From positions 1-52,532 of IMG/VR virus record IMGVR_UViG_3300032046_005782: a DNA stretch of 52,532 bases; one strand, given 5' to 3'. The stretch is from a virus. The notes beneath the pieces are model-generated. The model had not been told where the DNA came from, did no database searches, and was given only the letters and a program-made list of their open reading frames with translations. A program made the translations under genes and the position numbers. This document shows, piece by piece, positions 1 through 52,532 of the stretch; the first letter of the stretch is position 1, and the number at the start of each line of letters is the position of its first letter.

Positions 1-1811
1 GGGGGTACGCCCGCTTCTTCTTTCCCGGTCGCAGTCGCAGTTCCCCCTACCCCACCCAGGGCTCCCCCTGCCCCATCCATGGGTGGGTTCCCCCTACCCT
101 GTTCGTCATCCCCCTGTTCGTCAACCTGGGGGGGCTGCTCCTGCTGGCCGTCGAGGTCGTCACCCATGATGGCCAGGCTGAGAGGGTCGGGGAGGGGGCA
201 CTCGTAGATTCTCCACTCGCCAGGGGGCTGCTTCTCCTGGATGGGGTTGGCCTGGAGTGTGCGGGCGACTGCTGCGCGCGCGGGGTCCGCCTCGCGCGGG
301 AGGTCCGCCTCGCGCAGGCGGGCGACTGCATCGCGGACTCTCTGAAATGGGGCTCCCCCATCGGCGAGACCGAGAGCGCGGCAGGCTGCGCGGATGCTAT
401 AGGATGGGTTCCATCCCATGGCCTGCAGGCGGGTCACCAAGAGATCCACTTCATCTGGCGGGAGCGGTGGGGGCGGTGGCAGGAGGATGGCCTGCTGGCT
501 GGTCGGCGGTGGTGTGGCTGGAGCCGGCGCAGGGCCTGCCTGCTGGCTGGTCGGCGGTGGTGTGGCTGGAGCCGGCGCAGGGCCTGCCTGCTGGCTGGTC
601 GGCGGTGGTGTGGCTGGAGCGATTCCGTCAGTGCGCAGGATGCTGACGATTTGGCGCAGGTTGCCCACTGCCTTCGCCCAAAAGGCGCGGTTAGCGGGAT
701 TCCCTGGCTGCTGCGCATTTGTCCATGCCCCTTCCTGTACAATCCAGGCGATGATGTCCTTGTGTTCGTCGGGGTCAGTGAAAGGAACCTGGAACCGCAC
801 CACCCGGCCTTCGGCGATGGCCAGAAAATCTCCACTCCCGATCAAACGTTCTGCCCCAGTCCCTGACCACCCGGTGGCGGTGCGGGCGTCGTCGATGCTG
901 GCCACTCGCCCAACCAGGCGGACGTTGAAGTTGGCCTTCACCAGAGGTCCGAGGACGGCGGAGGTCGGTTTTTGCGTAGCGGCAATGATGTGGATTCCCG
1001 CTTCTCGTCCACGTTGCAGGAGGCGGGTCAGGGCCCATTGCGCGCGGTCACCCTCGACCAGCAGGTAGTCCACCAGTTCGTCTATGAAGACGCAGACCGA
1101 CACCTTGCGGATTTCCAGAGCGGTTGACCGTCGTTCCATTAGACGGACGAGGCTTTCTAAGCATTCCGTCGTTTCTGTGTGGGTCGTGATGACCGGCCTG
1201 ACCAGGTGCGGCAAGGGCGAGAAGTTGGAGAAGGCATGCCCTTTCGGGTCGACCAGAATCAGTCCCAGGTACGCATTATAGTTGGGTTCCTGTTGATCTG
1301 GCTTGTCAAGTTGATTACCTGGCGGTGGGCGATGCGTCATGGCCATGCTGGTGATCATGGCGGTCATCAGCATGGTCTTTCCTGCTCCCGTGTTCCCGGC
1401 GACAAGGATGTGGGCAACGTCGGGAGACTCGATCCTGATCAGCAGGGGGGCTCCGTCTTCAGCCAGTCCAAGCAGGGCCTGGGTGTGGGTGAAACCGAGG
1501 GCTCCGCCATTGCTATCGGCGAGCTGCTTCATCAGGGGCAGGAAATTGACGGGCTGTGGGTCGTCACGCGGGACTTCGACGACGAGGGCTGCTCCAGCAC
1601 GGCAGACGCGGACTCCTGTGGGGACGTCGAGGGCGGCTGCTAATTCCTCACTCAATCCCTTGATGCGCGACAGTTTCACTCCGGGCTGTGGCAGGATGGC
1701 GAACCTTATCCATCGCGGCGTGACCGATCCTCCTGTCACCTGGCCTGGTACTTTGTGCAGGGCCAATACCGCCTCGATGCGGTCGGCCATAAACTCAACC
1801 TTTTTTCTCAT
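1..1811 (-). CDS. FtsK/SpoIIIE-like DNA translocase, cut by the window edge
   Basis: ATP-driven double-stranded DNA pump of the FtsK/SpoIIIE/TraB type. Translating the minus strand from ATG at 1811 (ribosome site GGAGGAACT) gives an N-terminal region, a Walker A loop GNTGAGKT near residue 140, a strand reading ILVDPKG and a Walker B-like VFIDELVDYL, which is the usual FtsK order. There is no large membrane domain. A proline-rich linker made of a 16-residue repeat follows, then a helical winged-helix-like tail around LLVTRLQAMGWNPSYSIRA. No stop occurs before position 1, so 603 codons are visible. Read across to position 52532, the frame stays open and ends at 52427-52429, overlapping the next gene as ATGA (about 638 residues in total). 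It follows the partition genes and probably moves phage DNA at replication, segregation or transfer; which of these is not shown. Confidence 0.85.
   Translation of the reverse strand, partial: MRKKVEFMADRIEAVLALHKVPGQVTGGSVTPRWIRFAILPQPGVKLSRIKGLSEELAAALDVPTGVRVCRAGAALVVEVPRDDPQPVNFLPLMKQLADSNGGALGFTHTQALLGLAEDGAPLLIRIESPDVAHILVAGNTGAGKTMLMTAMITSMAMTHRPPPGNQLDKPDQQEPNYNAYLGLILVDPKGHAFSNFSPLPHLVRPVITTHTETTECLESLVRLMERRSTALEIRKVSVCVFIDELVDYLLVEGDRAQWALTRLLQRGREAGIHIIAATQKPTSAVLGPLVKANFNVRLVGRVASIDDARTATGWSGTGAERLIGSGDFLAIAEGRVVRFQVPFTDPDEHKDIIAWIVQEGAWTNAQQPGNPANRAFWAKAVGNLRQIVSILRTDGIAPATPPPTSQQAGPAPAPATPPPTSQQAGPAPAPATPPPTSQQAILLPPPPPLPPDEVDLLVTRLQAMGWNPSYSIRAACRALGLADGGAPFQRVRDAVARLREADLPREADPARAAVARTLQANPIQEKQPPGEWRIYECPLPDPLSLAIMGDDLDGQQEQPPQVDEQGDDEQGRGNPPMDGAGGALGGVGGTATATGKEEAGVP
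491..620 (-). repeat. 48-base tandem repeat, about 2.7 copies, inside ftsK
   Basis: Copies start at 491, 539 and 587 (the last is partial), with unit length 48. Being a multiple of three it keeps the frame and encodes a 16-residue Pro/Ala/Gln unit (PATPPPTSQQAGPAPA), forming a flexible linker between the ATPase and the C-terminal tail of the FtsK-like protein. The copies are identical where complete, so the expansion is recent or slippage-prone. Confidence 0.9.
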
Positions 1812-1919
1812 AGTTCCTCCATTCTGTGGGAGGCGATTCTAGCAGTCCAAATCGCCCATGCGCATTACTATCCACTACCCCACTTTTTGACCGTTCTGTG
1901 CCATCCTGGGGCATCAAAC

Positions 1920-1999
1920 GGTGTCCTTGCACGGTGTCCCAAAGGGCACCCTCTACGGTGTCCTATACGACACCCTCAAGGGTGCCGTTTAACGACACC
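1920..1999. promoter_or_regulatory. Palindrome array, probable centromere/operator (parS-like)
   Basis: Three palindromes of one design lie in a row: GGTGTC-CCAAAG-GGCACC (1933-1950), GGTGTC-CTATAC-GACACC (1957-1974) and GGTGCC-GTTTAAC-GACACC (1981-1999). Their centres are about 24 bases apart, and an extra half site GGTGTC sits at 1920-1925. The array is directly downstream of parA and the RHH gene and upstream of ftsK. ParA systems with RHH partners bind arrays of short repeats beside their genes, so this is the likely partition site. It could also repress ftsK or act as a replication iteron array. Confidence 0.7.
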
Positions 2000-2035
2000 G
2001 TTCGATCCTGGATGGGCGCGACTGCGGGATTTGGC

Positions 2036-2404
2036 TCAGACTTCCAAACTCACTTTTCCGGTCAAAATCGCCTCGACTGTTTGGTCCGTCACCAGGTACT
2101 CGAAGAGCGGTGACCGGGTGAATGTCTTGACCGCTTCGAGGCTCCACCTGCCGGCCTGGAGCGTGTGCAGGGCCTGGGCCAGGAGGGCGGCTACGAGCGC
2201 GCTGTTGGTCATAGACTCGGCCTGCCCAACCTGGCCGACCGCCTCGAGCAGGGCCTGCGGGAGGTCATAGGTGGCGCGTGTCCTTGCCTTGTCGCGCTTC
2301 CATTTCCGGCGATCCGCAGGCGCCATCGTCGCGGCTGCTTGGCGCTGATCCGCCTCGCCGAGGAGGGCTGCGACTGTGGGGTCGACGGCTTGTCGGCGGG
2401 TCAT
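2036..2404 (-). CDS. Ribbon-helix-helix partition/repressor protein (ParG/Omega-type)
   Basis: 122 residues. The middle reads RATYDLPQALLEAVGQVG then a helix MTNSALVAALLAQAL, the strand-helix-helix pattern of RHH (CopG/Arc) DNA-binding proteins. A basic stretch RKWKRDKARTR precedes the strand. Its ATG overlaps the parA stop as ATGA, so the two are translated together, and the palindrome array begins about 37 bases after its stop. In class Ib-type partition systems a small RHH protein binds the centromere, stimulates ParA and represses the operon; that is the inferred role. I see no ParB-type HTH domain. The family assignment rests on pattern only. Confidence 0.6.
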   Translation of the reverse strand: MTRRQAVDPTVAALLGEADQRQAAATMAPADRRKWKRDKARTRATYDLPQALLEAVGQVGQAESMTNSALVAALLAQALHTLQAGRWSLEAVKTFTRSPLFEYLVTDQTVEAILTGKVSLEV

Positions 2405-3186
2405 GGTATCACACTCCGAGCGCGATCCACAAACTCCCTGTACCCTCCCCTATGGCCATTGCCCAGGTTCATTCCCAGGACGCTGCGGGAGGTCGGGGCA
2501 TATTCCCAGATTGTCTGACCGTGGGCGGGCGCTTCGCGCAGATGCACGTCGGTCGGGATGGGGGCCAGTACGAGGGCCTGAAAGGTGGTTGCTAGAGCGC
2601 GCAGTTGCAGCAGGGTTTCGGTGGTCTGGCGGTCATAGAACGTCGGCAGGATGCCAAGGACGCGCGGGGCTGCATTCCCGGCCTGGCGGATTTGTACCAT
2701 GCTCCGGATGACTTCATTTACGCCATCGACTGCCAGGAAATCCAGGCGGGTCGGGATGACGATCCACTGGGCGGCTACGATGGCGGCTACGTGCAGGACA
2801 TCGAGCGAGGGCGCGCAGTCGATGACCGTGACGTCGAATACCTGCTCCAGTCCCTGGATGGTCGTCTGCAGGATGCGTTCCCGAAACGACATGCCGGTCA
2901 GGGTCCGCTTGGCCTGTTCCGTGGTCTTGTCGCTTGGCAACATCCAGAGGTTCGGGCGGGCCTGGACGATGGGCAGGGGGTCGTGGCCGTTGTAATTCGC
3001 GCGGTCGACGAGCGCGCGAATCCCAGGCGCCTTTTCGAGACCGAGGGCCACTGCCACATGCCCTTGCGGGTCCGTATCGACGATCAGGACGCGCAGGGAC
3101 TGCATGGCGAGGGCGTGGGCGAGGGTGACGGCTGTCGTGGTCTTGGCCGTTCCCCCTTTTTGATTCACGATTGCGAATGTGACCAT
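2401..3186 (-). CDS. parA: ParA-type partition ATPase
   Basis: 261 residues. Starts with MVTFAIVNQKGGTAKTTTAV, the deviant Walker A box (KGGTAKT) of the ParA/MinD family, followed by LIVDTDPQG (Walker A') and VTVIDCAPSLD (Walker B). The length suits a short ParA without an N-terminal HTH domain, the class normally paired with RHH centromere-binding proteins. The ribosome site AGGAGG lies a few bases before ATG. It is second in an operon after a Phd-like antitoxin and before the RHH gene. ParA ATPases position replicons on the nucleoid before division, so with no integrase in view this supports plasmid-like maintenance. Confidence 0.93.
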   Translation of the reverse strand: MVTFAIVNQKGGTAKTTTAVTLAHALAMQSLRVLIVDTDPQGHVAVALGLEKAPGIRALVDRANYNGHDPLPIVQARPNLWMLPSDKTTEQAKRTLTGMSFRERILQTTIQGLEQVFDVTVIDCAPSLDVLHVAAIVAAQWIVIPTRLDFLAVDGVNEVIRSMVQIRQAGNAAPRVLGILPTFYDRQTTETLLQLRALATTFQALVLAPIPTDVHLREAPAHGQTIWEYAPTSRSVLGMNLGNGHRGGYREFVDRARSVIP

Positions 3187-3215
3187 CTGGACTTCCTCCT
3201 GGGGTTTGGGGGGGC

Positions 3216-3470
3216 CTACTCGCTGGAGAGCGGGACGGTTGGCTCCAGCACATTGGTCTGGTGGAAGGTGTAGCGGACGGGGAGCAGTTGCAGGTAGGGG
3301 ATTCCTTCCTTCGTGATGACCACGACTTTGCCCTTCGAGGCCAGGGCGAAGTACTTTGCCATGTCGCGTCTTAACTCGGTGATGGAGACGAGGATGGGGT
3401 CGTTCTGCGAAGCAGGCATGATCACCATTTCCTCTGTTCCTTCTTGGGCTGTTGCTGCTGGACTGTTCAT
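3216..3470 (-). CDS. Phd/YefM-type antitoxin-like protein, no toxin seen
   Basis: 84 residues with the Phd/YefM signature: ITELRRDMAKYFALASKG, then VVVITKEGIPYLQLLPV. In this family the N-terminal fold binds the operon DNA and the C-terminal tail neutralises a Doc, RelE or VapC-type toxin. Here the tail is short and no recognisable toxin follows; the next gene is parA. It may be an autoregulator of the partition operon or an antitoxin that lets the phage survive host addiction modules. The start has AGGAGGAACACACAAG just upstream and lies about 35 bases from the -10 of a consensus-like promoter (3506-3534). Confidence 0.7.
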   Translation of the reverse strand: MNSPAATAQEGTEEMVIMPASQNDPILVSITELRRDMAKYFALASKGKVVVITKEGIPYLQLLPVRYTFHQTNVLEPTVPLSSE

Positions 3471-3505
3471 CTTGTGTGTTCCTCCTGTAAGATCAGAATA
3501 CAGAT

Positions 3506-3534
3506 ATTATACTCTCGTTATCACCTGACGTCAA
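3506..3534 (-). promoter_or_regulatory. Sigma70-type promoter of the antitoxin-parA-RHH operon
   Basis: On the minus strand TTGACG (3529-3534) and TATAAT (3506-3511) are separated by exactly 17 bases. Transcription would start near 3499 and give a leader of about 30 bases carrying AGGAGG before the antitoxin ATG. This is one of the two best vegetative promoters in the window. Confidence 0.85.
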
Positions 3535-3587
3535 GTGTCTATTCGGTGAAGGTTTGCTGTACAGGGGCCATTAGTACCCTGGGGGAC

Positions 3588-3616
3588 TAGACTTTTGTTG
3601 TGTTTTCTGCTATACT
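3588..3616 (+). promoter_or_regulatory. Promoter for the ParB-methyltransferase gene
   Basis: TAGACT (3588-3593) and TATACT (3611-3616) with a 17-base spacer. The -35 box is weak (4 of 6) and the -10 good (5 of 6). It diverges from the partition promoter at 3506-3534. Between it and the ATG at 3676 lie GGTTGAC...GTCAACC (3629-3656) and the recurring palindrome TTGACTTGTCAA, so the transcript start region is probably controlled. Confidence 0.55.
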
Positions 3617-3642
3617 GGTACTTGGGCAGGTTGACTATAGCA

Positions 3643-3654
3643 TTGACTTGTCAA
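3643..3654. promoter_or_regulatory. TTGACTTGTCAA palindrome, copy 1
   Basis: Inverted repeat TTGAC-TT-GTCAA, 21 bases before the ATG of the methyltransferase fusion. It is nested in a larger inverted repeat GGTTGAC (3629-3635)/GTCAACC (3650-3656). The same word recurs at 16953, 26311 and 32740, with a one-mismatch copy at 20359. Probably a dimeric regulator site. Confidence 0.55.
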
Positions 3655-3675
3655 CCCTACTGCCCAGGAGGGCCT

Positions 3676-5133
3676 ATGTCGAAAAAGGCGCGCGTTGTTG
3701 TTGCTCCTGCTCCGGGTGGGCCTGCTCCCCTGCGGAGTGGGGTAGTCCATCGGGACGACATTCCCGTGGTGGCCTGCAAACCCAATCCTCGAAACTACAA
3801 CAGGCATGGGCCTGACCAGATCGCGCGGTTGCGCTTTTCCCTGCGCCAGTTCGGCCAGGTCAAATCCATCGTCGTCCAGGACAGAGACGATGGTTCGTTT
3901 TTGCTTGTCGCAGGGGAGGGGGTCTGGCGGGCGTTGGTGGCCGAGGGACTCCAGGCGGTCAAAGCGGACGTCATTCCCGCCTCGTGGAGCGAGGCGGAGG
4001 TCTTGGCATATCTGGCGGCTGACAATGAAACCGCCAGGCTTTCCGATCCTGATCAGGAGCAGTTGGCCATGCTGCTGGTGGACGTCCACCAGCAGGCGGG
4101 CCATGACTTGGCTGCGCTGGCGGCTGGTACGGAGGAGCGCCTGGCCACTCTTTTCGCCGACACCCAGATCGAGGCATTACCTGGCGCTGACGTGGGTGAA
4201 GATCCAGGGCCACAGGGAGGCGATGCACCAGAGCGCCTGCTCGATGCCTGGCGGGTGGAGCCGGGGCAGTTATGGGTCATCCCATCGCGGGTGGTTCCTG
4301 GCGGGTGGCATCGCCTGCGCTGCGGAAACTCGCGCAACCGGTACGAGATCGCCAACCTGGTGACCGACATCCAGGTGCAGTGGGTCTGGACAGATCCACC
4401 TTATGGGGCGGACTATACCGGGCGAACGGCGGATGCGCTGGTGATCCAGGGCGACACTCCGGAGGAGGTCGAGGCGCTGCTGAGCGATGCCTTCGCGGCT
4501 ATAACGCCATTCCTGATGAAGGGCTGTCCCATTTACGTGTGTCATCCTGGCGGGCCACTAACCGAGATTTTCATGCGCTGTTTCCGTGGCGCTGGTTGGC
4601 TGCTCCACCAGGACTTGGTTTGGCTCAAAGATTCCTTCGTGATGGGCCACTCCGATTACCATTACCGCCATGAACCAGTCCTATATGGCGGGACTTCGGG
4701 GGCTGATCTTCCCTGGGTCGATGAGGAGGGGGAGCAGATGGGGCCTGAGTGGGACGTCGGTGCCGGCCTGTACGCATGGCAACACGAGGCGACTCTTTAT
4801 GGCTGGTCGCAGGGTCAGAGACGGCCATGGTATGGCGGGCGTAACAAGGGTTCCGTGATGGTCGTCGCTCGCCCGAAGCGGTCCGAGTTCTATCCTACCG
4901 CGAAACCGCCAGAACTGATTGCGGGGCATCTGCGGAATTCCTCGCTGCCGGGGTCGGTGGGCCTTGATCCATTTTTGGGTTATGGGTCGACGATGGTGGC
5001 GGGCGAGCGCCTGGGGCGGCTGGTGTTCGGGCAGGACATCGAACCTAAGTACTGCGCGGCTACCCTGGAGCGGATGGCCTTGATGGGTCTAAGACCACGG
5101 TTAGCTCAGAATGCAAACGGGGAGGTTGTATGA
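3676..5133 (+). CDS. ParB-like domain fused to a beta-class DNA methyltransferase
   Basis: 485 residues. Residues about 20-110 match the ParB/Srx fold (PNPRNYNRHGPDQIARLRFS, then VVQDRDDGSFLLVAGEG); the C-terminal half is an amino-DNA methyltransferase with catalytic DPPYG near residue 240 and the AdoMet loop LDPFLGYGSTM near residue 430. DPPY before the FxGxG-type loop is the beta-class order. ParB-methylase fusions are common in phages, where they are thought to modify phage DNA against restriction or act on defined sites. The ATG at 3676 has AGGAGGGCCT before it; upstream in-frame codons overlap the promoter and are not used. The 85-residue gene after it overlaps by four bases. No restriction nuclease lies nearby. 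Confidence 0.88.
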   Translation: MSKKARVVVAPAPGGPAPLRSGVVHRDDIPVVACKPNPRNYNRHGPDQIARLRFSLRQFGQVKSIVVQDRDDGSFLLVAGEGVWRALVAEGLQAVKADVIPASWSEAEVLAYLAADNETARLSDPDQEQLAMLLVDVHQQAGHDLAALAAGTEERLATLFADTQIEALPGADVGEDPGPQGGDAPERLLDAWRVEPGQLWVIPSRVVPGGWHRLRCGNSRNRYEIANLVTDIQVQWVWTDPPYGADYTGRTADALVIQGDTPEEVEALLSDAFAAITPFLMKGCPIYVCHPGGPLTEIFMRCFRGAGWLLHQDLVWLKDSFVMGHSDYHYRHEPVLYGGTSGADLPWVDEEGEQMGPEWDVGAGLYAWQHEATLYGWSQGQRRPWYGGRNKGSVMVVARPKRSEFYPTAKPPELIAGHLRNSSLPGSVGLDPFLGYGSTMVAGERLGRLVFGQDIEPKYCAATLERMALMGLRPRLAQNANGEVV

Positions 5134-5387
5134 ATCCAGACACGGGTCAAATGGTGGCGTTGGTGGAGGGGCAGACTGCCCCTTCCGGGTGGCCTGTATT
5201 TTCAATCGGCCAAGAGCTAATGCTCCAGGGTTACAAGTTTGTTATCACGCGCATAAACCGGTCGTCTATCGTGTTAAAGCCTGCAGTCGCGCTTGAACGT
5301 GCATCTGTGCAGATGGCGCAGTTGGCTGCACTTCCTGCCGTGGCGAGTTCGCGGAAGAAAAAGCGGAGACGTCGGCGACATCATTAG
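5130..5387 (+). CDS. Small protein with a poly-basic tail
   Basis: 85 residues, unrecognised. The middle is beta-rich (GQELMLQGYKFVITRINRSS) and the end is strongly basic (SRKKKRRRRRHH), suggesting nucleic-acid binding. Its ATG overlaps the methyltransferase stop as ATGA, so the genes are translationally coupled and the product may assist the methylase. It is the last gene of this plus-strand unit; about 60 bases separate it from a convergent operon, and I see no clear terminator there. Confidence 0.6.
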   Translation: MNPDTGQMVALVEGQTAPSGWPVFSIGQELMLQGYKFVITRINRSSIVLKPAVALERASVQMAQLAALPAVASSRKKKRRRRRHH

Positions 5388-5449
5388 GGTGCGACTGGAT
5401 TATGTCACGTTGGAAGGGGTAGTTTGACATAAATAGTTATAGTCGGAAT

Positions 5450-5947
5450 CTAGCAGGGGGGGTCAAAAAGACTCCCCTGGCTGTACGCCAGATGGGGTCT
5501 CTCGGCCAGCACAGTGTCCCACTTCTTGCGCAATTCGGCCAGGCGGTCTACGGGTCGGAAATATCCATACCAGACGCTGGCGGTGTTCTGCAGATCCACT
5601 CCAGCCTGGTCCAGCAGGGCGGTCAGATTGTTGATTTCCTCGACCAGGGCGGGGAAAGTGGCAAGAAACAGGTTCTGGTCGGCAACGAGTTGATGGTAGC
5701 AAACGTTACTGTTCCACTTCCGGATACTCTCGAGGAGGGTCTTGTTCGCCTGCAGTTCTGGCAGGTGATCAAGCTGCCAGTGCGTTCCGCCTACGCGCAG
5801 GAGGCACTCCACGTGGACGTCGACCAGGGCCTGGCCCAGGCATTGCCATCCCTTGCTCACCAGGACGCTGGTCGTGTAGTCGGTGCCGGCCTGGCTACAG
5901 AGCGGGCAGATCGGTTCGGGGTTAGAAGGGCCTGGGTTCTTGGGCAT
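5450..5947 (-). CDS. Early protein with a possible sliding-clamp motif at the C terminus
   Basis: 165 residues, last gene of the early operon that starts at 7390. The N terminus carries CPLCSQAG and a later cysteine (VHVECLL), a possible partial metal site. The C terminus reads YSQGSLFDPPC; QGSLF resembles the Q-x-x-L-F pentapeptide by which bacterial proteins dock on the DNA polymerase beta clamp. The body is alpha-helical with no family I recognise. Its ATG lies inside the end of the preceding gene. Clamp binding is inferred from five residues only. Confidence 0.65.
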   Translation of the reverse strand: MPKNPGPSNPEPICPLCSQAGTDYTTSVLVSKGWQCLGQALVDVHVECLLRVGGTHWQLDHLPELQANKTLLESIRKWNSNVCYHQLVADQNLFLATFPALVEEINNLTALLDQAGVDLQNTASVWYGYFRPVDRLAELRKKWDTVLAERPHLAYSQGSLFDPPC

Positions 5948-6215
5948 GCTGCACCATCACTTGCTTCTCCGCCTCGCTGGCGTGGTTGTAGCGGTCCAGC
6001 CAATCCACTGCCAGATCGAGCGTGGTGGCCACAACCACCAGGCGGGCTGACGGCTTTATGCAGACCGCATAGTCGTTCGAGGTCTTCACCCAGTAGGTGT
6101 TGGGGTCACCCGTGTTCTTGGTCAGCATTCCCACACGGCCGTCCACCATTTCGACGATGGTGCCGGTCTGCAGGTTGCGGGCCTTCGCCCACTGTGGGTC
6201 TTTCTTCTCGGCCAT
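5922..6215 (-). CDS. Small beta-rich protein of the early operon
   Basis: 97 residues. The stretch GTIVEMVDGRVGMLTKN followed by YWVKTSNDYAVCIKP looks like a small SH3-type barrel; the C terminus is helical. I do not recognise a family. The start is ATG at 6213-6215 after AGGAGGATTTG, overlapping the stop of the radical SAM gene (TGATG), so the two are coupled. It could be an accessory to that enzyme or an unrelated early protein. Confidence 0.6.
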   Translation of the reverse strand: MAEKKDPQWAKARNLQTGTIVEMVDGRVGMLTKNTGDPNTYWVKTSNDYAVCIKPSARLVVVATTLDLAVDWLDRYNHASEAEKQVMVQHAQEPRPF

Positions 6216-6952
6216 CAAATCCTCCTTGCGGCTTTCAGGGTATCCTGCTTCATCAGGTAGGGCAATCCGAGGCTATCCAGCAGGCGGATGGCCTGGTCCA
6301 CAAAATCCTTCCAGTCGGGCGGGTGCGCCAGGGCCTGGTAATTGAGTTTGCCCACCTTGCACTCGTCGATGTAGGGAGCCGCTTTCCGTATCAGGGCCAG
6401 GGTATCTTCCGGGTAGATCACGGGTTCAAAGGATGCCCAGGTATGGATGCCCTGATGATGCGCTTCCCGAAGCAGGGCCAGACGTTCCTCCGTGGTGCCG
6501 GAGTTCGATTCCCACACCATTTGGTTCCAGTTCCCCAGGCAGGTCAGGGTGACCGCGAAGGCATCACGGTCAGGCTCCAGGAGATCAAAATCCCTGCGGG
6601 GCAATTGACCGGCCTTCGTCAGGATGGCCACACCATGGCCTGTATCGTGCAAAATCTGGATGGCCTTGCGCGTGATGCCGGCCTGGGCTTCCTGCGGCTG
6701 GTAGGGGTCGCAGGTGAAGCAGAGCAAGACCTGGCCTGCTTTGCCTTCGGCTTCCCGATGCAGGGCGCTGGCCTGCAGGCGGGTCAGGACGTCCTTGCGC
6801 GGGGCTGCGCCATTCACAAACTCGTCACGGGTCATGTGCAGGACGCGCGGTCCGTAGCAGTAGCGACATCCGTGGGCACATCCTTGATACAGGTTGGCGG
6901 CCAGGCTGGAGTACTCGCCTGCCCGACCGGTGGGTTCGTAGATTATACCCAT
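6215..6952 (-). CDS. Radical SAM protein, SplB-like
   Basis: 245 residues. The cluster motif GCAHGCRYCYGPRV (Cys-x3-Cys-x2-Cys) near residue 30 binds the 4Fe-4S cluster that cleaves S-adenosylmethionine. LLCFTCDPYQP, VAILTKAG and FAVTLTCLGNWNQ follow in the order seen in spore-photoproduct-lyase-like (SPL/Rv2578c-type) radical SAM proteins. These occur in many phages, with roles suspected in DNA lesion repair or base modification; substrate specificity cannot be read here. The start has GGAGCAAGCGC before ATG and overlaps the preceding small gene by ten bases. It belongs to the minus-strand early operon from 7390. Confidence 0.85.
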   Translation of the reverse strand: MGIIYEPTGRAGEYSSLAANLYQGCAHGCRYCYGPRVLHMTRDEFVNGAAPRKDVLTRLQASALHREAEGKAGQVLLCFTCDPYQPQEAQAGITRKAIQILHDTGHGVAILTKAGQLPRRDFDLLEPDRDAFAVTLTCLGNWNQMVWESNSGTTEERLALLREAHHQGIHTWASFEPVIYPEDTLALIRKAAPYIDECKVGKLNYQALAHPPDWKDFVDQAIRLLDSLGLPYLMKQDTLKAARRI

Positions 6953-7164
6953 GCGCTTGCTCCTTCTCTCAGGATGACGTTTACTTCCGGTTTCGTGGCC
7001 ATGTGCAGTTGGTCGGCCAGGACGGTGGACAGGGCATGCTCGATGCCAGACGTGAGCGCGATCGAGGGTTCCAGGTCATTTGCGTCGTCACAGTGGATCA
7101 TGGCGCGCAGGGCCTGCTCCAGATATGTTGGGGCGTCAACGTGGACTCTCATCTGTATGATCAT
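6943..7164 (-). CDS. Tandem paralog B, 73-residue early protein
   Basis: Reads MIIQMRVHVDAPTYLEQALR and then EPSIALTSGIEHALSTVLADQLHMATKPEVNVIL. It aligns along its length with the gene just upstream (MIIHIKVDLPTDQAQALART, EPAMHLTAKIEEALALCLIERMHLATWPSVQVII): about 40% identical by eye and clearly a tandem duplicate. Predicted strand-helix-helix-strand; no family recognised. It uses AGGAGGAAACAG before ATG, inherited from the duplicated promoter/leader segment. Confidence 0.7.
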   Translation of the reverse strand: MIIQMRVHVDAPTYLEQALRAMIHCDDANDLEPSIALTSGIEHALSTVLADQLHMATKPEVNVILREGASAWV

Positions 7165-7390
7165 CTGTTTCCTCCTGCTCTATATACGAACTGGGGTCAA
7201 GAATGATCACCTGGACTGAGGGCCAGGTGGCCAGATGCATGCGCTCAATCAGGCAAAGGGCCAAGGCTTCCTCGATCTTGGCGGTGAGGTGCATCGCGGG
7301 TTCTGCATCGCGTGATTCCTCACAGCGGATAGTTCTGGCCAGGGCCTGGGCCTGGTCGGTTGGTAGATCAACCTTGATGTGTATGATCAT
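7136..7390 (-). CDS. Tandem paralog A, 84 residues, first gene of the early operon
   Basis: Paralog of the next gene. Begins MIIHIKVDLPTDQAQALART and ends in an acidic extension SSYIEQEETDDHTDESPR that the paralog lacks. That extension is encoded by a copy of the promoter/leader DNA (7154-7200 repeats 7380-7426), so duplication turned regulatory sequence into coding sequence. The start has AGGAGGAAACAG before ATG. The conserved early promoter element lies at 7407-7439. Function unknown. Confidence 0.7.
   Translation of the reverse strand: MIIHIKVDLPTDQAQALARTIRCEESRDAEPAMHLTAKIEEALALCLIERMHLATWPSVQVIILDPSSYIEQEETDDHTDESPR
7154..7200. repeat. 47-base direct repeat, copy 1
   Basis: Identical to 7380-7426. 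Together with 7201-7379 it forms a 226-base duplicated unit that made two paralogous genes. In this copy the CAACTGAAG half of the early promoter is missing, so it probably does not initiate transcription. Confidence 0.95.
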
Positions 7391-7426
7391 CTGTTTCCTC
7401 CTGCTCTATATACGAACTGGGGTCAA
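7380..7426. repeat. 47-base direct repeat, copy 2
   Basis: Identical to 7154-7200. This copy keeps the complete early promoter element to its right and supplies the ribosome site of the first gene in the operon. Confidence 0.95.
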
Positions 7427-7439
7427 AAAACTTCAGTTG
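7407..7439 (-). promoter_or_regulatory. Early promoter element E1
   Basis: On the minus strand CAACTGAAGTTTTTTGACC, then AGTTCG and TATATA, followed by AGGAGG and the ATG at 7390. The same arrangement recurs at 15990, 49321 and 50461. It lies between divergent genes; on the plus strand its left edge touches the ribosome site GGGAGG of the small terminase gene, so early transcription and terminase expression could interfere. Confidence 0.7.
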
Positions 7440-7449
7440 GGAGGCTGTT

Positions 7450-8142
7450 ATGGTTCCGGGACGTGGGCGTGCTGCTGAATTAGGACTTCCCCCTGCCCTG
7501 GCCACTCCCATGGGTGCGGATGGCCAGCAGGCGGGCGTGGACATTTTAGCGGACGATGGGCTGGAGTTCCCGCAGGAGGCTTACGGGTGGTTGAACGCTG
7601 AGTTGCGGGCGCTGCTGGCCATGATCCAGGGTCCACATCAGCGGAAGAAAAGGCGGACGGCCGTTGTCTTGGCCTTCGCCCAGGCGATGCAGGAGCCGAT
7701 GCGCCAGGTCTTCCGCCGTCATGCGGTAAGGGGCATCTGCTCCGAGCGGGTCTGGTATCAGAAATGGCAGTATGTTCCGGAGATCTGGTCCGCCTACATG
7801 GCATGCCTGGCGCGTTGCCTGGAGTTCCTCGACGAGGACACGGTCAAGATCGAGGAGCATTTCCTGCGGGTGAGACGTCGTCACAAAGCGCGCTATTCTT
7901 CCGAGGTGCCGGTGGCACTGGCCAGCATCATGGCCAACCCGCAAGAGCGCGCGGGAGATCGCATCGAGGCTGCTCTCGCGCTTTATAACCTCGACGAGGC
8001 GGCTGGTGGGAGATCCGGTCGGACGGTGGTCGAGGTCCAGGGCGTCGATGGGATTGACCGGGCCTTGCGGGAAGAGTTGGCGCGTTTGAACTTGGTTCCG
8101 GCTGCTCCCGGCGCTGACGCAGATCCACAGGGGGACTCTTGA
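7450..8142 (+). CDS. terS: Probable terminase small subunit
   Basis: 230 residues, helical, directly before the large terminase gene and overlapping it by four bases. The N-terminal part is low complexity; the core has a helix-rich region with basic patches (GPHQRKKRRTAVVLAFAQAM, FLRVRRRHKARYSSEVPVAL) suited to recognising the packaging site. The tail is acidic. There is no strong sequence signature, so the call rests on position and size. GGGAGGCTGTT precedes the ATG. Small subunits bind pac or cos DNA and hand it to the large subunit. Confidence 0.65.
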   Translation: MVPGRGRAAELGLPPALATPMGADGQQAGVDILADDGLEFPQEAYGWLNAELRALLAMIQGPHQRKKRRTAVVLAFAQAMQEPMRQVFRRHAVRGICSERVWYQKWQYVPEIWSAYMACLARCLEFLDEDTVKIEEHFLRVRRRHKARYSSEVPVALASIMANPQERAGDRIEAALALYNLDEAAGGRSGRTVVEVQGVDGIDRALREELARLNLVPAAPGADADPQGDS

Positions 8143-9896
8143 CCATTCTGGCGGATTTGGTGACCGGTCAATACGTATCGTGGCCACTGGCGCGCAAGGT
8201 TGCGGTACTGGCTGCGCTGCGCAGGTTATCTCCGCCAGAAGACCTGCTCTCCTGGACGATCAAACATCGTCCGTTTCTCATGCGTGATCTTCCCCTCGAC
8301 TTTCGCTCCCATGCGTTCCTTGTCCCAATCTACCAGGATACTTCCCCCAACCTGATTATCTACAAATCCAGCCAGATGGGGGCGAGCGAGTACTTGGTAT
8401 CCTATGCGCTGCATGGGGCTGATCAGCGTAAGGCGACTGTGCTGTACGTGTTCCCGACTGACGTCCATCTGTCTGACTTCTCGTCATCCAGAATCGGGCC
8501 TGCTATCGAGGCGAGCGAATACCTGTCATCCATCGTGGTCGGCGCTGGTGGCCACTCGCGCGGGGCTGACCGGGTGCGGCTGAGGCGGATTAGAGATCGC
8601 TTCCTGTATTTCCGTGGGGCTAAGGTTTCGCCCGATGGGATGGCTCCACAGTTAAAGACGATCGCTGCCGATCTGCTGATCTTCGACGAACTGGACGAGA
8701 TGGATGTGCGGGCTCCGGAGATCGCTCGAAAGCGCCTGGGGCACTCCCGACTCGCCGAGGAGCGCGCGGTATCGACTCCTACCTATCGCAACACGGGCAT
8801 CCATGCACTTTGGCTCCAGTCGGATCAGCGGGAGTGGTTCGTAGTCTGCCCGCATTGTGGCCTGCGCCAGTTTATGGACAGGAAATCCGTTATCCTTGAC
8901 GAGGATGGCCTGGGTCGGCCTATCGCCTGGCATGGCCAGGAGGATGGGACGGCCTGGCCAGCCTGCCGTAAATGTGGCGGCAGGTTGGATCGCCTCGCTC
9001 CCGGCGAGTGGGTGCCGGCCTGCCCTGGGCGGCTGCCGGTTGGCTATCACCTGTGTAAGTTATTTTCTCCCCTGGCGAGCGTTCCGGCCATGCTGGAGGG
9101 TCTGCAGAAACTGGACGAGACGGCCAGGCGCGAGGCTACAAACCAGGACTGGGGGGAGCCGTACATTCCCAGGGGCGGGCAGTTGACGGATGAAATCCTG
9201 GATGCTGCGACTCGGCCCTACAATCACGGGGCTGTTGCGGGCGAACGATCGCGCATGGGCGTCGACGTCGGCGATCTGCTCCACGTCGTGATCCGGGGGC
9301 CTGCCAATCCCGAGACGGGCGATTACCCTCAGCGGTTCGCAGGGACGGTCCAGGAATTCGAGGACGTCGTGGTGCTGATGCACTTGTATAACGTCGAGGT
9401 GTGCATCGTCGATGGTCTGCCGGAGACGCGCGAGGCCAGGCGCTTCCAAGACTCGCTGCCGGGCGGGCGGGTTTGGCGCGCGTACTACGTCACCCAAAAA
9501 ACCGGCCTGAAGCAGGAGGCTGCGATCCAGCCAAACAAGGAGGAGGGGTTCATCAACCTTGACCGCACACGGACGCTCGATGAGATGCTGGCCAGGCTGC
9601 TGGCGGCTGCTGCCGATGCTCCCGGCGCTGATCAGGCACTGGTGATGCCGGCCCAGTCGGCTACCTGTTCCCTGCCTTGCCATGCCAAAGGCATCGAGGG
9701 TTATTATGCTAATCTGAAGGCGCTTGTGCGTGTTCTGGAAGATCATGCCAGTGGGAAGGTTGCGGTGTACCAATCCACTGGGCCTGACCACTTTGCACAC
9801 GCTGAGAATTATTGCGCGGTGGCATGGGCGCTTCCTCGCCCGTTGCCCATGCCTGACCAATCTAAACTCAAGTTGCAGAAATCTGTCTGGAATTAG
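8139..9896 (+). CDS. terL: Terminase large subunit, GpA-like
   Basis: 585 residues. An adenine/Walker A-like region YKSSQMGASEYLVSYAL (deviant P-loop) near residue 80 and Walker B-like LLIFDELDEMD near residue 190 form the motor. A zinc-binding insert with CPHCG and CRKCGG follows near residues 245-290, as in lambda GpA-type terminases. The C-terminal half is the RNase-H-like nuclease (MGVDVGDL near 375, IVDGLPETREAR near 425). It cuts concatemers and pumps DNA through the portal. The start is TTG at 8139 overlapping the previous stop (TTGA), with GGGGG upstream. GpA-like enzymes often go with cos packaging, but the end type is not shown here. Confidence 0.88.
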   Translation: MTILADLVTGQYVSWPLARKVAVLAALRRLSPPEDLLSWTIKHRPFLMRDLPLDFRSHAFLVPIYQDTSPNLIIYKSSQMGASEYLVSYALHGADQRKATVLYVFPTDVHLSDFSSSRIGPAIEASEYLSSIVVGAGGHSRGADRVRLRRIRDRFLYFRGAKVSPDGMAPQLKTIAADLLIFDELDEMDVRAPEIARKRLGHSRLAEERAVSTPTYRNTGIHALWLQSDQREWFVVCPHCGLRQFMDRKSVILDEDGLGRPIAWHGQEDGTAWPACRKCGGRLDRLAPGEWVPACPGRLPVGYHLCKLFSPLASVPAMLEGLQKLDETARREATNQDWGEPYIPRGGQLTDEILDAATRPYNHGAVAGERSRMGVDVGDLLHVVIRGPANPETGDYPQRFAGTVQEFEDVVVLMHLYNVEVCIVDGLPETREARRFQDSLPGGRVWRAYYVTQKTGLKQEAAIQPNKEEGFINLDRTRTLDEMLARLLAAAADAPGADQALVMPAQSATCSLPCHAKGIEGYYANLKALVRVLEDHASGKVAVYQSTGPDHFAHAENYCAVAWALPRPLPMPDQSKLKLQKSVWN

Positions 9897-9905
9897 GAGG
9901 TTACT

Positions 9906-12119
9906 ATGGCCACTCCCTTTAAAGAGTTAGGGTCGACCGGACTCCCCCAATGGGGGGGAATCGTCATGGTCGAGACAGATCCATTACTGCGGGGGCAGTT
10001 GGGGTATCGCACTTTCGACGAGATGCGGTTGCAAGATCCGACAGGAATCGCGATGTATTACCTGCTTTCGCTCCCCATCCGGCGGGTCACGTGGTCGTGT
10101 TTGCCTGGCGGGCAGTCGGAGGCGGATCAGAAGGCTTCCGATTTCGCCTGGTCGTGCTTTGGCGACACTTCCCACTCCTTCAATGATCTAATCGCCGATG
10201 CCTGCCTTATGTTCGTTTATGGGTGGTCCTACTTCCACATGAGCGTGAAACGGCGGGCGGGGGACAAGGGGAAAGCAAAAAGCCAGTTCGACGATGGCCT
10301 GGTCGGCTTTCGGAAAATTGCTTTTCGCTCCCCCTTGACTCTCGACCATTGGGAGTTCGACGAGGAGACGGGGGACATCCAGGGCCTGTGGCAGTACCAG
10401 ATCAAAACGGGCGAGGTCGTGTACATCCCCCTGGGCGAATCGCTCCTGTTCCGGACATCACGCGAGGGAGACAATCCGGAGGGTCTATCGATCTTCCGGC
10501 CTGCGGTCAATCCATACAAGTACAAGAAACGCTTGGCCCAGGTTGAGGGTATTGGCCTGTATCGCCGGTGGGCGGGCTTCCCCTTGATCAAACTGCCCGA
10601 TGGTGCCACTTCGCGGACGGACGTGGCCGAGGGGGAGGTGTCTGACGAACAGCGGGCGGAGGAGTTGGTCAAGGCGATCTACGAGGACAGGATGATGGGG
10701 GCCTTCATCCCCACATCGTGGGATTTGAAGTTTGGTGGTCCAGAGGGTACAATCGACCGGACGATGGGCGACACCATCGTCCGCAAAGACGCGGAAATGG
10801 CGCGATCGATCCTGGCCCAGTGGTTGCTCCTGGGGATGCGCGAGGTCGGGTCACGCTCCCTGGCCGAGACGCTGCAGGGGTCGTTCACCCTGGCGGTGGA
10901 GGCATTCCTGCAGATCATAGAGGACGAGTTGAATCGCTATGCTATCCCCTATCTTTTCCGGTTCAACCCGTGGCCTGGGATGACGTCGTACCCTACCCTG
11001 ACGCATACGTCACCCAGGTCGTTGGACTTGGGCAAAGTTGGCCAGTACATTACTGCCCTGTGCGGGGCTGGTTTCACGATGGATGCTCCAACCGAGAATT
11101 TCCTTCGCTCGCTTGTGCCGGGGATGCCGGAGGCTCCGGTGGAGATGGTTTCTGAACTGCCCGTGGGCGGGGATGGCGAGACAGGGCAAACGGAAGAGAA
11201 ACCCAAACCTGGGAGCGGAGAGGGTACGGGCGAGACGGAGGGAGAAGGCTACTCACGGGTGCGGGTGCCGGCTGGTCGGCGGGAGCAATTTCTCGCCGGT
11301 GGCGCTGAGCGGTTTGGGCCTGTTCCTCCTGAAAGTCGGCCTGCCCAATACGTGACGTTCGTGGATGCCAATGCCGAGGCGCAAAGGCGGAATCTCTCCG
11401 GGTGGGCTGAAGACCTGGCCACAGAAGTGGCGGGCCTGGGGCCCGGGGCGGACGAGGTCACCCTGCGTTCCAAGCTGGACGATCTTCTGCTGGTCGGCCT
11501 GCTGCTGTTCCGGGAAAAGTCGGCGCTAGACATAGCGGCTGCATTCTGGTTGGGGTTCGGTCCGCCGACCGGCGATGCACGGGTGCAGGCGCAGTTGCGC
11601 GCGGAGATCTCGAGGGCGGATGCCTGGATTGGGTACGGGTCTGATGGGCGACTCTCAACCATCAATCCGGCTGGTAAGTCAACCCTATTCGGGGACATCC
11701 GTGGTGAACTGGAGGGCCAGATCGCGGCCATCTTGCTCCTGCTCAAAGAGGGGCGGGAGGACGATGCCTGGATTCTGGTGCACCAGGCGGTTGGGGCTGC
11801 GACTCAGGGGTTTTCTCGCGCGGAGTTGTACGCAGGGGAGGTCTGGCACTCGATTTGGTCGGGGGCTGTCGAACGTGCTATGATTGAGGATCAGCAGCAG
11901 GGATTCCCATCCCCTGTGCGGTGGGTCTTGGACGTCATTGCCAAACACTGCCGGACTTGCCCCAAGTTTGGAGCAGATCCTCCTGGGCGCGAATACCCAT
12001 CCGTCCAGGTGATGCTGGCGCAGACAGGTGGCATCAAACCCGGCCAGGGCACAGAGTGCGATGGTCGGTGCCGGTGTCATCTGGAGCGGTTGTCAAACGG
12101 GGTTTGGGCATGGCTGTAG
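9906..12119 (+). CDS. Portal protein fused to a MuF-like head morphogenesis domain
   Basis: 737 residues, long for a portal. Residues 1-410 match a Mu Gp29/DUF935-like portal: IVMVETDPLLRGQLGYRTFD, LSLPIRRVTWS, GLSIFRPAVNPYKYKK, then ILAQWLLLGMREVGSRSLAE. An acidic, repetitive linker (about 415-460) joins a second domain (about 490-737) ending WVLDVIAKHCRTCPKFG, then CDGRCRCHLERL, the Cys/His-rich end typical of MuF (SPP1 Gp7-like) minor head proteins. The portal ring is the DNA gate, and MuF proteins enter the head during assembly. Fusing them ties one MuF to each portal subunit. AGGAGGTTACT precedes the ATG. Confidence 0.82.
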   Translation: MATPFKELGSTGLPQWGGIVMVETDPLLRGQLGYRTFDEMRLQDPTGIAMYYLLSLPIRRVTWSCLPGGQSEADQKASDFAWSCFGDTSHSFNDLIADACLMFVYGWSYFHMSVKRRAGDKGKAKSQFDDGLVGFRKIAFRSPLTLDHWEFDEETGDIQGLWQYQIKTGEVVYIPLGESLLFRTSREGDNPEGLSIFRPAVNPYKYKKRLAQVEGIGLYRRWAGFPLIKLPDGATSRTDVAEGEVSDEQRAEELVKAIYEDRMMGAFIPTSWDLKFGGPEGTIDRTMGDTIVRKDAEMARSILAQWLLLGMREVGSRSLAETLQGSFTLAVEAFLQIIEDELNRYAIPYLFRFNPWPGMTSYPTLTHTSPRSLDLGKVGQYITALCGAGFTMDAPTENFLRSLVPGMPEAPVEMVSELPVGGDGETGQTEEKPKPGSGEGTGETEGEGYSRVRVPAGRREQFLAGGAERFGPVPPESRPAQYVTFVDANAEAQRRNLSGWAEDLATEVAGLGPGADEVTLRSKLDDLLLVGLLLFREKSALDIAAAFWLGFGPPTGDARVQAQLRAEISRADAWIGYGSDGRLSTINPAGKSTLFGDIRGELEGQIAAILLLLKEGREDDAWILVHQAVGAATQGFSRAELYAGEVWHSIWSGAVERAMIEDQQQGFPSPVRWVLDVIAKHCRTCPKFGADPPGREYPSVQVMLAQTGGIKPGQGTECDGRCRCHLERLSNGVWAWL

Positions 12120-12331
12120 TGGGTGGGATACGGCTGGAGAGGCGCCATTCTCGCCTGCAGGACATCACGAATCGCCTGGCCTGCCTGGGGCCCGGGCTCC
12201 ACATCGTGCTGGTGGTCAAGAATGCTACCGGTGGCCAGGGTATCGTCGGCTGGTCGGTCACATCGACGACTCTCGAACCTAACGGTCAGGTACTGGTGCC
12301 GGCTGAAGAATCTTCCAGTATACCACGGTGA
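12110..12331 (+). CDS. Small protein after the portal gene
   Basis: 73 residues, ATG inside the last codons of the portal-MuF gene (ten-base overlap). Reads MAVVGGIRLERRHSRLQDI, then LHIVLVVKNATGG; beta-rich, no family recognised. Its position suggests a small structural or packaging protein. It is the last gene of the terminase unit and ends just before two hairpins. The ribosome site is weak, so expression would depend on coupling. Confidence 0.5.
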   Translation: MAVVGGIRLERRHSRLQDITNRLACLGPGLHIVLVVKNATGGQGIVGWSVTSTTLEPNGQVLVPAEESSSIPR

Positions 12332-12332
12332 C

Positions 12333-12351
12333 TCCCCCACATCCGTGGGGG
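12333..12351. terminator. Hairpin after the terminase-portal unit
   Basis: CCCCCA and TGGGGG arms around CATCCG, right at the stop codon of the preceding gene. Short and without a U tract; it probably protects the 3' end or helps the stronger terminator next to it. Confidence 0.45.
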
Positions 12352-12367
12352 TATCGCAGGGACGCAA

Positions 12368-12400
12368 ACAAACCCCCACCCGAGATGGGTGGGGGTTTGT
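12368..12400. terminator. Bidirectional intrinsic terminator between convergent units
   Basis: A perfect 14-bp stem, ACAAACCCCCACCC (12368-12381) with GGGTGGGGGTTTGT (12387-12400), and a five-base loop. A's on the left and T's on the right flank the G+C core, so it works on both strands. It separates the plus-strand packaging genes from the minus-strand small-gene array that ends at 12401. Confidence 0.85.
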
Positions 12401-12901
12401 CTACGGTAGATCAAAGTCAAAGAGGGGGAGTTGCACTCCCTGGGAGACGATTTCTTGCTCCCATACCCAGTAGGCACATGCGTAGCAGGTTTCTCTGTGC
12501 GTGACGACATGATACTGCGGTTCCCTGGCGTCCAGGTTCACGCTGGTAATCTCGCCACTGGCCTGGTGGCGAGATGGTGTGCGGAAGGTGACGAGCATGC
12601 CAACCGCATACCTGGGGGAGGGGCATTCCTCCTGGGAGACGATTTCTTGTTCCCGTACCCAGTAGCCAGTATCACAGTTGGAATGCATGGGGTCGTGTTC
12701 AATCACGACGCAGTACTGGGGTTCATGCCCTTCGAGGCTCACAGCACTGATTTCTTTCGTGAATTGGCGTCCATCGTGGAGCCAGAAGGTCACCAGGTTG
12801 CCTAAGGCATACCTGGGGGATGGGCATCCCCCAGGTACGCTGATGCCGGCCTGCCGGTCAGAACGGGCAGGTTCGGTCGTGGCGACTGCGCCAGTAGGCA
12901 T
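12401..12901 (-). CDS. Two-repeat protein ending in a QLPLF clamp-like motif
   Basis: 166 residues. Two tandem repeats of about 65 residues: CPSPRYALGNLVTFW ... EPQYCVVIEHD ... GYWVREQEIVSQ and CPSPRYAVGMLVTFR ... EPQYHVVTHRE ... YWVWEQEIVSQ, each beta-rich and probably a small barrel. The C terminus is GVQLPLFDFDLP; QLPLF matches the bacterial beta-clamp binding consensus. The ATG at 12901 lies inside the end of the previous gene, and the ribosome site is weak (AAAGGGT). Last gene of the minus-strand array. A role in redirecting the host replisome is inferred from the motif only. Confidence 0.65.
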   Translation of the reverse strand: MPTGAVATTEPARSDRQAGISVPGGCPSPRYALGNLVTFWLHDGRQFTKEISAVSLEGHEPQYCVVIEHDPMHSNCDTGYWVREQEIVSQEECPSPRYAVGMLVTFRTPSRHQASGEITSVNLDAREPQYHVVTHRETCYACAYWVWEQEIVSQGVQLPLFDFDLP

Positions 12902-13325
12902 ACCCTTTGGCGGCGTCTCGGAGTTGGTGGTATGTGGTTTCAGCATCTTCTTCCTCATCCCCCATGCCATACTTGTCCCACATGGCCAGGGCCTGGCGGG
13001 CGGCTGCCAGCAGGTCGGTGTCCAAAGTGTGTTTGGCGTCTTCGAGAACTGTGATGGCCGTGGCCAGGCAGACGCGGTCATGGTCGGTGATATCTGGTAG
13101 ACAGGCGATGCGCTTCGTCGTCCAATCGAGGGCCTGGATCACATCGAAGGGCGGCTGTTGCCTGGCTTCGTCCAGGCAGGGTCGGACTTTGGTGTTGAGG
13201 GCCTTCAGCAGTTCGTCGAGCGCATGGCGCTGGTCATCCACCTTCGGCTTTGGTGTTCCTGCGTTGGTCTTCCTACTCCCCAGGGTGGCCACTGCCAGAG
13301 CAAAGTGGGTGCTTGCACTCTCAAT
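12858..13325 (-). CDS. Helical unknown protein with unclear start
   Basis: About 155 residues. Central part ALDELLKALNTKVRPCLDEA, CLPDITDHDRVCLATAITVL and DLLAAARQALAMWDKYGMGD, all helical. The frame has no ATG near the previous stop. An ATT codon at 13323-13325 overlaps that stop as ATTGA, the geometry of a coupled start; GTG at 13290-13292 is the alternative. An upstream ATG at 13421 would overlap the neighbour by 100 bases and is unlikely. No family recognised; the 3' end overlaps the next gene. Confidence 0.55.
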   Translation of the reverse strand: MESASTHFALAVATLGSRKTNAGTPKPKVDDQRHALDELLKALNTKVRPCLDEARQQPPFDVIQALDWTTKRIACLPDITDHDRVCLATAITVLEDAKHTLDTDLLAAARQALAMWDKYGMGDEEEDAETTYHQLRDAAKGYAYWRSRHDRTCPF

Positions 13326-13665
13326 CTGCGTTTCCGCGTGGCTCCAGGACGATGGCCTGCATGGGACTGGCCAGAGCGAGGAGCGCCTTCCAGAACTGGT
13401 CCAGACCGCGCATGTTGCCAACGTTCAGTACCCAATCGCCCAGGTCGGTTTCCGAACCATCCATGGGGCATCCTGAGCGCGCGATGCTAATCGCCGTCAG
13501 GTGGACATAGACGTCGTTACCATCCACAGCCAGAATCTCGGCGCTGTACTGGCGGGCATGAGGATGGACGTCGTCAGGATTGGCGTTCACCCTGCGATGG
13601 AGGCTGACGGCCAACTTCTCTTGAAAGTATGGCGTCAGCAAACCTAAGACTTGGATTGGTTCCAT
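13321..13665 (-). CDS. Unknown small protein of the array
   Basis: 114 residues beginning MEPIQVLGLLTPYFQEKLAV. A beta-rich centre (YSAEILAVDGNDVYVHLTAI) and acidic DGSETDLGDWVLNVGNMRG follow. No family recognised. AGGAGGAACCGTT precedes the ATG, and upstream lie the conserved AACCCTGACA and a double hairpin (13701-13776). Like the other array genes it has its own ribosome site and is isolated from the gene before it by hairpins. Confidence 0.65.
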   Translation of the reverse strand: MEPIQVLGLLTPYFQEKLAVSLHRRVNANPDDVHPHARQYSAEILAVDGNDVYVHLTAISIARSGCPMDGSETDLGDWVLNVGNMRGLDQFWKALLALASPMQAIVLEPRGNAD

Positions 13666-13700
13666 AACGGTTCCTCCTGGTCATGATGTCAGGGTTGTGT

Positions 13701-13776
13701 TCCCCTGCGGTAGCGCCAGGGCCTGGCGGGCCTGGGGCTACCGCAGGGGAGATGGGTGTCCATCCCATCCCCCCTG
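13701..13776 (-). repeat. Array double hairpin 1
   Basis: Large stem TCCCCTGCGGTAGC (13701-13714) with GCTACCGCAGGGGA (13737-13750), then a small stem GATGG/CCATC (13751-13764). In the sense of transcription the small hairpin comes first, just after the stop of the gene ending at 13785. There is no U tract, so it is not a simple terminator. Confidence 0.8.
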
Positions 13777-13784
13777 CGCCATGG

Positions 13785-14219
13785 TTACAGGTTCCTGCGG
13801 TGAATCTCGGCCAGCAGTTCTTCGTCGGTAAAGGCGGCGAGGGGGTTGTGTTTGTTCCCCTGCACCATCTCCACCAGGTCGGCTACCTGGGCACGGATGC
13901 GTAATGCCCACCCACGTTCCTTGTCTGTGGTGGCGATGTCTGTGATGGCCAGGTCACCTTCCTGGTTCAGGAGGAGGACGTTGTAGGTGGTAGTATGGTA
14001 CTTCTGGCTACCGCGCGTAGTTGCGGTGACCAGAACCATGGGCGTGGAGACGTCCACTGTGCCGGTGGCGAGGAAGGGGCCAACAAAGGCATACCCTCCT
14101 GTTGCCAGTTCGTCGATACTGGTCACCTGCTTTACCCAAGACTTGAATCGTCCATCGTGGGGCGATCCTTCGTGGCCTGTGACCAGGGCCATCACTTCGG
14201 CGTACAAATCGCGAATCAC
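13785..14219 (-). CDS. Unknown protein of the array
   Basis: 144 residues, GTG start at 14219 after AGGAGGATTAGCTT. Reads MIRDLYAEVMALVTGHEG, then a beta-rich block (GGYAFVGPFLATGTVDVS, YNVLLLNQEGDLAITDIA) and a helical end FTDEELLAEIHRRNL. The pattern could fit a small nucleic-acid or protein-binding fold, but no family is recognisable. It sits between array hairpins 1 and 2. Confidence 0.65.
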   Translation of the reverse strand: MIRDLYAEVMALVTGHEGSPHDGRFKSWVKQVTSIDELATGGYAFVGPFLATGTVDVSTPMVLVTATTRGSQKYHTTTYNVLLLNQEGDLAITDIATTDKERGWALRIRAQVADLVEMVQGNKHNPLAAFTDEELLAEIHRRNL

Positions 14220-14254
14220 AAGCTAATCCTCCTGTCTAATGTGTCAGGGTGTGT

Positions 14255-14336
14255 TCCCCTGCGGTAGCGCCAGGGTCTGGCGGAGGGCCTGGCGTTACCG
14301 CGGGGGGGGATGGGTATCCATCCCATCCCCCCCTGG
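14255..14336 (-). repeat. Array double hairpin 2
   Basis: CCCCTGCGGTAGCGCCAGG on the left pairs with CCTGGCGTTACCGCGGGG on the right (one G-U/A-type change), followed by a small GGATGG-GTAT-CCATCC hairpin. Same design and flanks as hairpins 1, 3 and 5. Confidence 0.8.
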
Positions 14337-14342
14337 CCTGGG

Positions 14343-14597
14343 TCATCCCCACCTTGCGGCTTCCTGGTCGATGGCGTTCTGCAATCTCTCGAAGGCTGCT
14401 GCTGCTGCTTGCTTTGCGGCTTCGTAGGTTGCATAGTCGTCCATCAAGACCTGGTATGCTGCATCGACCGCATCCTTCGTGGCGGCGAGATCCGTGAAGA
14501 CGGGGTTACTACTCGATGCGATCCATCGCTTGTGGTGGGTGTCCAGTGTGGCGCAGGCGGCTTCGTATCGCGCTTTCAGCAGGGCTAATTCGTTCAT
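14343..14597 (-). CDS. Small helical protein
   Basis: 84 residues starting MNELALLKARYEAACATLDT; almost wholly helical with many alanines (AYQVLMDDYATYEAAKQAAA), likely a short coiled coil. AGGAGGAATGGG precedes the ATG at 14597. An upstream in-frame ATG at 14705 would overlap the neighbouring gene by 88 bases and has no ribosome site. No hairpin lies between this gene and the previous one. Function unknown. Confidence 0.65.
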   Translation of the reverse strand: MNELALLKARYEAACATLDTHHKRWIASSSNPVFTDLAATKDAVDAAYQVLMDDYATYEAAKQAAAAAFERLQNAIDQEAARWG

Positions 14598-14617
14598 CCC
14601 ATTCCTCCTGGCCTGGG

Positions 14618-15343
14618 TCAGTCGTTGGCCTTCTGACGCTCGACGTCGGTGAGGGTCTTGGCGATGAGGCGGGTGGCTGCTCCATCGCCCACCCACTCTT
14701 TCCACTGTCCATGAGGTGTTTCCCCTGGCAGGCGGTGGACTTCGACACGGTCGGTGTCCCAGTCTGTGATTTTGATGTAGAAGGAAGCGAGGCCCAGGGC
14801 CTGCGCGATGACGCTCCAGGTCCGCAGGTCGTCGGGCTTCACCAACCCCTGCTCCACCAGGGCGATGACGTTACGATTCTTCACACAGTCGAGGGCGCGG
14901 CTTACGTCCAGGTAGGTCTGGACGTCTTCCGGCGTGTACACATAGATGTACTGGGGCGGCTTGCCCCAATCCCGGAGCCACTGGGGGGCAGGCGCTGCTT
15001 CTTCAGGTATGTGCACACCGATGTGCTGAGGCGGCTGCTGCTGGTCAGGGTCTACCCTGCCACTGCCTTGTGCTTCTGCCACAATGATGTCTTCGAGTTC
15101 CTGCTTGTAGCGGGCGAGGCTGTCGACGGTATCGATGGCTCCGATGGTGTAGAGATCCCACATCACCATCGCCTCTTCATCATAGAGGTAGCGGATACCC
15201 TGCGGGGTCACGATCTGCAGTTCGTTGGGCCTGCCGTTGGCCGACAGCGAGACGATGTGTATCGAGGCGATCTGGCTCAGGTCATATACCCAATTGCCTA
15301 TGATCACCCGTTCCGTGGGCCTTGCGTTGTGTACGGTTTGCAT
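14618..15343 (-). CDS. Unknown 241-residue protein of the array
   Basis: ATG at 15343 after AGGAGGAACCGCC. N-terminal region beta-rich (VIIGNWVYDLSQIASIHIV, ELQIVTPQGIRYLY), then a helix (SLARYKQELEDIIVAEA), a Gln/Pro-rich linker, a repeated phrase IGVHIPEE / IYVYTPED, and a C-terminal domain ending near KWLEWV-type residues. It may bind another protein through the repeated phrase. No family recognised. It is preceded by hairpin 3 and followed closely by the small helical gene. Confidence 0.65.
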   Translation of the reverse strand: MQTVHNARPTERVIIGNWVYDLSQIASIHIVSLSANGRPNELQIVTPQGIRYLYDEEAMVMWDLYTIGAIDTVDSLARYKQELEDIIVAEAQGSGRVDPDQQQPPQHIGVHIPEEAAPAPQWLRDWGKPPQYIYVYTPEDVQTYLDVSRALDCVKNRNVIALVEQGLVKPDDLRTWSVIAQALGLASFYIKITDWDTDRVEVHRLPGETPHGQWKEWVGDGAATRLIAKTLTDVERQKAND

Positions 15344-15377
15344 GGCGGTTCCTCCTGGTTCTGATGTCAGGGTTAAC

Positions 15378-15455
15378 GTTCCCCTGCGGTAGCGCCAGGG
15401 CCTGGCGGGCCTGGCGTTACCGCAGGGGGAGAGTGTGCAGGGCCACTCTCCCCCT
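15378..15455 (-). repeat. Array double hairpin 3
   Basis: Large stem CCCCTGCGGTAGCGCCAGG with CCTGGCGTTACCGCAGGGG, then small stem GGGGGAGAGTG with CACTCTCCCCC. The small stem differs entirely in sequence from those of hairpins 1 and 2 but keeps perfect pairing. Confidence 0.8.
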
Positions 15456-15461
15456 GGCGTG

Positions 15462-15956
15462 TCAGGTGCCACAGTTGCAGGGTGGCTTGGTCACCAGCAT
15501 AAAGTGGTTTGCTGACCACTGCGCGTACTGGGCGGCGTCATCCATCAAGTTGGCGGTCACGAGCGCTTCTGCATTCCGTTCGTCGAGCGCATCCACGGTG
15601 GCCAGCACATTCCCTTCGCCGTCGATGGCGTAGTACGTGAGCGGGTCGGTGGCGTTGATGGGCCATTGCGACTTGGGCATGCGCAGGAGATCGTCGGCGG
15701 AGCAATCTTCCTCGATCCAGGACGGGCGGTGTTCGCGGGGCAACCATCCCTTGATGAAGGCGATGTCACCAGGTTCCATTCCCCCCTGCTCCGCGAGGGC
15801 GCGATCGCTGCGAATGTCAGACCGCTTGGGGTCATCCGGGATGGCGTTCCCCTTCCGGATGCCACACAGCATGACCGGCTGGTCGTGTCGGTAGGATGGG
15901 TACTTGGCGGTGTAGACGTACCAAGCGCCAATGATGCGGGTGTCACCTTGTTCCAT
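15462..15956 (-). CDS. Unknown 164-residue protein, first gene behind early promoter E2
   Basis: ATG at 15956 with AGGAGGAACAAGCA. Reads MEQGDTRIIGAWYVYTAKYP, VMLCGIRKGNAIPDD, later YYAIDGEGNVLATVDALDER and ends in KPPCNCGT. Mixed alpha/beta; the terminal CNCG may bind metal. No family recognised. Being first after a conserved early promoter it should be among the most strongly made products of the array. Confidence 0.65.
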   Translation of the reverse strand: MEQGDTRIIGAWYVYTAKYPSYRHDQPVMLCGIRKGNAIPDDPKRSDIRSDRALAEQGGMEPGDIAFIKGWLPREHRPSWIEEDCSADDLLRMPKSQWPINATDPLTYYAIDGEGNVLATVDALDERNAEALVTANLMDDAAQYAQWSANHFMLVTKPPCNCGT

Positions 15957-15989
15957 TGCTTGTTCCTCCTGGCGTGATAGGTTCTGGTA

Positions 15990-16022
15990 CTTATACGAGT
16001 TAGCGTGGGAAAACTTCAGTTG
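15990..16022 (-). promoter_or_regulatory. Early promoter element E2
   Basis: Minus strand CAACTGAAGTTTTCCCACG, then AACTCG and TATAAG. It lies between array hairpin 4 and the gene starting at 15956, so it can fire the downstream half of the array on its own. Shares the core with E1, E3 and E4. Confidence 0.7.
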
Positions 16023-16095
16023 TCCCTGCTGTAGCGCCAGGGCCAGGGCGGGCCTGGCGTTACAGCAGGGAGGATGGGTGGCCATCCTTCCCTGG
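16022..16095 (-). repeat. Array double hairpin 4
   Basis: CCCTGCTGTAGCGCCAGG with CCTGGCGTTACAGCAGGG. Compared with copies 1-3 the G-C pair of GCGG/CCGC has become T-A on both arms (GCTG/CAGC), a compensatory change. A small GGATGG...CCATCC hairpin follows. Confidence 0.8.
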
Positions 16096-16110
16096 CGAGC
16101 GGGTCGCAGT

Positions 16111-16371
16111 CTAGTCATTGCCAAACGGGGGACACGGTCGGTCAACGTCATTGATGGGTGTGTGTCCAGCCAGGGCGAGATCCAGGTCACCTGGCTCAGA
16201 CTCTGCCAGTTCGGTGGTGAGCACGAGGACGTGGCGTACTGCAAAGATGGGGTTGCCTTGCGCGTCCAAAAACTCGCATTCCACGGTGTTGGGCGTTTCG
16301 ATCTTTGGCGATCTGATCATGTTCCTGAAGACTGCTACGATTGCGACTGGTTGTCCACCATACGTGATCAT
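16111..16371 (-). CDS. Small unknown protein of the array
   Basis: 86 residues, MITYGGQPVAIVAVFRNM at the start and a proline/acid-rich end (TPINDVDRPCPPFGND). The middle is beta-rich (TVECEFLDAQGNPIFAVRHV). AGGAGGATTACAGC precedes the ATG. No family recognised. It lies upstream of promoter E2 and so belongs to the part of the array read from farther upstream. Confidence 0.6.
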   Translation of the reverse strand: MITYGGQPVAIVAVFRNMIRSPKIETPNTVECEFLDAQGNPIFAVRHVLVLTTELAESEPGDLDLALAGHTPINDVDRPCPPFGND

Positions 16372-16407
16372 GCTGTAATCCTCCTGTCTGATGTGTCAGG
16401 GTTGTGT

Positions 16408-16482
16408 TCCCCTGCGGTAGCGCCAGGGCCAAGGCGGGCCTGGCGTTACCGCAGAGGGGATGGGTATCCATCCCATCCCCCC
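16408..16482 (-). repeat. Array double hairpin 5
   Basis: CCCCTGCGGTAGCGCCAGG with CCTGGCGTTACCGCAGAGGGG, plus GGATGG-GTAT-CCATCC. Nearly the same sequence as copies 2 and 3, with a one- or two-base bulge. Confidence 0.8.
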
Positions 16483-16494
16483 TGCCCCTGGGCA

Positions 16495-16929
16495 TCAGTA
16501 CTGCCTGAGCAAGATCAGAATCTTACCCCTGCGCAGCAGGTCCAGGCTCTCCATGTCGGGTCGCAGGCGACTCCAACGTTCCTCGAACTGTCGGCGGGCA
16601 TCGGCGAGGTTGAGGGCGCTAACTTCCCCCAGGTACGTTCCTGCCGGGGCATAGGCTGCGAACTGGTCCAGTTGGTACGCTTCGAATCCGGGCTCCAGTT
16701 CGAGCGTGGGGTCATAGGGCGCTGGCCAGGACTGGTCGGGATTGTCGGAGCGGTACACCAGGGCGCTGTTGAAGTGGCCACAGGGCAGGGCAATGGGGAC
16801 GGTGGTACGGGCGATCCGCTTGTCGTGGTAGTGGAACATAACTTCGACCGTGATCTTGTCGGCCTTCCCGCAGTTGTAGCATCTGACCACGGTTCCTGCG
16901 GGGCGGGTGAAGACTGTAATCGTGTTCAT
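16495..16929 (-). CDS. Unknown protein with a possible metal site
   Basis: 144 residues, MNTITVFTRPAGTVVRCYNC at the start. CYNCG with later PCGHF could form a Cys/His zinc site. The C-terminal half is helical (ALNLADARRQFEERWSRLRP). AGGAGGATTATGCA precedes the ATG, and a TTGACTTGTCAA palindrome lies 24 bases upstream. No family recognised. Confidence 0.65.
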   Translation of the reverse strand: MNTITVFTRPAGTVVRCYNCGKADKITVEVMFHYHDKRIARTTVPIALPCGHFNSALVYRSDNPDQSWPAPYDPTLELEPGFEAYQLDQFAAYAPAGTYLGEVSALNLADARRQFEERWSRLRPDMESLDLLRRGKILILLRQY

Positions 16930-16952
16930 TGCATAATCCTCCTGCTATCGTC

Positions 16953-16964
16953 TTGACTTGTCAA
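16953..16964. promoter_or_regulatory. TTGACTTGTCAA palindrome, copy 2
   Basis: Lies 24 bases upstream of the ATG at 16929 on the minus strand, between that gene and array hairpin 6. It may punctuate control inside the array. Confidence 0.55.
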
Positions 16965-16985
16965 TCGAGTAAGGTGTTGGTGTTA

Positions 16986-17055
16986 CCCAACCAAAAACCC
17001 AGGCTGCCGGGGGCCTGGGTTTTTGGTTGGGCAGGAGGGCGTCCAACCCTCCTGC
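16986..17055 (-). repeat. Array double hairpin 6
   Basis: CCCAACCAAAAACCCAGGC pairs over 19 bases with GCCTGGGTTTTTGGTTGGG; a second stem GCAGGAGG/CCTCCTGC follows. The primary sequence is unlike the other copies, yet the two-stem layout and position are the same. The first stem is strong enough to slow polymerase. Confidence 0.8.
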
Positions 17056-17075
17056 CGTTGCCTGTGGCCACTTCC

Positions 17076-17795
17076 TCATTCCTGTTCCGGGTCGTCGTAG
17101 GACTTGAGGACGGCGAGCGCCTGGTCCATGTCCATCTGCACGGGCGCTTTGATGTGCAGTCGCTCGATGGCGGGCTGGCATGCCCAGTCGGAGGGGCCTT
17201 CGCGGGTGATCCGGTGGACTGGCTTGCCCAGGGTCACGAAAACGTCCAGAACGCTGTCATACCCCTGTTGTGCCAATTCGACCACGAGCATGCGCTGCGC
17301 TTCTCCATCGTTGCGGGCTAAGACGCTCAGAGTGGGGTTGCTGGTTCCCATCTTGACGTGGTCGTCGGTGTAGGCGCTGTACTCGTGGTCCTTGACTTCC
17401 GTGAGCGGGACGTGCTGGCTCAGGCGGGCATCCCACACGGTTTCCGTAAAGCGGGCCTTCTTCTTCGCCAAGCGCAGCAGGACGTCGGCGACTTCCGGGC
17501 GTTTCCAGGATTCTTTGGAATTGAGGGCTGCGCGGGCGGCTTGCGTGGCCAGTTCCAGGCTTTCGAGGTCGCGCGCGGTCACTTCGATGTCGGCTGCGTA
17601 CCATTCTGACCAGTGCTTGTCCCAGGTGCCAGCCTTCTGCTCCTGGCCTTCCTCGATCCTGTTGGCCTGCCAGACGAGGGCAACCACGGGGTTGCCATAC
17701 TCGGTGGTGCGAATCTCCAGGCGCAGGTGCGTGTACTTGTCCCATGCGCCTGGGTCTTCCACCAATACCGTGTAGAGGTAAGTTTGCTTGTTCAC
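17076..17795 (-). CDS. Unknown 239-residue protein of the array
   Basis: GTG start at 17795 after AGGAGGATTGAC. N-terminal beta region (YLYTVLVEDPGAWDKYTHLR, NPVVALVWQANRI), a long helical centre rich in Lys/Ala (LATQAARAALNSKESWKRPE, VLLRLAKKKARFTE) and a C-terminal domain ending in an acidic tail. No family recognised. It is flanked by array hairpins 6 and 7. Confidence 0.65.
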   Translation of the reverse strand: MNKQTYLYTVLVEDPGAWDKYTHLRLEIRTTEYGNPVVALVWQANRIEEGQEQKAGTWDKHWSEWYAADIEVTARDLESLELATQAARAALNSKESWKRPEVADVLLRLAKKKARFTETVWDARLSQHVPLTEVKDHEYSAYTDDHVKMGTSNPTLSVLARNDGEAQRMLVVELAQQGYDSVLDVFVTLGKPVHRITREGPSDWACQPAIERLHIKAPVQMDMDQALAVLKSYDDPEQE

Positions 17796-17829
17796 GTCAA
17801 TCCTCCTGGGTTAGTGTCAGGATGGCGTT

Positions 17830-17945
17830 CCCCTGCTGTATCACCAGGGCCTGGGGTAGTCGCTTGCCAGGGCAACCCCTGGGGCAACCTTGCAGGTTCT
17901 GGTGATACAGCAGGGGGGGATGGTTGCTGGCGCTGTCCATCCCCC
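17830..17945 (-). repeat. Array double hairpin 7
   Basis: CCCCTGCTGTATCACCAG (17830-17847) pairs perfectly with CTGGTGATACAGCAGGGG (17899-17916) around a 51-base apical region; a GGGGGATGG/CCATCCCCC stem follows. The GTATCACC/GGTGATAC segment replaces GTAGCGCC/GGCGTTAC of other copies, so both arms changed together. Confidence 0.8.
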
Positions 17946-17958
17946 ACTGCCTGGCTGT

Positions 17959-18447
17959 CTATCGCTCCCATCGGGTCAAGGCACTCATCTGCTTCCATGA
18001 GAGCGGGCGGCTGTACTTGCGCGCGTCGGGCGGGGTTTCGATGTATGAAACTACCTGGTCGCGCAGGCTCCGGCGGAAGTCGGAGCGGAAGTTCTGAACC
18101 GCGAGCAGTTTGGTCAGGGCGACTCGCTCCGTGGGGTTGTCTACGTAGAGCGCCAGGTATACTTGCCAATCCTGGGGCATGTCCTTCGCTCCCTTGATGG
18201 CCCATACGGTTTCCCACTGGCTGGCGTGCTGCGCATATTCATCACCCGTCATCCAGTCGGGGATTTCTACGGGCCTGACTTCCCACTTGTTCACCTGTAC
18301 GGGTCGGAAATCGTCGGGCGAGAAGATGCAAGGCTTCTGTTCCGTCAGGTCTGCGGGGTCGGCGTCACCCTTCCACTCGCGTACAGGCGACTTCGGCGTG
18401 TACGTGAGTTCGCCATAGTGGCGGCAGAGAATCAGTACGGTCTTCAT
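17959..18447 (-). CDS. Unknown 162-residue protein of the array
   Basis: ATG at 18447 after AGGAGGATTCGACA. Starts MKTVLILCRHYGELTYTPKS; then ADLTEQKPCIFSPDDFRPVQ and a tryptophan-rich helical end (YAQHASQWETVWAIKGAKDM, PLSWKQMSALTRWER). No family recognised. The next upstream gene ends 282 bases away, a gap filled by array hairpin 8. Confidence 0.65.
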   Translation of the reverse strand: MKTVLILCRHYGELTYTPKSPVREWKGDADPADLTEQKPCIFSPDDFRPVQVNKWEVRPVEIPDWMTGDEYAQHASQWETVWAIKGAKDMPQDWQVYLALYVDNPTERVALTKLLAVQNFRSDFRRSLRDQVVSYIETPPDARKYSRPLSWKQMSALTRWER

Positions 18448-18728
18448 TGTCGAATCCTCCTGGGTATAGTATGCGCCTAGCCAGGCTAATCGGCCACTCG
18501 GCCTGGCCAGGCTACCACACGAACCATTGGACTGCTTGCCCGTCACCCGTCCATCCAGAGCGTGGTGGCTCTCGCGCGTCAATTCGCGCTTCCCATGCCC
18601 AGGTGACTTATAGGGCAGTTTACCGTGGCCTATTCTGCCCCAGGGCTTCCCTACCTTCAGCCCAGGCCAGGCCCTGGCCTGGGCTGAAGGTAAGGGGAGC
18701 GTCACTCTCCCCTTACCCTTCTTCTTGT
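18448..18728 (-). repeat. Gene-free gap holding array hairpin 8
   Basis: The strongest palindrome of the array is here: ACCTTCAGCCCAGGCCAGG (18653-18671) and CCTGGCCTGGGCTGAAGGT (18673-18691), 19 perfect pairs with a one-base loop. A TAAGGGGAG/CTCCCCTTA stem follows (18691-18716). A weaker inverted repeat around TAGCCAGGC / GCCTGGC lies at 18477-18514. I see no convincing reading frame between. Confidence 0.75.
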
Positions 18729-19148
18729 CTAGTGGTCCAGTTGCAGGGCCAGGCGGGCCTTGCGAACTGCGCGGGTCAAGCGTGGCAGGTATCCTACCTG
18801 CAGGCGGTTCTGCGCAGGAAAGTCGTACTGTAGCGCGCTGATCACTTCCATTCCGAAATCTACGGCTGCGCTTTCCAGGGCGGCGAGCGCCTTGACCGCT
18901 TCGCTCTTGTCGCTCAGGGTGCCGCTGTCTGCGCCATCGGTTTCGTCAAGGAGGGGTTCGTTGCGCAGGGCCAGGCGGGCCTTGCGGACTGCCGTGATCA
19001 GGTTGGGCAGGTATCCTACCTGCAGGCGGGCCTGTGTGGTCGGGTCAAACTTCGTAACTTCGATCACTTCCAGACCAAAGTCTACAGTGGTACTCTCCAA
19101 CTCCTTGAGCGCGTTGACCACTTCACTGTGGCTATAGACTGCGTCCAT
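18729..19148 (-). CDS. Protein of two tandem 60-residue repeats
   Basis: 139 residues. Repeat 1 contains EVVNALKELESTTVDFGLEV and RLQVGYLPNLITAVRKARLA; repeat 2 contains EAVKALAALESAAVDFGMEV and RLQVGYLPRLTRAVRKARLA. Each is a pair of helices with a short link. The copies are also near-identical at the DNA level in places (for example GTATCCTACCTGCAGGCGG twice), so the duplication is fairly recent. AGGAGGAACAAACG precedes the ATG. Basic ends (RKARLAL) suggest nucleic-acid or protein contact. No family recognised. Confidence 0.65.
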   Translation of the reverse strand: MDAVYSHSEVVNALKELESTTVDFGLEVIEVTKFDPTTQARLQVGYLPNLITAVRKARLALRNEPLLDETDGADSGTLSDKSEAVKALAALESAAVDFGMEVISALQYDFPAQNRLQVGYLPRLTRAVRKARLALQLDH

Positions 19149-19178
19149 CGTTTGTTCCTCCTGGGTAGTGTCAGGGTT

Positions 19179-19245
19179 GCCCCTGCTGTAACCGCAATCC
19201 CTGAGTGGGGTTGCGGTTACAGCAGGGGAGGATTGTCGAATCCTC
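19179..19245 (-). repeat. Array double hairpin 9
   Basis: CCCCTGCTGTAACCGCAA pairs over 18 bases with TTGCGGTTACAGCAGGGG; then GGAGGATT/AATCCTCC. The GTAACCGC/GCGGTTAC segment again differs from other copies on both arms. Confidence 0.85.
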
Positions 19246-19258
19246 CACCTGGCTGCTG

Positions 19259-19669
19259 CTAGTACCCAAACGCGCGGGCCCAGCGCGTGACTCCGTACCA
19301 CTGCGCTTTCGGTACGGTGTTGATGATCTTGTCGGCGATGGCGTCGAGCTTCTTCGCCAGGGCCAGGCGTTCGTTGTAATCGCCATTCAATCCGAAATCC
19401 GCCGTCATGGGCATGCAATGGTGGCGGTCGTCGGGTGAAACGCTGAAGGCTACCATCCGCCAAATGTAGGCGGTCTCTCCGCCTTCGGTGACCACCTTGC
19501 GTCCACCAAACTCGTCACGCTCGTCCGTTTCGGTGTATACAATCGTCGGCTTGCTTGCGCGCAAGCATCCGGTGTGGTGGTTTACAATCCCCTGGGCGAG
19601 TGCGTGTTCGTCGGCGGTCAAGTTGGCCTGGCTGAGGTCAATCGTCGGGTACGTCCGCCTTGCGGTCAT
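19259..19669 (-). CDS. First gene of the minus-strand array, unknown
   Basis: 136 residues. Starts MTARRTYPTIDLSQANLTAD, then EHALAQGIVNHHTGCLRASK, YIWRMVAFSVSPDDRHHCMP and a helical end (LALAKKLDAIADKIINTVPK). Three HH/HHC-type histidine groups might bind metal. AGGAGGAATGATACA precedes the ATG. It follows a roughly 450-base structured leader read from a promoter near 20150. No family recognised. Confidence 0.65.
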   Translation of the reverse strand: MTARRTYPTIDLSQANLTADEHALAQGIVNHHTGCLRASKPTIVYTETDERDEFGGRKVVTEGGETAYIWRMVAFSVSPDDRHHCMPMTADFGLNGDYNERLALAKKLDAIADKIINTVPKAQWYGVTRWARAFGY

Positions 19670-19689
19670 TGTATCATTCCTCCTGGGGT

Positions 19690-20143
19690 TGAATTTATGC
19701 GGTAGTACCGCACCAGCAGTCTACCAGGTTTCTGGTCTGCTGCTGGTGGGGTATTACCCCTGCCGTCTTACCCTCTACTGCTTTTCTCCGCCAGGTCTTT
19801 TTCAGGTTTCCCTGTGTGGTCCAGGAGTTTCCCACCAACCTTGCGTTTCCCAGTCCAACCCTACCTTCCCAGGTTTTGGTTCGGCCAGTCTGCCGGATTC
19901 TCACCGTCGGGTCTTGGCTTTGAGCTTCGCTTTCAGGTTCCCCCTTGCTTAGTTACTCCCTGGGTTCGGGTTTTCCCGTTCTTCCCGTCCCTGCGCTTTG
20001 CGCCTGCCGTGGAGTTTGTCGCTAGAGCGTCCCTTTACTTGCTCTACTCGGCTAGTTTGTTCTGGTGCTACTCTGGCCAGGGCTTCCCCATCTGGTGGCC
20101 AGGCTCCCTGGGGGGCGGCTTCCCCCTTCGTGCTCCCTTACTG
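19690..20143 (-). ncRNA. Candidate structured RNA or long leader of the array
   Basis: About 450 bases without a believable protein frame. The minus-strand transcript is purine-rich with many short stems capped by A-rich loops: CUGGCCA/UGGCCAG (20073-20102), UAGAGC/GCUCUA (20023-20046), CGGG-AAAA-CCCG, GCGC-AAA-GCGC, AACC-AAA-ACCU-GGGA-AGGU-AG-GGUU, CAGG-GAAA-CCUG (19803-19814), GGGGU/ACCCC (19748-19760), CACCAGCAG/CUGCUGGUG (19711-19748) and GCGGU/ACCGC (19699-19711). GNRA loops and unpaired A runs are typical of large folded RNAs. It could be a free RNA or the 5' leader of the gene at 19669; no U tract marks its end. No known family recognised. Confidence 0.55.
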
Positions 20144-20149
20144 TCTATA

Positions 20150-20158
20150 ATCATACCA
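20150..20158 (-). promoter_or_regulatory. Extended -10 promoter for the array leader
   Basis: Minus strand TGGTATGAT: TG one base before TATGAT (20150-20155), an extended -10 box. No good -35 is found at 17 bases. Transcription would begin near 20143 and read the structured leader, then the array. Confidence 0.45.
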
Positions 20159-20159
20159 C

Positions 20160-20558
20160 GCCAAGGTGAACAACGGGTATAGGAACTCTTAAAAAACTAC
20201 TAGAAAACCATTCCGACTTTATCGCCGCTTGCAGAGCATTCCGATTGCGGAGGCCGGCAGGGACATGGTTTGACGTCACCCGAGATCAGGCGAGCGGCTG
20301 GACTCCCCCACCCGGCCCAGGGCGGGCCTGGGGCCTGCGCGGGTCAGGGTTATCAGGCTGATTTGTCAATGCGGCAGTATTCGCATAGTCAAAGGGTTTC
20401 CCTTTTCTGGTGGGTGGGGCGATTCCTGCCCGTTTTGCACTGAATTGGCGTAAAGTAAAAAGTAAGACGAAAGTAAGACACTTCCCCAGGTGTCTTACCT
20501 TGCGCGGGAGGTCCGTCTCGCGCGCGGTCCGCCTCGCCCAGTAGTACCACGATACCTG
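20160..20558. promoter_or_regulatory. Gene-free divergent control region
   Basis: About 400 bases between the two structured RNAs, with no supported gene. It holds AAAGGG-TTT-CCCTT (near 20389-20403), a CCCAGG...CCTGGG palindrome near 20310, a TGATTTGTCAA variant of the recurring palindrome (20359-20369), two direct AAGTAAGAC words (20460-20480), and GTAAGACAC/GTGTCTTAC (20473-20498). A GC-rich stretch at 20502-20540 resembles 268-316 in ftsK. It is the natural place for a genetic switch, or for an origin or attachment site, but none of these is shown. Confidence 0.5.
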
Positions 20559-20587
20559 TTGACATTGGCGCGCTTTTGCTGTATAAT
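20559..20587 (+). promoter_or_regulatory. Consensus late promoter
   Basis: TTGACA (20559-20564), a 17-base spacer and TATAAT (20582-20587): a perfect vegetative promoter, the only one of this quality in the window. It points at the structured RNA and then the lysis and head genes. Just upstream lie the GTAAGACAC/GTGTCTTAC palindrome and repeated AAGTAAGAC words, possible operator sites. Confidence 0.92.
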
Positions 20588-20594
20588 CTTCATC

Positions 20595-21012
20595 AGCAGT
20601 AGCGCAATCCTCCTGGGTCTGGTGAGCGTGCTGCGAGTGCTAAAGCCGGAGGAGGGTGCGGGCCCAGACTCCGGCGCGCAATCATCTGGTTCGTTTTCTT
20701 TTTGGGTTCGGGGCCCTGTGGGCAGGGGCGGATGGACTGGCGCTTCTCCTGGGCAGTTCGTCACCCTTGCCCACAGGGCAGTTACTGCGCTATATTTTAC
20801 AATGCAGGTCCACCTGTGCGGGCCTGCGAGGTGATGGAAGGGCAGGAGCCAGGTACGCTGTCGACGTCGTCGTGAGGGCCACTGCAGGGTTCGGACTCCT
20901 GCCCTTCCATGATCAGAACATCCCCCACCCGGGCCCCAGGGCCTACGGATGGGGAATTGGCCCTGGAACACAGACACACGGGCTACCGGCGAACGGTTGC
21001 CCGTGTTTTGTT
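20595..21012 (+). ncRNA. Candidate structured RNA with its own promoter and terminator
   Basis: About 415 bases between a perfect promoter and a strong terminator, with no credible protein. Perfect inverted repeats cover most of it: UAGCGCA/UGCGCUA (20600-20606 with 20786-20792), GCCGGAG/CUCCGGC (20645-20675), GCCCUGUGGGCA/UGCCCACAGGGC (20713-20779), GCAGGUCC/GGGCCUGC with one wobble pair (20804-20827), AUGGAAGGGCAGGAG/CUCCUGCCCUUCCAU (20834-20910), CCAGGGCC/GGCCCUGG (20936-20966), then the terminator stem. It is either an independent RNA or a leader controlling read-through into the late genes. It shows no tmRNA, RNase P or 6S signature that I recognise. Confidence 0.65.
20976..21012 (+). 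terminator. Strong intrinsic terminator before the lysis genes
   Basis: ACACGGGC (20976-20983) pairs with GCCCGTGT (20999-21006); inside, ACCG pairs with CGGT around GCGAA. TTTTGTTTG follows. It stops 15 bases before the amidase start, so late genes need read-through or antitermination. Confidence 0.85.
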
Positions 21013-21026
21013 TGTGTGGAGGATGC

Positions 21027-21716
21027 GTGGCAGATCCAGAGTATGACCAGGTCCAGGTTCAGGCGCTGGTCGTGGAATGTGACCAGGCAATTACTACGCT
21101 TCAGCAGACATCGGCCAATCTCCGCAGGCGATTGGACTGCCTGGTGGCCAGTCAAACCCCACTTCCGTGGACGCGCGATCTACGGGCAACCATGCCCAAA
21201 AACCCGGCTTGTCCAGGAATCCTCAAGGGCGGCTGGTGGCGCAGGCAGGTTGCGGCCATCAGGACGGTATGTTTCCACCACACTCTTTCCCAATCCCCTG
21301 TAGACTTCGCCAAGTGGTACATCACCAAGGAGGGCGGTCGGCCTTCGACGTGTTATACCCTTTGGATTACGGAGACCGGCGAGACCATCCTATGTGGTGA
21401 CCTGGAGGATGGGGTCTGGCACAATTTCCAGGGTCACGAGAATCTTGACTTGTCAGTTGGACTGGCGGGCAATCGGGCGGTCCTTGCTCCTTCGACGCTG
21501 CAGTTGAATGCGGCTGCACGGTTGGCGGCTTGGGCCATCAAATCTCCCCTGCTCCCCCTGATCACATCCCCCAAACAAATACTCGGTCACCAGGACTATC
21601 CCAAGTGTGGCGCTGGTGGCATCTATGCGACTGATTGCCCTGGGTGGCTGATGCCCCAAAGTGGAAAGTGGAAGGCTGCGCTATATGCGCGGTTGGATGC
21701 ACTCTTGTTAGTATAG
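21027..21716 (+). CDS. N-acetylmuramoyl-L-alanine amidase (endolysin)
   Basis: 229 residues. The Amidase_2/PGRP fold is shown by VCFHHTLSQSP (first zinc histidine and partner), CYTLWITETGETI, a glycine/asparagine-rich NLDLSVGLAG and ILGHQDYPK ... TDCPG with the second histidine and the cysteine ligand. The enzyme cuts the amide bond between muramic acid and the stem peptide. About 50 N-terminal residues are helical and may bind the wall or keep the enzyme in check. GTG at 21027 is chosen because GGAGGATGC precedes it; upstream codons lie in the terminator. A holin-like gene follows, so this is the lysis cassette. Confidence 0.88.
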   Translation: MADPEYDQVQVQALVVECDQAITTLQQTSANLRRRLDCLVASQTPLPWTRDLRATMPKNPACPGILKGGWWRRQVAAIRTVCFHHTLSQSPVDFAKWYITKEGGRPSTCYTLWITETGETILCGDLEDGVWHNFQGHENLDLSVGLAGNRAVLAPSTLQLNAAARLAAWAIKSPLLPLITSPKQILGHQDYPKCGAGGIYATDCPGWLMPQSGKWKAALYARLDALLLV

Positions 21717-21725
21717 GAGGTGGCC

Positions 21726-21758
21726 ATGGTGGGTTACATCCCCCTGCAGGGGAGTTGA
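21726..21758 (+). CDS. Ten-codon open frame with a good ribosome site
   Basis: ATG after AGGAGGTGGCC, encoding MVGYIPLQGS and stopping at 21758. The ribosome site is as strong as those of real genes here. It may be a leader peptide, a decayed gene or chance. Just after it, GATCAGTCGGTGGGTTCGAT resembles tRNA D-loop and T-loop words. Confidence 0.25.
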   Translation: MVGYIPLQGS

Positions 21759-21808
21759 TCAGTCGGTGGGTTCGATTCCGTTCAGTCTATTCATGATGGA
21801 GGTGTTCG

Positions 21809-22255
21809 GTGAAACGTCAAACGGTTCGACTTCTGGTGTGTGTTCTGGTGATTGCCTTGCTGCTGCTTGTGGCGGTCCTTCCCGTGTTCGCTGCGGGGTC
21901 GGGTGCCGGCCTGCTGGCCCAAGAAGAACCACCAACCCTGAAGGACATGTTCATTGGCGGTGTCAACGTCTTGGCCCTGATCATCATCCTGGTCCAGATC
22001 GCCAAGGACTGGTTCGGGGCGAGCGGCAATACCCTGCGCATCATCTCCCTGATCCTGGGCATCGGGTTCGCCATACTGTGGCAATCCACCATCGGCTTCC
22101 CGACCGACATCGCGGGATGGGTGATCTGTATCGTCCGTTTGCTCTACGGCGTGCTGGCCAGTGGCATTGTGGACTTCACCCGAGACGTGGCGAGCAGGGC
22201 AGGCTCCAAGGCAATCGAGGCCATCGTCAAGCGGGCGCAGGCAAACTCCGGCTGA
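21809..22255 (+). CDS. Holin-like membrane protein
   Basis: 148 residues, GTG start after GGAGGTGTTCG. An N-terminal hydrophobic helix (LLVCVLVIALLLLVAVLPVF) ends in AAG like a signal anchor. Two more segments, VNVLALIIILVQIA and ISLILGIGFAILW, and a weaker IVRLLYGVLASGIV follow, then a basic helical tail. Size, several membrane spans and place beside the endolysin suit a holin, which opens the membrane at lysis. Family not recognised by sequence, so topology and position carry the call. Confidence 0.65.
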   Translation: MKRQTVRLLVCVLVIALLLLVAVLPVFAAGSGAGLLAQEEPPTLKDMFIGGVNVLALIIILVQIAKDWFGASGNTLRIISLILGIGFAILWQSTIGFPTDIAGWVICIVRLLYGVLASGIVDFTRDVASRAGSKAIEAIVKRAQANSG

Positions 22256-22285
22256 CGCTGACCGGCTAACCCGTGGGGCTAACCG

Positions 22286-23869
22286 ATGCCGTACAAGATA
22301 GGGAAGCGGGGGCCTGAGTTCTGTGTACTCAAGGGCTCCGGCCAGGTGGTCAAATGCCATCCTACCTACCAGAAGGCTTTGGCACACCTACGGGCGCTAG
22401 AGGTTAACGTGGAGGATGCGGTCATGGATGGGTTCAGTGGTGGCCATGTCATTGACCAGGGCCTGTTCCTGGATTTGCTCTCAGATCCTGCCATCGGTCA
22501 GCGGGTGTTGGCAGGGGAGCCAGTCGTTATCATCCCCAGGGGCCCGTTTGTGCGGGGCGGGGTCACCCGTGACATCACGGATGCGGTAGTCGGGCAGTTC
22601 GTCGGAAACTGGGAACATCGCCTCGACCGGGGTATCCGGCGCAGGCAGTTGGCCGTCGACACCGACCACGATGGTCGGGCGGTCGGCTGGTTCACCAACG
22701 TGCTTCCCATGGATGGTGGGGTCGGGGCGGCCTTCCGGTGGAATCGGAAGGGGCGCGAGGCGCTTCAAGAAGCAGAGTACGCATACTTCAGTCCCACCAT
22801 CTACTGGTGGCAGGAGGATGCAAAGGGAGAGGCGGTCGAGAATCAGTTGGGCGGTGGGGCGATGACCAACTATCCCTTTTTCGGCGAGGCGACTGCGCTT
22901 TACTCCATGCAATCCGTGGCCATCCCAGGTGGCGGGGCGGTGTGGTATGCGATCACGAAGAGCGAGGGCGGGGTCGAGTACCCTGCTCGTGCATACCTGG
23001 TCGTCGAGAACTCCGAGAAACCCGCTACCTGGCACTTGCGGGTCTACTCCCTGAAAGACGGCAAACTGGTACTGGATCATGGGTTGATGGGCGCTGCCAA
23101 AGCGGCGCTTACTTCACCCGGTGGCCACAGGGGTCGGAAGTACGAGGGCCCTGGCAAGCAGGAGGCTACCGGCAAACTCAAGGCTCTATACGAGAGCGAG
23201 GGCCTTGATTGGAATCGAGACGCTGGAGGTGACGATATGTCTGGACAATCTGGCGAGGGTCTGCCCACTTTGCTTCAGCAGGTGGTAGACTTCTTCTCGC
23301 GTAGTGGCGGGACTCCGCCACAAACCACTCCCGGTGCCGGCCCAGGCGCTGGCACTGGCGGTGTCGTATTGGATGAGGCGACACGTCAGCAGTTGGCCCA
23401 GGTGGCTACCCTGAGCACGCAGGTGGCTACCCTGACCACGGAGCGTGACACGTTCGCCTCGCGGGTGCAGGCGCTGGAGCAATCCCTGGCCGTGACCGAG
23501 GGCGCGCGGATGCTGGAGCGGTTCACTCAGATGGCGCGCGAGCAATTCGGCCATCTGCCCTGCGCCACTGGTGACCTGGCTGCTCATCTGGCCTGGCTCT
23601 ATCGGGCGGACTCCGAACAGAACCAACCCCATGCGGCGTTCTTCTCTACCCTGCTTGCCAATGCGGATGCCCAATTCGTGCAGACATTCCGTGAGCGTGG
23701 CCACACAGGGACGCAGGGCGGGTCGGCGCTGGAGCGCGTGCAAACGGCGGTCACGGCCTTCATGAAGGAGCATCAGGGCGTGACCTATGAGAGCGCGCTG
23801 TCGGAAGTCTTCCGGCTACAGCCTGACCTGTATGCGCTGTACAACCAGGAGCGGGAGGTGTCACAATGA
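22286..23869 (+). CDS. Mu GpI-like capsid protease with scaffold region
   Basis: 527 residues. The N terminus YKIGKRGPEFCVLKGSGQVV, with a conserved-looking GKALAHLRAL-type helix, occurs in many phage head proteases. Residues about 60-220 match the Mu I-protein class (LAVDTDHDGRAVGWFTNVLP, AEYAYFSPTIYW, GGAMTNYPFF). An inserted module (about 235-305: PATWHLRVYSLKDGKLVLDH, LTSPGGHRGRKYEGP) is also seen in phage proteases. From about 360 a coiled coil (VATLSTQVATLTTERDTFAS) looks like scaffold. Proteases of this type cut scaffold and capsid during head maturation. The next gene overlaps by four bases. Confidence 0.75.
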   Translation: MPYKIGKRGPEFCVLKGSGQVVKCHPTYQKALAHLRALEVNVEDAVMDGFSGGHVIDQGLFLDLLSDPAIGQRVLAGEPVVIIPRGPFVRGGVTRDITDAVVGQFVGNWEHRLDRGIRRRQLAVDTDHDGRAVGWFTNVLPMDGGVGAAFRWNRKGREALQEAEYAYFSPTIYWWQEDAKGEAVENQLGGGAMTNYPFFGEATALYSMQSVAIPGGGAVWYAITKSEGGVEYPARAYLVVENSEKPATWHLRVYSLKDGKLVLDHGLMGAAKAALTSPGGHRGRKYEGPGKQEATGKLKALYESEGLDWNRDAGGDDMSGQSGEGLPTLLQQVVDFFSRSGGTPPQTTPGAGPGAGTGGVVLDEATRQQLAQVATLSTQVATLTTERDTFASRVQALEQSLAVTEGARMLERFTQMAREQFGHLPCATGDLAAHLAWLYRADSEQNQPHAAFFSTLLANADAQFVQTFRERGHTGTQGGSALERVQTAVTAFMKEHQGVTYESALSEVFRLQPDLYALYNQEREVSQ

Positions 23870-24258
23870 CCGCTGTTGCGCAGGGCGCTGAGGTTCGCAG
23901 GTCTTTCGAGGCAGGCGAGGCGCTGACGAGTTATCAGTGGCACTTAGTGAAGTTCTCCGCTGGCAAACTCGTGCACATCGCTGCTGCCACTGACGTTCCT
24001 GCTGGCGTGCTGCAGGAGGCAGTCGCTTCCGGGCGGCAGGCAGAGATCGTCGTTACAGGGCCAACCTTGATCAAGTCGGCTGGTTCGCTTTCGGTGGGTG
24101 ACCTGATTGGCCCAAGCGCAAACGGGCGCGCGGATGGCAAGACTCCGGGTACGGATACCACGGAGTATGTCGCGGGCACAGTCTGGTCGGCTGCCGGTGG
24201 CGGTGACCAGTTGATTGAGGCTGTCGTCGACTGCGCTGCTCCCCACAGGGCATCGTAG
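23866..24258 (+). CDS. Capsid decoration protein (DUF2190-like)
   Basis: 130 residues between protease and major capsid genes, the usual place of head-stabilising proteins. VPAGVLQEAVASGRQAEIVV and SLSVGDLIGPSANGRAD match the small beta-barrel decoration family (DUF2190-type), which binds the surface of the expanded head. Start ATG overlaps the previous stop (ATGA). Confidence comes from position plus pattern. Confidence 0.65.
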   Translation: MTAVAQGAEVRRSFEAGEALTSYQWHLVKFSAGKLVHIAAATDVPAGVLQEAVASGRQAEIVVTGPTLIKSAGSLSVGDLIGPSANGRADGKTPGTDTTEYVAGTVWSAAGGGDQLIEAVVDCAAPHRAS

Positions 24259-24279
24259 TCGGCAGGGAGGAATGCAACA

Positions 24280-25260
24280 ATGCCTATGGATTCCCCTGGG
24301 AGCGGGGATGTCCACGTGGATATCCTTCTGACCAATATGTCGGTGGGGTTCAAGAACCTGGTCTACATCGCGGGAGACATGTTCCCCACGGTCTTGGTCA
24401 TCAAACGGTCGGACATCGTGCCAAGGTATACAAAGTCTGCATGGTTCCGTGACGAGGCGCGAGAACTGACTGAGCGCGAGGCTCCACCCGTGATTGGCTA
24501 CGGGGTCGACGTGACCGATACATACTTCTGCCGGGAGTATGGAATCGGGCACTTCATTGGAGATGCGCGCAAGGCAAACACCGATTTGCCCTTCGATGCA
24601 GATCGGGATGGGACTGCCCTGGTGACCGACAAGATGCTCATGAAGGAAGAGCGGTTGTGGGTCACCAACTTCTGGAAGACCGGCGTCTGGGGTACGGACA
24701 AGACGGGCAACGTCGACTTCGTCAAGTGGTCGTCCTATGCTACGAGCAACCCCATCCTTGACCTGCGCGGGTTCGGGCGAACCATCCGGCGTGGTTTGGG
24801 GGGCCTGACTCCCAATACGTTGACGTTGGGCGATCTTACCTTCGACATGCTGGCCGACCACCCAGTCATCCTCGATCGCGTGAAGTATGGCGCAGGGTCG
24901 GCGGAGCCGGCGATGGTGACTCCCAACCTGATTGCTCAACTTCTCGGCCTGGCGCGCGTGAAGGTTGGCTTGTCCATGTACACGGCCAGTCCACAGGGTA
25001 CGGTGGAGGGGTCGGTGGTCTACACGCCAAACTGGGACGACGATGCGTGGTTGGGGTACGTTGCGCCTAACCCTGGCCTGTTCGTGCCATCGGCGGGGTA
25101 CAACTTCGCCTGGAAGACGGCTTTCGGCGGGCCCAGATACATCAAGCGCCGGCGCGATCCGCAGTCTGACAAAGGCGAGTTGATTGAGTGCTTCGCCTTC
25201 TACCAGCAGAAGGCGATCGCCGTTGACGCGGGCCTGTTCATTTCGGATGCGGTGGACTAG
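24280..25260 (+). CDS. Major capsid protein (HK97 fold expected)
   Basis: 326 residues, ATG after GGGAGGAATGCAACA. Reads LLTNMSVGFKNLVYIAGDMF, a long helix (ADRDGTALVTDKMLMKEERL) and a C-terminal beta region (LGYVAPNPGLFVPSAGYNFA, YIKRRRDPQSDKGELIECFA). Size, order after protease and decoration genes, and the helix-plus-sheet pattern fit a major capsid protein. No cross-linking lysine or delta domain can be assigned by eye. Confidence 0.8.
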   Translation: MPMDSPGSGDVHVDILLTNMSVGFKNLVYIAGDMFPTVLVIKRSDIVPRYTKSAWFRDEARELTEREAPPVIGYGVDVTDTYFCREYGIGHFIGDARKANTDLPFDADRDGTALVTDKMLMKEERLWVTNFWKTGVWGTDKTGNVDFVKWSSYATSNPILDLRGFGRTIRRGLGGLTPNTLTLGDLTFDMLADHPVILDRVKYGAGSAEPAMVTPNLIAQLLGLARVKVGLSMYTASPQGTVEGSVVYTPNWDDDAWLGYVAPNPGLFVPSAGYNFAWKTAFGGPRYIKRRRDPQSDKGELIECFAFYQQKAIAVDAGLFISDAVD

Positions 25261-25268
25261 GAGGTGCG

Positions 25269-25649
25269 ATGCCTGATCCTGGTTCCACTGTCAACGTTGT
25301 GAAGGGGGCCTGGGTTACTGCAGGCAGGGACTTCCGGTATGACGATGGCGAGATCGGCGAGGTGGTACTGGGCCAGGTGTTCCAGGTCCAGGGGCACCCG
25401 AACGATGCTCTGCTGATCAAACACAGCATGCTGGCCTTGCTGGAGCCACAACCGAAAAAGGCGGCGCTGGACGAGATGCCCGTTTGCGGGGCCTGTGGTC
25501 GGCGCTTCCTGCTGGAGTGGCAGAGAGATCGCTGCGGGCAGGCTCACGAGATGCCTGCCGAGGAGCGGGAGGCTGAGCGGCGAGAGGCTGTTCATCGTCG
25601 TACCGCGGAGGCCATGGGCCTGTCGGGCATGATCCAGGTCGGCGCGTAG
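25269..25649 (+). CDS. Zinc-knuckle-like head-region protein
   Basis: 126 residues. N-terminal barrel-like part (VKGAWVTAGRDFRYDDGEIG), then CGACGRRFLLEWQRDRCGQ, a possible Cys4-type zinc site, and a charged helix rich in Glu/Arg (AEEREAERREAVHRRTAEAM). GGAGGTGCG precedes the ATG. Placed straight after the capsid gene; it may be a minor head protein. No family recognised. Confidence 0.6.
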   Translation: MPDPGSTVNVVKGAWVTAGRDFRYDDGEIGEVVLGQVFQVQGHPNDALLIKHSMLALLEPQPKKAALDEMPVCGACGRRFLLEWQRDRCGQAHEMPAEEREAERREAVHRRTAEAMGLSGMIQVGA

Positions 25650-25684
25650 TCGGCGCGCAAGTGAACCAAGCGGGAGGTTTTCGT

Positions 25685-26296
25685 ATGTTGAACAACAAGT
25701 ACATCCATGCGTGCTTGTCCCTACTGGCTGCCATCCTGGTGCTGGTGAGTGTGGCTGTTGTGGTCCACATCAGTCAACCCGGCGAGGCGGATGCGCAGAC
25801 GGTCCAGGGTTACAGCCTGGTCACCCTGTTCGATGGGGGCGATGCATACACGTCCACCCAATACTCCGGGCCAGTGTTGGGCGGGTACTTCAGTCACGTC
25901 CAGGTCCAGATGGCTACCACTGCGATTACGTCTGCCCACACGCTCTCCGTCACTCCCCAATTCTCGAATGAGATGGTGGCCTGCGGGGCCATCACGGACT
26001 GGTTCGATGGGGCGGTGGTCCAGGTCTATGCAGATTATGCATCCACATCTACCGCAGATCTATACGCTGAAGCAGGGACGACTGAGACTATCACTTCGAC
26101 GACCACTCTGGCGACTTCCTCGAACGGTCTGGCACTTGGGTCGGTTTCGATGCTGTTCCGGTTGGAGGGCGCTGCACCATCGGCGGTCGGGCGTGACTTC
26201 CCCATCCTGGGGCAGTGCATGCGTTTCAAGCTCGAATCGTCAGGGTCGGACATCGTCTATACCCCTACCCTCTACGCGCGACTCATCAACGACTGA
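25685..26296 (+). CDS. Exported protein inside the head operon
   Basis: 203 residues, ATG at 25685 after GGGAGGTTTTCGT (the in-frame codon at 25661 has no ribosome site). A hydrophobic segment (ACLSLLAAILVLVSVAVVV) followed by ADAQT looks like a signal peptide with a cleavage site. The mature part is Ser/Thr-rich beta structure (TTAITSAHTLSVTPQFS, TTETITSTTTLATSSNGL). Export is unusual among head genes. It could be a surface superinfection-exclusion or coat protein, or a virion protein anchored by the helix. Confidence 0.6.
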   Translation: MLNNKYIHACLSLLAAILVLVSVAVVVHISQPGEADAQTVQGYSLVTLFDGGDAYTSTQYSGPVLGGYFSHVQVQMATTAITSAHTLSVTPQFSNEMVACGAITDWFDGAVVQVYADYASTSTADLYAEAGTTETITSTTTLATSSNGLALGSVSMLFRLEGAAPSAVGRDFPILGQCMRFKLESSGSDIVYTPTLYARLIND

Positions 26297-26310
26297 CGAT
26301 ACTGCTGGCC

Positions 26311-26321
26311 TGACTTGTCAA
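26311..26321. promoter_or_regulatory. TGACTTGTCAA palindrome, copy 3
   Basis: Sixteen bases upstream of the ATG at 26338, followed by AATAGGTGACGCG instead of a normal AGGAGG. The same tail (ATAGGTG) follows copy 4 at 32740. Confidence 0.5.
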
Positions 26322-26337
26322 GGCAATAGGTGACGCG

Positions 26338-26892
26338 ATGGCACTGACAGATCTGGAGCGGCTGAGGCTGAAGGTCGCAGATCGTCCGCGTTCGCTGCTG
26401 AACGATCCGGTCGGCGTGGGGGATGGCGAGAGCGTGCAGCTTCGCGTTCGAATCGCTCCTGTCGTGGAGGACTCGGACGTCGTGCTGGTCGGGGGCGTAG
26501 TCCAAGAGCGGGATGAAGATTATACAATCTCCCTGGCTACAGGTACACTTACCTTTGCGACTGCTCCCGAATCTGGTGATGCCATCGTTGCGGGTTACTC
26601 GTGGGTGGCGTTTTCGGATGACGAGCTGCAAGACGTTCTTGACCGTTTCCCTGCTATCGACTCCGCTGCGCTTGAGGTCATCACCTGGCTGCTGGCCGAT
26701 GCTGACCGGTTCCTGAAGTACACGTTCGGCCAGGAATCCGTCGACCGGTCGAGCGCGCGCGAGGCGCTGCAATATCTCCAGGAGCGGTTGGGTGAGCTCG
26801 GCGGGGCTCCGGTGGGCCTAGTCAAAGCGGATACGGTGGCGCGTGAAGATCTAATGGCGCCATTCATCACGTCGGCGGAGGTTTCGCCGTAA
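26338..26892 (+). CDS. Head-tail connector (adaptor) protein
   Basis: 184 residues. N-terminal LTDLERLRLKVADRPRSLLN, a beta-hairpin region (DEDYTISLATGTLTFATAPE) and a helical C-terminal half (DDELQDVLDRFPAIDSAALE, SAREALQYLQERLGELGGAP). Helical bundle plus place after the capsid genes suits a connector that extends the portal. The ribosome site is weak (ATAGGTG) and a palindrome overlaps the leader. The stop overlaps the next start. Confidence 0.6.
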   Translation: MALTDLERLRLKVADRPRSLLNDPVGVGDGESVQLRVRIAPVVEDSDVVLVGGVVQERDEDYTISLATGTLTFATAPESGDAIVAGYSWVAFSDDELQDVLDRFPAIDSAALEVITWLLADADRFLKYTFGQESVDRSSAREALQYLQERLGELGGAPVGLVKADTVAREDLMAPFITSAEVSP

Positions 26893-27230
26893 TGCCCACA
26901 GTGTTACCTGTTGGCCTGATGGCGGCTACGGTGAGCGCCATTACCCTTGACAATTTCGTAGAGGTGCAGGTCTGGCGGTCGGTCGCGGGTGAAGACACGC
27001 TCGTGGCTACCCTCCAGACCAGAATTGCTGCGACGTCACGGGCTGTGCAGGGACGTGACGCGGGGTCGGTGCAGGGGGCGGTTTCGCCACAGTACTACGT
27101 CATGGCCTTCTCCTGCTCCGTCGACGTGCAGACTCAGGACGAGGTCTGGACTGGTGGGGTTCGTTACCGGGTCGTGGGTATGGATGAACTTCCCCATGAG
27201 TGCCAGGCTATTCTCCTGATGCTCCAGTGA
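26892..27230 (+). CDS. Probable head-closure (stopper) protein
   Basis: 112 residues, beta-rich: VEVQVWRSVAGEDTLVATLQ, YYVMAFSCSVDVQTQDEVWT, VRYRVVGMDELPHECQA. The size and the barrel-like pattern RYRVVGM resemble phage head-closure proteins (SPP1 Gp16/HK97 Gp7 class). Start coupled to the connector stop (TAATG). Confidence 0.55.
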   Translation: MPTVLPVGLMAATVSAITLDNFVEVQVWRSVAGEDTLVATLQTRIAATSRAVQGRDAGSVQGAVSPQYYVMAFSCSVDVQTQDEVWTGGVRYRVVGMDELPHECQAILLMLQ

Positions 27231-27240
27231 GGAGGGCGCG

Positions 27241-27675
27241 ATGGCGAATATACACGTGGTCGTTTCGGTACGGGACGAGGTGCGGCTGGACTCCCTGATT
27301 CCGGAGGAGCATTTCGGCGGGGGGTACTTCGTGACCAATCGGATCATGGGGGTTCCGTCGTTCACAGTTGGGGCCCGGGTGACGATTGGCGATGCCGAGA
27401 TCGGGGAGATCGTGGCCATCAGCCAGGCGGCCCTGGATGACCGGTGGGAGGTCCACTACACCACACTCGCCGAGATTGCCATACCTGCCGAGGCTGAGGT
27501 GGTGCCGGCCAAACGTCAGCGGGTCCGCAAACCGAGAGCGGCTGCTTCCCCTGCCGGGCCTGTTCTGACCGAGGCTGAGGCTGAGGCTGATGCTCGTCTG
27601 GCCCTTGCGATGCTGGCCAGCATGGAAGGTGCGGGCGGAGATCCGGACGCGGGTGGCCATGAAGACCAAAGCTGA
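27241..27675 (+). CDS. Neck-region protein with acidic tail
   Basis: 144 residues. Beta-rich N half (IHVVVSVRDEVRLDSLIPEE, GARVTIGDAEIGEIVAISQA) and a C-terminal Ala/Glu-rich tail (LTEAEAEADARLALAMLASM). GAGGAGGGCGCG precedes the ATG. No family recognised; its place among connector and tail-completion genes suggests a minor neck or tail protein. Confidence 0.55.
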   Translation: MANIHVVVSVRDEVRLDSLIPEEHFGGGYFVTNRIMGVPSFTVGARVTIGDAEIGEIVAISQAALDDRWEVHYTTLAEIAIPAEAEVVPAKRQRVRKPRAAASPAGPVLTEAEAEADARLALAMLASMEGAGGDPDAGGHEDQS

Positions 27676-27901
27676 CCGCGATCGGCAAAGACCTGATGAG
27701 TTGCGGGTAGTCGTATTTATCTCCATGGACATGGGGGGCAGGCTCCAGGCGGCATGCGAATCGCCTACGTTGTCCTTGCATGTGTCACCCGAGGCGGTCC
27801 AGAATCTGCTCCGCCTCGTGGGCGAGTTCCTGGGGCAGGCTGGTCTCGAGGACAGGGTCCGTGAGGCTGCTCCCGATACCAGTCTGGAGAGGTTTGCCTA
27901 G
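27659..27901 (+). CDS. Small neck-region protein
   Basis: 80 residues, ATG inside the end of the preceding gene and stop overlapping the next GTG (TAGTG). Reads MKTKADRDRQRPDELRVVVF and VSPEAVQNLLRLVGEFLGQA. Possible small adaptor; no family recognised. Ribosome site weak; coupling likely. Confidence 0.5.
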   Translation: MKTKADRDRQRPDELRVVVFISMDMGGRLQAACESPTLSLHVSPEAVQNLLRLVGEFLGQAGLEDRVREAAPDTSLERFA

Positions 27902-28416
27902 TGAGCAATGGCGAGGGTGAAGGCGAGGGTGAGGGCGAGGGCCTGACGGCTTACAATGACCTGGCTTCCTGGGCGCTGGCCACACTGCGCGATACGGATG
28001 CGGTCTGCGATCTTGTGGTCGGTGGGGATGACGGGGTCATTGAAACCGGCCAGTTGACGTCACAGATGCTGCAGGCTGCGCAGGCAACCCGGCGTGAAGA
28101 CGAGGAATGCGCCAGTCAGGTGCTGGCCATCTTGGTTTGGGATTTGGGCGAGAGTGGCGATGTACGGGAGCGGGTCGCTTCTTTCGCTGTTCTGGTGTAC
28201 GACCGTGGGAAAGGGTACGCTAACATCAGGGGTGCGCGCGAGGCGGTGGTGCAGGCGCTGGTTGGCCAGAACGTGCTACTGGTTCGCGGGGCAATGGTTC
28301 CCAGTGTGCGTTTCGATGGTCGGAGTGGACATTGGAATGTGGAGGAGTTCGACATTGACGCGGAACGTGTCAACTTCTCCGGTCGGCTTGTGGCCGAACT
28401 TGACGAGTACATGTAA
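27901..28416 (+). CDS. Probable tail-completion (terminator) protein
   Basis: 171 residues, GTG start. The first 14 residues are a Gly-Glu repeat from a six-base DNA repeat. The rest reads AYNDLASWALATLRDTDAVC, SQVLAILVWDLGESGDVRER and a beta end (HWNVEEFDIDAERVNFSGRL), like small alpha/beta tail-terminator proteins that cap the tube. The position just before the major tail protein supports it. Confidence 0.6.
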   Translation: MSNGEGEGEGEGEGLTAYNDLASWALATLRDTDAVCDLVVGGDDGVIETGQLTSQMLQAAQATRREDEECASQVLAILVWDLGESGDVRERVASFAVLVYDRGKGYANIRGAREAVVQALVGQNVLLVRGAMVPSVRFDGRSGHWNVEEFDIDAERVNFSGRLVAELDEYM

Positions 28417-28431
28417 CTAGGAGGTTTTGCT

Positions 28432-29304
28432 ATGCCAGCAACGACACGGGCTTCGGGTGCCGGTTTCAGGCACTTGCGGGTTTACTCGCTAGACAGTAAT
28501 GGGTTTGGGGTTGTGCCAACCCCAGGGGCGGCAGGGTACGATGGCCTGCAGGTGGCCGTCGCTAAGGCGATGACGCTGACCATTCCGGATGCGCAGATCA
28601 TTTCCCATACCGGTGACGACCGGGTTTCCCAGATTGACCTGCTTCCCCCTACGGAGGGGGTTGCGGGCGAGATCAGGACAGGGCGCACAGATCTGACGCT
28701 CGATGCTCTCCTGAGCAACACCAAGGTGCGGGCGCTGGCTTCGATGCAGGCGGGCGCGATGGCCACTGACCAGCAGGGCATGGAGCCGGACTTCTGCGTG
28801 CTGGCCTATCGCCAGGCGGTGGATGCAGACCTGACGTCGGCCAACAAGGGCCAGAGAAACTGGTTGTGGGTACTGCTCTCCAAGGCGCTGATCTTCGCCA
28901 AGTGGGGGGCCATGGAAGAGGGCGGCGCTGACGAAAACACATACACGCTGCAACCGCGTGTCTTCAGCAAGTACCCATGGGGCATCCAGTTTACCCTGGC
29001 AGACGATGGCTATCTGGAGACGCAGGTACTGCGTGGGATTTCGCGCTATCGCCCGCATCTGGCCTACTGGGAAGGGACGGGGGCGGTCGTGGAGTTCCTG
29101 TTCACCACAGGCTTCCATGGGCCTGCCGATGCGGAAGATCGCTGCAAGGTGTACATCTGGACGATCGCCGATGGCCTGGTGGAGGACGTGACGGCGGCTG
29201 TCACCATCGCGGACGATGGCATCACCTTCGACGTCGCTCCCCTTGCTGGCGATATCGTCATTGCCCTTTACGAGATCGCGGACGTCCAGACGGTGACACC
29301 ATAA
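28432..29304 (+). CDS. Major tail (tube) protein
   Basis: 290 residues, ATG after AGGAGGTTTTGCT, the strongest ribosome site in the tail block as expected for an abundant protein. Beta-rich throughout with long hydrophobic helix LWVLLSKALIFAKWG; YTLQPRVFSKYPWGIQFTLA and the Ig-like C-terminal end (ITFDVAPLAGDIVIALYEIA) fit a tube protein. It precedes the frameshifted chaperone pair, the standard siphovirus order. No sheath gene is present. Confidence 0.75.
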   Translation: MPATTRASGAGFRHLRVYSLDSNGFGVVPTPGAAGYDGLQVAVAKAMTLTIPDAQIISHTGDDRVSQIDLLPPTEGVAGEIRTGRTDLTLDALLSNTKVRALASMQAGAMATDQQGMEPDFCVLAYRQAVDADLTSANKGQRNWLWVLLSKALIFAKWGAMEEGGADENTYTLQPRVFSKYPWGIQFTLADDGYLETQVLRGISRYRPHLAYWEGTGAVVEFLFTTGFHGPADAEDRCKVYIWTIADGLVEDVTAAVTIADDGITFDVAPLAGDIVIALYEIADVQTVTP

Positions 29305-29308
29305 CGCC

Positions 29309-29806
29309 ATGCAGACAAAGACGGTCGAGTATCAAGACGGGGACAGGGCTTACCGGCTGGTTGTGACCGAGGCAACTGCGCTGGTTGGGTTGAAGCGGAC
29401 TCTCCTGCGCGGGTCGGGCATGGCCTGGGCCAGGCAATACCGCACTGGTGGCCCTGCCCCTGTTGATGCCCCAGGAGGCGCGGATGCGGAAGGTGCGACA
29501 CAGACGGCGGAAGTTGCGGGAGTTGCGGAAGAAGAGGCGGGCGAGGCAGGAGGAGAAGGGGAAGGGGCAAAATCAGACGGGCGAGATCCGCTGACGGTTT
29601 CGGCGGCATGCATCATGGCCCAGGTGATCTACCCTGACCTTGTCGCGGCTACTACGGAGAGCGAGGGCCTGGACGTGGGACGTCTGGCCATCGAGGAGTT
29701 CCTGGGGCTGGATGAGCGGCTGGTCGGGGCGTGGGAAGAGGCAGTGTATGACCTAAATCCCCACTGGCTTCCCGGCGCTGGAGATGCGCAGGAAAAAAAA
29801 GCCTAG
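29309..29806 (+). CDS. Tail assembly chaperone, short form (GpG-type)
   Basis: 165 residues between tube and tape-measure regions. N-terminal beta part (VEYQDGDRAYRLVVTEATAL), a low-complexity Ala/Glu/Gly linker (VAEEEAGEAGGEGEGAKSDG) and a helical C-terminal half. Near its end the frame meets A AAA AAA G (29794-29800), a -1 slippery site, just before the stop at 29804-29806. The short form is the normal product; a fraction continues as the long form. The pair guides the tape measure and tube subunits. Confidence 0.75.
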   Translation: MQTKTVEYQDGDRAYRLVVTEATALVGLKRTLLRGSGMAWARQYRTGGPAPVDAPGGADAEGATQTAEVAGVAEEEAGEAGGEGEGAKSDGRDPLTVSAACIMAQVIYPDLVAATTESEGLDVGRLAIEEFLGLDERLVGAWEEAVYDLNPHWLPGAGDAQEKKA

Positions 29807-30084
29807 ATGCCCACCAGCAACAGATTAGGGTTTGGCTAATCGAGTACAATCGCCAACTGGAACAATCCGCCGATGCGGGGATGCTGGAGGAGGATGCATC
29901 CTGGGAGTTGACCAAACCTGAAATGTCGTTCCTCCTGTGGAAGTTGGGGAGGCGCTTCGACTGGCAAATCCCGCTGTTCGATGGGGGGTTGGTAGACTGG
30001 CCTGACTGGTTCCTGCACGATCTTGCGATCCTGGAATGGCTGAACCGCATGATCAGGCGGGACATGGGCCTGGACAAAAAGTAG
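29309..30084 (+). CDS. Tail assembly chaperone, -1 frameshift product (GpGT-type)
   Basis: Read in the zero frame to 29800 and then in the -1 frame from 29800 to 30084, giving about 258 residues. The extra part begins SLDAHQQQIRVWLIEYNRQL and ends LNRMIRRDMGLDKK, with open frame and protein-like composition right from the slip site; no ribosome site serves the -1 frame alone. This is the lambda G/GT arrangement found in most siphophages. Efficiency cannot be read from sequence. Confidence 0.8.
29794..29800 (+). other. Programmed -1 ribosomal frameshift site
   Basis: The heptamer A AAA AAA, in frame as GAA AAA AAA, fits X-XXY-YYZ. The zero-frame stop TAG follows six bases later, and the -1 frame is open for another 94 codons. 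Confidence 0.85.
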
Positions 30085-30094
30085 GGGGTGCGCG

Positions 30095-30337
30095 ATGGTG
30101 GTGTCGACAGTTCCAGATATGCGGCCAGGTGTGCTGCTGGCTCACCCGGAATACCATGGGCCACTCTACCTGGGGACGCTGGCCAGTCCAGACTCTGCGG
30201 CGCTGACGGCTGCGTGGCTTGCGGTATCGGGTCGGGTGGTTGCCCTGGGCGACCACGTCACTTACTTGAACAGCGGGGACTCGAAGTACTATCTGAAAGT
30301 GTTTGTCACGGACTGGCAAACCATAGCGGCTACGTAG
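30095..30337 (+). CDS. Small tail-region protein
   Basis: 80 residues: MVVSTVPDMRPGVLLAHPEY, later ALTAAWLAVSGRVVALGDHV and YYLKVFVTDWQTIAAT. Beta-rich; no family. GGGGTGCG precedes the ATG. Followed by a structured 100-base gap. Confidence 0.5.
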   Translation: MVVSTVPDMRPGVLLAHPEYHGPLYLGTLASPDSAALTAAWLAVSGRVVALGDHVTYLNSGDSKYYLKVFVTDWQTIAAT

Positions 30338-30339
30338 GA

Positions 30340-30420
30340 AGGCGGGCGGGTCTTGATGCCCCTACCCTACGGGGCGCATGTACTTATGTCGGCGAGGGGG
30401 GCCTTCCTTCCTCGCCGTTC
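30340..30420 (+). repeat. Two hairpins in a gene-free gap of the tail operon
   Basis: GCCCC...GGGGC (GCCCCTACCCTACGGGGC) and GGCGAGG with CCTCGCC around GGGGCCTTCCTT. No U tract. They are the only marked hairpins between tail genes and may be a processing or attenuation point. Confidence 0.5.
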
Positions 30421-30436
30421 GTCGTAGAGGAGCATC

Positions 30437-30904
30437 ATGCCAAAAGTGGGTACTGAAGATCAGGCTTGGGCGGTTGCTCTATCTGCCCTACAAAAAACCC
30501 TCGATGGGGTCCAGGGGGCAATCGACCAATTCCGTCAGCAGGTGCAGGTCGGGTTCAATACCCTGCAGATGGGCGTCAACGCGCTGTCTTTGCAGGTTGG
30601 GCAGATCAATGGGCGGGTCCGTCACGTGGAGGACAGAACGGGTGATCATTCCCAGACGCTGGCCGATCTGACCGGGCAGGTGGCTGCGCACATGGCCAAA
30701 ATCGCCGAGTTGGATGCCATCCTGCAGATGCAGGAGCGGTGGCGGCAGGCAGATCGGCTGGATGCCCAGGTCGACCAGAAAGAGTTGAAGGAGGGCCAGT
30801 CCAAACTCTGGAGCCGGCTTTGGGAGGTGTCAAAGATGGTCTTCAGGGTGACCGAGGGCCTGGCCGTCATGGCGGCTGTTCTGAAGTTCGCGGGGGTTTG
30901 GTGA
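30437..30904 (+). CDS. Coiled-coil protein with C-terminal hydrophobic segment
   Basis: 155 residues. Heptad-rich helix through most of the length (LQKTLDGVQGAIDQFRQQVQ, LADLTGQVAAHMAKIAELDA), ending in FRVTEGLAVMAAVLKFAGVW, a likely membrane or hydrophobic segment. The design resembles small phage coiled-coil proteins near holins (XhlA-like), so it could be a second lysis protein; it might also be a tail protein. GAGGAGCATC precedes the ATG. The stop overlaps the next start. Confidence 0.55.
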   Translation: MPKVGTEDQAWAVALSALQKTLDGVQGAIDQFRQQVQVGFNTLQMGVNALSLQVGQINGRVRHVEDRTGDHSQTLADLTGQVAAHMAKIAELDAILQMQERWRQADRLDAQVDQKELKEGQSKLWSRLWEVSKMVFRVTEGLAVMAAVLKFAGVW

Positions 30905-31509
30905 TGGGGATTCCGTTTTCCTTTGGCCTGGCTAATTCCTCGCAGAGCGCATGGGCCAGGATGTGGGTGGCCCTGGGCGAGATCGGCGAGTTGGGAAAAC
31001 GCGAGACGGAGATCGTAGCGGATACCGGTCGGCGTGGTATCGCGCGGAATTTCGAGCGCGAACGCTCTCCGGAGGGCGTTCCGTGGGTTCCCCTGGCGAA
31101 GCGGACGCAGGAGGAGCGCAAACGGGGCATTGATGCGCGCGGGGTTCCGTTCCGGGTGGCTCCGCTTCATCCCATCCTACAGCGAACGCGGGACTTGCTC
31201 CTGTCCTTCACAGATCCTCGCCATCCCAGGAACATCACCGAGGTCGACCGCGAAATAGGCGCCACTCTCATTACGCTGAGCGCGGAGGACGATCCGAAAA
31301 CGCCCAATCGCATTGCTACCTTGCATGCAGGCGGGACGGTCCAGAGCGCGCAGGCGCAGTTGGCCTTTGGGCCTGGCTGGACGACCGGCCTGGCTCCCAG
31401 GGGCGCGTGGGTTCCTCCACGGCCGTTCGTGGGTTTGTCCCAGGATGCGCTGGCGCAGGTAAACGAGCAGGTAGTGCGGGTGCTGCACCAGAGGCTGGAG
31501 AGGTTGTAG
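30904..31509 (+). CDS. Mu GpG / P2 S-like virion morphogenesis protein
   Basis: 201 residues. The signature RNFERERSPEGVPWVPLAKR, then RTRDLLLSFTD and AQLAFGPGW ... PPRPFVGLS, matches the phage virion morphogenesis (tail completion) family of Mu GpG and P2 S. These proteins act at the head-tail joint or tail end. ATG overlaps the previous stop (TGATG). Confidence 0.7.
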   Translation: MGIPFSFGLANSSQSAWARMWVALGEIGELGKRETEIVADTGRRGIARNFERERSPEGVPWVPLAKRTQEERKRGIDARGVPFRVAPLHPILQRTRDLLLSFTDPRHPRNITEVDREIGATLITLSAEDDPKTPNRIATLHAGGTVQSAQAQLAFGPGWTTGLAPRGAWVPPRPFVGLSQDALAQVNEQVVRVLHQRLERL

Positions 31510-31524
31510 TTGTAGGAGGTTCCG

Positions 31525-31743
31525 ATGGACACGGAAGGATCAGAACTGTTTACGGTGAGCATTACTCTGAGGGTACGTGACCAGGCTGCTGCCATCGATC
31601 TACTGGCCGACATCCTGCGGCAGATCAAATCGGGCGCGATCAAGACCGAGGGCTTTGACCTGGACTGCTACGCTTCTATGGAGGTTCAGGGGGACATCGC
31701 CCAGTGGGCCACTCCCCTGCCGGAGGTGGACGGTGAAAGTTAG
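31525..31743 (+). CDS. Small acidic tail-region protein
   Basis: 72 residues: LFTVSITLRVRDQAAAIDLL then helix ADILRQIKSGAIKTEGFDLD. Alpha/beta, no family. AGGAGGTTCCG precedes the ATG; the end overlaps the next gene, whose ribosome site lies inside it. Confidence 0.55.
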   Translation: MDTEGSELFTVSITLRVRDQAAAIDLLADILRQIKSGAIKTEGFDLDCYASMEVQGDIAQWATPLPEVDGES

Positions 31744-32077
31744 CGAGACAAAAACGGTCACCATTGCCAAAGACGGGGCGCTGTCTGGCGCGTTCGATGC
31801 ACGGGCATTGACCGAGATTTGGCTTGTTACTCCGGCGGCGTGGACGGCTGCAGTCTTGGGGTTCCAGGTCTGCCCTACGGTGGACGGGACGTTCGCTCCC
31901 CTGTACGACTCGGCTGGTGTGCTGGTCGGTGAAACCCTGGCGATTTCGGCGACACAACCTGTTCCTGCCGGGGTTGTGGGTGCCGGCTTCGTCAAACTCT
32001 GGAGCCGAGATGGTGCAGGGGCAAACATCGGCCAGGTGGCTGCGCGGACGTTCACGGTGGTCATGCGAGGGGGATGA
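31733..32077 (+). CDS. Tandem tail paralog 1
   Basis: 114 residues, GTG start after GGAGGTGGACG. Beta-rich: VTIAKDGALSGAFDARALTE, WTAAVLGFQVCPTVDGTFAP, LYDSAGVLVG, FVKLWSRDG. Aligns over its full length with the next gene; both are jelly-roll-like small domains. Likely a virion surface or tail decoration module. No family recognised. Confidence 0.6.
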   Translation: MKVSETKTVTIAKDGALSGAFDARALTEIWLVTPAAWTAAVLGFQVCPTVDGTFAPLYDSAGVLVGETLAISATQPVPAGVVGAGFVKLWSRDGAGANIGQVAARTFTVVMRGG

Positions 32078-32424
32078 CGATGCGCTATTACGAGACGCAC
32101 ACACTGGCCATCGCCGAGGGCGAGGCGCTGTCTGGCATCCTGGATGTGCGGAGGGTGTCAGAGGTCTGGCTGCTGATGCCTGCCGAGTGGACGGCTGCAG
32201 TTCTTGGGGTCAAGGTTGCTCCTGCGGTGGACGGGACATTCGTTCCCCTGTGCGACACGGCTGGTGACCGGGTCGGGTTCGTGGTCCAGGTGGATGGGGT
32301 CCAGGTGGCTCCGGTCAGTCTGGCTGGTGCCGGCTTCATGAAACTCTGGAGCAATACGGCTGGAGTAGACGAGGCGCAGGAGTTGGAGCGGGTCTTCACG
32401 GTGATGCTGCGGGCAGAGGTCTAA
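32074..32424 (+). CDS. Tandem tail paralog 2
   Basis: 116 residues: LAIAEGEALSGILDVRRVSE, WTAAVLGVKVAPAVDGTFVP, LCDTAGDRVGFV, FMKLWSNT. About half the positions match paralog 1, so the two arose by duplication and then diverged. Its ATG overlaps the paralog 1 stop. An insert (FVVQVDGVQVAPVSL) replaces the corresponding loop. Confidence 0.6.
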   Translation: MTMRYYETHTLAIAEGEALSGILDVRRVSEVWLLMPAEWTAAVLGVKVAPAVDGTFVPLCDTAGDRVGFVVQVDGVQVAPVSLAGAGFMKLWSNTAGVDEAQELERVFTVMLRAEV

Positions 32425-32435
32425 AGGGGGTCCGG

Positions 32436-32711
32436 ATGGACGACAAATCTACGCAGGGCCTGTTTACTGAGCGCGACTTGACACTGGTCGAGAATTGCCA
32501 GGTGTATGCTGCGGGCAATCCTGGCAGGCTACCTGGCCATGCCTTGATGCTGGTCGTGGCTAAAATCGCGCGGTTGGTGAATCACATGGCCACACTCCTG
32601 ACTCCAGAGGAGATCCAGGAGTGCATGGCGTTCTTCGTGGGTTCCCCCCCCACCCGATGGAGAGATGGAGTTCGGGCTGCGGGTTCCCGTGGGTCACAAA
32701 ACGTACCCTGA
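32436..32711 (+). CDS. Small helical protein before the tape measure
   Basis: 91 residues; helical TLVENCQVYAAGNPGRLPGH, ALMLVVAKIARLVNHMATLL. A run of eight C at about 32646-32653 sits in the C-terminal third; a length change there would shift the frame, so the end may be uncertain. AAAGGGGGTCCGG precedes the ATG. No family. Confidence 0.5.
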   Translation: MDDKSTQGLFTERDLTLVENCQVYAAGNPGRLPGHALMLVVAKIARLVNHMATLLTPEEIQECMAFFVGSPPTRWRDGVRAAGSRGSQNVP

Positions 32712-32739
32712 CGCGGTGGAATCGCCAGCATAGTCGTGC

Positions 32740-32750
32740 TGACTTGTCAA
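32740..32750. promoter_or_regulatory. TGACTTGTCAA palindrome, copy 4
   Basis: Fourteen bases before the tape-measure ATG, followed by CCTGATAGGTGGGT. Same distance and tail as copy 3, so the palindrome overlaps the place of a normal ribosome site in both genes. Confidence 0.5.
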
Positions 32751-32764
32751 CCTGATAGGTGGGT

Positions 32765-35700
32765 ATGGCCGAGCGTTATGAAATAAAAATCTCCATAGAC
32801 GGGCGAGAGGCGGAGGGGGAGGCCAAGAGGCTCCGCCAGGTAATCGAGGAGCAGATTACCGGTGCCGGCGCGATCCAGTTCGACGTTTCTGGCCTGGAGC
32901 GGCTGCTGGCTGCCAAAGGTTCCCAGGTGGCCATCCAGGGCATGGTGCAGATCACTGGCCTTGATCAGGCAGAGACGGCTTTGCGGCTGCTCCAGGAGCA
33001 GGCTGCTCAGCGAATCCTCATCCAGGGGTCGGTGGATATCCAGGGCCTGACTCGGGCCCAGGAGCAGATGCGGGCTATGCACGAGGACGCTGGCGCGTTG
33101 GGGCGGTCCATCGCCAGTGGGTTGGGGCGGACGTGGGTCAGCCTGGAAGAGAAACTCAGTACCCTCCAGGGCCAGATCACGGGCCTGGTACGGGTCGGGC
33201 AGGCTTCCCACATCGCTCCCGATCTGCTGGAGGGCATGCCTGAACTCGAGCAGGCGCTGTCCAGCCAGGATAAACGGACGCTCGATCTATCCCTGCGCAT
33301 GCAGGAGTTGCAGGCGCGCATCACCCAGTTGAATCAAGCGTTCGCCGAGTTGGGGTCGGTGAAGGTGCAACCCCTGGGGGGCGGTGGCCTGCGGACGCTC
33401 TCCGAAATGTTCAAGGGGTTAGAGGAACCGTACCATCGGGATAAGATCCGCAAGATGGTACAGGGCATCGACGAGGAGTTGGCTCCGCTGGAGAAGATAC
33501 TCAGTCAGCGGATGGATGAGGCGGCTGCTGCTGCGCGTGCACGGGCAGGTCCGCTGGCCGAGGCGGTTGCTCAGGTGCGGGCGGAGTTGGAGGCCAAACT
33601 CGCCGAGAAACCGGGGACAATCACATCCATGACCGGCGCTATCACGGAAGAGGAAAAAGCCTGGGAGGCGGGCTTCGCCGAGTTAGAGCAAAAGTACATG
33701 GCGCTGACTCAAGAGTATGATGCGGTTCGCTCCCAGGCGATGACCGGCGATGCCGAAGACCTGAAGAACCAGATGGCGCTTCGGCGTTCGCAGTTGACTC
33801 AACCCCTGCGCGAAGAGTTCCAATTCTGGCGAGAATGGTCTACGGGGTCGGTGGAGCAAATCTCCGCAGATTTGAGGGCTGCCGGGCAAAGTGCGGCTGC
33901 ACAGGCGCTTCAGGAGATGCAGGGCATCTTCGAAGAGCGCAAGCGGCTGCAGACACAGTTTAAGCGCGCGTTCGGTGGGTTGGCGAAGGGCGGCGAGGTC
34001 GAGTTGCCCAAAGAGGCGCAGGGGACGATGGTGGACTTTATCACTGCCGAGCGTTCCCTGGAGCAGGTGGCGGGCCAAACCACGGGGATTCTGGAGGGAC
34101 AGCGAACGACCATCCAGGGCCTGGTCAGGGTCATGGACGAGGCGGCGCTGGCTGCTGCCGGCCTGGGGAAAACCGAGCGGTTCGCGCTGGCGCAGATGGA
34201 GGCGGTCGGCAGGCGCGAGATCCGGGCGGAAACGAAGACGGGGGTTCCCCTGGAGGATGCGGCTGCGCAGGTGACCGAGATCATGGCCAGGCTCACGGTC
34301 GAGGCGCAGAAACTCCATGCGGGTATCACTGCGGCGATGGAGGGTGAGCAGGCTCGCCAGGCTGCAGAGAAATCCGGGCGGGGTATCGTCGGGGTTTGGG
34401 AGTGGGTGCGCGAGCGGCTGGTCGGGCACTCGATCATTCCCGAAATGGTCCAGGAGATCCAAGTCTGGCTTGCGTCCATTGGCCAGCAGGATGTGTTCTC
34501 GTCCGTGGCCAGCCAGGGCGAGGGGGCGGCTGACCGGCTGGTGCGGGCCTTCTCGCAGATCGCTTCTGCCTTCCCTGCTGAACAGGTTGCGGGACAGATC
34601 CGTGTACTGCAACAGGAAATCTCGGCGCTGGAGGGCCAGTTCATGGAGGCTTCTGTGCGCGGGTCGGAGGCTTCCGAGCGGTATCGCCTGGGCTTCGAAG
34701 AGGCGGCTAACGAGGTTCGACGCGTTCTTGGGGAATCGGCGGAGATCGAGGGCAAACTGGCCCAGGGCATGCTCCCGGCGGGGTTCAAGGTCGGCGCTGG
34801 CGAGAGCATCTGGCAGAAAGGCGAGGGTGAGGCCAGAGCGCGGTACGGCGAGACGGCTGCCGAGGGTGACCGGTGGTATCAGGCGCTGCGATCGAACATC
34901 GAGGAGATTGGACGACAAGACCAGGCGGAGATGGATCGCCTCGCCAACGCTATCGTCCAGAAACAGGCGCAGGTTGCGGCGCTGCAGCATGCCCAGTTGG
35001 TGCAACAGGCTGAGGCGTATGAACGCATTCTGGCCCAATCTCCCCCTGCCGATCCTGGCGAGCGCCAGGCGCTGGCCGACCAATTGGCGGCGACTTACAA
35101 TCAGATCGGGGTCTCTGAGGATGCCCTACTGCGGGCGGCTGACCAGGTGGGTGAATCGGTGGCGCTGGAGGCTCAGCGTCAAACCGAGCGCATCCAGGAG
35201 GAGGCGCGTGAGTTCGTGACCGGTGGGGAGGGCCAGGCACTGTTGGGGGCGGCAAAGGCTGAGGTGGCCGAGCGGTCTCAGGCTGCGCGAGCGCAGGCTG
35301 AGACGATTATCGCCGAGGCGCGTGCTGCTACCGAGGCGCAGATCCAGGAGGAGAAGCGGCTGACGGCGGAGACGGTAGCAGAGACTAAGGTCAGGGTAGC
35401 GCAGAAAACCGAGGCGGCTGACCGTGTTACCATCAGGGCGCAGGCTGCGCGCGAGGTGGAAGTTCTGGGCGCGAAGGCTGCGGTGGCGGCTGTAACCGAG
35501 GCGGAGAAGCGGACGACCGCCTTGACCAAGGCGCAGATCCAGGATCAAACCCGGCTGATAAAGGAGAAAGAGCGGGCACTGGCGCTGGAGGGCCAGGCGC
35601 GTCAGATGGCCGCTCAGTTGGGCATTCAGTGGGACACGTACATCCAGAAGGCTATCGAGGCGGGTGTTCCTCTGCAGACTATCGTCGGTACGCTTCAGCG

Positions 35701-38700
35701 AATCGCCAAGGAGCAGGGGGCAGTCAATACAGCCACAGGGCGGTATGCGGCTTCTACCAAGGGCGCCTTCGGGGCTTTGGGGCAGTACGGGCGCGAACTG
35801 TCCAGGGCGCGCATGGAATCCCATGGCCTGTTCATGGTCATGGGGGATATCTCCAATATCACTCGAACCATCCAGTACACATCGGCTGCGCTGGCGGGAT
35901 CGCTCACGATGGCGGCTAAGTCTTACCTGGAGTTGTCCAGGCAGACCGACATCGCCTCGCGGTCGCTCTTGCTCAATCAGGAATTGACCGAGGACATGCG
36001 CGGGGCGGTAATCGATATGTCGTCGGAGTTGGCGCTGATTGATCCGCAGCAGACCGCGGAGGCGGTCACGGTTTGGGCGCAGGCTACCGGCCAGCAGGTG
36101 ACCAGTCAGGAGGAGTTGAATCGCCTTCTGGAGGAGACAATCCCCATCCAGCAGTTGGCGGTCCTAACGCAAACCCAGGCGGCTGCTGTGACGGATGGGA
36201 CGGCGGCTGCGCTGCGGCAATACGGGCTCCGCCTAGATGAGACTAACCGAGTGACCGCGATCTTCGCCAAGATTGCGGACGACACCCTGGCCACTGTGGA
36301 GGACATGTCCCAGGCGTTCAAGTTCGTGGGTCCGCAGGCGCATACGATGGGGGAAGAGATCGAGGATACGGCTGCAGTCCTTGGCATCATGGCCAATGAG
36401 AACATCCGGGGTTCCCAGGCGGGTCGGGCGTACCGCCAGATGCTGCTGTCGCTCGTCGAACCAACCCAAAAGACCAGGGATGCGCTGATGCAGGCGTTCG
36501 GGACTGAACAGCCATTCTATACCGCGGAGGGGACGTTCGTGGGCCTGACGCAGGTAATTGACATGCTGGCGGCTGCTTCGGAAAATGCTACCGAACAGCA
36601 ACGTGAAGAGCTGCTTGCGACTATGTTCACGGCCAATGCCATGCCTGCAGTCGTGGCGCTGGTCAATCAGCAGATCGAGGCGCGAAAGAAAGGTATCAAC
36701 ATCGTCAGGGCTGAATCGAAACTCCTGGCGGGTACGGTGGACGCGGAGGTCGAGGCTTACGCGCAGTTGCGGCTGGAGACGGAGGGTGTTTCAATCTCCA
36801 TGATGGGCGCGATGGACTTGTGGAACAAACAACTGGGGGACTGGGAGCAGTCGGACGTCTACCGGGTCCAGCAGGCGGAGATGCGGTGGAAAGCCTTCTG
36901 GTTGAAGATCGGCGAGAGTGCGCTGAACTTCGCTATCCCCTACATCACAAAGGGCGCTGAAATCCTGAAGGAAGTCACGGGCATAGTTTCGGCCCATCCA
37001 GAACTTGGGACGTTGGTCGCGGTGGCTGCTGGTGGAACGATCGCTGCGACTCTCCTGCGGACGGTCATTTCGGGCATGCGCTTGGTCACCAGCATCAATA
37101 CCATGGGGACTGCCCTTCAACGAACGATGGCGGCGCAGGGGACTGCGGGGACGCAGTTCCAGGGCCAGGTAGTGGCGGCAGGCGAGCGGTTCGCGGCTAT
37201 CGTGGCGGGGGCGGCTAACCAGGCGGCTGGTACAGAGGTCGTGGGGGCGACTGAGGAGACGGCTATCGAGAAGGCGGGGGCGGTCGAGGAGGTGGCCATC
37301 GAGAAGACCGGGGCGGCTACGTTTGCCAGTACGGCGGCCAGCCTTCTCGGTCGGGCGCTGCTGGCCTATGGCGTGGGCGAGGCACTGTCACGAGGCCTGA
37401 CGGGCCAGGGCCTGGCGGGCTGGTTCACGACCGCTGAGGGCGAGGCTGCTGGCCAGGCGCGTGCTGCCGGCCTGGCGGATCAGACCAAGGTGGAGATGGA
37501 GGCTGCGCTGGCCCAGGTGCGCGCGGACATGGAGACGGTCTCGAGGTACGCTTCCGAGACCACGGGCCTGGTCGAGTTCTACGGTGGCCAGTTGGAGTTG
37601 TTGTTCGGCCAGACCATCAAACCAGAAGATTACGCGCGGATGGTCGAGTTGATGGGCGGGCGGACGCAAACTTTGAGCGCGACTGCAGTCACTGACAAAC
37701 TCGCAGAATTGCGGACGACCGAGCAGGCGCTGGAGGATGCGCTGGTGGCCATCGATACCGAGGCGGGTGCGGCTGAGGATGCTGCCGGGGCGACTGACAA
37801 GTTGTCGACTGCCCTGTTCAAACTACCTGCTGCGCTGACGCAGGTCGAGCAGTTGACGGACGAGGAATCGAAGGCGGTCGAGTTATACGTGGAATTGCTC
37901 AAGAAGCAGACGGAGGAGACGACTCGCTTTAACGATGCCCTGGCGGCTGCGCTGACGTCCATGCAGGATGACCTGGCGAAGTTGGAGGCTGATTACAACG
38001 AGCGGGCGGCGAAGGCAAACGCGCAGTTCGAGGCGGAGCAGTCGGATGCCGAGCGCCAGTACCATCGCCAACGACAGCGGGAGTTGGCCGACCATCTGAT
38101 CCAGATGGGGCGAATGGAGGAAGACCACCTGCTGCGGATGGATGATCTGGCGCGTGCACGGGACGCGATGGGCATGCTCCAGGAGCAGGAATCCTACGGG
38201 GTCCAGAGGTCGCGCGCGGAGGAGGACTTCGCTCGTCGGCAGGAACAGGCGGGGGCGGACTTCACGGAATCGCAGGCTGAACGGGCCAGGCAGCATGCGG
38301 CTGAGATGGCCGACATGCGGGTGCAATACGAAACCCAAAAGGCGGAGCGCCTCGCCCAGTACCAGGAGCAGGTCGAGAAACTCGCGGCTGAACATCAGGC
38401 TACGATGGATAGGCTTGACAAGGAATACTTCGACAAGATCAATGCTGAGTTGCGGTACTTCCAGCAAAGTCAGTTGATCCAGGCTCAGTACCAGGCGGCG
38501 ATGCTCAAGGATGCGCAGACCTGGTTGGCGTCCAAGCGCAGGCTCTGGCAGGACTTTGTCCAGAACCTGCCCGTTCCAAATAGGACTTACCCTGTGAAGG
38601 GCAGGCAGGCGGGGGGCTATATTCACGACACCGATGCATACCGGATGCATCGAGGCGAATTTGTGCTTGCCCCTGGCACTACTCGTGCACTCGAGCAGGG

Positions 38701-38896
38701 CCTGGGTCCGCTTACCCAGTCGCGGCTGGTCGAGGGGGCGATGGGCAGTCGGGCTGTCCAAACTACCCAGGCGCTTCACCTGGTGCAGCAGTTCGAGTTC
38801 CATGGGGGTTTCTCCGATGCCGAGCGGCAGTGGTTCCGGGGCGTTGCGGCTGAACAGGCAAAGGCGGCGTTCGCCGAGGTTCTTGGAGGGGTATAG
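32765..38896 (+). CDS. Tail tape measure protein
   Basis: 2,043 residues. Residues 1-1000 are mostly helical and coiled-coil, with degenerate alanine/glutamate-rich repeats (for example AAVTEAEKRTTALTKAQIQD). A TP901-type tape-measure core lies at about 1020-1260 (KSYLELSRQTDIASRSLLLN, DDTLATVEDMSQAFKFVGPQ, LGIMANENIRGSQAGRAYRQ). A hydrophobic stretch near 1415-1445 (LVAVAAGGTIAATLLRTVIS) is the usual membrane-penetrating segment. A second coiled coil (about 1690-1900) and a C-terminal domain follow. At about 0.15 nm per residue this predicts a tail near 300 nm, long for a siphophage. Start ATG 32765 is preferred over GTG 32759. Confidence 0.9.
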   Translation: MAERYEIKISIDGREAEGEAKRLRQVIEEQITGAGAIQFDVSGLERLLAAKGSQVAIQGMVQITGLDQAETALRLLQEQAAQRILIQGSVDIQGLTRAQEQMRAMHEDAGALGRSIASGLGRTWVSLEEKLSTLQGQITGLVRVGQASHIAPDLLEGMPELEQALSSQDKRTLDLSLRMQELQARITQLNQAFAELGSVKVQPLGGGGLRTLSEMFKGLEEPYHRDKIRKMVQGIDEELAPLEKILSQRMDEAAAAARARAGPLAEAVAQVRAELEAKLAEKPGTITSMTGAITEEEKAWEAGFAELEQKYMALTQEYDAVRSQAMTGDAEDLKNQMALRRSQLTQPLREEFQFWREWSTGSVEQISADLRAAGQSAAAQALQEMQGIFEERKRLQTQFKRAFGGLAKGGEVELPKEAQGTMVDFITAERSLEQVAGQTTGILEGQRTTIQGLVRVMDEAALAAAGLGKTERFALAQMEAVGRREIRAETKTGVPLEDAAAQVTEIMARLTVEAQKLHAGITAAMEGEQARQAAEKSGRGIVGVWEWVRERLVGHSIIPEMVQEIQVWLASIGQQDVFSSVASQGEGAADRLVRAFSQIASAFPAEQVAGQIRVLQQEISALEGQFMEASVRGSEASERYRLGFEEAANEVRRVLGESAEIEGKLAQGMLPAGFKVGAGESIWQKGEGEARARYGETAAEGDRWYQALRSNIEEIGRQDQAEMDRLANAIVQKQAQVAALQHAQLVQQAEAYERILAQSPPADPGERQALADQLAATYNQIGVSEDALLRAADQVGESVALEAQRQTERIQEEAREFVTGGEGQALLGAAKAEVAERSQAARAQAETIIAEARAATEAQIQEEKRLTAETVAETKVRVAQKTEAADRVTIRAQAAREVEVLGAKAAVAAVTEAEKRTTALTKAQIQDQTRLIKEKERALALEGQARQMAAQLGIQWDTYIQKAIEAGVPLQTIVGTLQRIAKEQGAVNTATGRYAASTKGAFGALGQYGRELSRARMESHGLFMVMGDISNITRTIQYTSAALAGSLTMAAKSYLELSRQTDIASRSLLLNQELTEDMRGAVIDMSSELALIDPQQTAEAVTVWAQATGQQVTSQEELNRLLEETIPIQQLAVLTQTQAAAVTDGTAAALRQYGLRLDETNRVTAIFAKIADDTLATVEDMSQAFKFVGPQAHTMGEEIEDTAAVLGIMANENIRGSQAGRAYRQMLLSLVEPTQKTRDALMQAFGTEQPFYTAEGTFVGLTQVIDMLAAASENATEQQREELLATMFTANAMPAVVALVNQQIEARKKGINIVRAESKLLAGTVDAEVEAYAQLRLETEGVSISMMGAMDLWNKQLGDWEQSDVYRVQQAEMRWKAFWLKIGESALNFAIPYITKGAEILKEVTGIVSAHPELGTLVAVAAGGTIAATLLRTVISGMRLVTSINTMGTALQRTMAAQGTAGTQFQGQVVAAGERFAAIVAGAANQAAGTEVVGATEETAIEKAGAVEEVAIEKTGAATFASTAASLLGRALLAYGVGEALSRGLTGQGLAGWFTTAEGEAAGQARAAGLADQTKVEMEAALAQVRADMETVSRYASETTGLVEFYGGQLELLFGQTIKPEDYARMVELMGGRTQTLSATAVTDKLAELRTTEQALEDALVAIDTEAGAAEDAAGATDKLSTALFKLPAALTQVEQLTDEESKAVELYVELLKKQTEETTRFNDALAAALTSMQDDLAKLEADYNERAAKANAQFEAEQSDAERQYHRQRQRELADHLIQMGRMEEDHLLRMDDLARARDAMGMLQEQESYGVQRSRAEEDFARRQEQAGADFTESQAERARQHAAEMADMRVQYETQKAERLAQYQEQVEKLAAEHQATMDRLDKEYFDKINAELRYFQQSQLIQAQYQAAMLKDAQTWLASKRRLWQDFVQNLPVPNRTYPVKGRQAGGYIHDTDAYRMHRGEFVLAPGTTRALEQGLGPLTQSRLVEGAMGSRAVQTTQALHLVQQFEFHGGFSDAERQWFRGVAAEQAKAAFAEVLGGV

Positions 38897-38898
38897 GG

Positions 38899-39282
38899 AT
38901 GGCCGTCTACGATTTCGAGATCGGCGAGGACGAGGTGGGGATGGTCAATCTGGAAGAGTTGACCGTTCCGGTGTTCGCTCCCAGGTCGGGGTATAAGCAG
39001 TACCAGGTCGAGATTGACTTGGGCGATCTTACTGTCCGCGGGTTCGGACGGCCGTCGGCGACTTGGCGGTGGGGGTTCCTCACCCTGGCTCAGCGTGATC
39101 AATTGCGGGAGTTCTGTGCGGGCAAATCGGCCAGGGTCTACATCCAGACCAAGAAACGTGACGATACCCAGGAGTATGCGGTTTTCTACGCGGTCATGGT
39201 CTGGCCTGAAGAGGAGGAGGTTACGGCAGGGCGCGTGCTGGACATCGAGATCCGCTTCCGGGACATGGTGGAGGTCACCTGA
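38899..39282 (+). CDS. Small distal-tail-like protein
   Basis: 127 residues, two bases after the tape measure stop. Beta-rich: LEELTVPVFAPRSGYKQYQV, TWRWGFLTLAQRDQLREFCA, YAVFYAVMVWPEEEEVTAGR. In this position siphophages carry distal tail or tail-tip proteins, and the pattern would fit a small Dit-like ring protein. Not recognisable by sequence alone. Confidence 0.55.
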   Translation: MAVYDFEIGEDEVGMVNLEELTVPVFAPRSGYKQYQVEIDLGDLTVRGFGRPSATWRWGFLTLAQRDQLREFCAGKSARVYIQTKKRDDTQEYAVFYAVMVWPEEEEVTAGRVLDIEIRFRDMVEVT

Positions 39283-42200
39283 TGGGTTGGGACTTGCGAG
39301 AGTTGAACGAGGGCGAGTTGGGTAAACTGGTGGCCGATGGCCAGGCATCGCGGGTCGGTCTGGCTGTTCAGCCTGTCAAGGTCATCTTCTCCGGTCGGGT
39401 GGCTGCTCCACTCCCGGCGTCCAATGACCGGGTGGTCCAGATCACTTTCTCTGATGGGCCTGCCTGGGCCAGCATCCTGCCCGATATGACACTGTTCGTG
39501 GGGACAACGGGGACGGGGTCTTATGACGTCGGGATGGTGCGGATCAGGAAGGTGGGGAGTTCCTCGATCCTGTGCGTTTCTGAATGCTCAGACGTGGTTT
39601 GGGCGGTGGGCCAATACCTGACCGTGGTCGAGGACTTTGGGATTTGGGCGCGTCATCTGCGCATCACGGGGACAGATCCGTTCACGGTGTTCATGGACTG
39701 GGACGTGGCTTACAACGACGCTCAACATCTGAACTGTGATCCTGTTCCGGTTCTTGGGCCCCACGTGGTCAAGAAACTGGCGGGGGCTACGGTCCAGGTG
39801 ACCGGCTTCGATGCGGGCGACTCCTGGGTGCGGGGGTCCACCATATTGGGTTATACCTGGCTTGCCCCTGGGTCATCTGCGAGATCGGGTATGGACTCGG
39901 CGACTCCCACCATCACTTACAATGCGGCTGGTTGGTATCGTGTATCCTGCACGGTGGCGGCTTTAAACGGTAAATCCTTCACGGGCTATCGTTACGTGTG
40001 CGTGTACGATGATGCCCATCCCCCCCTGTGGGCGGTCGAGTTGGGTTCCTGCGAGGGCGACTTTGGGCGGGGCGGCTGGTCCTTCCGGGTCACGGTGCAC
40101 GACGATGCTACCCTGGCCGACATCCGAAACCGGGCGCTGGTCATCCTGTTCGCCGAGGACGTGTATGGATCGGTGGAGGGGTCGGTCGGGATCGTCAAGG
40201 ATCGGGAGAACATCCTGGCCATTGGTTGGATCGTCGGTGAATCTATCGTGCACGATCCTGTCCATGGAACGGTGGAGTTTACTGCCGAGGGGCCACACTC
40301 CCTAATCGAGAAGATCGTGGGCTTCCCGTCGGGGGTCAAAGACGTCGGGCCTGCGACTCCGGCTTCCTGGCTGGAGATGCAGAATATGAAGGTCGAGGAT
40401 GCCCTGTGGCACTTCCTCCACTGGCGGTCCACCTGCACTCGGATGATGGATGTGTTCCTGCCTGGCTCAAATATCCCCATCGGCCTGGTCAATTCGGGCC
40501 TGGCGACTCTGTGGCAGCAGATGGGGGAAATCTCGGCTGCTACCATCAAGGCTGCTCCGGTCTGTGACCACCTGGGGCGGCTGTTCATCCAGACCAATAG
40601 CCAGTTGGTTCCGGTGGCGGATCGGGCTGACATACCTATCATCTTGGCTATTCAGCCTAACTACTGGCGGGAGAGCATCCAGATCGAGCGGGTCACGGTC
40701 TCGCCGGTGGGGCGGGTGGATCAGGCAGGAGTGGCCTGGTCGAACGCGACTCAGACGGGCACTCCCCATTTCTCCCTTGCCCCAGGGCATGTCATGAAGC
40801 AATACGGATCGGTGCAGGCTGAAGATCGCCTGGCGCTGACCGGCCAATCGCAGGCTAACCTCCTGGCGGGGCTGATCCTGGGGAATGCCCTTAACCCATA
40901 CCCTTCCATTTTGGTCCGCTTCGCCATGAATCTGCGGGCGCTGGACATCCGCCCCTGGCAGTACGCAACCATTACCCTCGCGGCTGATGACAATCCCAGG
41001 GGGATCGCCTTGACCAATTTCAAGATCATCCCCAGGCGGATCACGCTCTCCTTCCAGGGCGGCGAGGAAGGCGGCGTTGTGCTGGCCGATGTGGACTTCG
41101 AGGGCTACACTACCGAGACGACGTCGTGTGATGGGGATATCCCGGCGACTCCCCCATCGCCTGCTCCCCCACCTGATCCTCCTGCTCCCCCTGCTCCCCC
41201 TGAACCGCCAGGCGTTCCTGCTCCGGATACGATGCTGATCTTCGACCGGATCAACGTCGTGTTGACCGAGGACTTCCAATCCACCAATCCCACCTGGCGT
41301 GATGTGCGGGGCGCGATCGCTGGAGCGATCTGGTCGGTCCATCTGGATTTGTTCGATGGCCAGGGGGCCTGGGCAGTGTCGGGCACTTCAGGCAATTGGG
41401 ACAACGATACCGGTGCAGGTGTCGGGGTTTGGCGGTGTGACGACATCTTCGCTGAGGCTCCGGCCTGGCGATTGATCTTCTCGCAGGCTGATGCCTACGC
41501 TGCGCGGGTGCCGGCCAAGAGTTGCGGGACTTACAGTTTCGGCGATGCCTGGGGGCAGATCCGCAGTCTGGTTCCTATCGGGCCAGGAGAGGCCATCACG
41601 GCTTCAGTCTTTTGGCATGGTCTTGGCTTCGGAGAGACGGGTTCGGTTTCAGGGAGTACGTTTTACAGACTCAGTCCATACTCCGGCTGGTTCGATGCGG
41701 TGTTGAGTAGCGGGGCCAACATCTGCGGGTTCTGCCCTTCGAGCATCTGCCCTTCTCCCCCTGGTGGCGGAGAGCGGTACTGCCATGCTGGTGTTGGGTA
41801 CTGTGCACAAAATATACTTATGAACCAGTACGATCTGCGCGGGTGTCACCAACTTGGGTTTGACGGTCTCGAGATCGTCCCTGGCGGGGTCGAGTTGATT
41901 GTTGATGGGCGGGCGTACTGCTTCGTGAACATCCCTACCTGCCCAGGGCCTGCCTACGGTTGCCCGACAGGGTATACAACGAAGAGATGGACTCCTGCTG
42001 GCCCATTGACGGAGGGTTGGGTACAGACCAGAAATGGTGCGCGTCATGCGGTGAATTATGAGGGACAGTGGCACTCTACCACTGAAGACAGTTCTACCGG
42101 CGCAGGTGGGGCGGGTGCATTGTGGCGAGATCCAGGTATCCTGGTGGATGACGAGATTTTCGATGCTTACTCATTTGTGAACATTACGGCGGGCAACGAT

Positions 42201-42584
42201 GGCCTGTATTGGGTCAAGTACATGGGGGAGGGCGATGAAAAGTGCGGCATAAAGCGGGACGGGGCGTGGTTGGGCGTCGACAGTGACGAACTGTACGGGG
42301 CGTCTGGATGGGGCTACACGCGGGGGCGGATTGGGTACTTGGGCGCTGTTCCCATGGATGGCGGCGATGGGTTGGTCATAGTACGGAAAGACCAACCCCA
42401 TATCGGGCAACCCAACAAGCAGATCGTCTACTGGTGGACTGAGGCGCATGGGATACAGGACAAAACGGGCAACCTGATCAGCGTGGTCACGACGTGGTAT
42501 GGGACGGGGTCTACAGTCGATGGTGGGTGGAATTACAGGGGTGACAACGTCGGGGCATCCTGCCTGGTGGAGTTGCTGCCGTGA
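39282..42584 (+). CDS. Large tail-tip/baseplate protein
   Basis: 1,100 residues, start coupled to the previous stop (TGATG). Residues 1-620 are beta-rich with several small domains (VRIRKVGSSSILCVSECSDV, an Ig-like part GWYRVSCTVAALNGKSFTGY, and VTVHDDATLADIRNRALVIL). A proline hinge (TPPSPAPPPDPPAPPAPPEP) at about 626-650 leads to a C-terminal half rich in Gly, Trp and Cys (CGFCPSSICPSP, CPGPAYGCPTGYTT), probably a disulfide- or metal-tied receptor-contact domain. It corresponds in position to tail-associated proteins of siphophages. No enzymatic motif is clear. Confidence 0.65.
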   Translation: MGWDLRELNEGELGKLVADGQASRVGLAVQPVKVIFSGRVAAPLPASNDRVVQITFSDGPAWASILPDMTLFVGTTGTGSYDVGMVRIRKVGSSSILCVSECSDVVWAVGQYLTVVEDFGIWARHLRITGTDPFTVFMDWDVAYNDAQHLNCDPVPVLGPHVVKKLAGATVQVTGFDAGDSWVRGSTILGYTWLAPGSSARSGMDSATPTITYNAAGWYRVSCTVAALNGKSFTGYRYVCVYDDAHPPLWAVELGSCEGDFGRGGWSFRVTVHDDATLADIRNRALVILFAEDVYGSVEGSVGIVKDRENILAIGWIVGESIVHDPVHGTVEFTAEGPHSLIEKIVGFPSGVKDVGPATPASWLEMQNMKVEDALWHFLHWRSTCTRMMDVFLPGSNIPIGLVNSGLATLWQQMGEISAATIKAAPVCDHLGRLFIQTNSQLVPVADRADIPIILAIQPNYWRESIQIERVTVSPVGRVDQAGVAWSNATQTGTPHFSLAPGHVMKQYGSVQAEDRLALTGQSQANLLAGLILGNALNPYPSILVRFAMNLRALDIRPWQYATITLAADDNPRGIALTNFKIIPRRITLSFQGGEEGGVVLADVDFEGYTTETTSCDGDIPATPPSPAPPPDPPAPPAPPEPPGVPAPDTMLIFDRINVVLTEDFQSTNPTWRDVRGAIAGAIWSVHLDLFDGQGAWAVSGTSGNWDNDTGAGVGVWRCDDIFAEAPAWRLIFSQADAYAARVPAKSCGTYSFGDAWGQIRSLVPIGPGEAITASVFWHGLGFGETGSVSGSTFYRLSPYSGWFDAVLSSGANICGFCPSSICPSPPGGGERYCHAGVGYCAQNILMNQYDLRGCHQLGFDGLEIVPGGVELIVDGRAYCFVNIPTCPGPAYGCPTGYTTKRWTPAGPLTEGWVQTRNGARHAVNYEGQWHSTTEDSSTGAGGAGALWRDPGILVDDEIFDAYSFVNITAGNDGLYWVKYMGEGDEKCGIKRDGAWLGVDSDELYGASGWGYTRGRIGYLGAVPMDGGDGLVIVRKDQPHIGQPNKQIVYWWTEAHGIQDKTGNLISVVTTWYGTGSTVDGGWNYRGDNVGASCLVELLP

Positions 42585-43666
42585 CGAATACACGGGCCAG
42601 TCTGGCGCGAGTGCAGGCGCTGCTCCGCCAAACTCTGCGGGACTATGAGCAGGTACTGCCACAGTTCCCGGCGATCCTGGGCCTGGGGGACGGGACGGTC
42701 CAGGTTACGGACAAACCTGGGTATGTTTGGGTGCGGTTCGGGGCCATCGGTAACGAGGGGGTCTCGATGGTGTGGAACCAGGAGGTCCAGTATCGAGACG
42801 GCCTGGCGATCAAGGTAGGCTATAGGACTGAACAGCCAACGTTATTACAGGTCTTGTGTCAGCGGGAGGTCTACGCGGGGCAGGCGGATGGGTTCATCCC
42901 ACAGGTTGTTCCCCATCACCAAACCCACCAGTGGGAAGATCCGAGTGGGGGGGACGACGTCGTGTACGTGCAGGTGCGCCAGTGGATGGCTTTGCGGGTT
43001 GGCGTGGCTGGTGAATTCTCGGTCTCTGTTCAGCCTGCCATAGTCGGGCGGCAGGGGGTTTGGGTGGCCCTGGAAACTCAAACGATCGATCTGGAGGAGT
43101 ACGTTCCCGTGGGTCTATATGCGCGGTACGTTCTGGTGGCGCTGGACGAGACGGGAGCAGTCTGCGCGGTTCCTGGCTCACTCGTCACTCCACCCGCCGC
43201 TATCACCATTTCAAGTTGTCCCTGGCCTACGTCTACGGATATGATACCCCTGGCGGCTGTACGGATGTACCAGGGTCAGCCAGAAATCTCAGACGTGCCG
43301 GGCAATCGGGACATCTTCGATCTGCGGTGGCCACAGTTGGGTGGCGCAGGCGCCATTCCCCTGCTGGACGCGATCGCGGCAGTGGACTCGGCCATGGAGC
43401 AGATGGATACTTACCTGGTGCGGCGCGCAGACACGGTGCAGAACCAGGCTCAGGCGGGCGGTCTCGACCACGACGTCTACCTGACACAAGATCGCCTCGT
43501 GCAGCAGGGCCAGGCGTTGCGGATGGTTCTGGCTGCCGGTGATCCGGATGTGGAGTTCACCATCATCTGGCTGTTCCAACGACTGGTTGCGCTGGAGCGG
43601 GTCGTGGTGGCCATGGACTCCGCTTTGGATATGGCCATCAGTGGCCATGTGACGGTCAATGCTTAG
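42581..43666 (+). CDS. Tail-tip or fibre-attachment protein
   Basis: 361 residues, GTG start overlapping the previous stop. N-terminal helix (SLARVQALLRQTLRDYEQVL), long beta-rich centre, and C-terminal helices (EQMDTYLVRRADTVQNQAQA, FQRLVALERVVVAMDSALDM). The design suits an adaptor between baseplate and fibre. No family recognised. Confidence 0.55.
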   Translation: MTNTRASLARVQALLRQTLRDYEQVLPQFPAILGLGDGTVQVTDKPGYVWVRFGAIGNEGVSMVWNQEVQYRDGLAIKVGYRTEQPTLLQVLCQREVYAGQADGFIPQVVPHHQTHQWEDPSGGDDVVYVQVRQWMALRVGVAGEFSVSVQPAIVGRQGVWVALETQTIDLEEYVPVGLYARYVLVALDETGAVCAVPGSLVTPPAAITISSCPWPTSTDMIPLAAVRMYQGQPEISDVPGNRDIFDLRWPQLGGAGAIPLLDAIAAVDSAMEQMDTYLVRRADTVQNQAQAGGLDHDVYLTQDRLVQQGQALRMVLAAGDPDVEFTIIWLFQRLVALERVVVAMDSALDMAISGHVTVNA

Positions 43667-43680
43667 TTAGGAGGTTTGGC

Positions 43681-44058
43681 ATGGGTTGGCAGAATACTGC
43701 AAAGGATTGGTCGGGTGTCAATGTCGCAGACCTATGTGATGCGGACGGATACAAACTCATCCGCATCGTGAAGGCGAGTGGCCACACAGCGGTCCAGGTG
43801 ACCGGCGATGCGCAGATCAAGGCATCTGCCGGGGTTCTGTATGGCCTGGTGATTGCGGGCGCAGGTGTCACGGCTGGTAACACGGTGGCCATCAAGGACG
43901 GCGGGGCAGGGGGGACGGTCAAACTGACTTACGTGTTCGGGGCTGCAAACGAAACGAAGCAGTTGGTGTTCGACTTCCCCATTACCTTCTCGACCGACAT
44001 CTACTGCGATGTCACGCTCTCCGGTGGGTCCGCCTACGTGACCGGCGTCTACGACTAG
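43681..44058 (+). CDS. Small tail/fibre accessory protein
   Basis: 125 residues; MGWQNTAKDWSGVNVADLCD, then a barrel-like part ASGHTAVQVTGDAQIKASAG and YVFGAANETKQLVFDFPITF. TAGTTAGGAGGTTTGGC precedes the ATG. Small barrel domains like this occur as fibre or capsid decoration subunits. Not identified. Confidence 0.55.
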   Translation: MGWQNTAKDWSGVNVADLCDADGYKLIRIVKASGHTAVQVTGDAQIKASAGVLYGLVIAGAGVTAGNTVAIKDGGAGGTVKLTYVFGAANETKQLVFDFPITFSTDIYCDVTLSGGSAYVTGVYD

Positions 44059-44068
44059 GGGAGAGGCC

Positions 44069-46159
44069 ATGATTACCATCCACCCAAGGTCTTACTACAT
44101 CGGGACGTCTGTGGAGCGGGCGGCGCTGACTCTGCCTGCGGATGCCCTGGGGGCGCATTTCCTCGACACAGACTTGGGGAGCGAGTTCTTTTGGGATGGG
44201 ACGGCCTGGGTCGAGCATGGCGGTGGAGGCGGCGCTTCCACCTTCCTCGACTTACTCGATACCCCTGGGTCGTATGCTGACGCTGGCCTTTTCCTGGCCA
44301 GGGTCAATTCGGCTGAGGATGCTCTCGAATTCTCCACAGACCTGCCCGACCACATCCACTCCGTTGACGAAGGACAGGGCGGCGTGCTGGATCATGCAGG
44401 GCTGGACGGCCTGGGTGACCACGACCATCCCCTGTACATTCCCATCACGGGGGTCTCGCGGCTGCGCGCGGGTGTGGTGACCGTGTACGCAGATCCGGAT
44501 GATGCCTTCGCGGCTGCGGACACATCGGGTGACGTCATTCTTGTTCCCCCTGGGACGTGGGTATTGTCCAGTGGCCACTCGCTGGCGGCTGGTGTGTCCC
44601 TGTTTGGGTTGGGGCCTGCCGAGGCATGCATCCTATCAGCCAATCTGTCAGGCGAGAGTTACGTGATTGATCTTGCCACTGGCGCCGGCGTTATCCAGAA
44701 TGTCAAGATCGTGGCGACTATGACTCGGAACAACAACGGCATCCTGACAGGGCTGTCTTTAGGTCCAGGGACCACTGCGCGCAACGTCATTTCTGTCGTT
44801 ACGGCTTCCGGGTCAACCTATACGATCTATGGTGCAGGGATTTGCACAAACGGCAATGTGTGGGTGATTGGCTGCAAGGCATATCTCTACATCAGCGGGT
44901 CTACCATCGATGGATACGCATACTACCACTTTGGTGGGTACATCTTCCATTCCTACGGGTACGCGGAGAAGACCAGTGGCGCCAGCACGGTGGTGGCTGG
45001 TTTGTACATGATCACGTCAACCACAGCCTACACGTTTGAATCGACTTTCGAGGCGGGAGGGTCGATTGGCTCGCGGTACGGCATCCATGCGGCCTATGGC
45101 ACAAATTACGTGTTCGTGTGCTTCGCGAGCGGGGCTACTTACGATCTGAACATCCTGAATCCTGCCACTCTGGTCATCTATAATCTAAAGTACAACACCC
45201 TGAACAATGCCGGTACTCTCAGCCAATATGGCGGTGACCGGGCGGGCACCAACAGGGCGGATACCATTTCGGGGCTTTGGACGTTCGACCGTGGGGCGGC
45301 GACTGCTCCCTTCGCCATCGCGCGGGCGGATGCTCCTACGGTGACCAACCTGGATGCGGACAAGTTGGATACTTACGAGGCGAGCGCCTTCCCCAGGAAG
45401 GCAGAGAATGCTACCATCGCAGGGGCGTGGACGTTCAGTGACGATGTCTACCTGGCGGCGTTCCAGGACGTGTTGCCCGATGGCGAGGTGTTGGGCGCTG
45501 GCGTGTTCAAACGGCTATGTAACTACCTGGGCATGGCATCCTATGACGACCACTTCCGGTCAGGGGTCATCCCAACAGGCTATACCTGGGACACAGGGAC
45601 GCTGTTCGTTGGGACTCCGGCGACTCTCAACTATGCATGGGGGGGGTCGTGGCTTGGGGTCGCTCACAGTGGGGCTGGTAAGGGATTTCTGCGCAGGGCC
45701 ATCACTAATGCGGCAGCATCCTGGCAGTTAAAGGGCCTGCGTGGGCGGTTCCGTGTTGGGTCAAGTGGGCGGTTTGGATTCCGGTTCGATAATGGGTCAG
45801 ATGTAGCGAATGATGAGCGGTTTGTCGAGTTGTATACGGATGGGACTGCCAACAATGCTACCCTGACGCTGAACTTCCGGTACAAGAATGCTGCAGGTTC
45901 CCCATCGGTTGTGACGTCGGCGATCTTGATACCGGCGACACAGTATCTGACCTTTTATCTGTACTGTTACCATTCCGGGGGAGTATATTCCGGGTACGGC
46001 TACGTGATAGGTGAAGAGGGGGCGCTTGTCAATGTGTCTGGCTTCGTCATCAACATTTCTGCTTGGGCTCCGTGTGCGGGCCGAGGGGGGATCATGTTCG
46101 AGACGATTGGCGCGTCGAACTATATGTTTTGTGATTGGTTCATTAACACCTTTACTTAG
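44069..46159 (+). CDS. Tail fibre/spike with beta-helix
   Basis: 696 residues, last of the late genes. N-terminal Gly/His-rich region (HDHP-type repeats near ILDHAGLDGLGDHDHPL), then a right-handed beta-helix like pectate lyases (ILVPPGTWVLSSGHSLAAGV, SLFGLGPAEACILSANLSGE, GVIQNVKIVATMTRNNNGIL) at about 135-380, followed by a repeat similar to phage fibre linkers (TISGLWTFDRG and TIAGAWTFSDDVYL) and a C-terminal jelly-roll-like domain. Probable receptor-binding fibre; a glycan-cleaving activity is possible but unproven. The stop overlaps the convergent gene by eight bases. Confidence 0.75.
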   Translation: MITIHPRSYYIGTSVERAALTLPADALGAHFLDTDLGSEFFWDGTAWVEHGGGGGASTFLDLLDTPGSYADAGLFLARVNSAEDALEFSTDLPDHIHSVDEGQGGVLDHAGLDGLGDHDHPLYIPITGVSRLRAGVVTVYADPDDAFAAADTSGDVILVPPGTWVLSSGHSLAAGVSLFGLGPAEACILSANLSGESYVIDLATGAGVIQNVKIVATMTRNNNGILTGLSLGPGTTARNVISVVTASGSTYTIYGAGICTNGNVWVIGCKAYLYISGSTIDGYAYYHFGGYIFHSYGYAEKTSGASTVVAGLYMITSTTAYTFESTFEAGGSIGSRYGIHAAYGTNYVFVCFASGATYDLNILNPATLVIYNLKYNTLNNAGTLSQYGGDRAGTNRADTISGLWTFDRGAATAPFAIARADAPTVTNLDADKLDTYEASAFPRKAENATIAGAWTFSDDVYLAAFQDVLPDGEVLGAGVFKRLCNYLGMASYDDHFRSGVIPTGYTWDTGTLFVGTPATLNYAWGGSWLGVAHSGAGKGFLRRAITNAAASWQLKGLRGRFRVGSSGRFGFRFDNGSDVANDERFVELYTDGTANNATLTLNFRYKNAAGSPSVVTSAILIPATQYLTFYLYCYHSGGVYSGYGYVIGEEGALVNVSGFVINISAWAPCAGRGGIMFETIGASNYMFCDWFINTFT

Positions 46160-46409
46160 CGGGGCCCGGGTCGTCTAGTCCAGGCATGAGCAGTTGACCG
46201 GTGAGGGTCGTCCGCTGATCAGGCGGGAGGGCATCCTGCCGATCGGTGGCCACTCGCAGGTTGGCCTGGTAGGCCAGGCGGAGGGCGGCGATCTGACGTC
46301 GGTGCGCTTCCTGCACTCGTTCATCCACTGGCCTGGCCTGCCATCCTTCTGCCGTCATTTCGTCGGCGATCTGCATCTGCAGATCGAGCATGTTGATTGG
46401 TTGTGTCAT
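46152..46409 (-). CDS. Small helical protein at the end of the replication operon
   Basis: 85 residues from MTQPINMLDLQMQIADEMTA. Helical, with RVQEAHRRQIAALRLAYQAN. Start overlaps the previous stop (ATGA) and GGAGCCAGAAGA precedes it. Its end overlaps the fibre gene stop, so the two operons meet tail to tail with no terminator between. Unknown. Confidence 0.55.
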   Translation of the reverse strand: MTQPINMLDLQMQIADEMTAEGWQARPVDERVQEAHRRQIAALRLAYQANLRVATDRQDALPPDQRTTLTGQLLMPGLDDPGPAK

Positions 46410-46654
46410 TCTTCTGGCTCCACGGTCGGGCGAGGGTCGTGTTCCCCCCTGACTTGCTGCTGGTTCAGCCAGACGGCTATCTCGATGGCGGCAGGGGTCT
46501 CGAAGATCAGCCTGCCTACGTAGAAGCAGGGGGACGGGTTCCACTCCCTGACTTGCCAGGTTCCGTCGAGAAAGTAGACGATCTTGGTATCGTCGGGGAG
46601 CAGCAGGGATTGGCCTGCGTAGAGAAACAGGTTACGGATTCCGATGCTGATCAT
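46406..46654 (-). CDS. Small unknown early protein
   Basis: 82 residues: MISIGIRNLFLYAGQSLLLP, DDTKIVYFLDGTWQVREWNP, then helical EIAVWLNQQQVRGEHDPRPT. The start overlaps the preceding stop as ATGA; GGAGGAAGCAGCAGC lies upstream. No family recognised. Confidence 0.55.
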   Translation of the reverse strand: MISIGIRNLFLYAGQSLLLPDDTKIVYFLDGTWQVREWNPSPCFYVGRLIFETPAAIEIAVWLNQQQVRGEHDPRPTVEPEE

Positions 46655-46941
46655 GCTGCTGCTTCCTCCTTCAGGTGTTCGACCGGTGGGTCACCTTCCG
46701 GTGGTGTGTAGTCCAGGGGGAGCAGGACCACGGCGTTATAGGGCACTCGCGCAATCTGATGACGATATCGCCTGCGGCAGTGTGGACATATACGAACCGC
46801 ATCGAGGTTCAGTCCACGGTAGATTGACGTTACGTGCATGATTTCCCCTTGCTCAAAGATCGCTCCCCCATTAGTTTCCATCTGATACAGCAGGAGGACA
46901 TAGCGTCCTACCCAGTCACGCTTCAGTTTCAGGTTCGGCAT
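46651..46941 (-). CDS. Small protein with a zinc-like CPHC site
   Basis: 96 residues. ICPHCRRRYRHQIARVPYNA suggests a Cys-x2-Cys half site with histidine. The N-terminal half is beta-rich (WVGRYVLLLYQMETNGGAIF). Starts inside the end of the replication gene with GGAGCAGAAA before ATG. Unknown; nucleic-acid binding is possible. Confidence 0.55.
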   Translation of the reverse strand: MPNLKLKRDWVGRYVLLLYQMETNGGAIFEQGEIMHVTSIYRGLNLDAVRICPHCRRRYRHQIARVPYNAVVLLPLDYTPPEGDPPVEHLKEEAAA

Positions 46942-48301
46942 TTTCTGCTCCTTCCTCTAGGGCAAATGCGAGATCCAGGCGTTCGGCCTGGAGTACTCGG
47001 CAGGTGGTTCGTAGAATCAGGCTATTCATGCGATGCTGGAGCCAGTCTAGGGTCTGCGCGTTGTTGGCGATGACCGTCACGATGCCATCGTTGCGGGTGG
47101 CGGTTGTGTCTTTCAGCCAGGTATCAAAGGCGAGTTCCGTGGTCTGGAGCCGCAGTTGGGCCAGGATATCGGCCCACCATTCCGGCCTGGTGTCTGGTGC
47201 CGGCGCGCGGGCGGGGCCTGTACGGAATTGCTGGCCATAGGTCTGTGGGGCGTGGGCGGTCGCTTTCCCCTTCGTGGCCTGGCGTTCCTGCTGGCGTTCT
47301 TCCTCCTGGAGGGACTCCAGGGTGATGCTCCCTTCCCGAACGGCCGTCAGGAGCATGCCATACTCGTTGGCCCAGTTCTTGTAGAAGGCGTTACACTGGC
47401 CCTTCCAGCCATTGCGGAGGGTCCAGGCTTGCCAGGCGAGGCGGGCCTGGTCGGGCGATGCGCTTCCCCATCGCTCGATTATCTCGTGCACGTGGGTGAC
47501 GAGGTTCTGGCGTTCTTTAGGGGGTAGCGTCTCGATGCCGGGGATGCCGTTAAAGCGGCAGATGCCATCGACCACAATCTCGGCGCTGCTGCTTGCTCCC
47601 CCTGCTTGCACGGGGTCGGCCCAGTTCCCCTTACCATTACCATCCTGACTTACCAATGGGACTGATGCCTGCCGGGGTCCGAGGTACTGCTCCAGCAGGG
47701 CTTCACCCTCGACCGGTGCCGGTGCGAGATCGCTCCAGGGTTTGGGGACGTCGTCATACTCTCCGGCCTGCAGGCGGGCCAGGACGTCAGGGGGTAGTTC
47801 GACCGCGAAACCGGCCAGGGCCTGCTCCATTACCTGGTCGCGGAGGCGGCTGCGGAGGTAGCGGTCGAGCGGGTCGAGGTCGGGCAGTTCGGCTTTCATG
47901 TAGACGTCGATGGCTTCCTGGAGGGTCTGGTGTACGCGGACGCAGTTGTGCAGGAGGCTGTTCAGATCATATACCAGGGAGCAGACTCTCCCCTTGCGAA
48001 ACTTGCGGCTTGTGAACAGCAGTCCCTTCTCGCGCAGGTTCCGGGCATACCGCTTCTGGCTTGCTTCGCCTGCCATGCAGTGGAGGCTGGAGCGCTTTGG
48101 AAACGGGGACTCCGATGACCATTTGTAGGCCAGCAGATGGATCACCCACATCATTGCGCGATCCTCCACTCCCAGGAGGGTGTAGTTGTCCAGGACGATC
48201 CGGGGGATGGGGACAACCCCTTCGCTGATGGCGGGGCTGCCAAAGCGGACTTCAAACGAGTATTGCCCTGCGTCAGTTGGGAGGGGCAGTTGGATGTCCA
48301 T
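46916..48301 (-). CDS. Replication initiator: winged helix plus DnaA domain-I-like C terminus
   Basis: 461 residues. N-terminal part (about 30-120) has the winged-helix look of phage O/replisome-organiser proteins: LLGVEDRAMMWVIHLLAYKW, FPKRSSLHCMAGEASQKRYA, RNLREKGLLFTSRKF. A Gln/Pro-rich middle and a helical segment follow. The end (about 375-450) reads WWADILAQLRLQTTELAFDT, WLKDTTATRNDGIVTVIANN, AQTLDWLQHRMNSLI, matching DnaA domain I, which loads the replicative helicase. In DnaA that domain is N-terminal; here it is at the C end. Role inferred: bind the phage origin and recruit host DnaB. The window has no phage helicase or polymerase. Confidence 0.75.
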   Translation of the reverse strand: MDIQLPLPTDAGQYSFEVRFGSPAISEGVVPIPRIVLDNYTLLGVEDRAMMWVIHLLAYKWSSESPFPKRSSLHCMAGEASQKRYARNLREKGLLFTSRKFRKGRVCSLVYDLNSLLHNCVRVHQTLQEAIDVYMKAELPDLDPLDRYLRSRLRDQVMEQALAGFAVELPPDVLARLQAGEYDDVPKPWSDLAPAPVEGEALLEQYLGPRQASVPLVSQDGNGKGNWADPVQAGGASSSAEIVVDGICRFNGIPGIETLPPKERQNLVTHVHEIIERWGSASPDQARLAWQAWTLRNGWKGQCNAFYKNWANEYGMLLTAVREGSITLESLQEEERQQERQATKGKATAHAPQTYGQQFRTGPARAPAPDTRPEWWADILAQLRLQTTELAFDTWLKDTTATRNDGIVTVIANNAQTLDWLQHRMNSLILRTTCRVLQAERLDLAFALEEGAENAEPETEA

Positions 48302-48596
48302 CTTCCAGCATCTTCCTCAGTATCCAGGCTACCAGGCGGGCCAGTCTACCCTCGCGCATCACCAGGTAGGCGGGACGGCCTGGGTGGCGGGCGAGCACAC
48401 GGACGTTCATTCCACGTAGCATGACCAGGTGGCCGATCTGGAGGACTTCATCCGGGCGGTGGGTCGCATACGCCATTGCTGCTTCCGGTAGCATGGCGAT
48501 GATGCCGGTTCCGTTCCACTTGTAGGATTTATACCCTGCAGTCGGGTAGTCCCTGACGTGGATCGTGGTCGGCTGCTGTACGTTGGTTGCTTCCAT
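48273..48596 (-). CDS. Small unknown early protein
   Basis: 107 residues from MEATNVQQPTTIHVRDYPTA. Beta-rich centre (GTGIIAMLPEAAMAYATHRP, LVMLRGMNVRVLARHPGRPA) and a basic helical end (RLARLVAWILRKMLEDGHPT). AAGGAGCAAG precedes the ATG. It overlaps the initiator start. No family recognised. Confidence 0.6.
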   Translation of the reverse strand: MEATNVQQPTTIHVRDYPTAGYKSYKWNGTGIIAMLPEAAMAYATHRPDEVLQIGHLVMLRGMNVRVLARHPGRPAYLVMREGRLARLVAWILRKMLEDGHPTAPPN

Positions 48597-48621
48597 CTTG
48601 CTCCTTGTTTTAGGGTGCATC

Positions 48622-48655
48622 GATGGGCCACAGACCGCAGGGTCTGTGGCCCATC
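48622..48655 (-). repeat. Strong intergenic hairpin in the replication operon
   Basis: GATGGGCCACAGACC (48622-48636) and GGTCTGTGGCCCATC (48641-48655), 15 perfect pairs with a four-base loop, just after the DUF2997 gene on the minus strand. No U tract, so probably RNA processing or partial attenuation. It resembles the large array hairpins in length and place. Confidence 0.75.
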
Positions 48656-48668
48656 CCCCAGGAGGAGT

Positions 48669-48887
48669 TCAGGCTTGCACAGTGGTGCTGGCCTGGACTT
48701 CTTCTTCCACAGTGGCGTAATGGTCACCCGTCTTGAGGTCGGTGACGACTTCGCCCAGGTTCCTCAGCCACTTCGTGAGATCGCGGCAGGCGGGGCCTGT
48801 AACCCCTTCGACCAGGGTGGTCATGTGGCCTGGTCGGGCGGGGTCAAACTTGATCTTGATTGTGTGTGACATCGTGGGTGTGTTCAT
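48669..48887 (-). CDS. DUF2997-like protein
   Basis: 72 residues: IKIKFDPARPGHMTTLVEGV, then TGPACRDLTKWLRNLGEVV. The strand pair followed by GPAC-x-L-T is the look of DUF2997, a small family usually next to DUF1257. GGAGTGACCAG precedes the ATG at 48887. The partner gene lies directly upstream. The function of the pair is unknown; in bacteria they often accompany an AAA ATPase, absent here. Confidence 0.65.
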   Translation of the reverse strand: MNTPTMSHTIKIKFDPARPGHMTTLVEGVTGPACRDLTKWLRNLGEVVTDLKTGDHYATVEEEVQASTTVQA

Positions 48888-48891
48888 CTGG

Positions 48892-49296
48892 TCACTCCAT
48901 CGCCAGTCCCAGGGCTATCACCTGGCCTGCTTGGTTGTATTCGCGTTGGATGGTGTACCCCTCGCGGGTGGCTAGTCGCTCCGCCTCGACCACTGAGTAG
49001 TGGTAGGCGACTTCGCTCATGATCTGGCGGACTCTCCCACCTGCCCTGCCGTAGTCGTCATAGACGACCGTGTAGGTTCCATCGGCTGCTCTCGCCCATC
49101 CCATGTCGGCGAACATCCCCTTGACCTGGCTTTTGCGGATGATGAAATCGGCGGGGCGGGTGGCGCTGGCAAATCCATGCAGTTGGCCTGTCCCTACTTC
49201 GCAGGTAAACCCGAGACGCTCACCGACTTCCCGGAGGGTTTGGGCCAGGATGGCGGGGTCATCCAGTTTGGTCACGATTTCCAAGTAGTTGCTCAC
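48892..49296 (-). CDS. DUF1257 (Ycf35)-like protein
   Basis: 134 residues, GTG start after AAGGAGGATCA. LEIVTKLDDPAILAQTLREV, GERLGFTCEVG, ADFIIRKSQVKGMFADMGWA and QIMSEVAYHYSVVEAERLAT follow the DUF1257/Ycf35 layout (an I-T-x-I-x-D-type start, central beta region and a helical end). It is first behind early promoter E3 and next to DUF2997, the conserved partner. Biochemical role not established. Confidence 0.65.
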   Translation of the reverse strand: MSNYLEIVTKLDDPAILAQTLREVGERLGFTCEVGTGQLHGFASATRPADFIIRKSQVKGMFADMGWARAADGTYTVVYDDYGRAGGRVRQIMSEVAYHYSVVEAERLATREGYTIQREYNQAGQVIALGLAME

Positions 49297-49320
49297 TGAT
49301 CCTCCTTGCGTGTGTTCTAC

Positions 49321-49355
49321 CTTATAGACGTATTATAGGCGGAAAACTTCAGTTG
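49321..49355 (-). promoter_or_regulatory. Early promoter element E3
   Basis: Minus strand CAACTGAAGTTTTCCGCC with TATAAT (49332-49337) and TATAAG (49321-49326) after it. Drives DUF1257, DUF2997 and the replication initiator. It lies in the short gap after the gene ending at 49363. Confidence 0.7.
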
Positions 49356-49362
49356 GGGTAGT

Positions 49363-49602
49363 TCACTCGTCGAGGAGGCGCTTGAATTCGGATATCATGA
49401 ATTTGAGACGCTGCTGGCCATACTCCTTGAGAAAGACGTCCAGTCCCAGGCTGCACATGCGCACAAAAACCTCAGCGGGTTGCATGTTGCGGATCGTGAC
49501 GGTGGCCAGGCGTAGTTCTTGGGCCTGTTCATCTGGCAAGTCAGCCTGGTAGGTTGTGATACGAGCGCCATCCTTGACGGTTACGGTCACTTCCATGGGC
49601 AT
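49363..49602 (-). CDS. Small unknown protein after the RecT-like gene
   Basis: 79 residues from MPMEVTVTVKDGARITTYQA. Strand-rich start, then LPDEQAQELRLATVTIRNMQ and helical FLKEYGQQRLKFMISEFKRL. AGGAGGAACACC precedes the ATG. It shares the strand-helix plan of the 73/84-residue paralogs at 6943-7390 (for example ATVTIRN and the helical end), perhaps a distant relative. Function unknown. Confidence 0.6.
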   Translation of the reverse strand: MPMEVTVTVKDGARITTYQADLPDEQAQELRLATVTIRNMQPAEVFVRMCSLGLDVFLKEYGQQRLKFMISEFKRLLDE

Positions 49603-49615
49603 GGTGTTCCTCCTG

Positions 49616-50434
49616 TTATATGTCTTGATCCGGGTGCAGTACCAGGTTGGACTGCGCGAGTTGGTCCGCCATTTCTTCCGGTGTGAGCTCACTGAATTTC
49701 TGGAGCGTTTCGCGGGTGCGGGCGCTGAGGCTTGCTACCTGCGCGCGTTCGCCGTCTGTCCCATCCGGGTACGAGGTCCAGGCGGCTTGCCAATCTTCCT
49801 CGTCCGTGACGGTTCCATCGGTCGTGGCCCAGGACATGGCGGAAATCTCCGCGATCGTGGGGTATCCATAGGCTTGACGGATGGCCTTCGTCAGGGCGCG
49901 TTTCTGTGCCAAATCTTCCCAGGTCCAGTTCCGGAGTTCGGTATCGATGGGCCTGCCCGTATCGTCGAACATTTCCTGCGGCTTTACCACTCCGATGCTG
50001 GTGAAGGCGCAGGTGGCCCAGGCATCTGCATAGTCTGCTCCGCCTGCGGTCAAGGCGTTAAAGACGGGCATGGTGTCTACCCTCATCAACTGGCATTCGA
50101 AGGCGAGCGCTTTCTTTGGCACTCCGTGGCCAGTTACTTTGGTGAACTTGCGGACAAAGGGGCTTTTCGTGGTTGCCCAGGTTACAATCAGGGTGTACCC
50201 TGGGACTATCACGAATTTCCCGTCTTCCGTCACCCAGGCGCGAATCTGCCCGCTGAACGGATTTGCTCCCCACATCAAGGTGGCCTGGGCGGCTGCCAGG
50301 GCCTGTTCGTAGGAGAGATTTTCTCCGCCAGGGACGAGGCGCTGCCATCGGCGCGCGAGGGCGTCGAGCATGGCATCGCTTCCCCAGGGCTGCATCGAGC
50401 GTGTTACCATCGGTTTCTTCTGGTCGTTAGGCAT
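49616..50434 (-). CDS. RecT/Red-beta-like single-strand annealing protein
   Basis: 272 residues, ATG after AGGAGGAACGAGA. The stretch YEQALAAAQATLMWGANPFS, GQIRAWVTEDGKFVIVPGYT, then a cysteine-bearing AWATCAFTSIG and QKRALTKAIRQAYGYPTIAE follow the order of RecT/Bet-type annealing proteins (N-P-F near the first helix, a central sheet, and a basic K-R-A-L helix). It would anneal single strands in recombination-dependent replication or end joining. No partner exonuclease is recognised nearby. First gene behind promoter E4. Confidence 0.65.
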   Translation of the reverse strand: MPNDQKKPMVTRSMQPWGSDAMLDALARRWQRLVPGGENLSYEQALAAAQATLMWGANPFSGQIRAWVTEDGKFVIVPGYTLIVTWATTKSPFVRKFTKVTGHGVPKKALAFECQLMRVDTMPVFNALTAGGADYADAWATCAFTSIGVVKPQEMFDDTGRPIDTELRNWTWEDLAQKRALTKAIRQAYGYPTIAEISAMSWATTDGTVTDEEDWQAAWTSYPDGTDGERAQVASLSARTRETLQKFSELTPEEMADQLAQSNLVLHPDQDI

Positions 50435-50460
50435 TCTCGTTCCTCCTGAATCATGGTCTA

Positions 50461-50496
50461 CCTATCACACGAGTTGAGGTCGGAAAACTTCAGTTG
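50461..50496 (-). promoter_or_regulatory. Early promoter element E4
   Basis: Minus strand CAACTGAAGTTTTCCGACC, AACTCG, then GTGATAGG at the -10 place. Drives the RecT-like gene and the small gene after it. The -10 is poorer than those of E1-E3. Confidence 0.65.
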
Positions 50497-50516
50497 GTCA
50501 GGAGGCTGTCTGTGGT

Positions 50517-51098
50517 TTAGAAAAGCGCCATTTGTTCGCCTGGCAGGGCCAGGCTGGTCGGGGGGACGGCCACACCCAGGCTCTCGGTCATGCTCTGTAA
50601 CTCCGCCATGGCGATGTCCAGGGCCTGGTGTTCCATTTGCGTTCTGCTGCGGAATATGGCCTTCGACATCCCGGCTTTTGCTTGCTTGAGCAGGGCTTCC
50701 AGTTCTTCTTTGCAGTAGTGCACGCGCCTAATTGCCCAGGAGATCTGGACGGCGGGGGGCAGGCAGTCCACTCTTACCCAGTGGTCAATCTCGAAGCGGT
50801 CCGAGCGGTAGCAACCAATCGAGAAAGACAGCACGCAGTTGGGGTCGGGGCCCGGGTTCCCCACCCGGTCCAGTCCAATCTCTGTGACGGTGTGGGGGCT
50901 TGCGGTATAGAGATTCCTCCACACGGTTCCCGGCAGGCTCTCCATGGTCCAGGGCAGTGTGGTGTATTGCTCCGCTTCCCGCACATTGCCCTTCCCTGCC
51001 CGCAGGCATGCCCGCAGGTGTGCATGCTTTTCCTGGCTGTAGCGCCTTGCGTCATCAGGTGTCTGCACGCTCAGCGGGATGCAGGTATAGAGGTCCAT
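50517..51098 (-). CDS. Early protein ending in a QMALF clamp-like motif
   Basis: 193 residues from MDLYTCIPLSVQTPDDARRY. Mixed alpha/beta centre with cysteines (NCVLSFSIGCYRSDRFEIDH) and a helical end (CKEELEALLKQAKAGMSKAI). It finishes GEQMALF, a C-terminal Q-x-x-L-F like the beta-clamp binding motif. AGGAGGAAGGCAAGTG lies before the ATG, which overlaps the previous stop. Last gene of the operon that comes through the junction from ftsK. No family recognised. Confidence 0.65.
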   Translation of the reverse strand: MDLYTCIPLSVQTPDDARRYSQEKHAHLRACLRAGKGNVREAEQYTTLPWTMESLPGTVWRNLYTASPHTVTEIGLDRVGNPGPDPNCVLSFSIGCYRSDRFEIDHWVRVDCLPPAVQISWAIRRVHYCKEELEALLKQAKAGMSKAIFRSRTQMEHQALDIAMAELQSMTESLGVAVPPTSLALPGEQMALF

Positions 51099-51508
51099 CA
51101 CTTGCCTTCCTCCTGGGCCTGGGCCTGCTTCAGAATCAGGGCTGCCAGGACTTTGGGGGCGTGCCAATCGTCGAGGGCCTGCTGCAGGACTTCGACCGAC
51201 TGCTTGAGGTAGTCTTCGCGCAACCAGGCGGCGTCTTCCCCTTCCCGCCAGAAGACATATTCTGCCCACTCGATGGGGTCTTCCGGGTGGAGTTCGTACT
51301 GCCAGACCTGCTCCGGCGTCAGGGGGTCCGGATAGACTACCCTGCCCAGAAAGCGAAACCCGGCCAGGTGACGCGGGGGGACGTCGGCGGTGATCACGTC
51401 GGGATGCAGGCGGGCGGGCATCCAGGCTTTCGTTTCCTCCGGGATGTATCCATCCGGCTGACACCCTATCGATGGGGGCCTATTGCGGTATAAATAGGCG
51501 GCTTTCAC
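51098..51508 (-). CDS. Small unknown protein
   Basis: 136 residues, GTG start after GGGGAAGTAAC. Proline/acid-rich N half (ADVPPRHLAGFRFLGRVVYP), PLTPEQVWQYELHPEDPIEW, and a helical end (QQALDDWHAPKVLAALILKQ). No family recognised. Coupled on both sides by overlaps. Confidence 0.6.
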   Translation of the reverse strand: MKAAYLYRNRPPSIGCQPDGYIPEETKAWMPARLHPDVITADVPPRHLAGFRFLGRVVYPDPLTPEQVWQYELHPEDPIEWAEYVFWREGEDAAWLREDYLKQSVEVLQQALDDWHAPKVLAALILKQAQAQEEGK

Positions 51509-51509
51509 G

Positions 51510-51875
51510 TTACTTCCCCTTCTCTGGACACAGGTGGGAGGCACTTTGGGCGGCCTGCAGGACGGTCACGTTCCACTCGACCATGTGCTGCTCGAGTGCA
51601 GGGACTGGCCACAGGGTGATTTTGTGGTCCACCCAGGGCTGCTGGTCGGCGCTTTGGCTTGCCTGCCGGATGGTTTCGCTCCAGGCATGCAGGTAGTGTT
51701 CGACGTCGAAGGCGGTGGCGAAGGTGCAGGCGGCTTCCACCAGGGCGTCTACCGGGGCGGTGATCAGCACGATGGTCAATTCCTTGATGGCAAAAACCGC
51801 CAGGCGGACTCTGCCGGTGGCCTGGTCTCGAATGCAAACGTGGACGAGTTTGATGCTGTGGGTCGCTTCACTCAC
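51510..51875 (-). CDS. Small unknown protein
   Basis: 121 residues, GTG at 51875 after AGGAGGAAGCC. Strands at the N end (SIKLVHVCIRDQATGRVRLA, VFAIKELTIVLITAPV) and helices later (LEQHMVEWNVTVLQAAQSAS). The pattern resembles the 73/84-residue early proteins in outline. No family recognised. Confidence 0.6.
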   Translation of the reverse strand: MSEATHSIKLVHVCIRDQATGRVRLAVFAIKELTIVLITAPVDALVEAACTFATAFDVEHYLHAWSETIRQASQSADQQPWVDHKITLWPVPALEQHMVEWNVTVLQAAQSASHLCPEKGK

Positions 51876-52092
51876 GGCTTCCTCCTGTTGTGAAATCGTA
51901 ATCCGTTTCAATGGACGCTGGTTTGTTGGTCAATCCCCCCCACTTCCTGAAGTGGGATGCTGAAACTCCCATGCCTGCGGCTGCATCTTTCAGGGTGTGT
52001 GCTTTGATGAGTAGGGGGTATCCACCACCATTGTAGGCGTAGACGTGCACGGGACATTTGTTTGGGACTCTCCATCGCTTATACCTGGGCAT
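51868..52092 (-). CDS. Small basic protein with HTH-like helix
   Basis: 74 residues from MPRYKRWRVPNKCPVHVYAY. Later LKDAAAGMGVSASHFRKWGG looks like a helix-turn-helix of the homeodomain or Mor type. AGGGGAACGTGACC precedes the ATG. Possibly a regulator of the ftsK-linked operon. Confidence 0.5.
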   Translation of the reverse strand: MPRYKRWRVPNKCPVHVYAYNGGGYPLLIKAHTLKDAAAGMGVSASHFRKWGGLTNKPASIETDYDFTTGGSRE

Positions 52093-52094
52093 GG

Positions 52095-52430
52095 TCACGT
52101 TCCCCTGCGCTTTAGTCGTCGATGGAGGTGTCGTTGCGGTTTCACCTGTTCGGTGCGGATGCGTGGTTTCCGGCGCTTGCGCCACTTCACCTGTTCGGTG
52201 CGGATGCGTGGTTTCCGGCGCTTGCGCCACTTCACCTGTTCGGCGCGCTTGGACATGGCGGCGTGGGCGACTGCGTTCCGTGCACGGTCGGCGCTGATGT
52301 CGAATTCACGCGCGATCTGCGCTTCGACATCCGCGCGGTTCTTCACCTGGCTCTCGCCGTCGAGGCGGACGAGTTCGGCTGCGCGGGCATAGATGCGCTG
52401 GCGTTCGGCTTTCGTCACTCGATTGGTCAT
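52095..52430 (-). CDS. Helical protein with repeated basic C-terminal tail
   Basis: 111 residues from MTNRVTKAERQRIYARAAEL. DVEAQIAREFDISADRARNA is a plausible helix-turn-helix, and the tail repeats EQVKWRKRRKPRIRT twice with a third partial copy, giving a strongly basic DNA-binding end. AAGGAGGAACCA precedes the ATG. That ATG overlaps the stop of ftsK if the window is circular. Confidence 0.6.
   Translation of the reverse strand: MTNRVTKAERQRIYARAAELVRLDGESQVKNRADVEAQIAREFDISADRARNAVAHAAMSKRAEQVKWRKRRKPRIRTEQVKWRKRRKPRIRTEQVKPQRHLHRRLKRRGT
52141..52248 (-). repeat. 45-base tandem repeat in a coding region
   Basis: Two full copies (52141-52185 and 52186-52230) and a third partial one. In frame (15 residues), so it lengthens the basic tail of the encoded protein without breaking it. 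Confidence 0.9.
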
Positions 52431-52449
52431 TGGTTCCTCCTTCCCCCTG

Positions 52450-52473
52450 GGTGGGTGGGTGGGTGGGTGGGTG
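52450..52473 (+). repeat. GGGT tetranucleotide run, G-quadruplex candidate
   Basis: About six GGGT units in a row, followed by more G/C-rich sequence to the window end (GGGGCCGGGGGCGGGGCGG). Can fold as a G-quadruplex on the plus strand. It lies just beside the ftsK 3' end and next to the possible genome junction, where assembly could be unreliable. Confidence 0.75.
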
Positions 52474-52532
52474 GCCTGGGGCCGGGGGCGGGGCGGCGCG
52501 CCGCGGCGGACCCAGAAGGCCGACACCAGAAA

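Follow-up and report, generated by a model that had tools for sequence, protein, structure and literature searches.

Hairpins and processing sites between cistrons are already known in phages, and phage T7 carries RNase III processing sites between its early genes. The elements described here resemble the T7 sites in being long hairpins between cistrons of a polycistronic early phage transcript, with the difference that their cleavage is proposed; we know of no T7 sites whose segments alternate and recap both cleavage products. Among repeated inverted repeats linked to gene starts, the nearest are the ESAS of the cluster K mycobacteriophages (PMC3203893). Like ESAS/SAS, the present elements are repeated inverted repeats just upstream of the starts of many small non-structural genes, with one consensus per phage lineage that is common to unrelated genes (PMC3203893). 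However, the ESAS arms do not covary; their authors see no support in them for RNA pairing and favour a role as protein-binding sites (PMC3203893), whereas in the elements here the arms covary and there are four alternating segments. In the SAS, a single 13-mer, GGGATAGGAGCCC, is conserved beside the start codon (PMC3203893); it was absent from the element sequences, in which the SD context is CCCAGGAGG. The plastid IEE (PMC2230500) is likewise an intercistronic element through which an operon transcript yields monocistronic mRNAs, but it belongs to a plant organelle, differs in sequence and is not repeated after nearly every operon gene. Integron attC sites (PMC2727003) share with the elements the structure-conserved but sequence-variable hairpins after the genes of a one-way array and the better folding of the opposite strand, but the elements lack both R′/R′′ boxes and an integrase. 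Neither Rfam nor a limited literature search yielded a described family in which four alternating segments recur after most genes.

The array and its elements

The window, i.e., the whole stretch of DNA analysed, is a 52.5-kb IMG/VR virus record whose + strand encodes the large terminase (8139-9896), the portal (9906-12119) and lysin-like, head protease and major capsid genes. Between portal and lysin, an antisense array on the minus strand begins at a promoter-like site near 20160 and is closed by a terminator-like hairpin with a T-rich tail (12405-12363); in every relative, the array is antisense as well, with the portal on one side and the lysin or protease/capsid genes on the other. The promoter-like TATGAT stands immediately upstream of an A/G-rich leader of ~450 nt (19690-20150, minus strand) that precedes g1, is conserved in L006 and in part in L015 and L005, and had no match in Rfam. 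The minus-strand genes comprise g1 (19259-19669; 136 aa, no known fold, family present in 14 IMG/VR contigs), g2 (18729-19148; tandem-duplicated domain), g3 (17959-18447), g4 (17076-17795; GTG start), g5 (16495-16929), g6 (16111-16371), g7 (15462-15956), g8 (14618-15343), g9 (14343-14597), g10 (13785-14219; GTG start), g11 (13321-13665), g12 (12858-13421; putative start, overlapping g11) and g13 (12401-12838), in which a ~70-aa unit is tandemly duplicated, against a single copy in L006. Their products gave no convincing match to PHROG or Pfam.

A sequence-only reading of this DNA had described thirteen such genes spaced by at least nine copies of a two-hairpin element. We located nine elements on the minus strand, from 19262 to 13673, and a variant before g1. 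All nine full copies (9/9) lie in array intergenes, oriented with the genes, and none was found elsewhere in the window. Most gaps are thus occupied, but the g8/g9 gap holds no element and g12 and g13 are without one. Each element begins a few nucleotides past a stop codon and closes with CAGGAGG. It comprises a G/C-rich hairpin (H1) and a longer stem (H2), which spans 18-27 bp, about two helical turns, between cistrons in each of the nine window copies and in their relatives. In H2, the outer word (CCCTGC/GCAGGG and variants) is conserved, the middle varies, and a CCAGG/CCTGG close to the top is conserved for the most part; mismatches in this stem cluster at positions 11-14 and 18-19, often as one central mismatch.

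The first copy follows g1 (19157-19262; H2 19180-19228; 93 bits). The copy after g2 (18630-18732; H2 18649-18695; 64 bits) has a GGTAAGG-type H1 and an extra structured spacer beyond it, as far as 18456, and that after g3 (17802-17962; H2 17830-17916; 80 bits) has an extended loop. After g4 (16957-17079; H2 16986-17031; 78 bits) the word is GTTGGG/CCCAAC, common to the window, L006 and L015. Further copies follow g5 (16380-16498; H2 16409-16457; 123 bits), g6 (15999-16115; H2 16023-16071; 87 bits), g7 (15351-15465; H2 15381-15428; 101 bits), g9 (14228-14346; H2 14256-14306; 105 bits) and g10 (13673-13788; 115 bits). The last of these illustrates the segments discussed below: GCAGGG (segment 1, 13777-13772), CCCTGC (segment 2, 13748-13743), GCAGGG (segment 3, 13708-13703) and CCCTG (segment 4, 13694-13690), ahead of the SD AGGAGG (13678-13673). 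The variant before g1 (19679-19773, minus strand) consists of a GGGGTAATACCCC hairpin, a long stem and GCGGTACTACCGC, and scored weakly with the R1 model (15.8 bits). The stems quoted in the sequence-only reading are real: GTAACCGC/GCGGTTAC after g1, GTATCACC/GGTGATAC after g3, and GTAACGCC/GGCGCTAC in the g5-g9 copies, the latter with a single A.C mismatch on the mRNA strand. The shared flanks could be confirmed too, with AACCCTGACA exact in 4/9 copies and near-exact in two more, and CAGGAGG after 9/9.

Covariation and alternating segments

That pairing is kept while the stem sequence changes was borne out well above chance. In an 18-bp alignment of 27 distinct H2 copies from five phages, 94.7% of cells pair and compensatory double changes occur at 13/18 pairs. 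The covariation score was 0.527, compared with 0.135 ± 0.015 for shuffled alignments (reached in 0/500 shuffles) and at most 0.113 for slid structures; the shuffles ignore relatedness and the stem set the register of the alignment, yet both controls fall far below the observed score. RNAalifold, applied to 13 copies from three phages, returned 22 pairs, 9 of them with double changes. The g5-g10 copies of the window are 88-94% identical to their closest sisters, and their near-identity makes them roughly one witness rather than nine independent ones; the independent evidence comes from the g1-g4 elements and the other phages. The near-identical records L020 and L023 offered no informative changes inside the stems. 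The fold is conserved, as judged by sequence covariation.

The description as two hairpins was correct for H1 and H2, but incomplete, as a third hairpin (3:4) precedes the SD. The 5′ arm of this third hairpin comes from H2: the final six or seven bases of the stem have a second possible partner in a segment lying 10-15 nt ahead of the SD. H1 in most copies takes its 3′ arm from H2. Four segments thus alternate, as GCAGGG-CCCTGC-GCAGGG-CCCTGC or with GTAGGG/CCCTAC or GTTGGG/CCCAAC. Since segments 2 and 3 each have two partners, the pairings 1:2 and 3:4 exclude 2:3. The 3:4 word changes between phages (GCAGGG...CCCTGC in L006, GTAGGG...CCCTAC in L015, GGGGG...CCCCC in L008), and after g4 it is GTTGGG...CCCAAC in L015 and nearly so in the window and L006. 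Complementarity of 3:4 exceeded that of shuffled spacers, and the own word beat other words in 26/30 copies, a sum reached by 0/3000 permutations. The own-word signal of 1:2 was weaker (9/3000 permutations), with the overlap weak or absent in some copies (g4 of L015, L008); both statistics count related copies as separate. An exact four-segment word search over whole loci gave little contrast with shuffles, which we attribute to short words and imperfect copies.

The two predicted states, A and B, are near-isoenergetic, differing by +2.1 kcal/mol on average and by <4 kcal/mol in 23/30 copies. The spacing from H2 to the SD is 17-40 nt in most copies, and mean SD accessibility was 0.43 in one state and 0.45 in the other. 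This equality argues against a translational switch at the SD, and an SD-sequestering riboswitch or attenuator was rejected on the same grounds. Intrinsic terminators were dismissed as well, because no U-tract follows a main-type H1, H2 or H3 on the coding strand; one minor minus-strand match of the terminator scan (17011-16998) falls inside the H2 arm of the g4 element. Unlike the elements, the array ends carry terminator-like sites.

On the mRNA strand, A.C mismatches and G.U pairs stand at 29:9, and the opposite, antisense strand folds more stably in 30/33 copies. At fourfold-degenerate sites, array and late genes show a similar G/T richness of the + strand. The skew is thus strand-wide and can explain both observations, so that wobble asymmetry was discarded as evidence for the acting strand and wobble pairs give no support for the mRNA. 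Placement, orientation and spacing nevertheless point to the mRNA as the acting molecule.

Distribution in relatives and gene exchange

A covariance model trained solely on the nine copies of the window matched the arrays of four other IMG/VR records (L017, which is the L006 contig, L020, L023 and L005) with E-values down to 4e-13; across whole 64.7-kb and 23-kb relatives, matches were confined to the arrays. The sequence-only reading had named a model without matches outside this genome as evidence against itself; the scan found such matches, between different gene pairs. L008 and L115, with capsids 70% identical, carry a diverged form (H2 plus 3:4) that the model missed, and in L015 one gene is preceded by a short unit of 3:4 alone and another by H1 plus segment 4. 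No element was seen in L011 (a portal relative at 51% identity), in capsid relatives at about 35%, or in ten distant g1 carriers (L018, L019, L021, L022, L024-L029), nor was it found in cultured phages and genome contigs. Array DNA had no match among 50,697 phage records, and the exact H2 DNA pattern had none in viral contigs. Degenerate patterns of 3:4 plus SD matched about 75 other stretches of viral and genome contigs, which were treated as chance because segment 2 was missing upstream of all of them and no R1 match fell below E 0.1. No Rfam family matched at the gathering threshold, and a relaxed E-value gave miRNA-like chance matches only. The carriers are a small family of uncultured tailed phages with no close relative in culture.

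Gene order is mostly conserved among the relatives, but g1-g2-g3 of the window corresponds to g2-g1-g3 in L006, which has an extra gene X and lacks g9-g10, a pair present only in the window; L015 is more changed. Elements tend to stay with their upstream gene (g1, g2, g3, g4): those after g1-g4 resemble their L006 counterparts more than their sisters, the reverse is true after g5-g7, and the g5-g10 copies are homogenised within each genome. Homogenised copies and differing gene order together indicate that exchange occurs. On both flanks of g9 lies an imperfect 27-bp direct repeat (24/27) formed by the element start, so that the SD and start of g9 appear to derive from segment 1. The idea of a modular cassette system thus holds insofar as matches lie between different gene pairs and gene order and content differ, and homologous recombination between copies suffices for exchange at the elements.

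The further suggestion that the hairpins are dedicated recombination points found no support. Gene X of L006 joins g5 at the SD without a hairpin, so this exchange boundary is not at a hairpin. A tyrosine integrase (PF00589) was absent from the window and four related records, which may be fragments. In attC sites, R′′ and R′ heptamers of consensus RYYYAAC...GTTRRRY mark the hairpin ends; such a pair occurs in 2/35 elements, both with the g4 word, and is lacking in 33/35. Site-specific recombination at the elements is therefore unsupported.

Readings of the element

The element is probably an intercistronic mRNA element that isolates, processes or protects each mRNA, splitting or insulating a shared transcript. 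Direct support exists for the fold, its covariation, the alternation, predicted near-isoenergetic states, the placement and the restriction to this array. On a model in which H2 is cut and each half refolds into an end-protecting hairpin, to which we assign a tentative probability of about 0.4, we further infer an acting RNA, its cleavage, an enzyme and end protection. The element would be a cis-acting intercistronic RNA motif in a long, probably early or accessory, transcript, with segment 1 past the upstream stop, segments 2 and 3 at the base of H2 and segment 4 about 10-15 nt before the SD. The intact RNA would interconvert between full H2 (2:3) and three hairpins (1:2, the top of H2, and 3:4) until a host double-strand-specific RNase of the RNase III type cut H2. 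The upstream piece, retaining segment 2, would then refold with segment 1 into a 3′-terminal hairpin, and the downstream piece, retaining segment 3, with segment 4 into a 5′-terminal hairpin just upstream of the SD; every gene would end up on a separate mRNA, protected by a hairpin at either end. After an in-silico cut, pairing reached 0.81 both for segment 2 in the upstream piece (shuffled, 0.55) and for segment 3 in the downstream one (shuffled, 0.59). No RNase III gene was found in the contigs, so that a host enzyme must be assumed. Cleavage and refolding would account for the two partners each of segments 2 and 3 and the balanced states, for the length of H2, about two helical turns, and its central mismatches, and for the position of segment 4 just before the SD. 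That the element is a self-recapping RNA after most operon genes, one cut in the central stem giving a 3′ cap upstream and a 5′ cap downstream while the word drifts as a set between phages, is possible but doubtful.

The balanced states and the two partners of segments 2 and 3 would go unexplained if the element were a structural insulator that is never cleaved, for which simple unrelated hairpins would be enough. Here the hairpins would block ribosome drift, long-range misfolding and 3′ exonucleases and allow independent translation starts, and alternation would only keep pairing local. Such an insulator, which we consider somewhat unlikely, is consistent with the strong predicted folding of most elements (about -50 to -90 kcal/mol), with the equal SD accessibility and hence no on/off gating, and with the reduced units of L015. 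DNA-level sites for recombination and cassette exchange, attC-like or homologous, with hairpins in single-stranded DNA, would fit the differing gene order and content, the homogenised copies, the linkage of elements to upstream genes, the repeat around g9 and the better folding of the opposite strand. However, the strand skew explains that stability, integrase and R-box pairs are missing, order is mostly conserved, gene X sits at an SD without its own hairpin, and the placement between stop and SD is left unexplained; we judge this reading unlikely.

Compensatory changes can also come from template switching, and a repeat spread by recombination, its arms kept complementary by quasi-palindrome template switching, could covary with no selection on the fold. 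The near-identity of copies within a genome and the missing wobble signature of RNA selection agree with such a mutational by-product, but co-change extends to segment 4, central mismatches are retained, the stop-to-SD placement is kept in diverged phages, and the element is confined to one operon, which leaves this reading rather improbable. A role in transcription, where pausing, attenuation or processive antitermination would act on RNA polymerase in partnership with the long leader, draws on the repeated element, the conserved leader and the attenuator-like mutually exclusive hairpins. It appears very improbable: the elements carry no U-tract or intrinsic terminator, no leader peptide was seen, and there are nine repeats in one operon.

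Phages often put dozens of small genes in one transcript, and the independent expression of each is seldom explained. For turning an operon into separately protected messages, a four-segment element that is repeated and covaries would offer a compact natural part. It would also be a case of concerted RNA-structure evolution within a genome, and g9 shows how gene gain can happen at such elements.

Gene content of the array

Gene g9 of the minus-strand array is flanked on both sides by TGACCCAGGCCAGGRGGRATGGGATG (minus strand, 14315-14345 and 14590-14622), the copies being identical at 24 of 27 positions. It appears to be a gene insertion in which the start of the intergenic hairpin element was apparently turned into a Shine-Dalgarno sequence and start codon. 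The array of the related contig L005 carries a sigma-like/HTH protein gene (3594-4166, minus strand); its neighbours are g1 and one other small gene, and an element lies on each side of it. Tandem domain duplications were found in g2 (18729-19148, minus strand) and g13 (12401-12838, minus strand), both of which are single-domain in the relative L006. The family of g1 (19259-19669, minus strand) has members in 14 diverse IMG/VR contigs; a Foldseek search with its predicted structure (pLDDT 91.5) gave no significant match in the PDB and one strong match in BFVD, A0A248SJR3.

Leader and promoters

Upstream of g1 lies an A/G-rich leader of ~450 nt (19690-20150, minus strand) containing the motif CCCGACRGTGNRAATCYGGC and a conserved promoter region, with counterparts in L006 (18880-19350), L015 (6290-6770) and L005 (4940-5290). 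Compared with shuffled sequences, the window leader folded better (z -3.0) and that of L006 not clearly better (z -1.3); an Rfam search with the leader matched no family. The perfect palindrome TTGACAAGTCAA, found on the minus strand in the g4-g5 intergene (16953-16964) and upstream of the L006 leader (19535-19546), is a possible operator. The genes for lysin and capsid are preceded by a perfect 12/12 match to the sigma-70 consensus promoter (TTGACA-17-TATAAT; 20559-20587, plus strand), which diverges from the array promoter.

Strand skew and possible maintenance genes

At fourfold sites across the whole window, the plus strand was G/T-rich whichever way the genes point, suggesting a replication-linked skew. 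A ParB-N/DNA methyltransferase fusion (3595-5133, plus strand), a ParA-like ATPase (2401-3186), a DnaA_N/DnaD-like protein (46916-48301) and a DUF1257 gene (48892-49296; the last three on the minus strand) may indicate plasmid-like maintenance.

What the first reader, a model, noticed from the sequence alone, without database searches (positions are those of the whole stretch)
20559..21026. Orphan structured RNA with perfect promoter and terminator in front of the late operon
A textbook promoter, about 410 bases of nested perfect inverted repeats (15, 12, 8, 8, 7 and 7 bp) and an intrinsic terminator occur without a protein gene, 15 bases before the endolysin start. Either this is a free phage RNA, or it is a leader whose terminator is overcome when late genes are needed, as with lambda pR'-tR' or the HK022 put RNAs. 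No known RNA family fits by eye.
Basis: partly seen in the sequence, partly recalled or inferred. Interest (0 to 1): 0.78.

Follow-up and report, generated by a model that had tools for sequence, protein, structure and literature searches.

The report
Phage late-operon leader with antisense box
The region encodes the long, folded start of a phage's late-gene message, ending in a built-in stop signal just before the lysis gene, and near its front it carries an exact mirror copy of the ribosome-binding sites of the phage's own divergent (probably early) genes, so the released RNA may silence early genes when late genes switch on.

Summary
In detail: the only perfect sigma-70 promoter in the window (20559-20587), about 415 nt of strongly folding RNA (z = -7.3) and an intrinsic terminator 15 bases before the endolysin GTG. 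It is not an orphan. Four related IMG/VR phages and an Anaerolineae MAG contig carry the same late leader. The terminator-proximal ~90 nt (P1/P2 hairpin, GCCCWGGA motif, ACACGGGC terminator) is conserved with compensatory changes, occurs twice in tandem in one phage, and precedes late genes in all. More distant relatives keep only promoter, short leader and terminator. This supports a lambda pR'-tR'-like conditional terminator; no antiterminator was identified.

New: at 20605-20618 the leader holds (CAAT)CCTCCTGGGT, the exact antisense of an extended Shine-Dalgarno, ACCCAGGAGG(A/T), at the starts of minus-strand, presumably early genes (11/11 early genes match over >=9 nt, against 2/20 late genes). 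All box-bearing relatives show the pairing; SDs of this kind are nearly absent from phages without the box. Best explanation: the terminated leader doubles as a multi-target antisense RNA that shuts off early translation. Subcluster K1 mycobacteriophages show a partial parallel. No Rfam family matches. Expression, readthrough and silencing remain untested.

The parts
20559..20587 (+). sigma-70-type late promoter TTGACA-N17-TATAAT (perfect)
   Evidence: 12/12; conserved with 0-1 mismatches in L004, L005, L006/7, L017 at the same place before late genes
20595..21010 (+). leader RNA (inferred +1 near 20595, end at the U tract), about 415 nt, highly structured
   Evidence: fold z -7.34; conserved in L004 (71% over 581 nt plus a 32-nt block at 97%)
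20605..20618 (+). antisense box CAATCCTCCTGGGT; core CCTCCTGGGT (20609-20618) conserved at the same distance from the promoter in 4 phages
   Evidence: exact complement of minus-strand SDs 14, 13 and 11 nt long
20645..20675 (+). conserved hairpin GCCGGAG..CTCCGGC (32-nt block 97% identical in L004)
20713..20779 (+). clade-variable long hairpin (16-nt arms)
   Evidence: replaced by other hairpins in L004/L006, absent from L005, L017 and L053
20834..20910 (+). long hairpin with 15-nt perfect arms, counterpart in L004
20920..20956 (+). P1/P2 element: stem with an internal mismatch enclosing a 4-bp hairpin
   Evidence: same topology folded independently in 5 of 6 copies; compensatory changes; CM hit 20917-21010
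20959..20969 (+). conserved motif GGCCCTGGAAC (GCCCWGGA), can pair with GGGC of the terminator 5' arm (P3) or with the antisense box
   Evidence: pairing is inference
20976..21015 (+). intrinsic terminator ACACGGGC..GCCCGTGT + TTTTGTTTG
21027..21716 (+). first late gene: endolysin (SD GGAGG 21018-21022, GTG start); holin, head protease and major capsid gene follow
19156..19166 (-). predicted antisense target: extended SD ACCCAGGAGGA of minus-strand gene starting at 19148
   Evidence: 11-nt complement
18453..18465 (-). predicted antisense target: extended SD ACCCAGGAGGATT of gene starting at 18447
   Evidence: 13-nt complement
17798..17811 (-). predicted antisense target: extended SD ACCCAGGAGGATTG of gene starting at 17795
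   Evidence: 14-nt complement
19678..19687 (-). predicted antisense target: SD CCCAGGAGGA of gene starting at 19669
   Evidence: 10-nt complement

Best explanation
The region is the leader of the phage's late operon. A strong, probably constitutive promoter (20559-20587) starts a transcript near 20595. By default it ends at the intrinsic terminator just before the lysis gene and releases a ~415-nt structured RNA. When late genes are needed an antitermination event, probably acting through the conserved P1/P2 - GCCCWGGA - terminator element, lets RNA polymerase read through into endolysin, holin, capsid and tail genes. In this phage clade the leader carries near its 5' end an antisense copy of the extended Shine-Dalgarno of the divergently transcribed early genes, so the released RNA (and the start of the late mRNA) would base-pair with many early ribosome-binding sites and shut off their translation. 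Shown by sequence: anatomy, conservation, covariation, complementarity, and early-versus-late specificity. Inferred: expression, readthrough, identity of the antiterminator, pairing in vivo, and that the minus-strand genes are early.
For: Anatomy and fold. Same leader and position before late genes in L004, L005, L006/L007 and L053, and as two tandem element+terminator units before the head protease in L017. P1/P2 topology recovered independently in five copies, with both-side compensatory changes. Distant relatives (L011, L015, L016, L022, L023, L025, L051, L072) keep promoter, 30-100 nt leader, terminator, first late gene. Antisense box: CCTCCTGGGT occurs 4 times in the window against 0.27 expected, three of them being minus-strand RBSs; genes with >=9 nt exact complement to the leader: window 11/11 early and 2/20 late, L006 11/12 and 1/9, L004 6/9 and 1/13, L005 3/7 and 1/11; combined 31, never reached in 1000 sets of dinucleotide-shuffled leaders. 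The leader-wide 8-mer antisense profile peaks at the box. CCCAGGAGG SDs: 31 of 133 SD-bearing genes in box-bearing phages against 1 of 185 in 15 phages or prophages without the box. Own leader-early set pairing is the best of 24 permutations by duplex energy; L006 SD flank CCACACCC matches its leader GGGTGTGG. A Chloroflexota 16S tail ends CCTCCTTTTATGG, so CCC is not explained by rRNA pairing. Partial parallel in K1 mycobacteriophages.
Against: No transcript data. 'Early' rests on gene orientation and lack of structural homology; ten of the minus-strand proteins have no Pfam match. Only four or five phages of one clade carry the box, so the co-occurrence is one evolutionary event. In L004 the leader reads GGAGGG where most of its early SDs read GGAGGA, so matches stop at 9 nt. 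In L006 the leader also carries a sense copy ACCCAGGAGC that could occupy the box. The box is partly paired in predicted folds (opening cost 4-14 kcal/mol) and can pair in cis with GGCCCWGGA, an alternative reason for its conservation. Permutation support is modest (1 in 24). No Q- or NusG-like protein was seen.
Confidence: 0.5

Rival explanations
1. Late-operon leader with a conditional terminator only; the 5' box is a cis structural element (pairing with GGCCCWGGA near the terminator, or with internal GGAGG stretches), and its match to early SDs is a by-product of SD-like sequence.
For: MFE folds of L004, L006 and L005 pair the box with GGCCCWGGA; L006 shows a two-sided change (UCCUGGGUC:GGCCCAGGA to UCCUGGGUG:UGCCCAGGA; sequences).
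Against: Cis pairing does not need the left half of the box (CAAT/ACC + CCTCC). In the window and L005 the cis helix has a U.U mismatch while the SD match is perfect. CCCAGGAGG SDs appear almost only in box-bearing phages.
Confidence: 0.3
2. DNA-level operator or stoperator: ACCCAGGAGG is a protein-binding DNA site at early gene starts, and the leader copy is one more site overlapping the late promoter's initial transcribed region.
For: Repeats with extra upstream CCCTGACA/CCCTGCA/CCCTACA elements resemble regulatory DNA repeats; L5-type stoperators exist (own knowledge; contrast drawn in PMC3203893).
Against: Sites sit exactly at the SD of genes inside the operon, in sense orientation; no reason for the SD register or for the single antisense copy within the first 30 nt of the leader.
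Confidence: 0.08
3. Free-standing phage RNA with its own function (for example on host RNA polymerase or ribosomes), unrelated to late gene readthrough.
For: Strong fold, own promoter and terminator; clade-specific large hairpins.
Against: Always directly upstream of late genes; distant relatives keep only promoter and terminator, which suits control of readthrough rather than a conserved RNA body.
Confidence: 0.07
4. The 5' box sequesters the endolysin's own SD (UCCUCC pairs with GGAGGA at 21018-21023) to delay lysis on read-through mRNA.
For: A 7-nt perfect inverted repeat 20607-20613/21018-21024 and MFE pairing in the full-length fold.
Against: In L004 only about 4 bp fit (sequence), and any SD pairs with CCTCC; the CCC/GGGT half is unused.
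Confidence: 0.05

Closest known systems
Phage lambda pR'-tR' late leader (6S RNA) controlled by Q
   Same: Strong promoter, immediate intrinsic terminator, lysis and virion genes downstream; a short terminated RNA is expected by default.
   Different: No Q gene or qut element identified; leader longer and different in sequence; a conserved RNA element sits next to the terminator.
HK022 put RNA (protein-free antitermination)
   Same: A hairpin (P1/P2) about 1 nt from a possible second hairpin (P3) directly upstream of a terminator in a nascent phage RNA.
   Different: P3 is only a possible pairing that competes with the terminator; no sequence relation tested; put lies upstream of early operons (own knowledge).
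StxS (terminated late transcript of Stx phages acting as sRNA)
   Same: An RNA made by early termination of a phage late transcript that base-pairs in trans (summarised in PMC12197685).
   Different: StxS acts on rpoS and stx1AB; here the predicted targets are many of the phage's own early genes through one shared extended SD.
Start-Associated Sequences of cluster K mycobacteriophages
   Same: A repeated extended SD at many non-structural gene starts, with one opposite-orientation copy located where late transcription starts in K1 phages (PMC3203893, PMC11373665), displayed there in a hairpin loop.
   Different: Unrelated sequence and host; other cluster K subclusters keep the same SAS but have a diverged antisense loop or none found.
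P22 sar, P1/P7 c4 and lambda OOP/aQ antisense RNAs
   Same: Phage antisense RNAs that repress phage genes (aQ, c4 and the P22 antisense switch are covered; the rest own knowledge).
   Different: Those are single-target or cis-encoded; here one short box matches 3-11 gene starts.

Membership tests
lambda-type pR'-tR' late leader | Strong promoter followed closely by an intrinsic terminator before lysis/virion genes | tested here: met
   conserved in relatives
lambda-type pR'-tR' late leader | A Q-type antiterminator encoded by the phage | tested here: inconclusive
   no Q, NusG or antitermination family among the window proteins scanned; divergent proteins would be missed
lambda-type pR'-tR' late leader | Readthrough late in infection | not testable with these tools
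   needs RNA-seq
HK022 put | Two stem-loops separated by a single unpaired nucleotide, at the start of the transcript | tested here: inconclusive
   P1/P2 well supported; P3 is 4-6 pairs by inspection; position is terminator-proximal, not promoter-proximal, in the window
Rfam families (any) | Score at or above gathering threshold | tested here: not met
Trans-acting antisense sRNA of a terminated late leader (StxS-like) | Defined terminated transcript with a seed complementary to target RBSs | tested here: inconclusive
   terminator and seed present, targets specific; transcript and regulation not testable here
Cluster K Start-Associated Sequence (SAS) system | 13-bp GGGATAGGAGCCC repeat at starts of non-structural genes | tested here: not met
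   the motif here is ACCCAGGAGG(A/T); only the arrangement is alike
Cluster K Start-Associated Sequence (SAS) system | Extended SD repeated at non-structural gene starts beyond 16S complementarity, plus one opposite-orientation copy | tested here: met
   the opposite copy lies in the late leader

The most novel reading that the evidence does not exclude
A general RNA-only early-to-late switch in phages: many early genes share one extended Shine-Dalgarno, and the late leader carries its antisense, so that starting the late promoter silences all early genes at the translation step at once. It arose independently in these Chloroflexota-associated phages and in cluster K1 mycobacteriophages, where it would give a function to the Start-Associated Sequences. 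In the present clade the same box can pair in cis with the terminator-proximal motif, so early mRNAs could in turn influence late readthrough.
Probability: 0.22. Interest if true: 0.85.

Novelty: new variant of a known kind. Interest (0 to 1): 0.62.

Why it matters
Phages usually silence early genes with proteins or promoter switching. A late leader that doubles as a multi-target antisense RNA against the phage's own early ribosome-binding sites would be a compact alternative. It also offers a directly testable explanation for the cluster K mycobacteriophage Start-Associated Sequences, whose role was still called unknown in 2024 (PMC11373665). The conserved P1/P2-terminator element would be a new candidate antitermination RNA in phages associated with Chloroflexota.

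Tried and rejected
Rfam at gathering and permissive thresholds: only chance hits, mostly microRNA models. Nucleotide relatives among named phages: none. Terminator-motif pattern scan of IMG/VR: besides the known relatives only two chance hits, inside an endolysin-like coding region. Promoter+box pattern scan: besides the known relatives only six contigs without the element; the best CM score among them is 16 bits. Endolysin and further MCP searches gave no new box-bearing phage. Idea that the box is an RBS of a minus-strand gene: rejected, because spacing to the next start codon is 15, 4 and 14 nt and there is no proper start in L006 (sequence inspection). Idea that CCC in the early SDs pairs with 16S rRNA: rejected on one Chloroflexota 16S tail. 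SAS-antisense covariation across cluster K: rejected, because SAS is invariant while the leader loop varies (CCUCCUAUCC in K1, CCCUCCUUCCC in DarthP, UUCUCCCUUCC in Krueger, UUAUUCCCUUCC in TClif, none found in Keshu or Chris). Microbacterium phage AnnaSerena (SAS GGGAAAGGACCCC): no antisense copy with fewer than two mismatches. TM4 was not in the collection.

Full report
What is there. The window is a 52.5-kb IMG/VR virus record without tRNA genes. At 20559-20587 lies the only perfect TTGACA-N17-TATAAT promoter of the window. It is followed by about 415 nt without a convincing protein gene and by an intrinsic terminator (20976-21015) whose tail ends about 15 nt before the GTG of an endolysin (21027; PHROG E 1.6e-6). 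Holin, head protease and major head protein genes follow. The transcript folds far better than shuffles (-228.3 against -186.1 +/- 5.8 kcal/mol, z -7.34). Rfam has nothing.

Relatives. The phage has few relatives. The major head protein finds four IMG/VR contigs at 76-79% (L004, L005, L006, L007), L017 at about 61%, and an Anaerolineae (Chloroflexota) MAG contig at 67% (L053); L006 and L007 carry nearly the same leader. In L004-L007 a near-perfect promoter lies at the same place, followed by CCTCCTGGGT about 25 nt after the -10 hexamer, a variable set of hairpins, and a conserved end just before the lysin gene. L017 has no lysin there; its promoter is followed by two tandem copies of the conserved end, each with its own terminator, and then by the head protease. 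L053 has one copy with an extra hairpin inserted. So the conserved unit is the terminator-proximal ~90 nt, and the large hairpins of the window are clade-specific additions.

The terminator-proximal element. Folding six copies separately gives one topology in five of them: a stem P1 with an internal mismatch or bulge, enclosing a 4-bp hairpin P2 with a 2-nt offset, then GCCCWGGA and the terminator stem ACACGGGC... P1 covaries: its third pair is C-G, A-U, U-A, A-U, G-C and C-G in window, L004, L006, L005, L017 and L053 (hand alignment). RNAalifold on six copies finds nine pairs with two-sided changes. The 5' arm of the terminator is almost invariant although its 3' arm is not (L006), which suggests a second role. 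GCCC of GGCCCWGGA can pair with GGGC of the terminator arm (P3; my inspection of the sequences), giving a hairpin exclusive with the terminator about one nucleotide from P1. This resembles put or antiterminator geometry, but P3 is inference. A covariance model finds all copies used to build it and, weakly (25 bits, E 0.011), a tandem pair of related terminators behind a promoter in L016.

A general late-leader layout. Among terminase and capsid relatives (L011, L015, L016, L022, L023, L025, L051, L072) a strong promoter is followed within 30-100 nt by an intrinsic terminator and then the first late gene. This is the logic of lambda pR'-tR' and is the best reason to call the window's feature a late leader with a conditional terminator. 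No Q-like or NusG-like gene was recognised.

The antisense box. CCTCCTGGGT occurs four times in the window, all on the + strand, against 0.27 expected. The other three are Shine-Dalgarno regions, read on the minus strand, of minus-strand genes upstream of the leader: ACCCAGGAGGATTG (gene at 17795), ACCCAGGAGGATT (18447), ACCCAGGAGGA (19148). The leader is complementary to these over 14, 13 and 11 nt. Across the clade the minus-strand genes use an extended SD, (A)CCCAGGAGG(A/T), and the leader carries its antisense. Genes with at least 9 nt of exact complement to the leader: window 11/11 early and 2/20 late; L006 11/12 and 1/9; L004 6/9 and 1/13; L005 3/7 and 1/11. The combined early count of 31 was never reached in 1000 sets of dinucleotide-shuffled leaders. 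Along the whole leader the complementarity peaks at the box, with smaller secondary matches. SDs with CCCAGGAGG: 7/58, 10/38, 11/21 and 3/16 genes in box-bearing phages, but 1 of 185 genes in 15 phages or prophages without the box. In L006 the SD flank is CCACACCCAGGAGGT and its leader reads ACCTCCTGGGTGTGG; by duplex energy the true leader-target pairing ranks first of 24 permutations. A Chloroflexota 16S tail (CCTCCTTTTATGG) cannot pair with the CCC. The box is not an RBS itself, since no start codon follows at a usable distance in all four phages.

Weak points. 'Early' is inferred from divergent orientation and absence of structural homology; the proteins have no Pfam hits. L004's box matches most of its own early SDs over only 9 nt. 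L006's leader also has a sense copy of ACCCAGGAG. The box is partly paired in predicted folds (opening cost 4-14 kcal/mol) and can pair in cis with GGCCCWGGA, so a purely structural reason for its conservation is the main rival. All box-bearing phages are one clade. The statistics were chosen after the match had been seen.

A parallel elsewhere. Cluster K mycobacteriophages have a 13-bp extended SD (SAS, GGGATAGGAGCCC) at 11-19 non-structural gene starts, of unknown function, and four K1 phages have a single copy in the opposite orientation not associated with a gene (PMC3203893). I located that copy: Adephagia 58682-58694 and Anaya 59870-59882, in the 0.4-kb gap before gene 93 (Adephagia) or 97 (Anaya). 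This is the gap where the Adephagia RNA-seq paper places the start of late transcription ('between genes 92 and 93'; PMC11373665). There GCCTCCTATCCC falls in the apical loop of a hairpin. SgtBeansprout has it too. In other cluster K phages the same hairpin has other pyrimidine-rich loops or none was found, while SAS stays the same, so the parallel is suggestive, not proof. A Microbacterium phage with SAS-like repeats has no such copy.

Verdict. A real, conserved, ordinary-in-plan late leader with a conditional terminator (about 0.8 by itself), plus a statistically strong antisense relation to the phage's own early ribosome-binding sites whose function is inferred (about 0.5 for the combined model). 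The mechanism proposed: default termination gives a trans-acting antisense RNA, and the same promoter, once antiterminated, drives the late genes.

Noticed in passing
L089 8682-8694 (Adephagia 58682-58694) and L090 9870-9882 (Anaya 59870-59882): The single opposite-orientation SAS of subcluster K1 mycobacteriophages falls in a hairpin loop inside the non-coding gap where Adephagia late transcription is reported to start; a possible clue to SAS function.
   Followed up: partly
L017 19457-19707: Two tandem copies of the P1/P2-GCCCWGGA-terminator element directly behind one promoter, before the head protease.
   Followed up: partly
L016 9686-9840: Promoter followed by two tandem terminators, each preceded by CGTGAAACGNTGANACACGGC, where CGTG/CACG could form an antiterminator hairpin; a similar single unit lies in L025 12265-12347.
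   Followed up: partly
window minus strand 13300-19700; L004, L005 and L006 minus-strand genes: Besides the extended SD, many early genes share an upstream CCCTGACA (window), CCCTGCA (L004, L005) or CCCTACA (L006) about 8-12 nt before it; the L006 leader contains GTGTAGGG and the L004 and window leaders CTGCAGGG, possible second antisense sites.
   Followed up: partly
L006 6480-6489: The L006 leader also holds a sense copy ACCCAGGAGC of the early SD, which could occupy the antisense box in cis.
   Followed up: no
window 3595-5133: One gene combines a ParB-like domain with a DNA methyltransferase domain (PHROG 723 and 498).
   Followed up: no
window 2401-3186 (minus strand): A ParA-like gene (PHROG 164) next to the ParB-like gene suggests partition functions, possibly a plasmid-like prophage state.
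   Followed up: no
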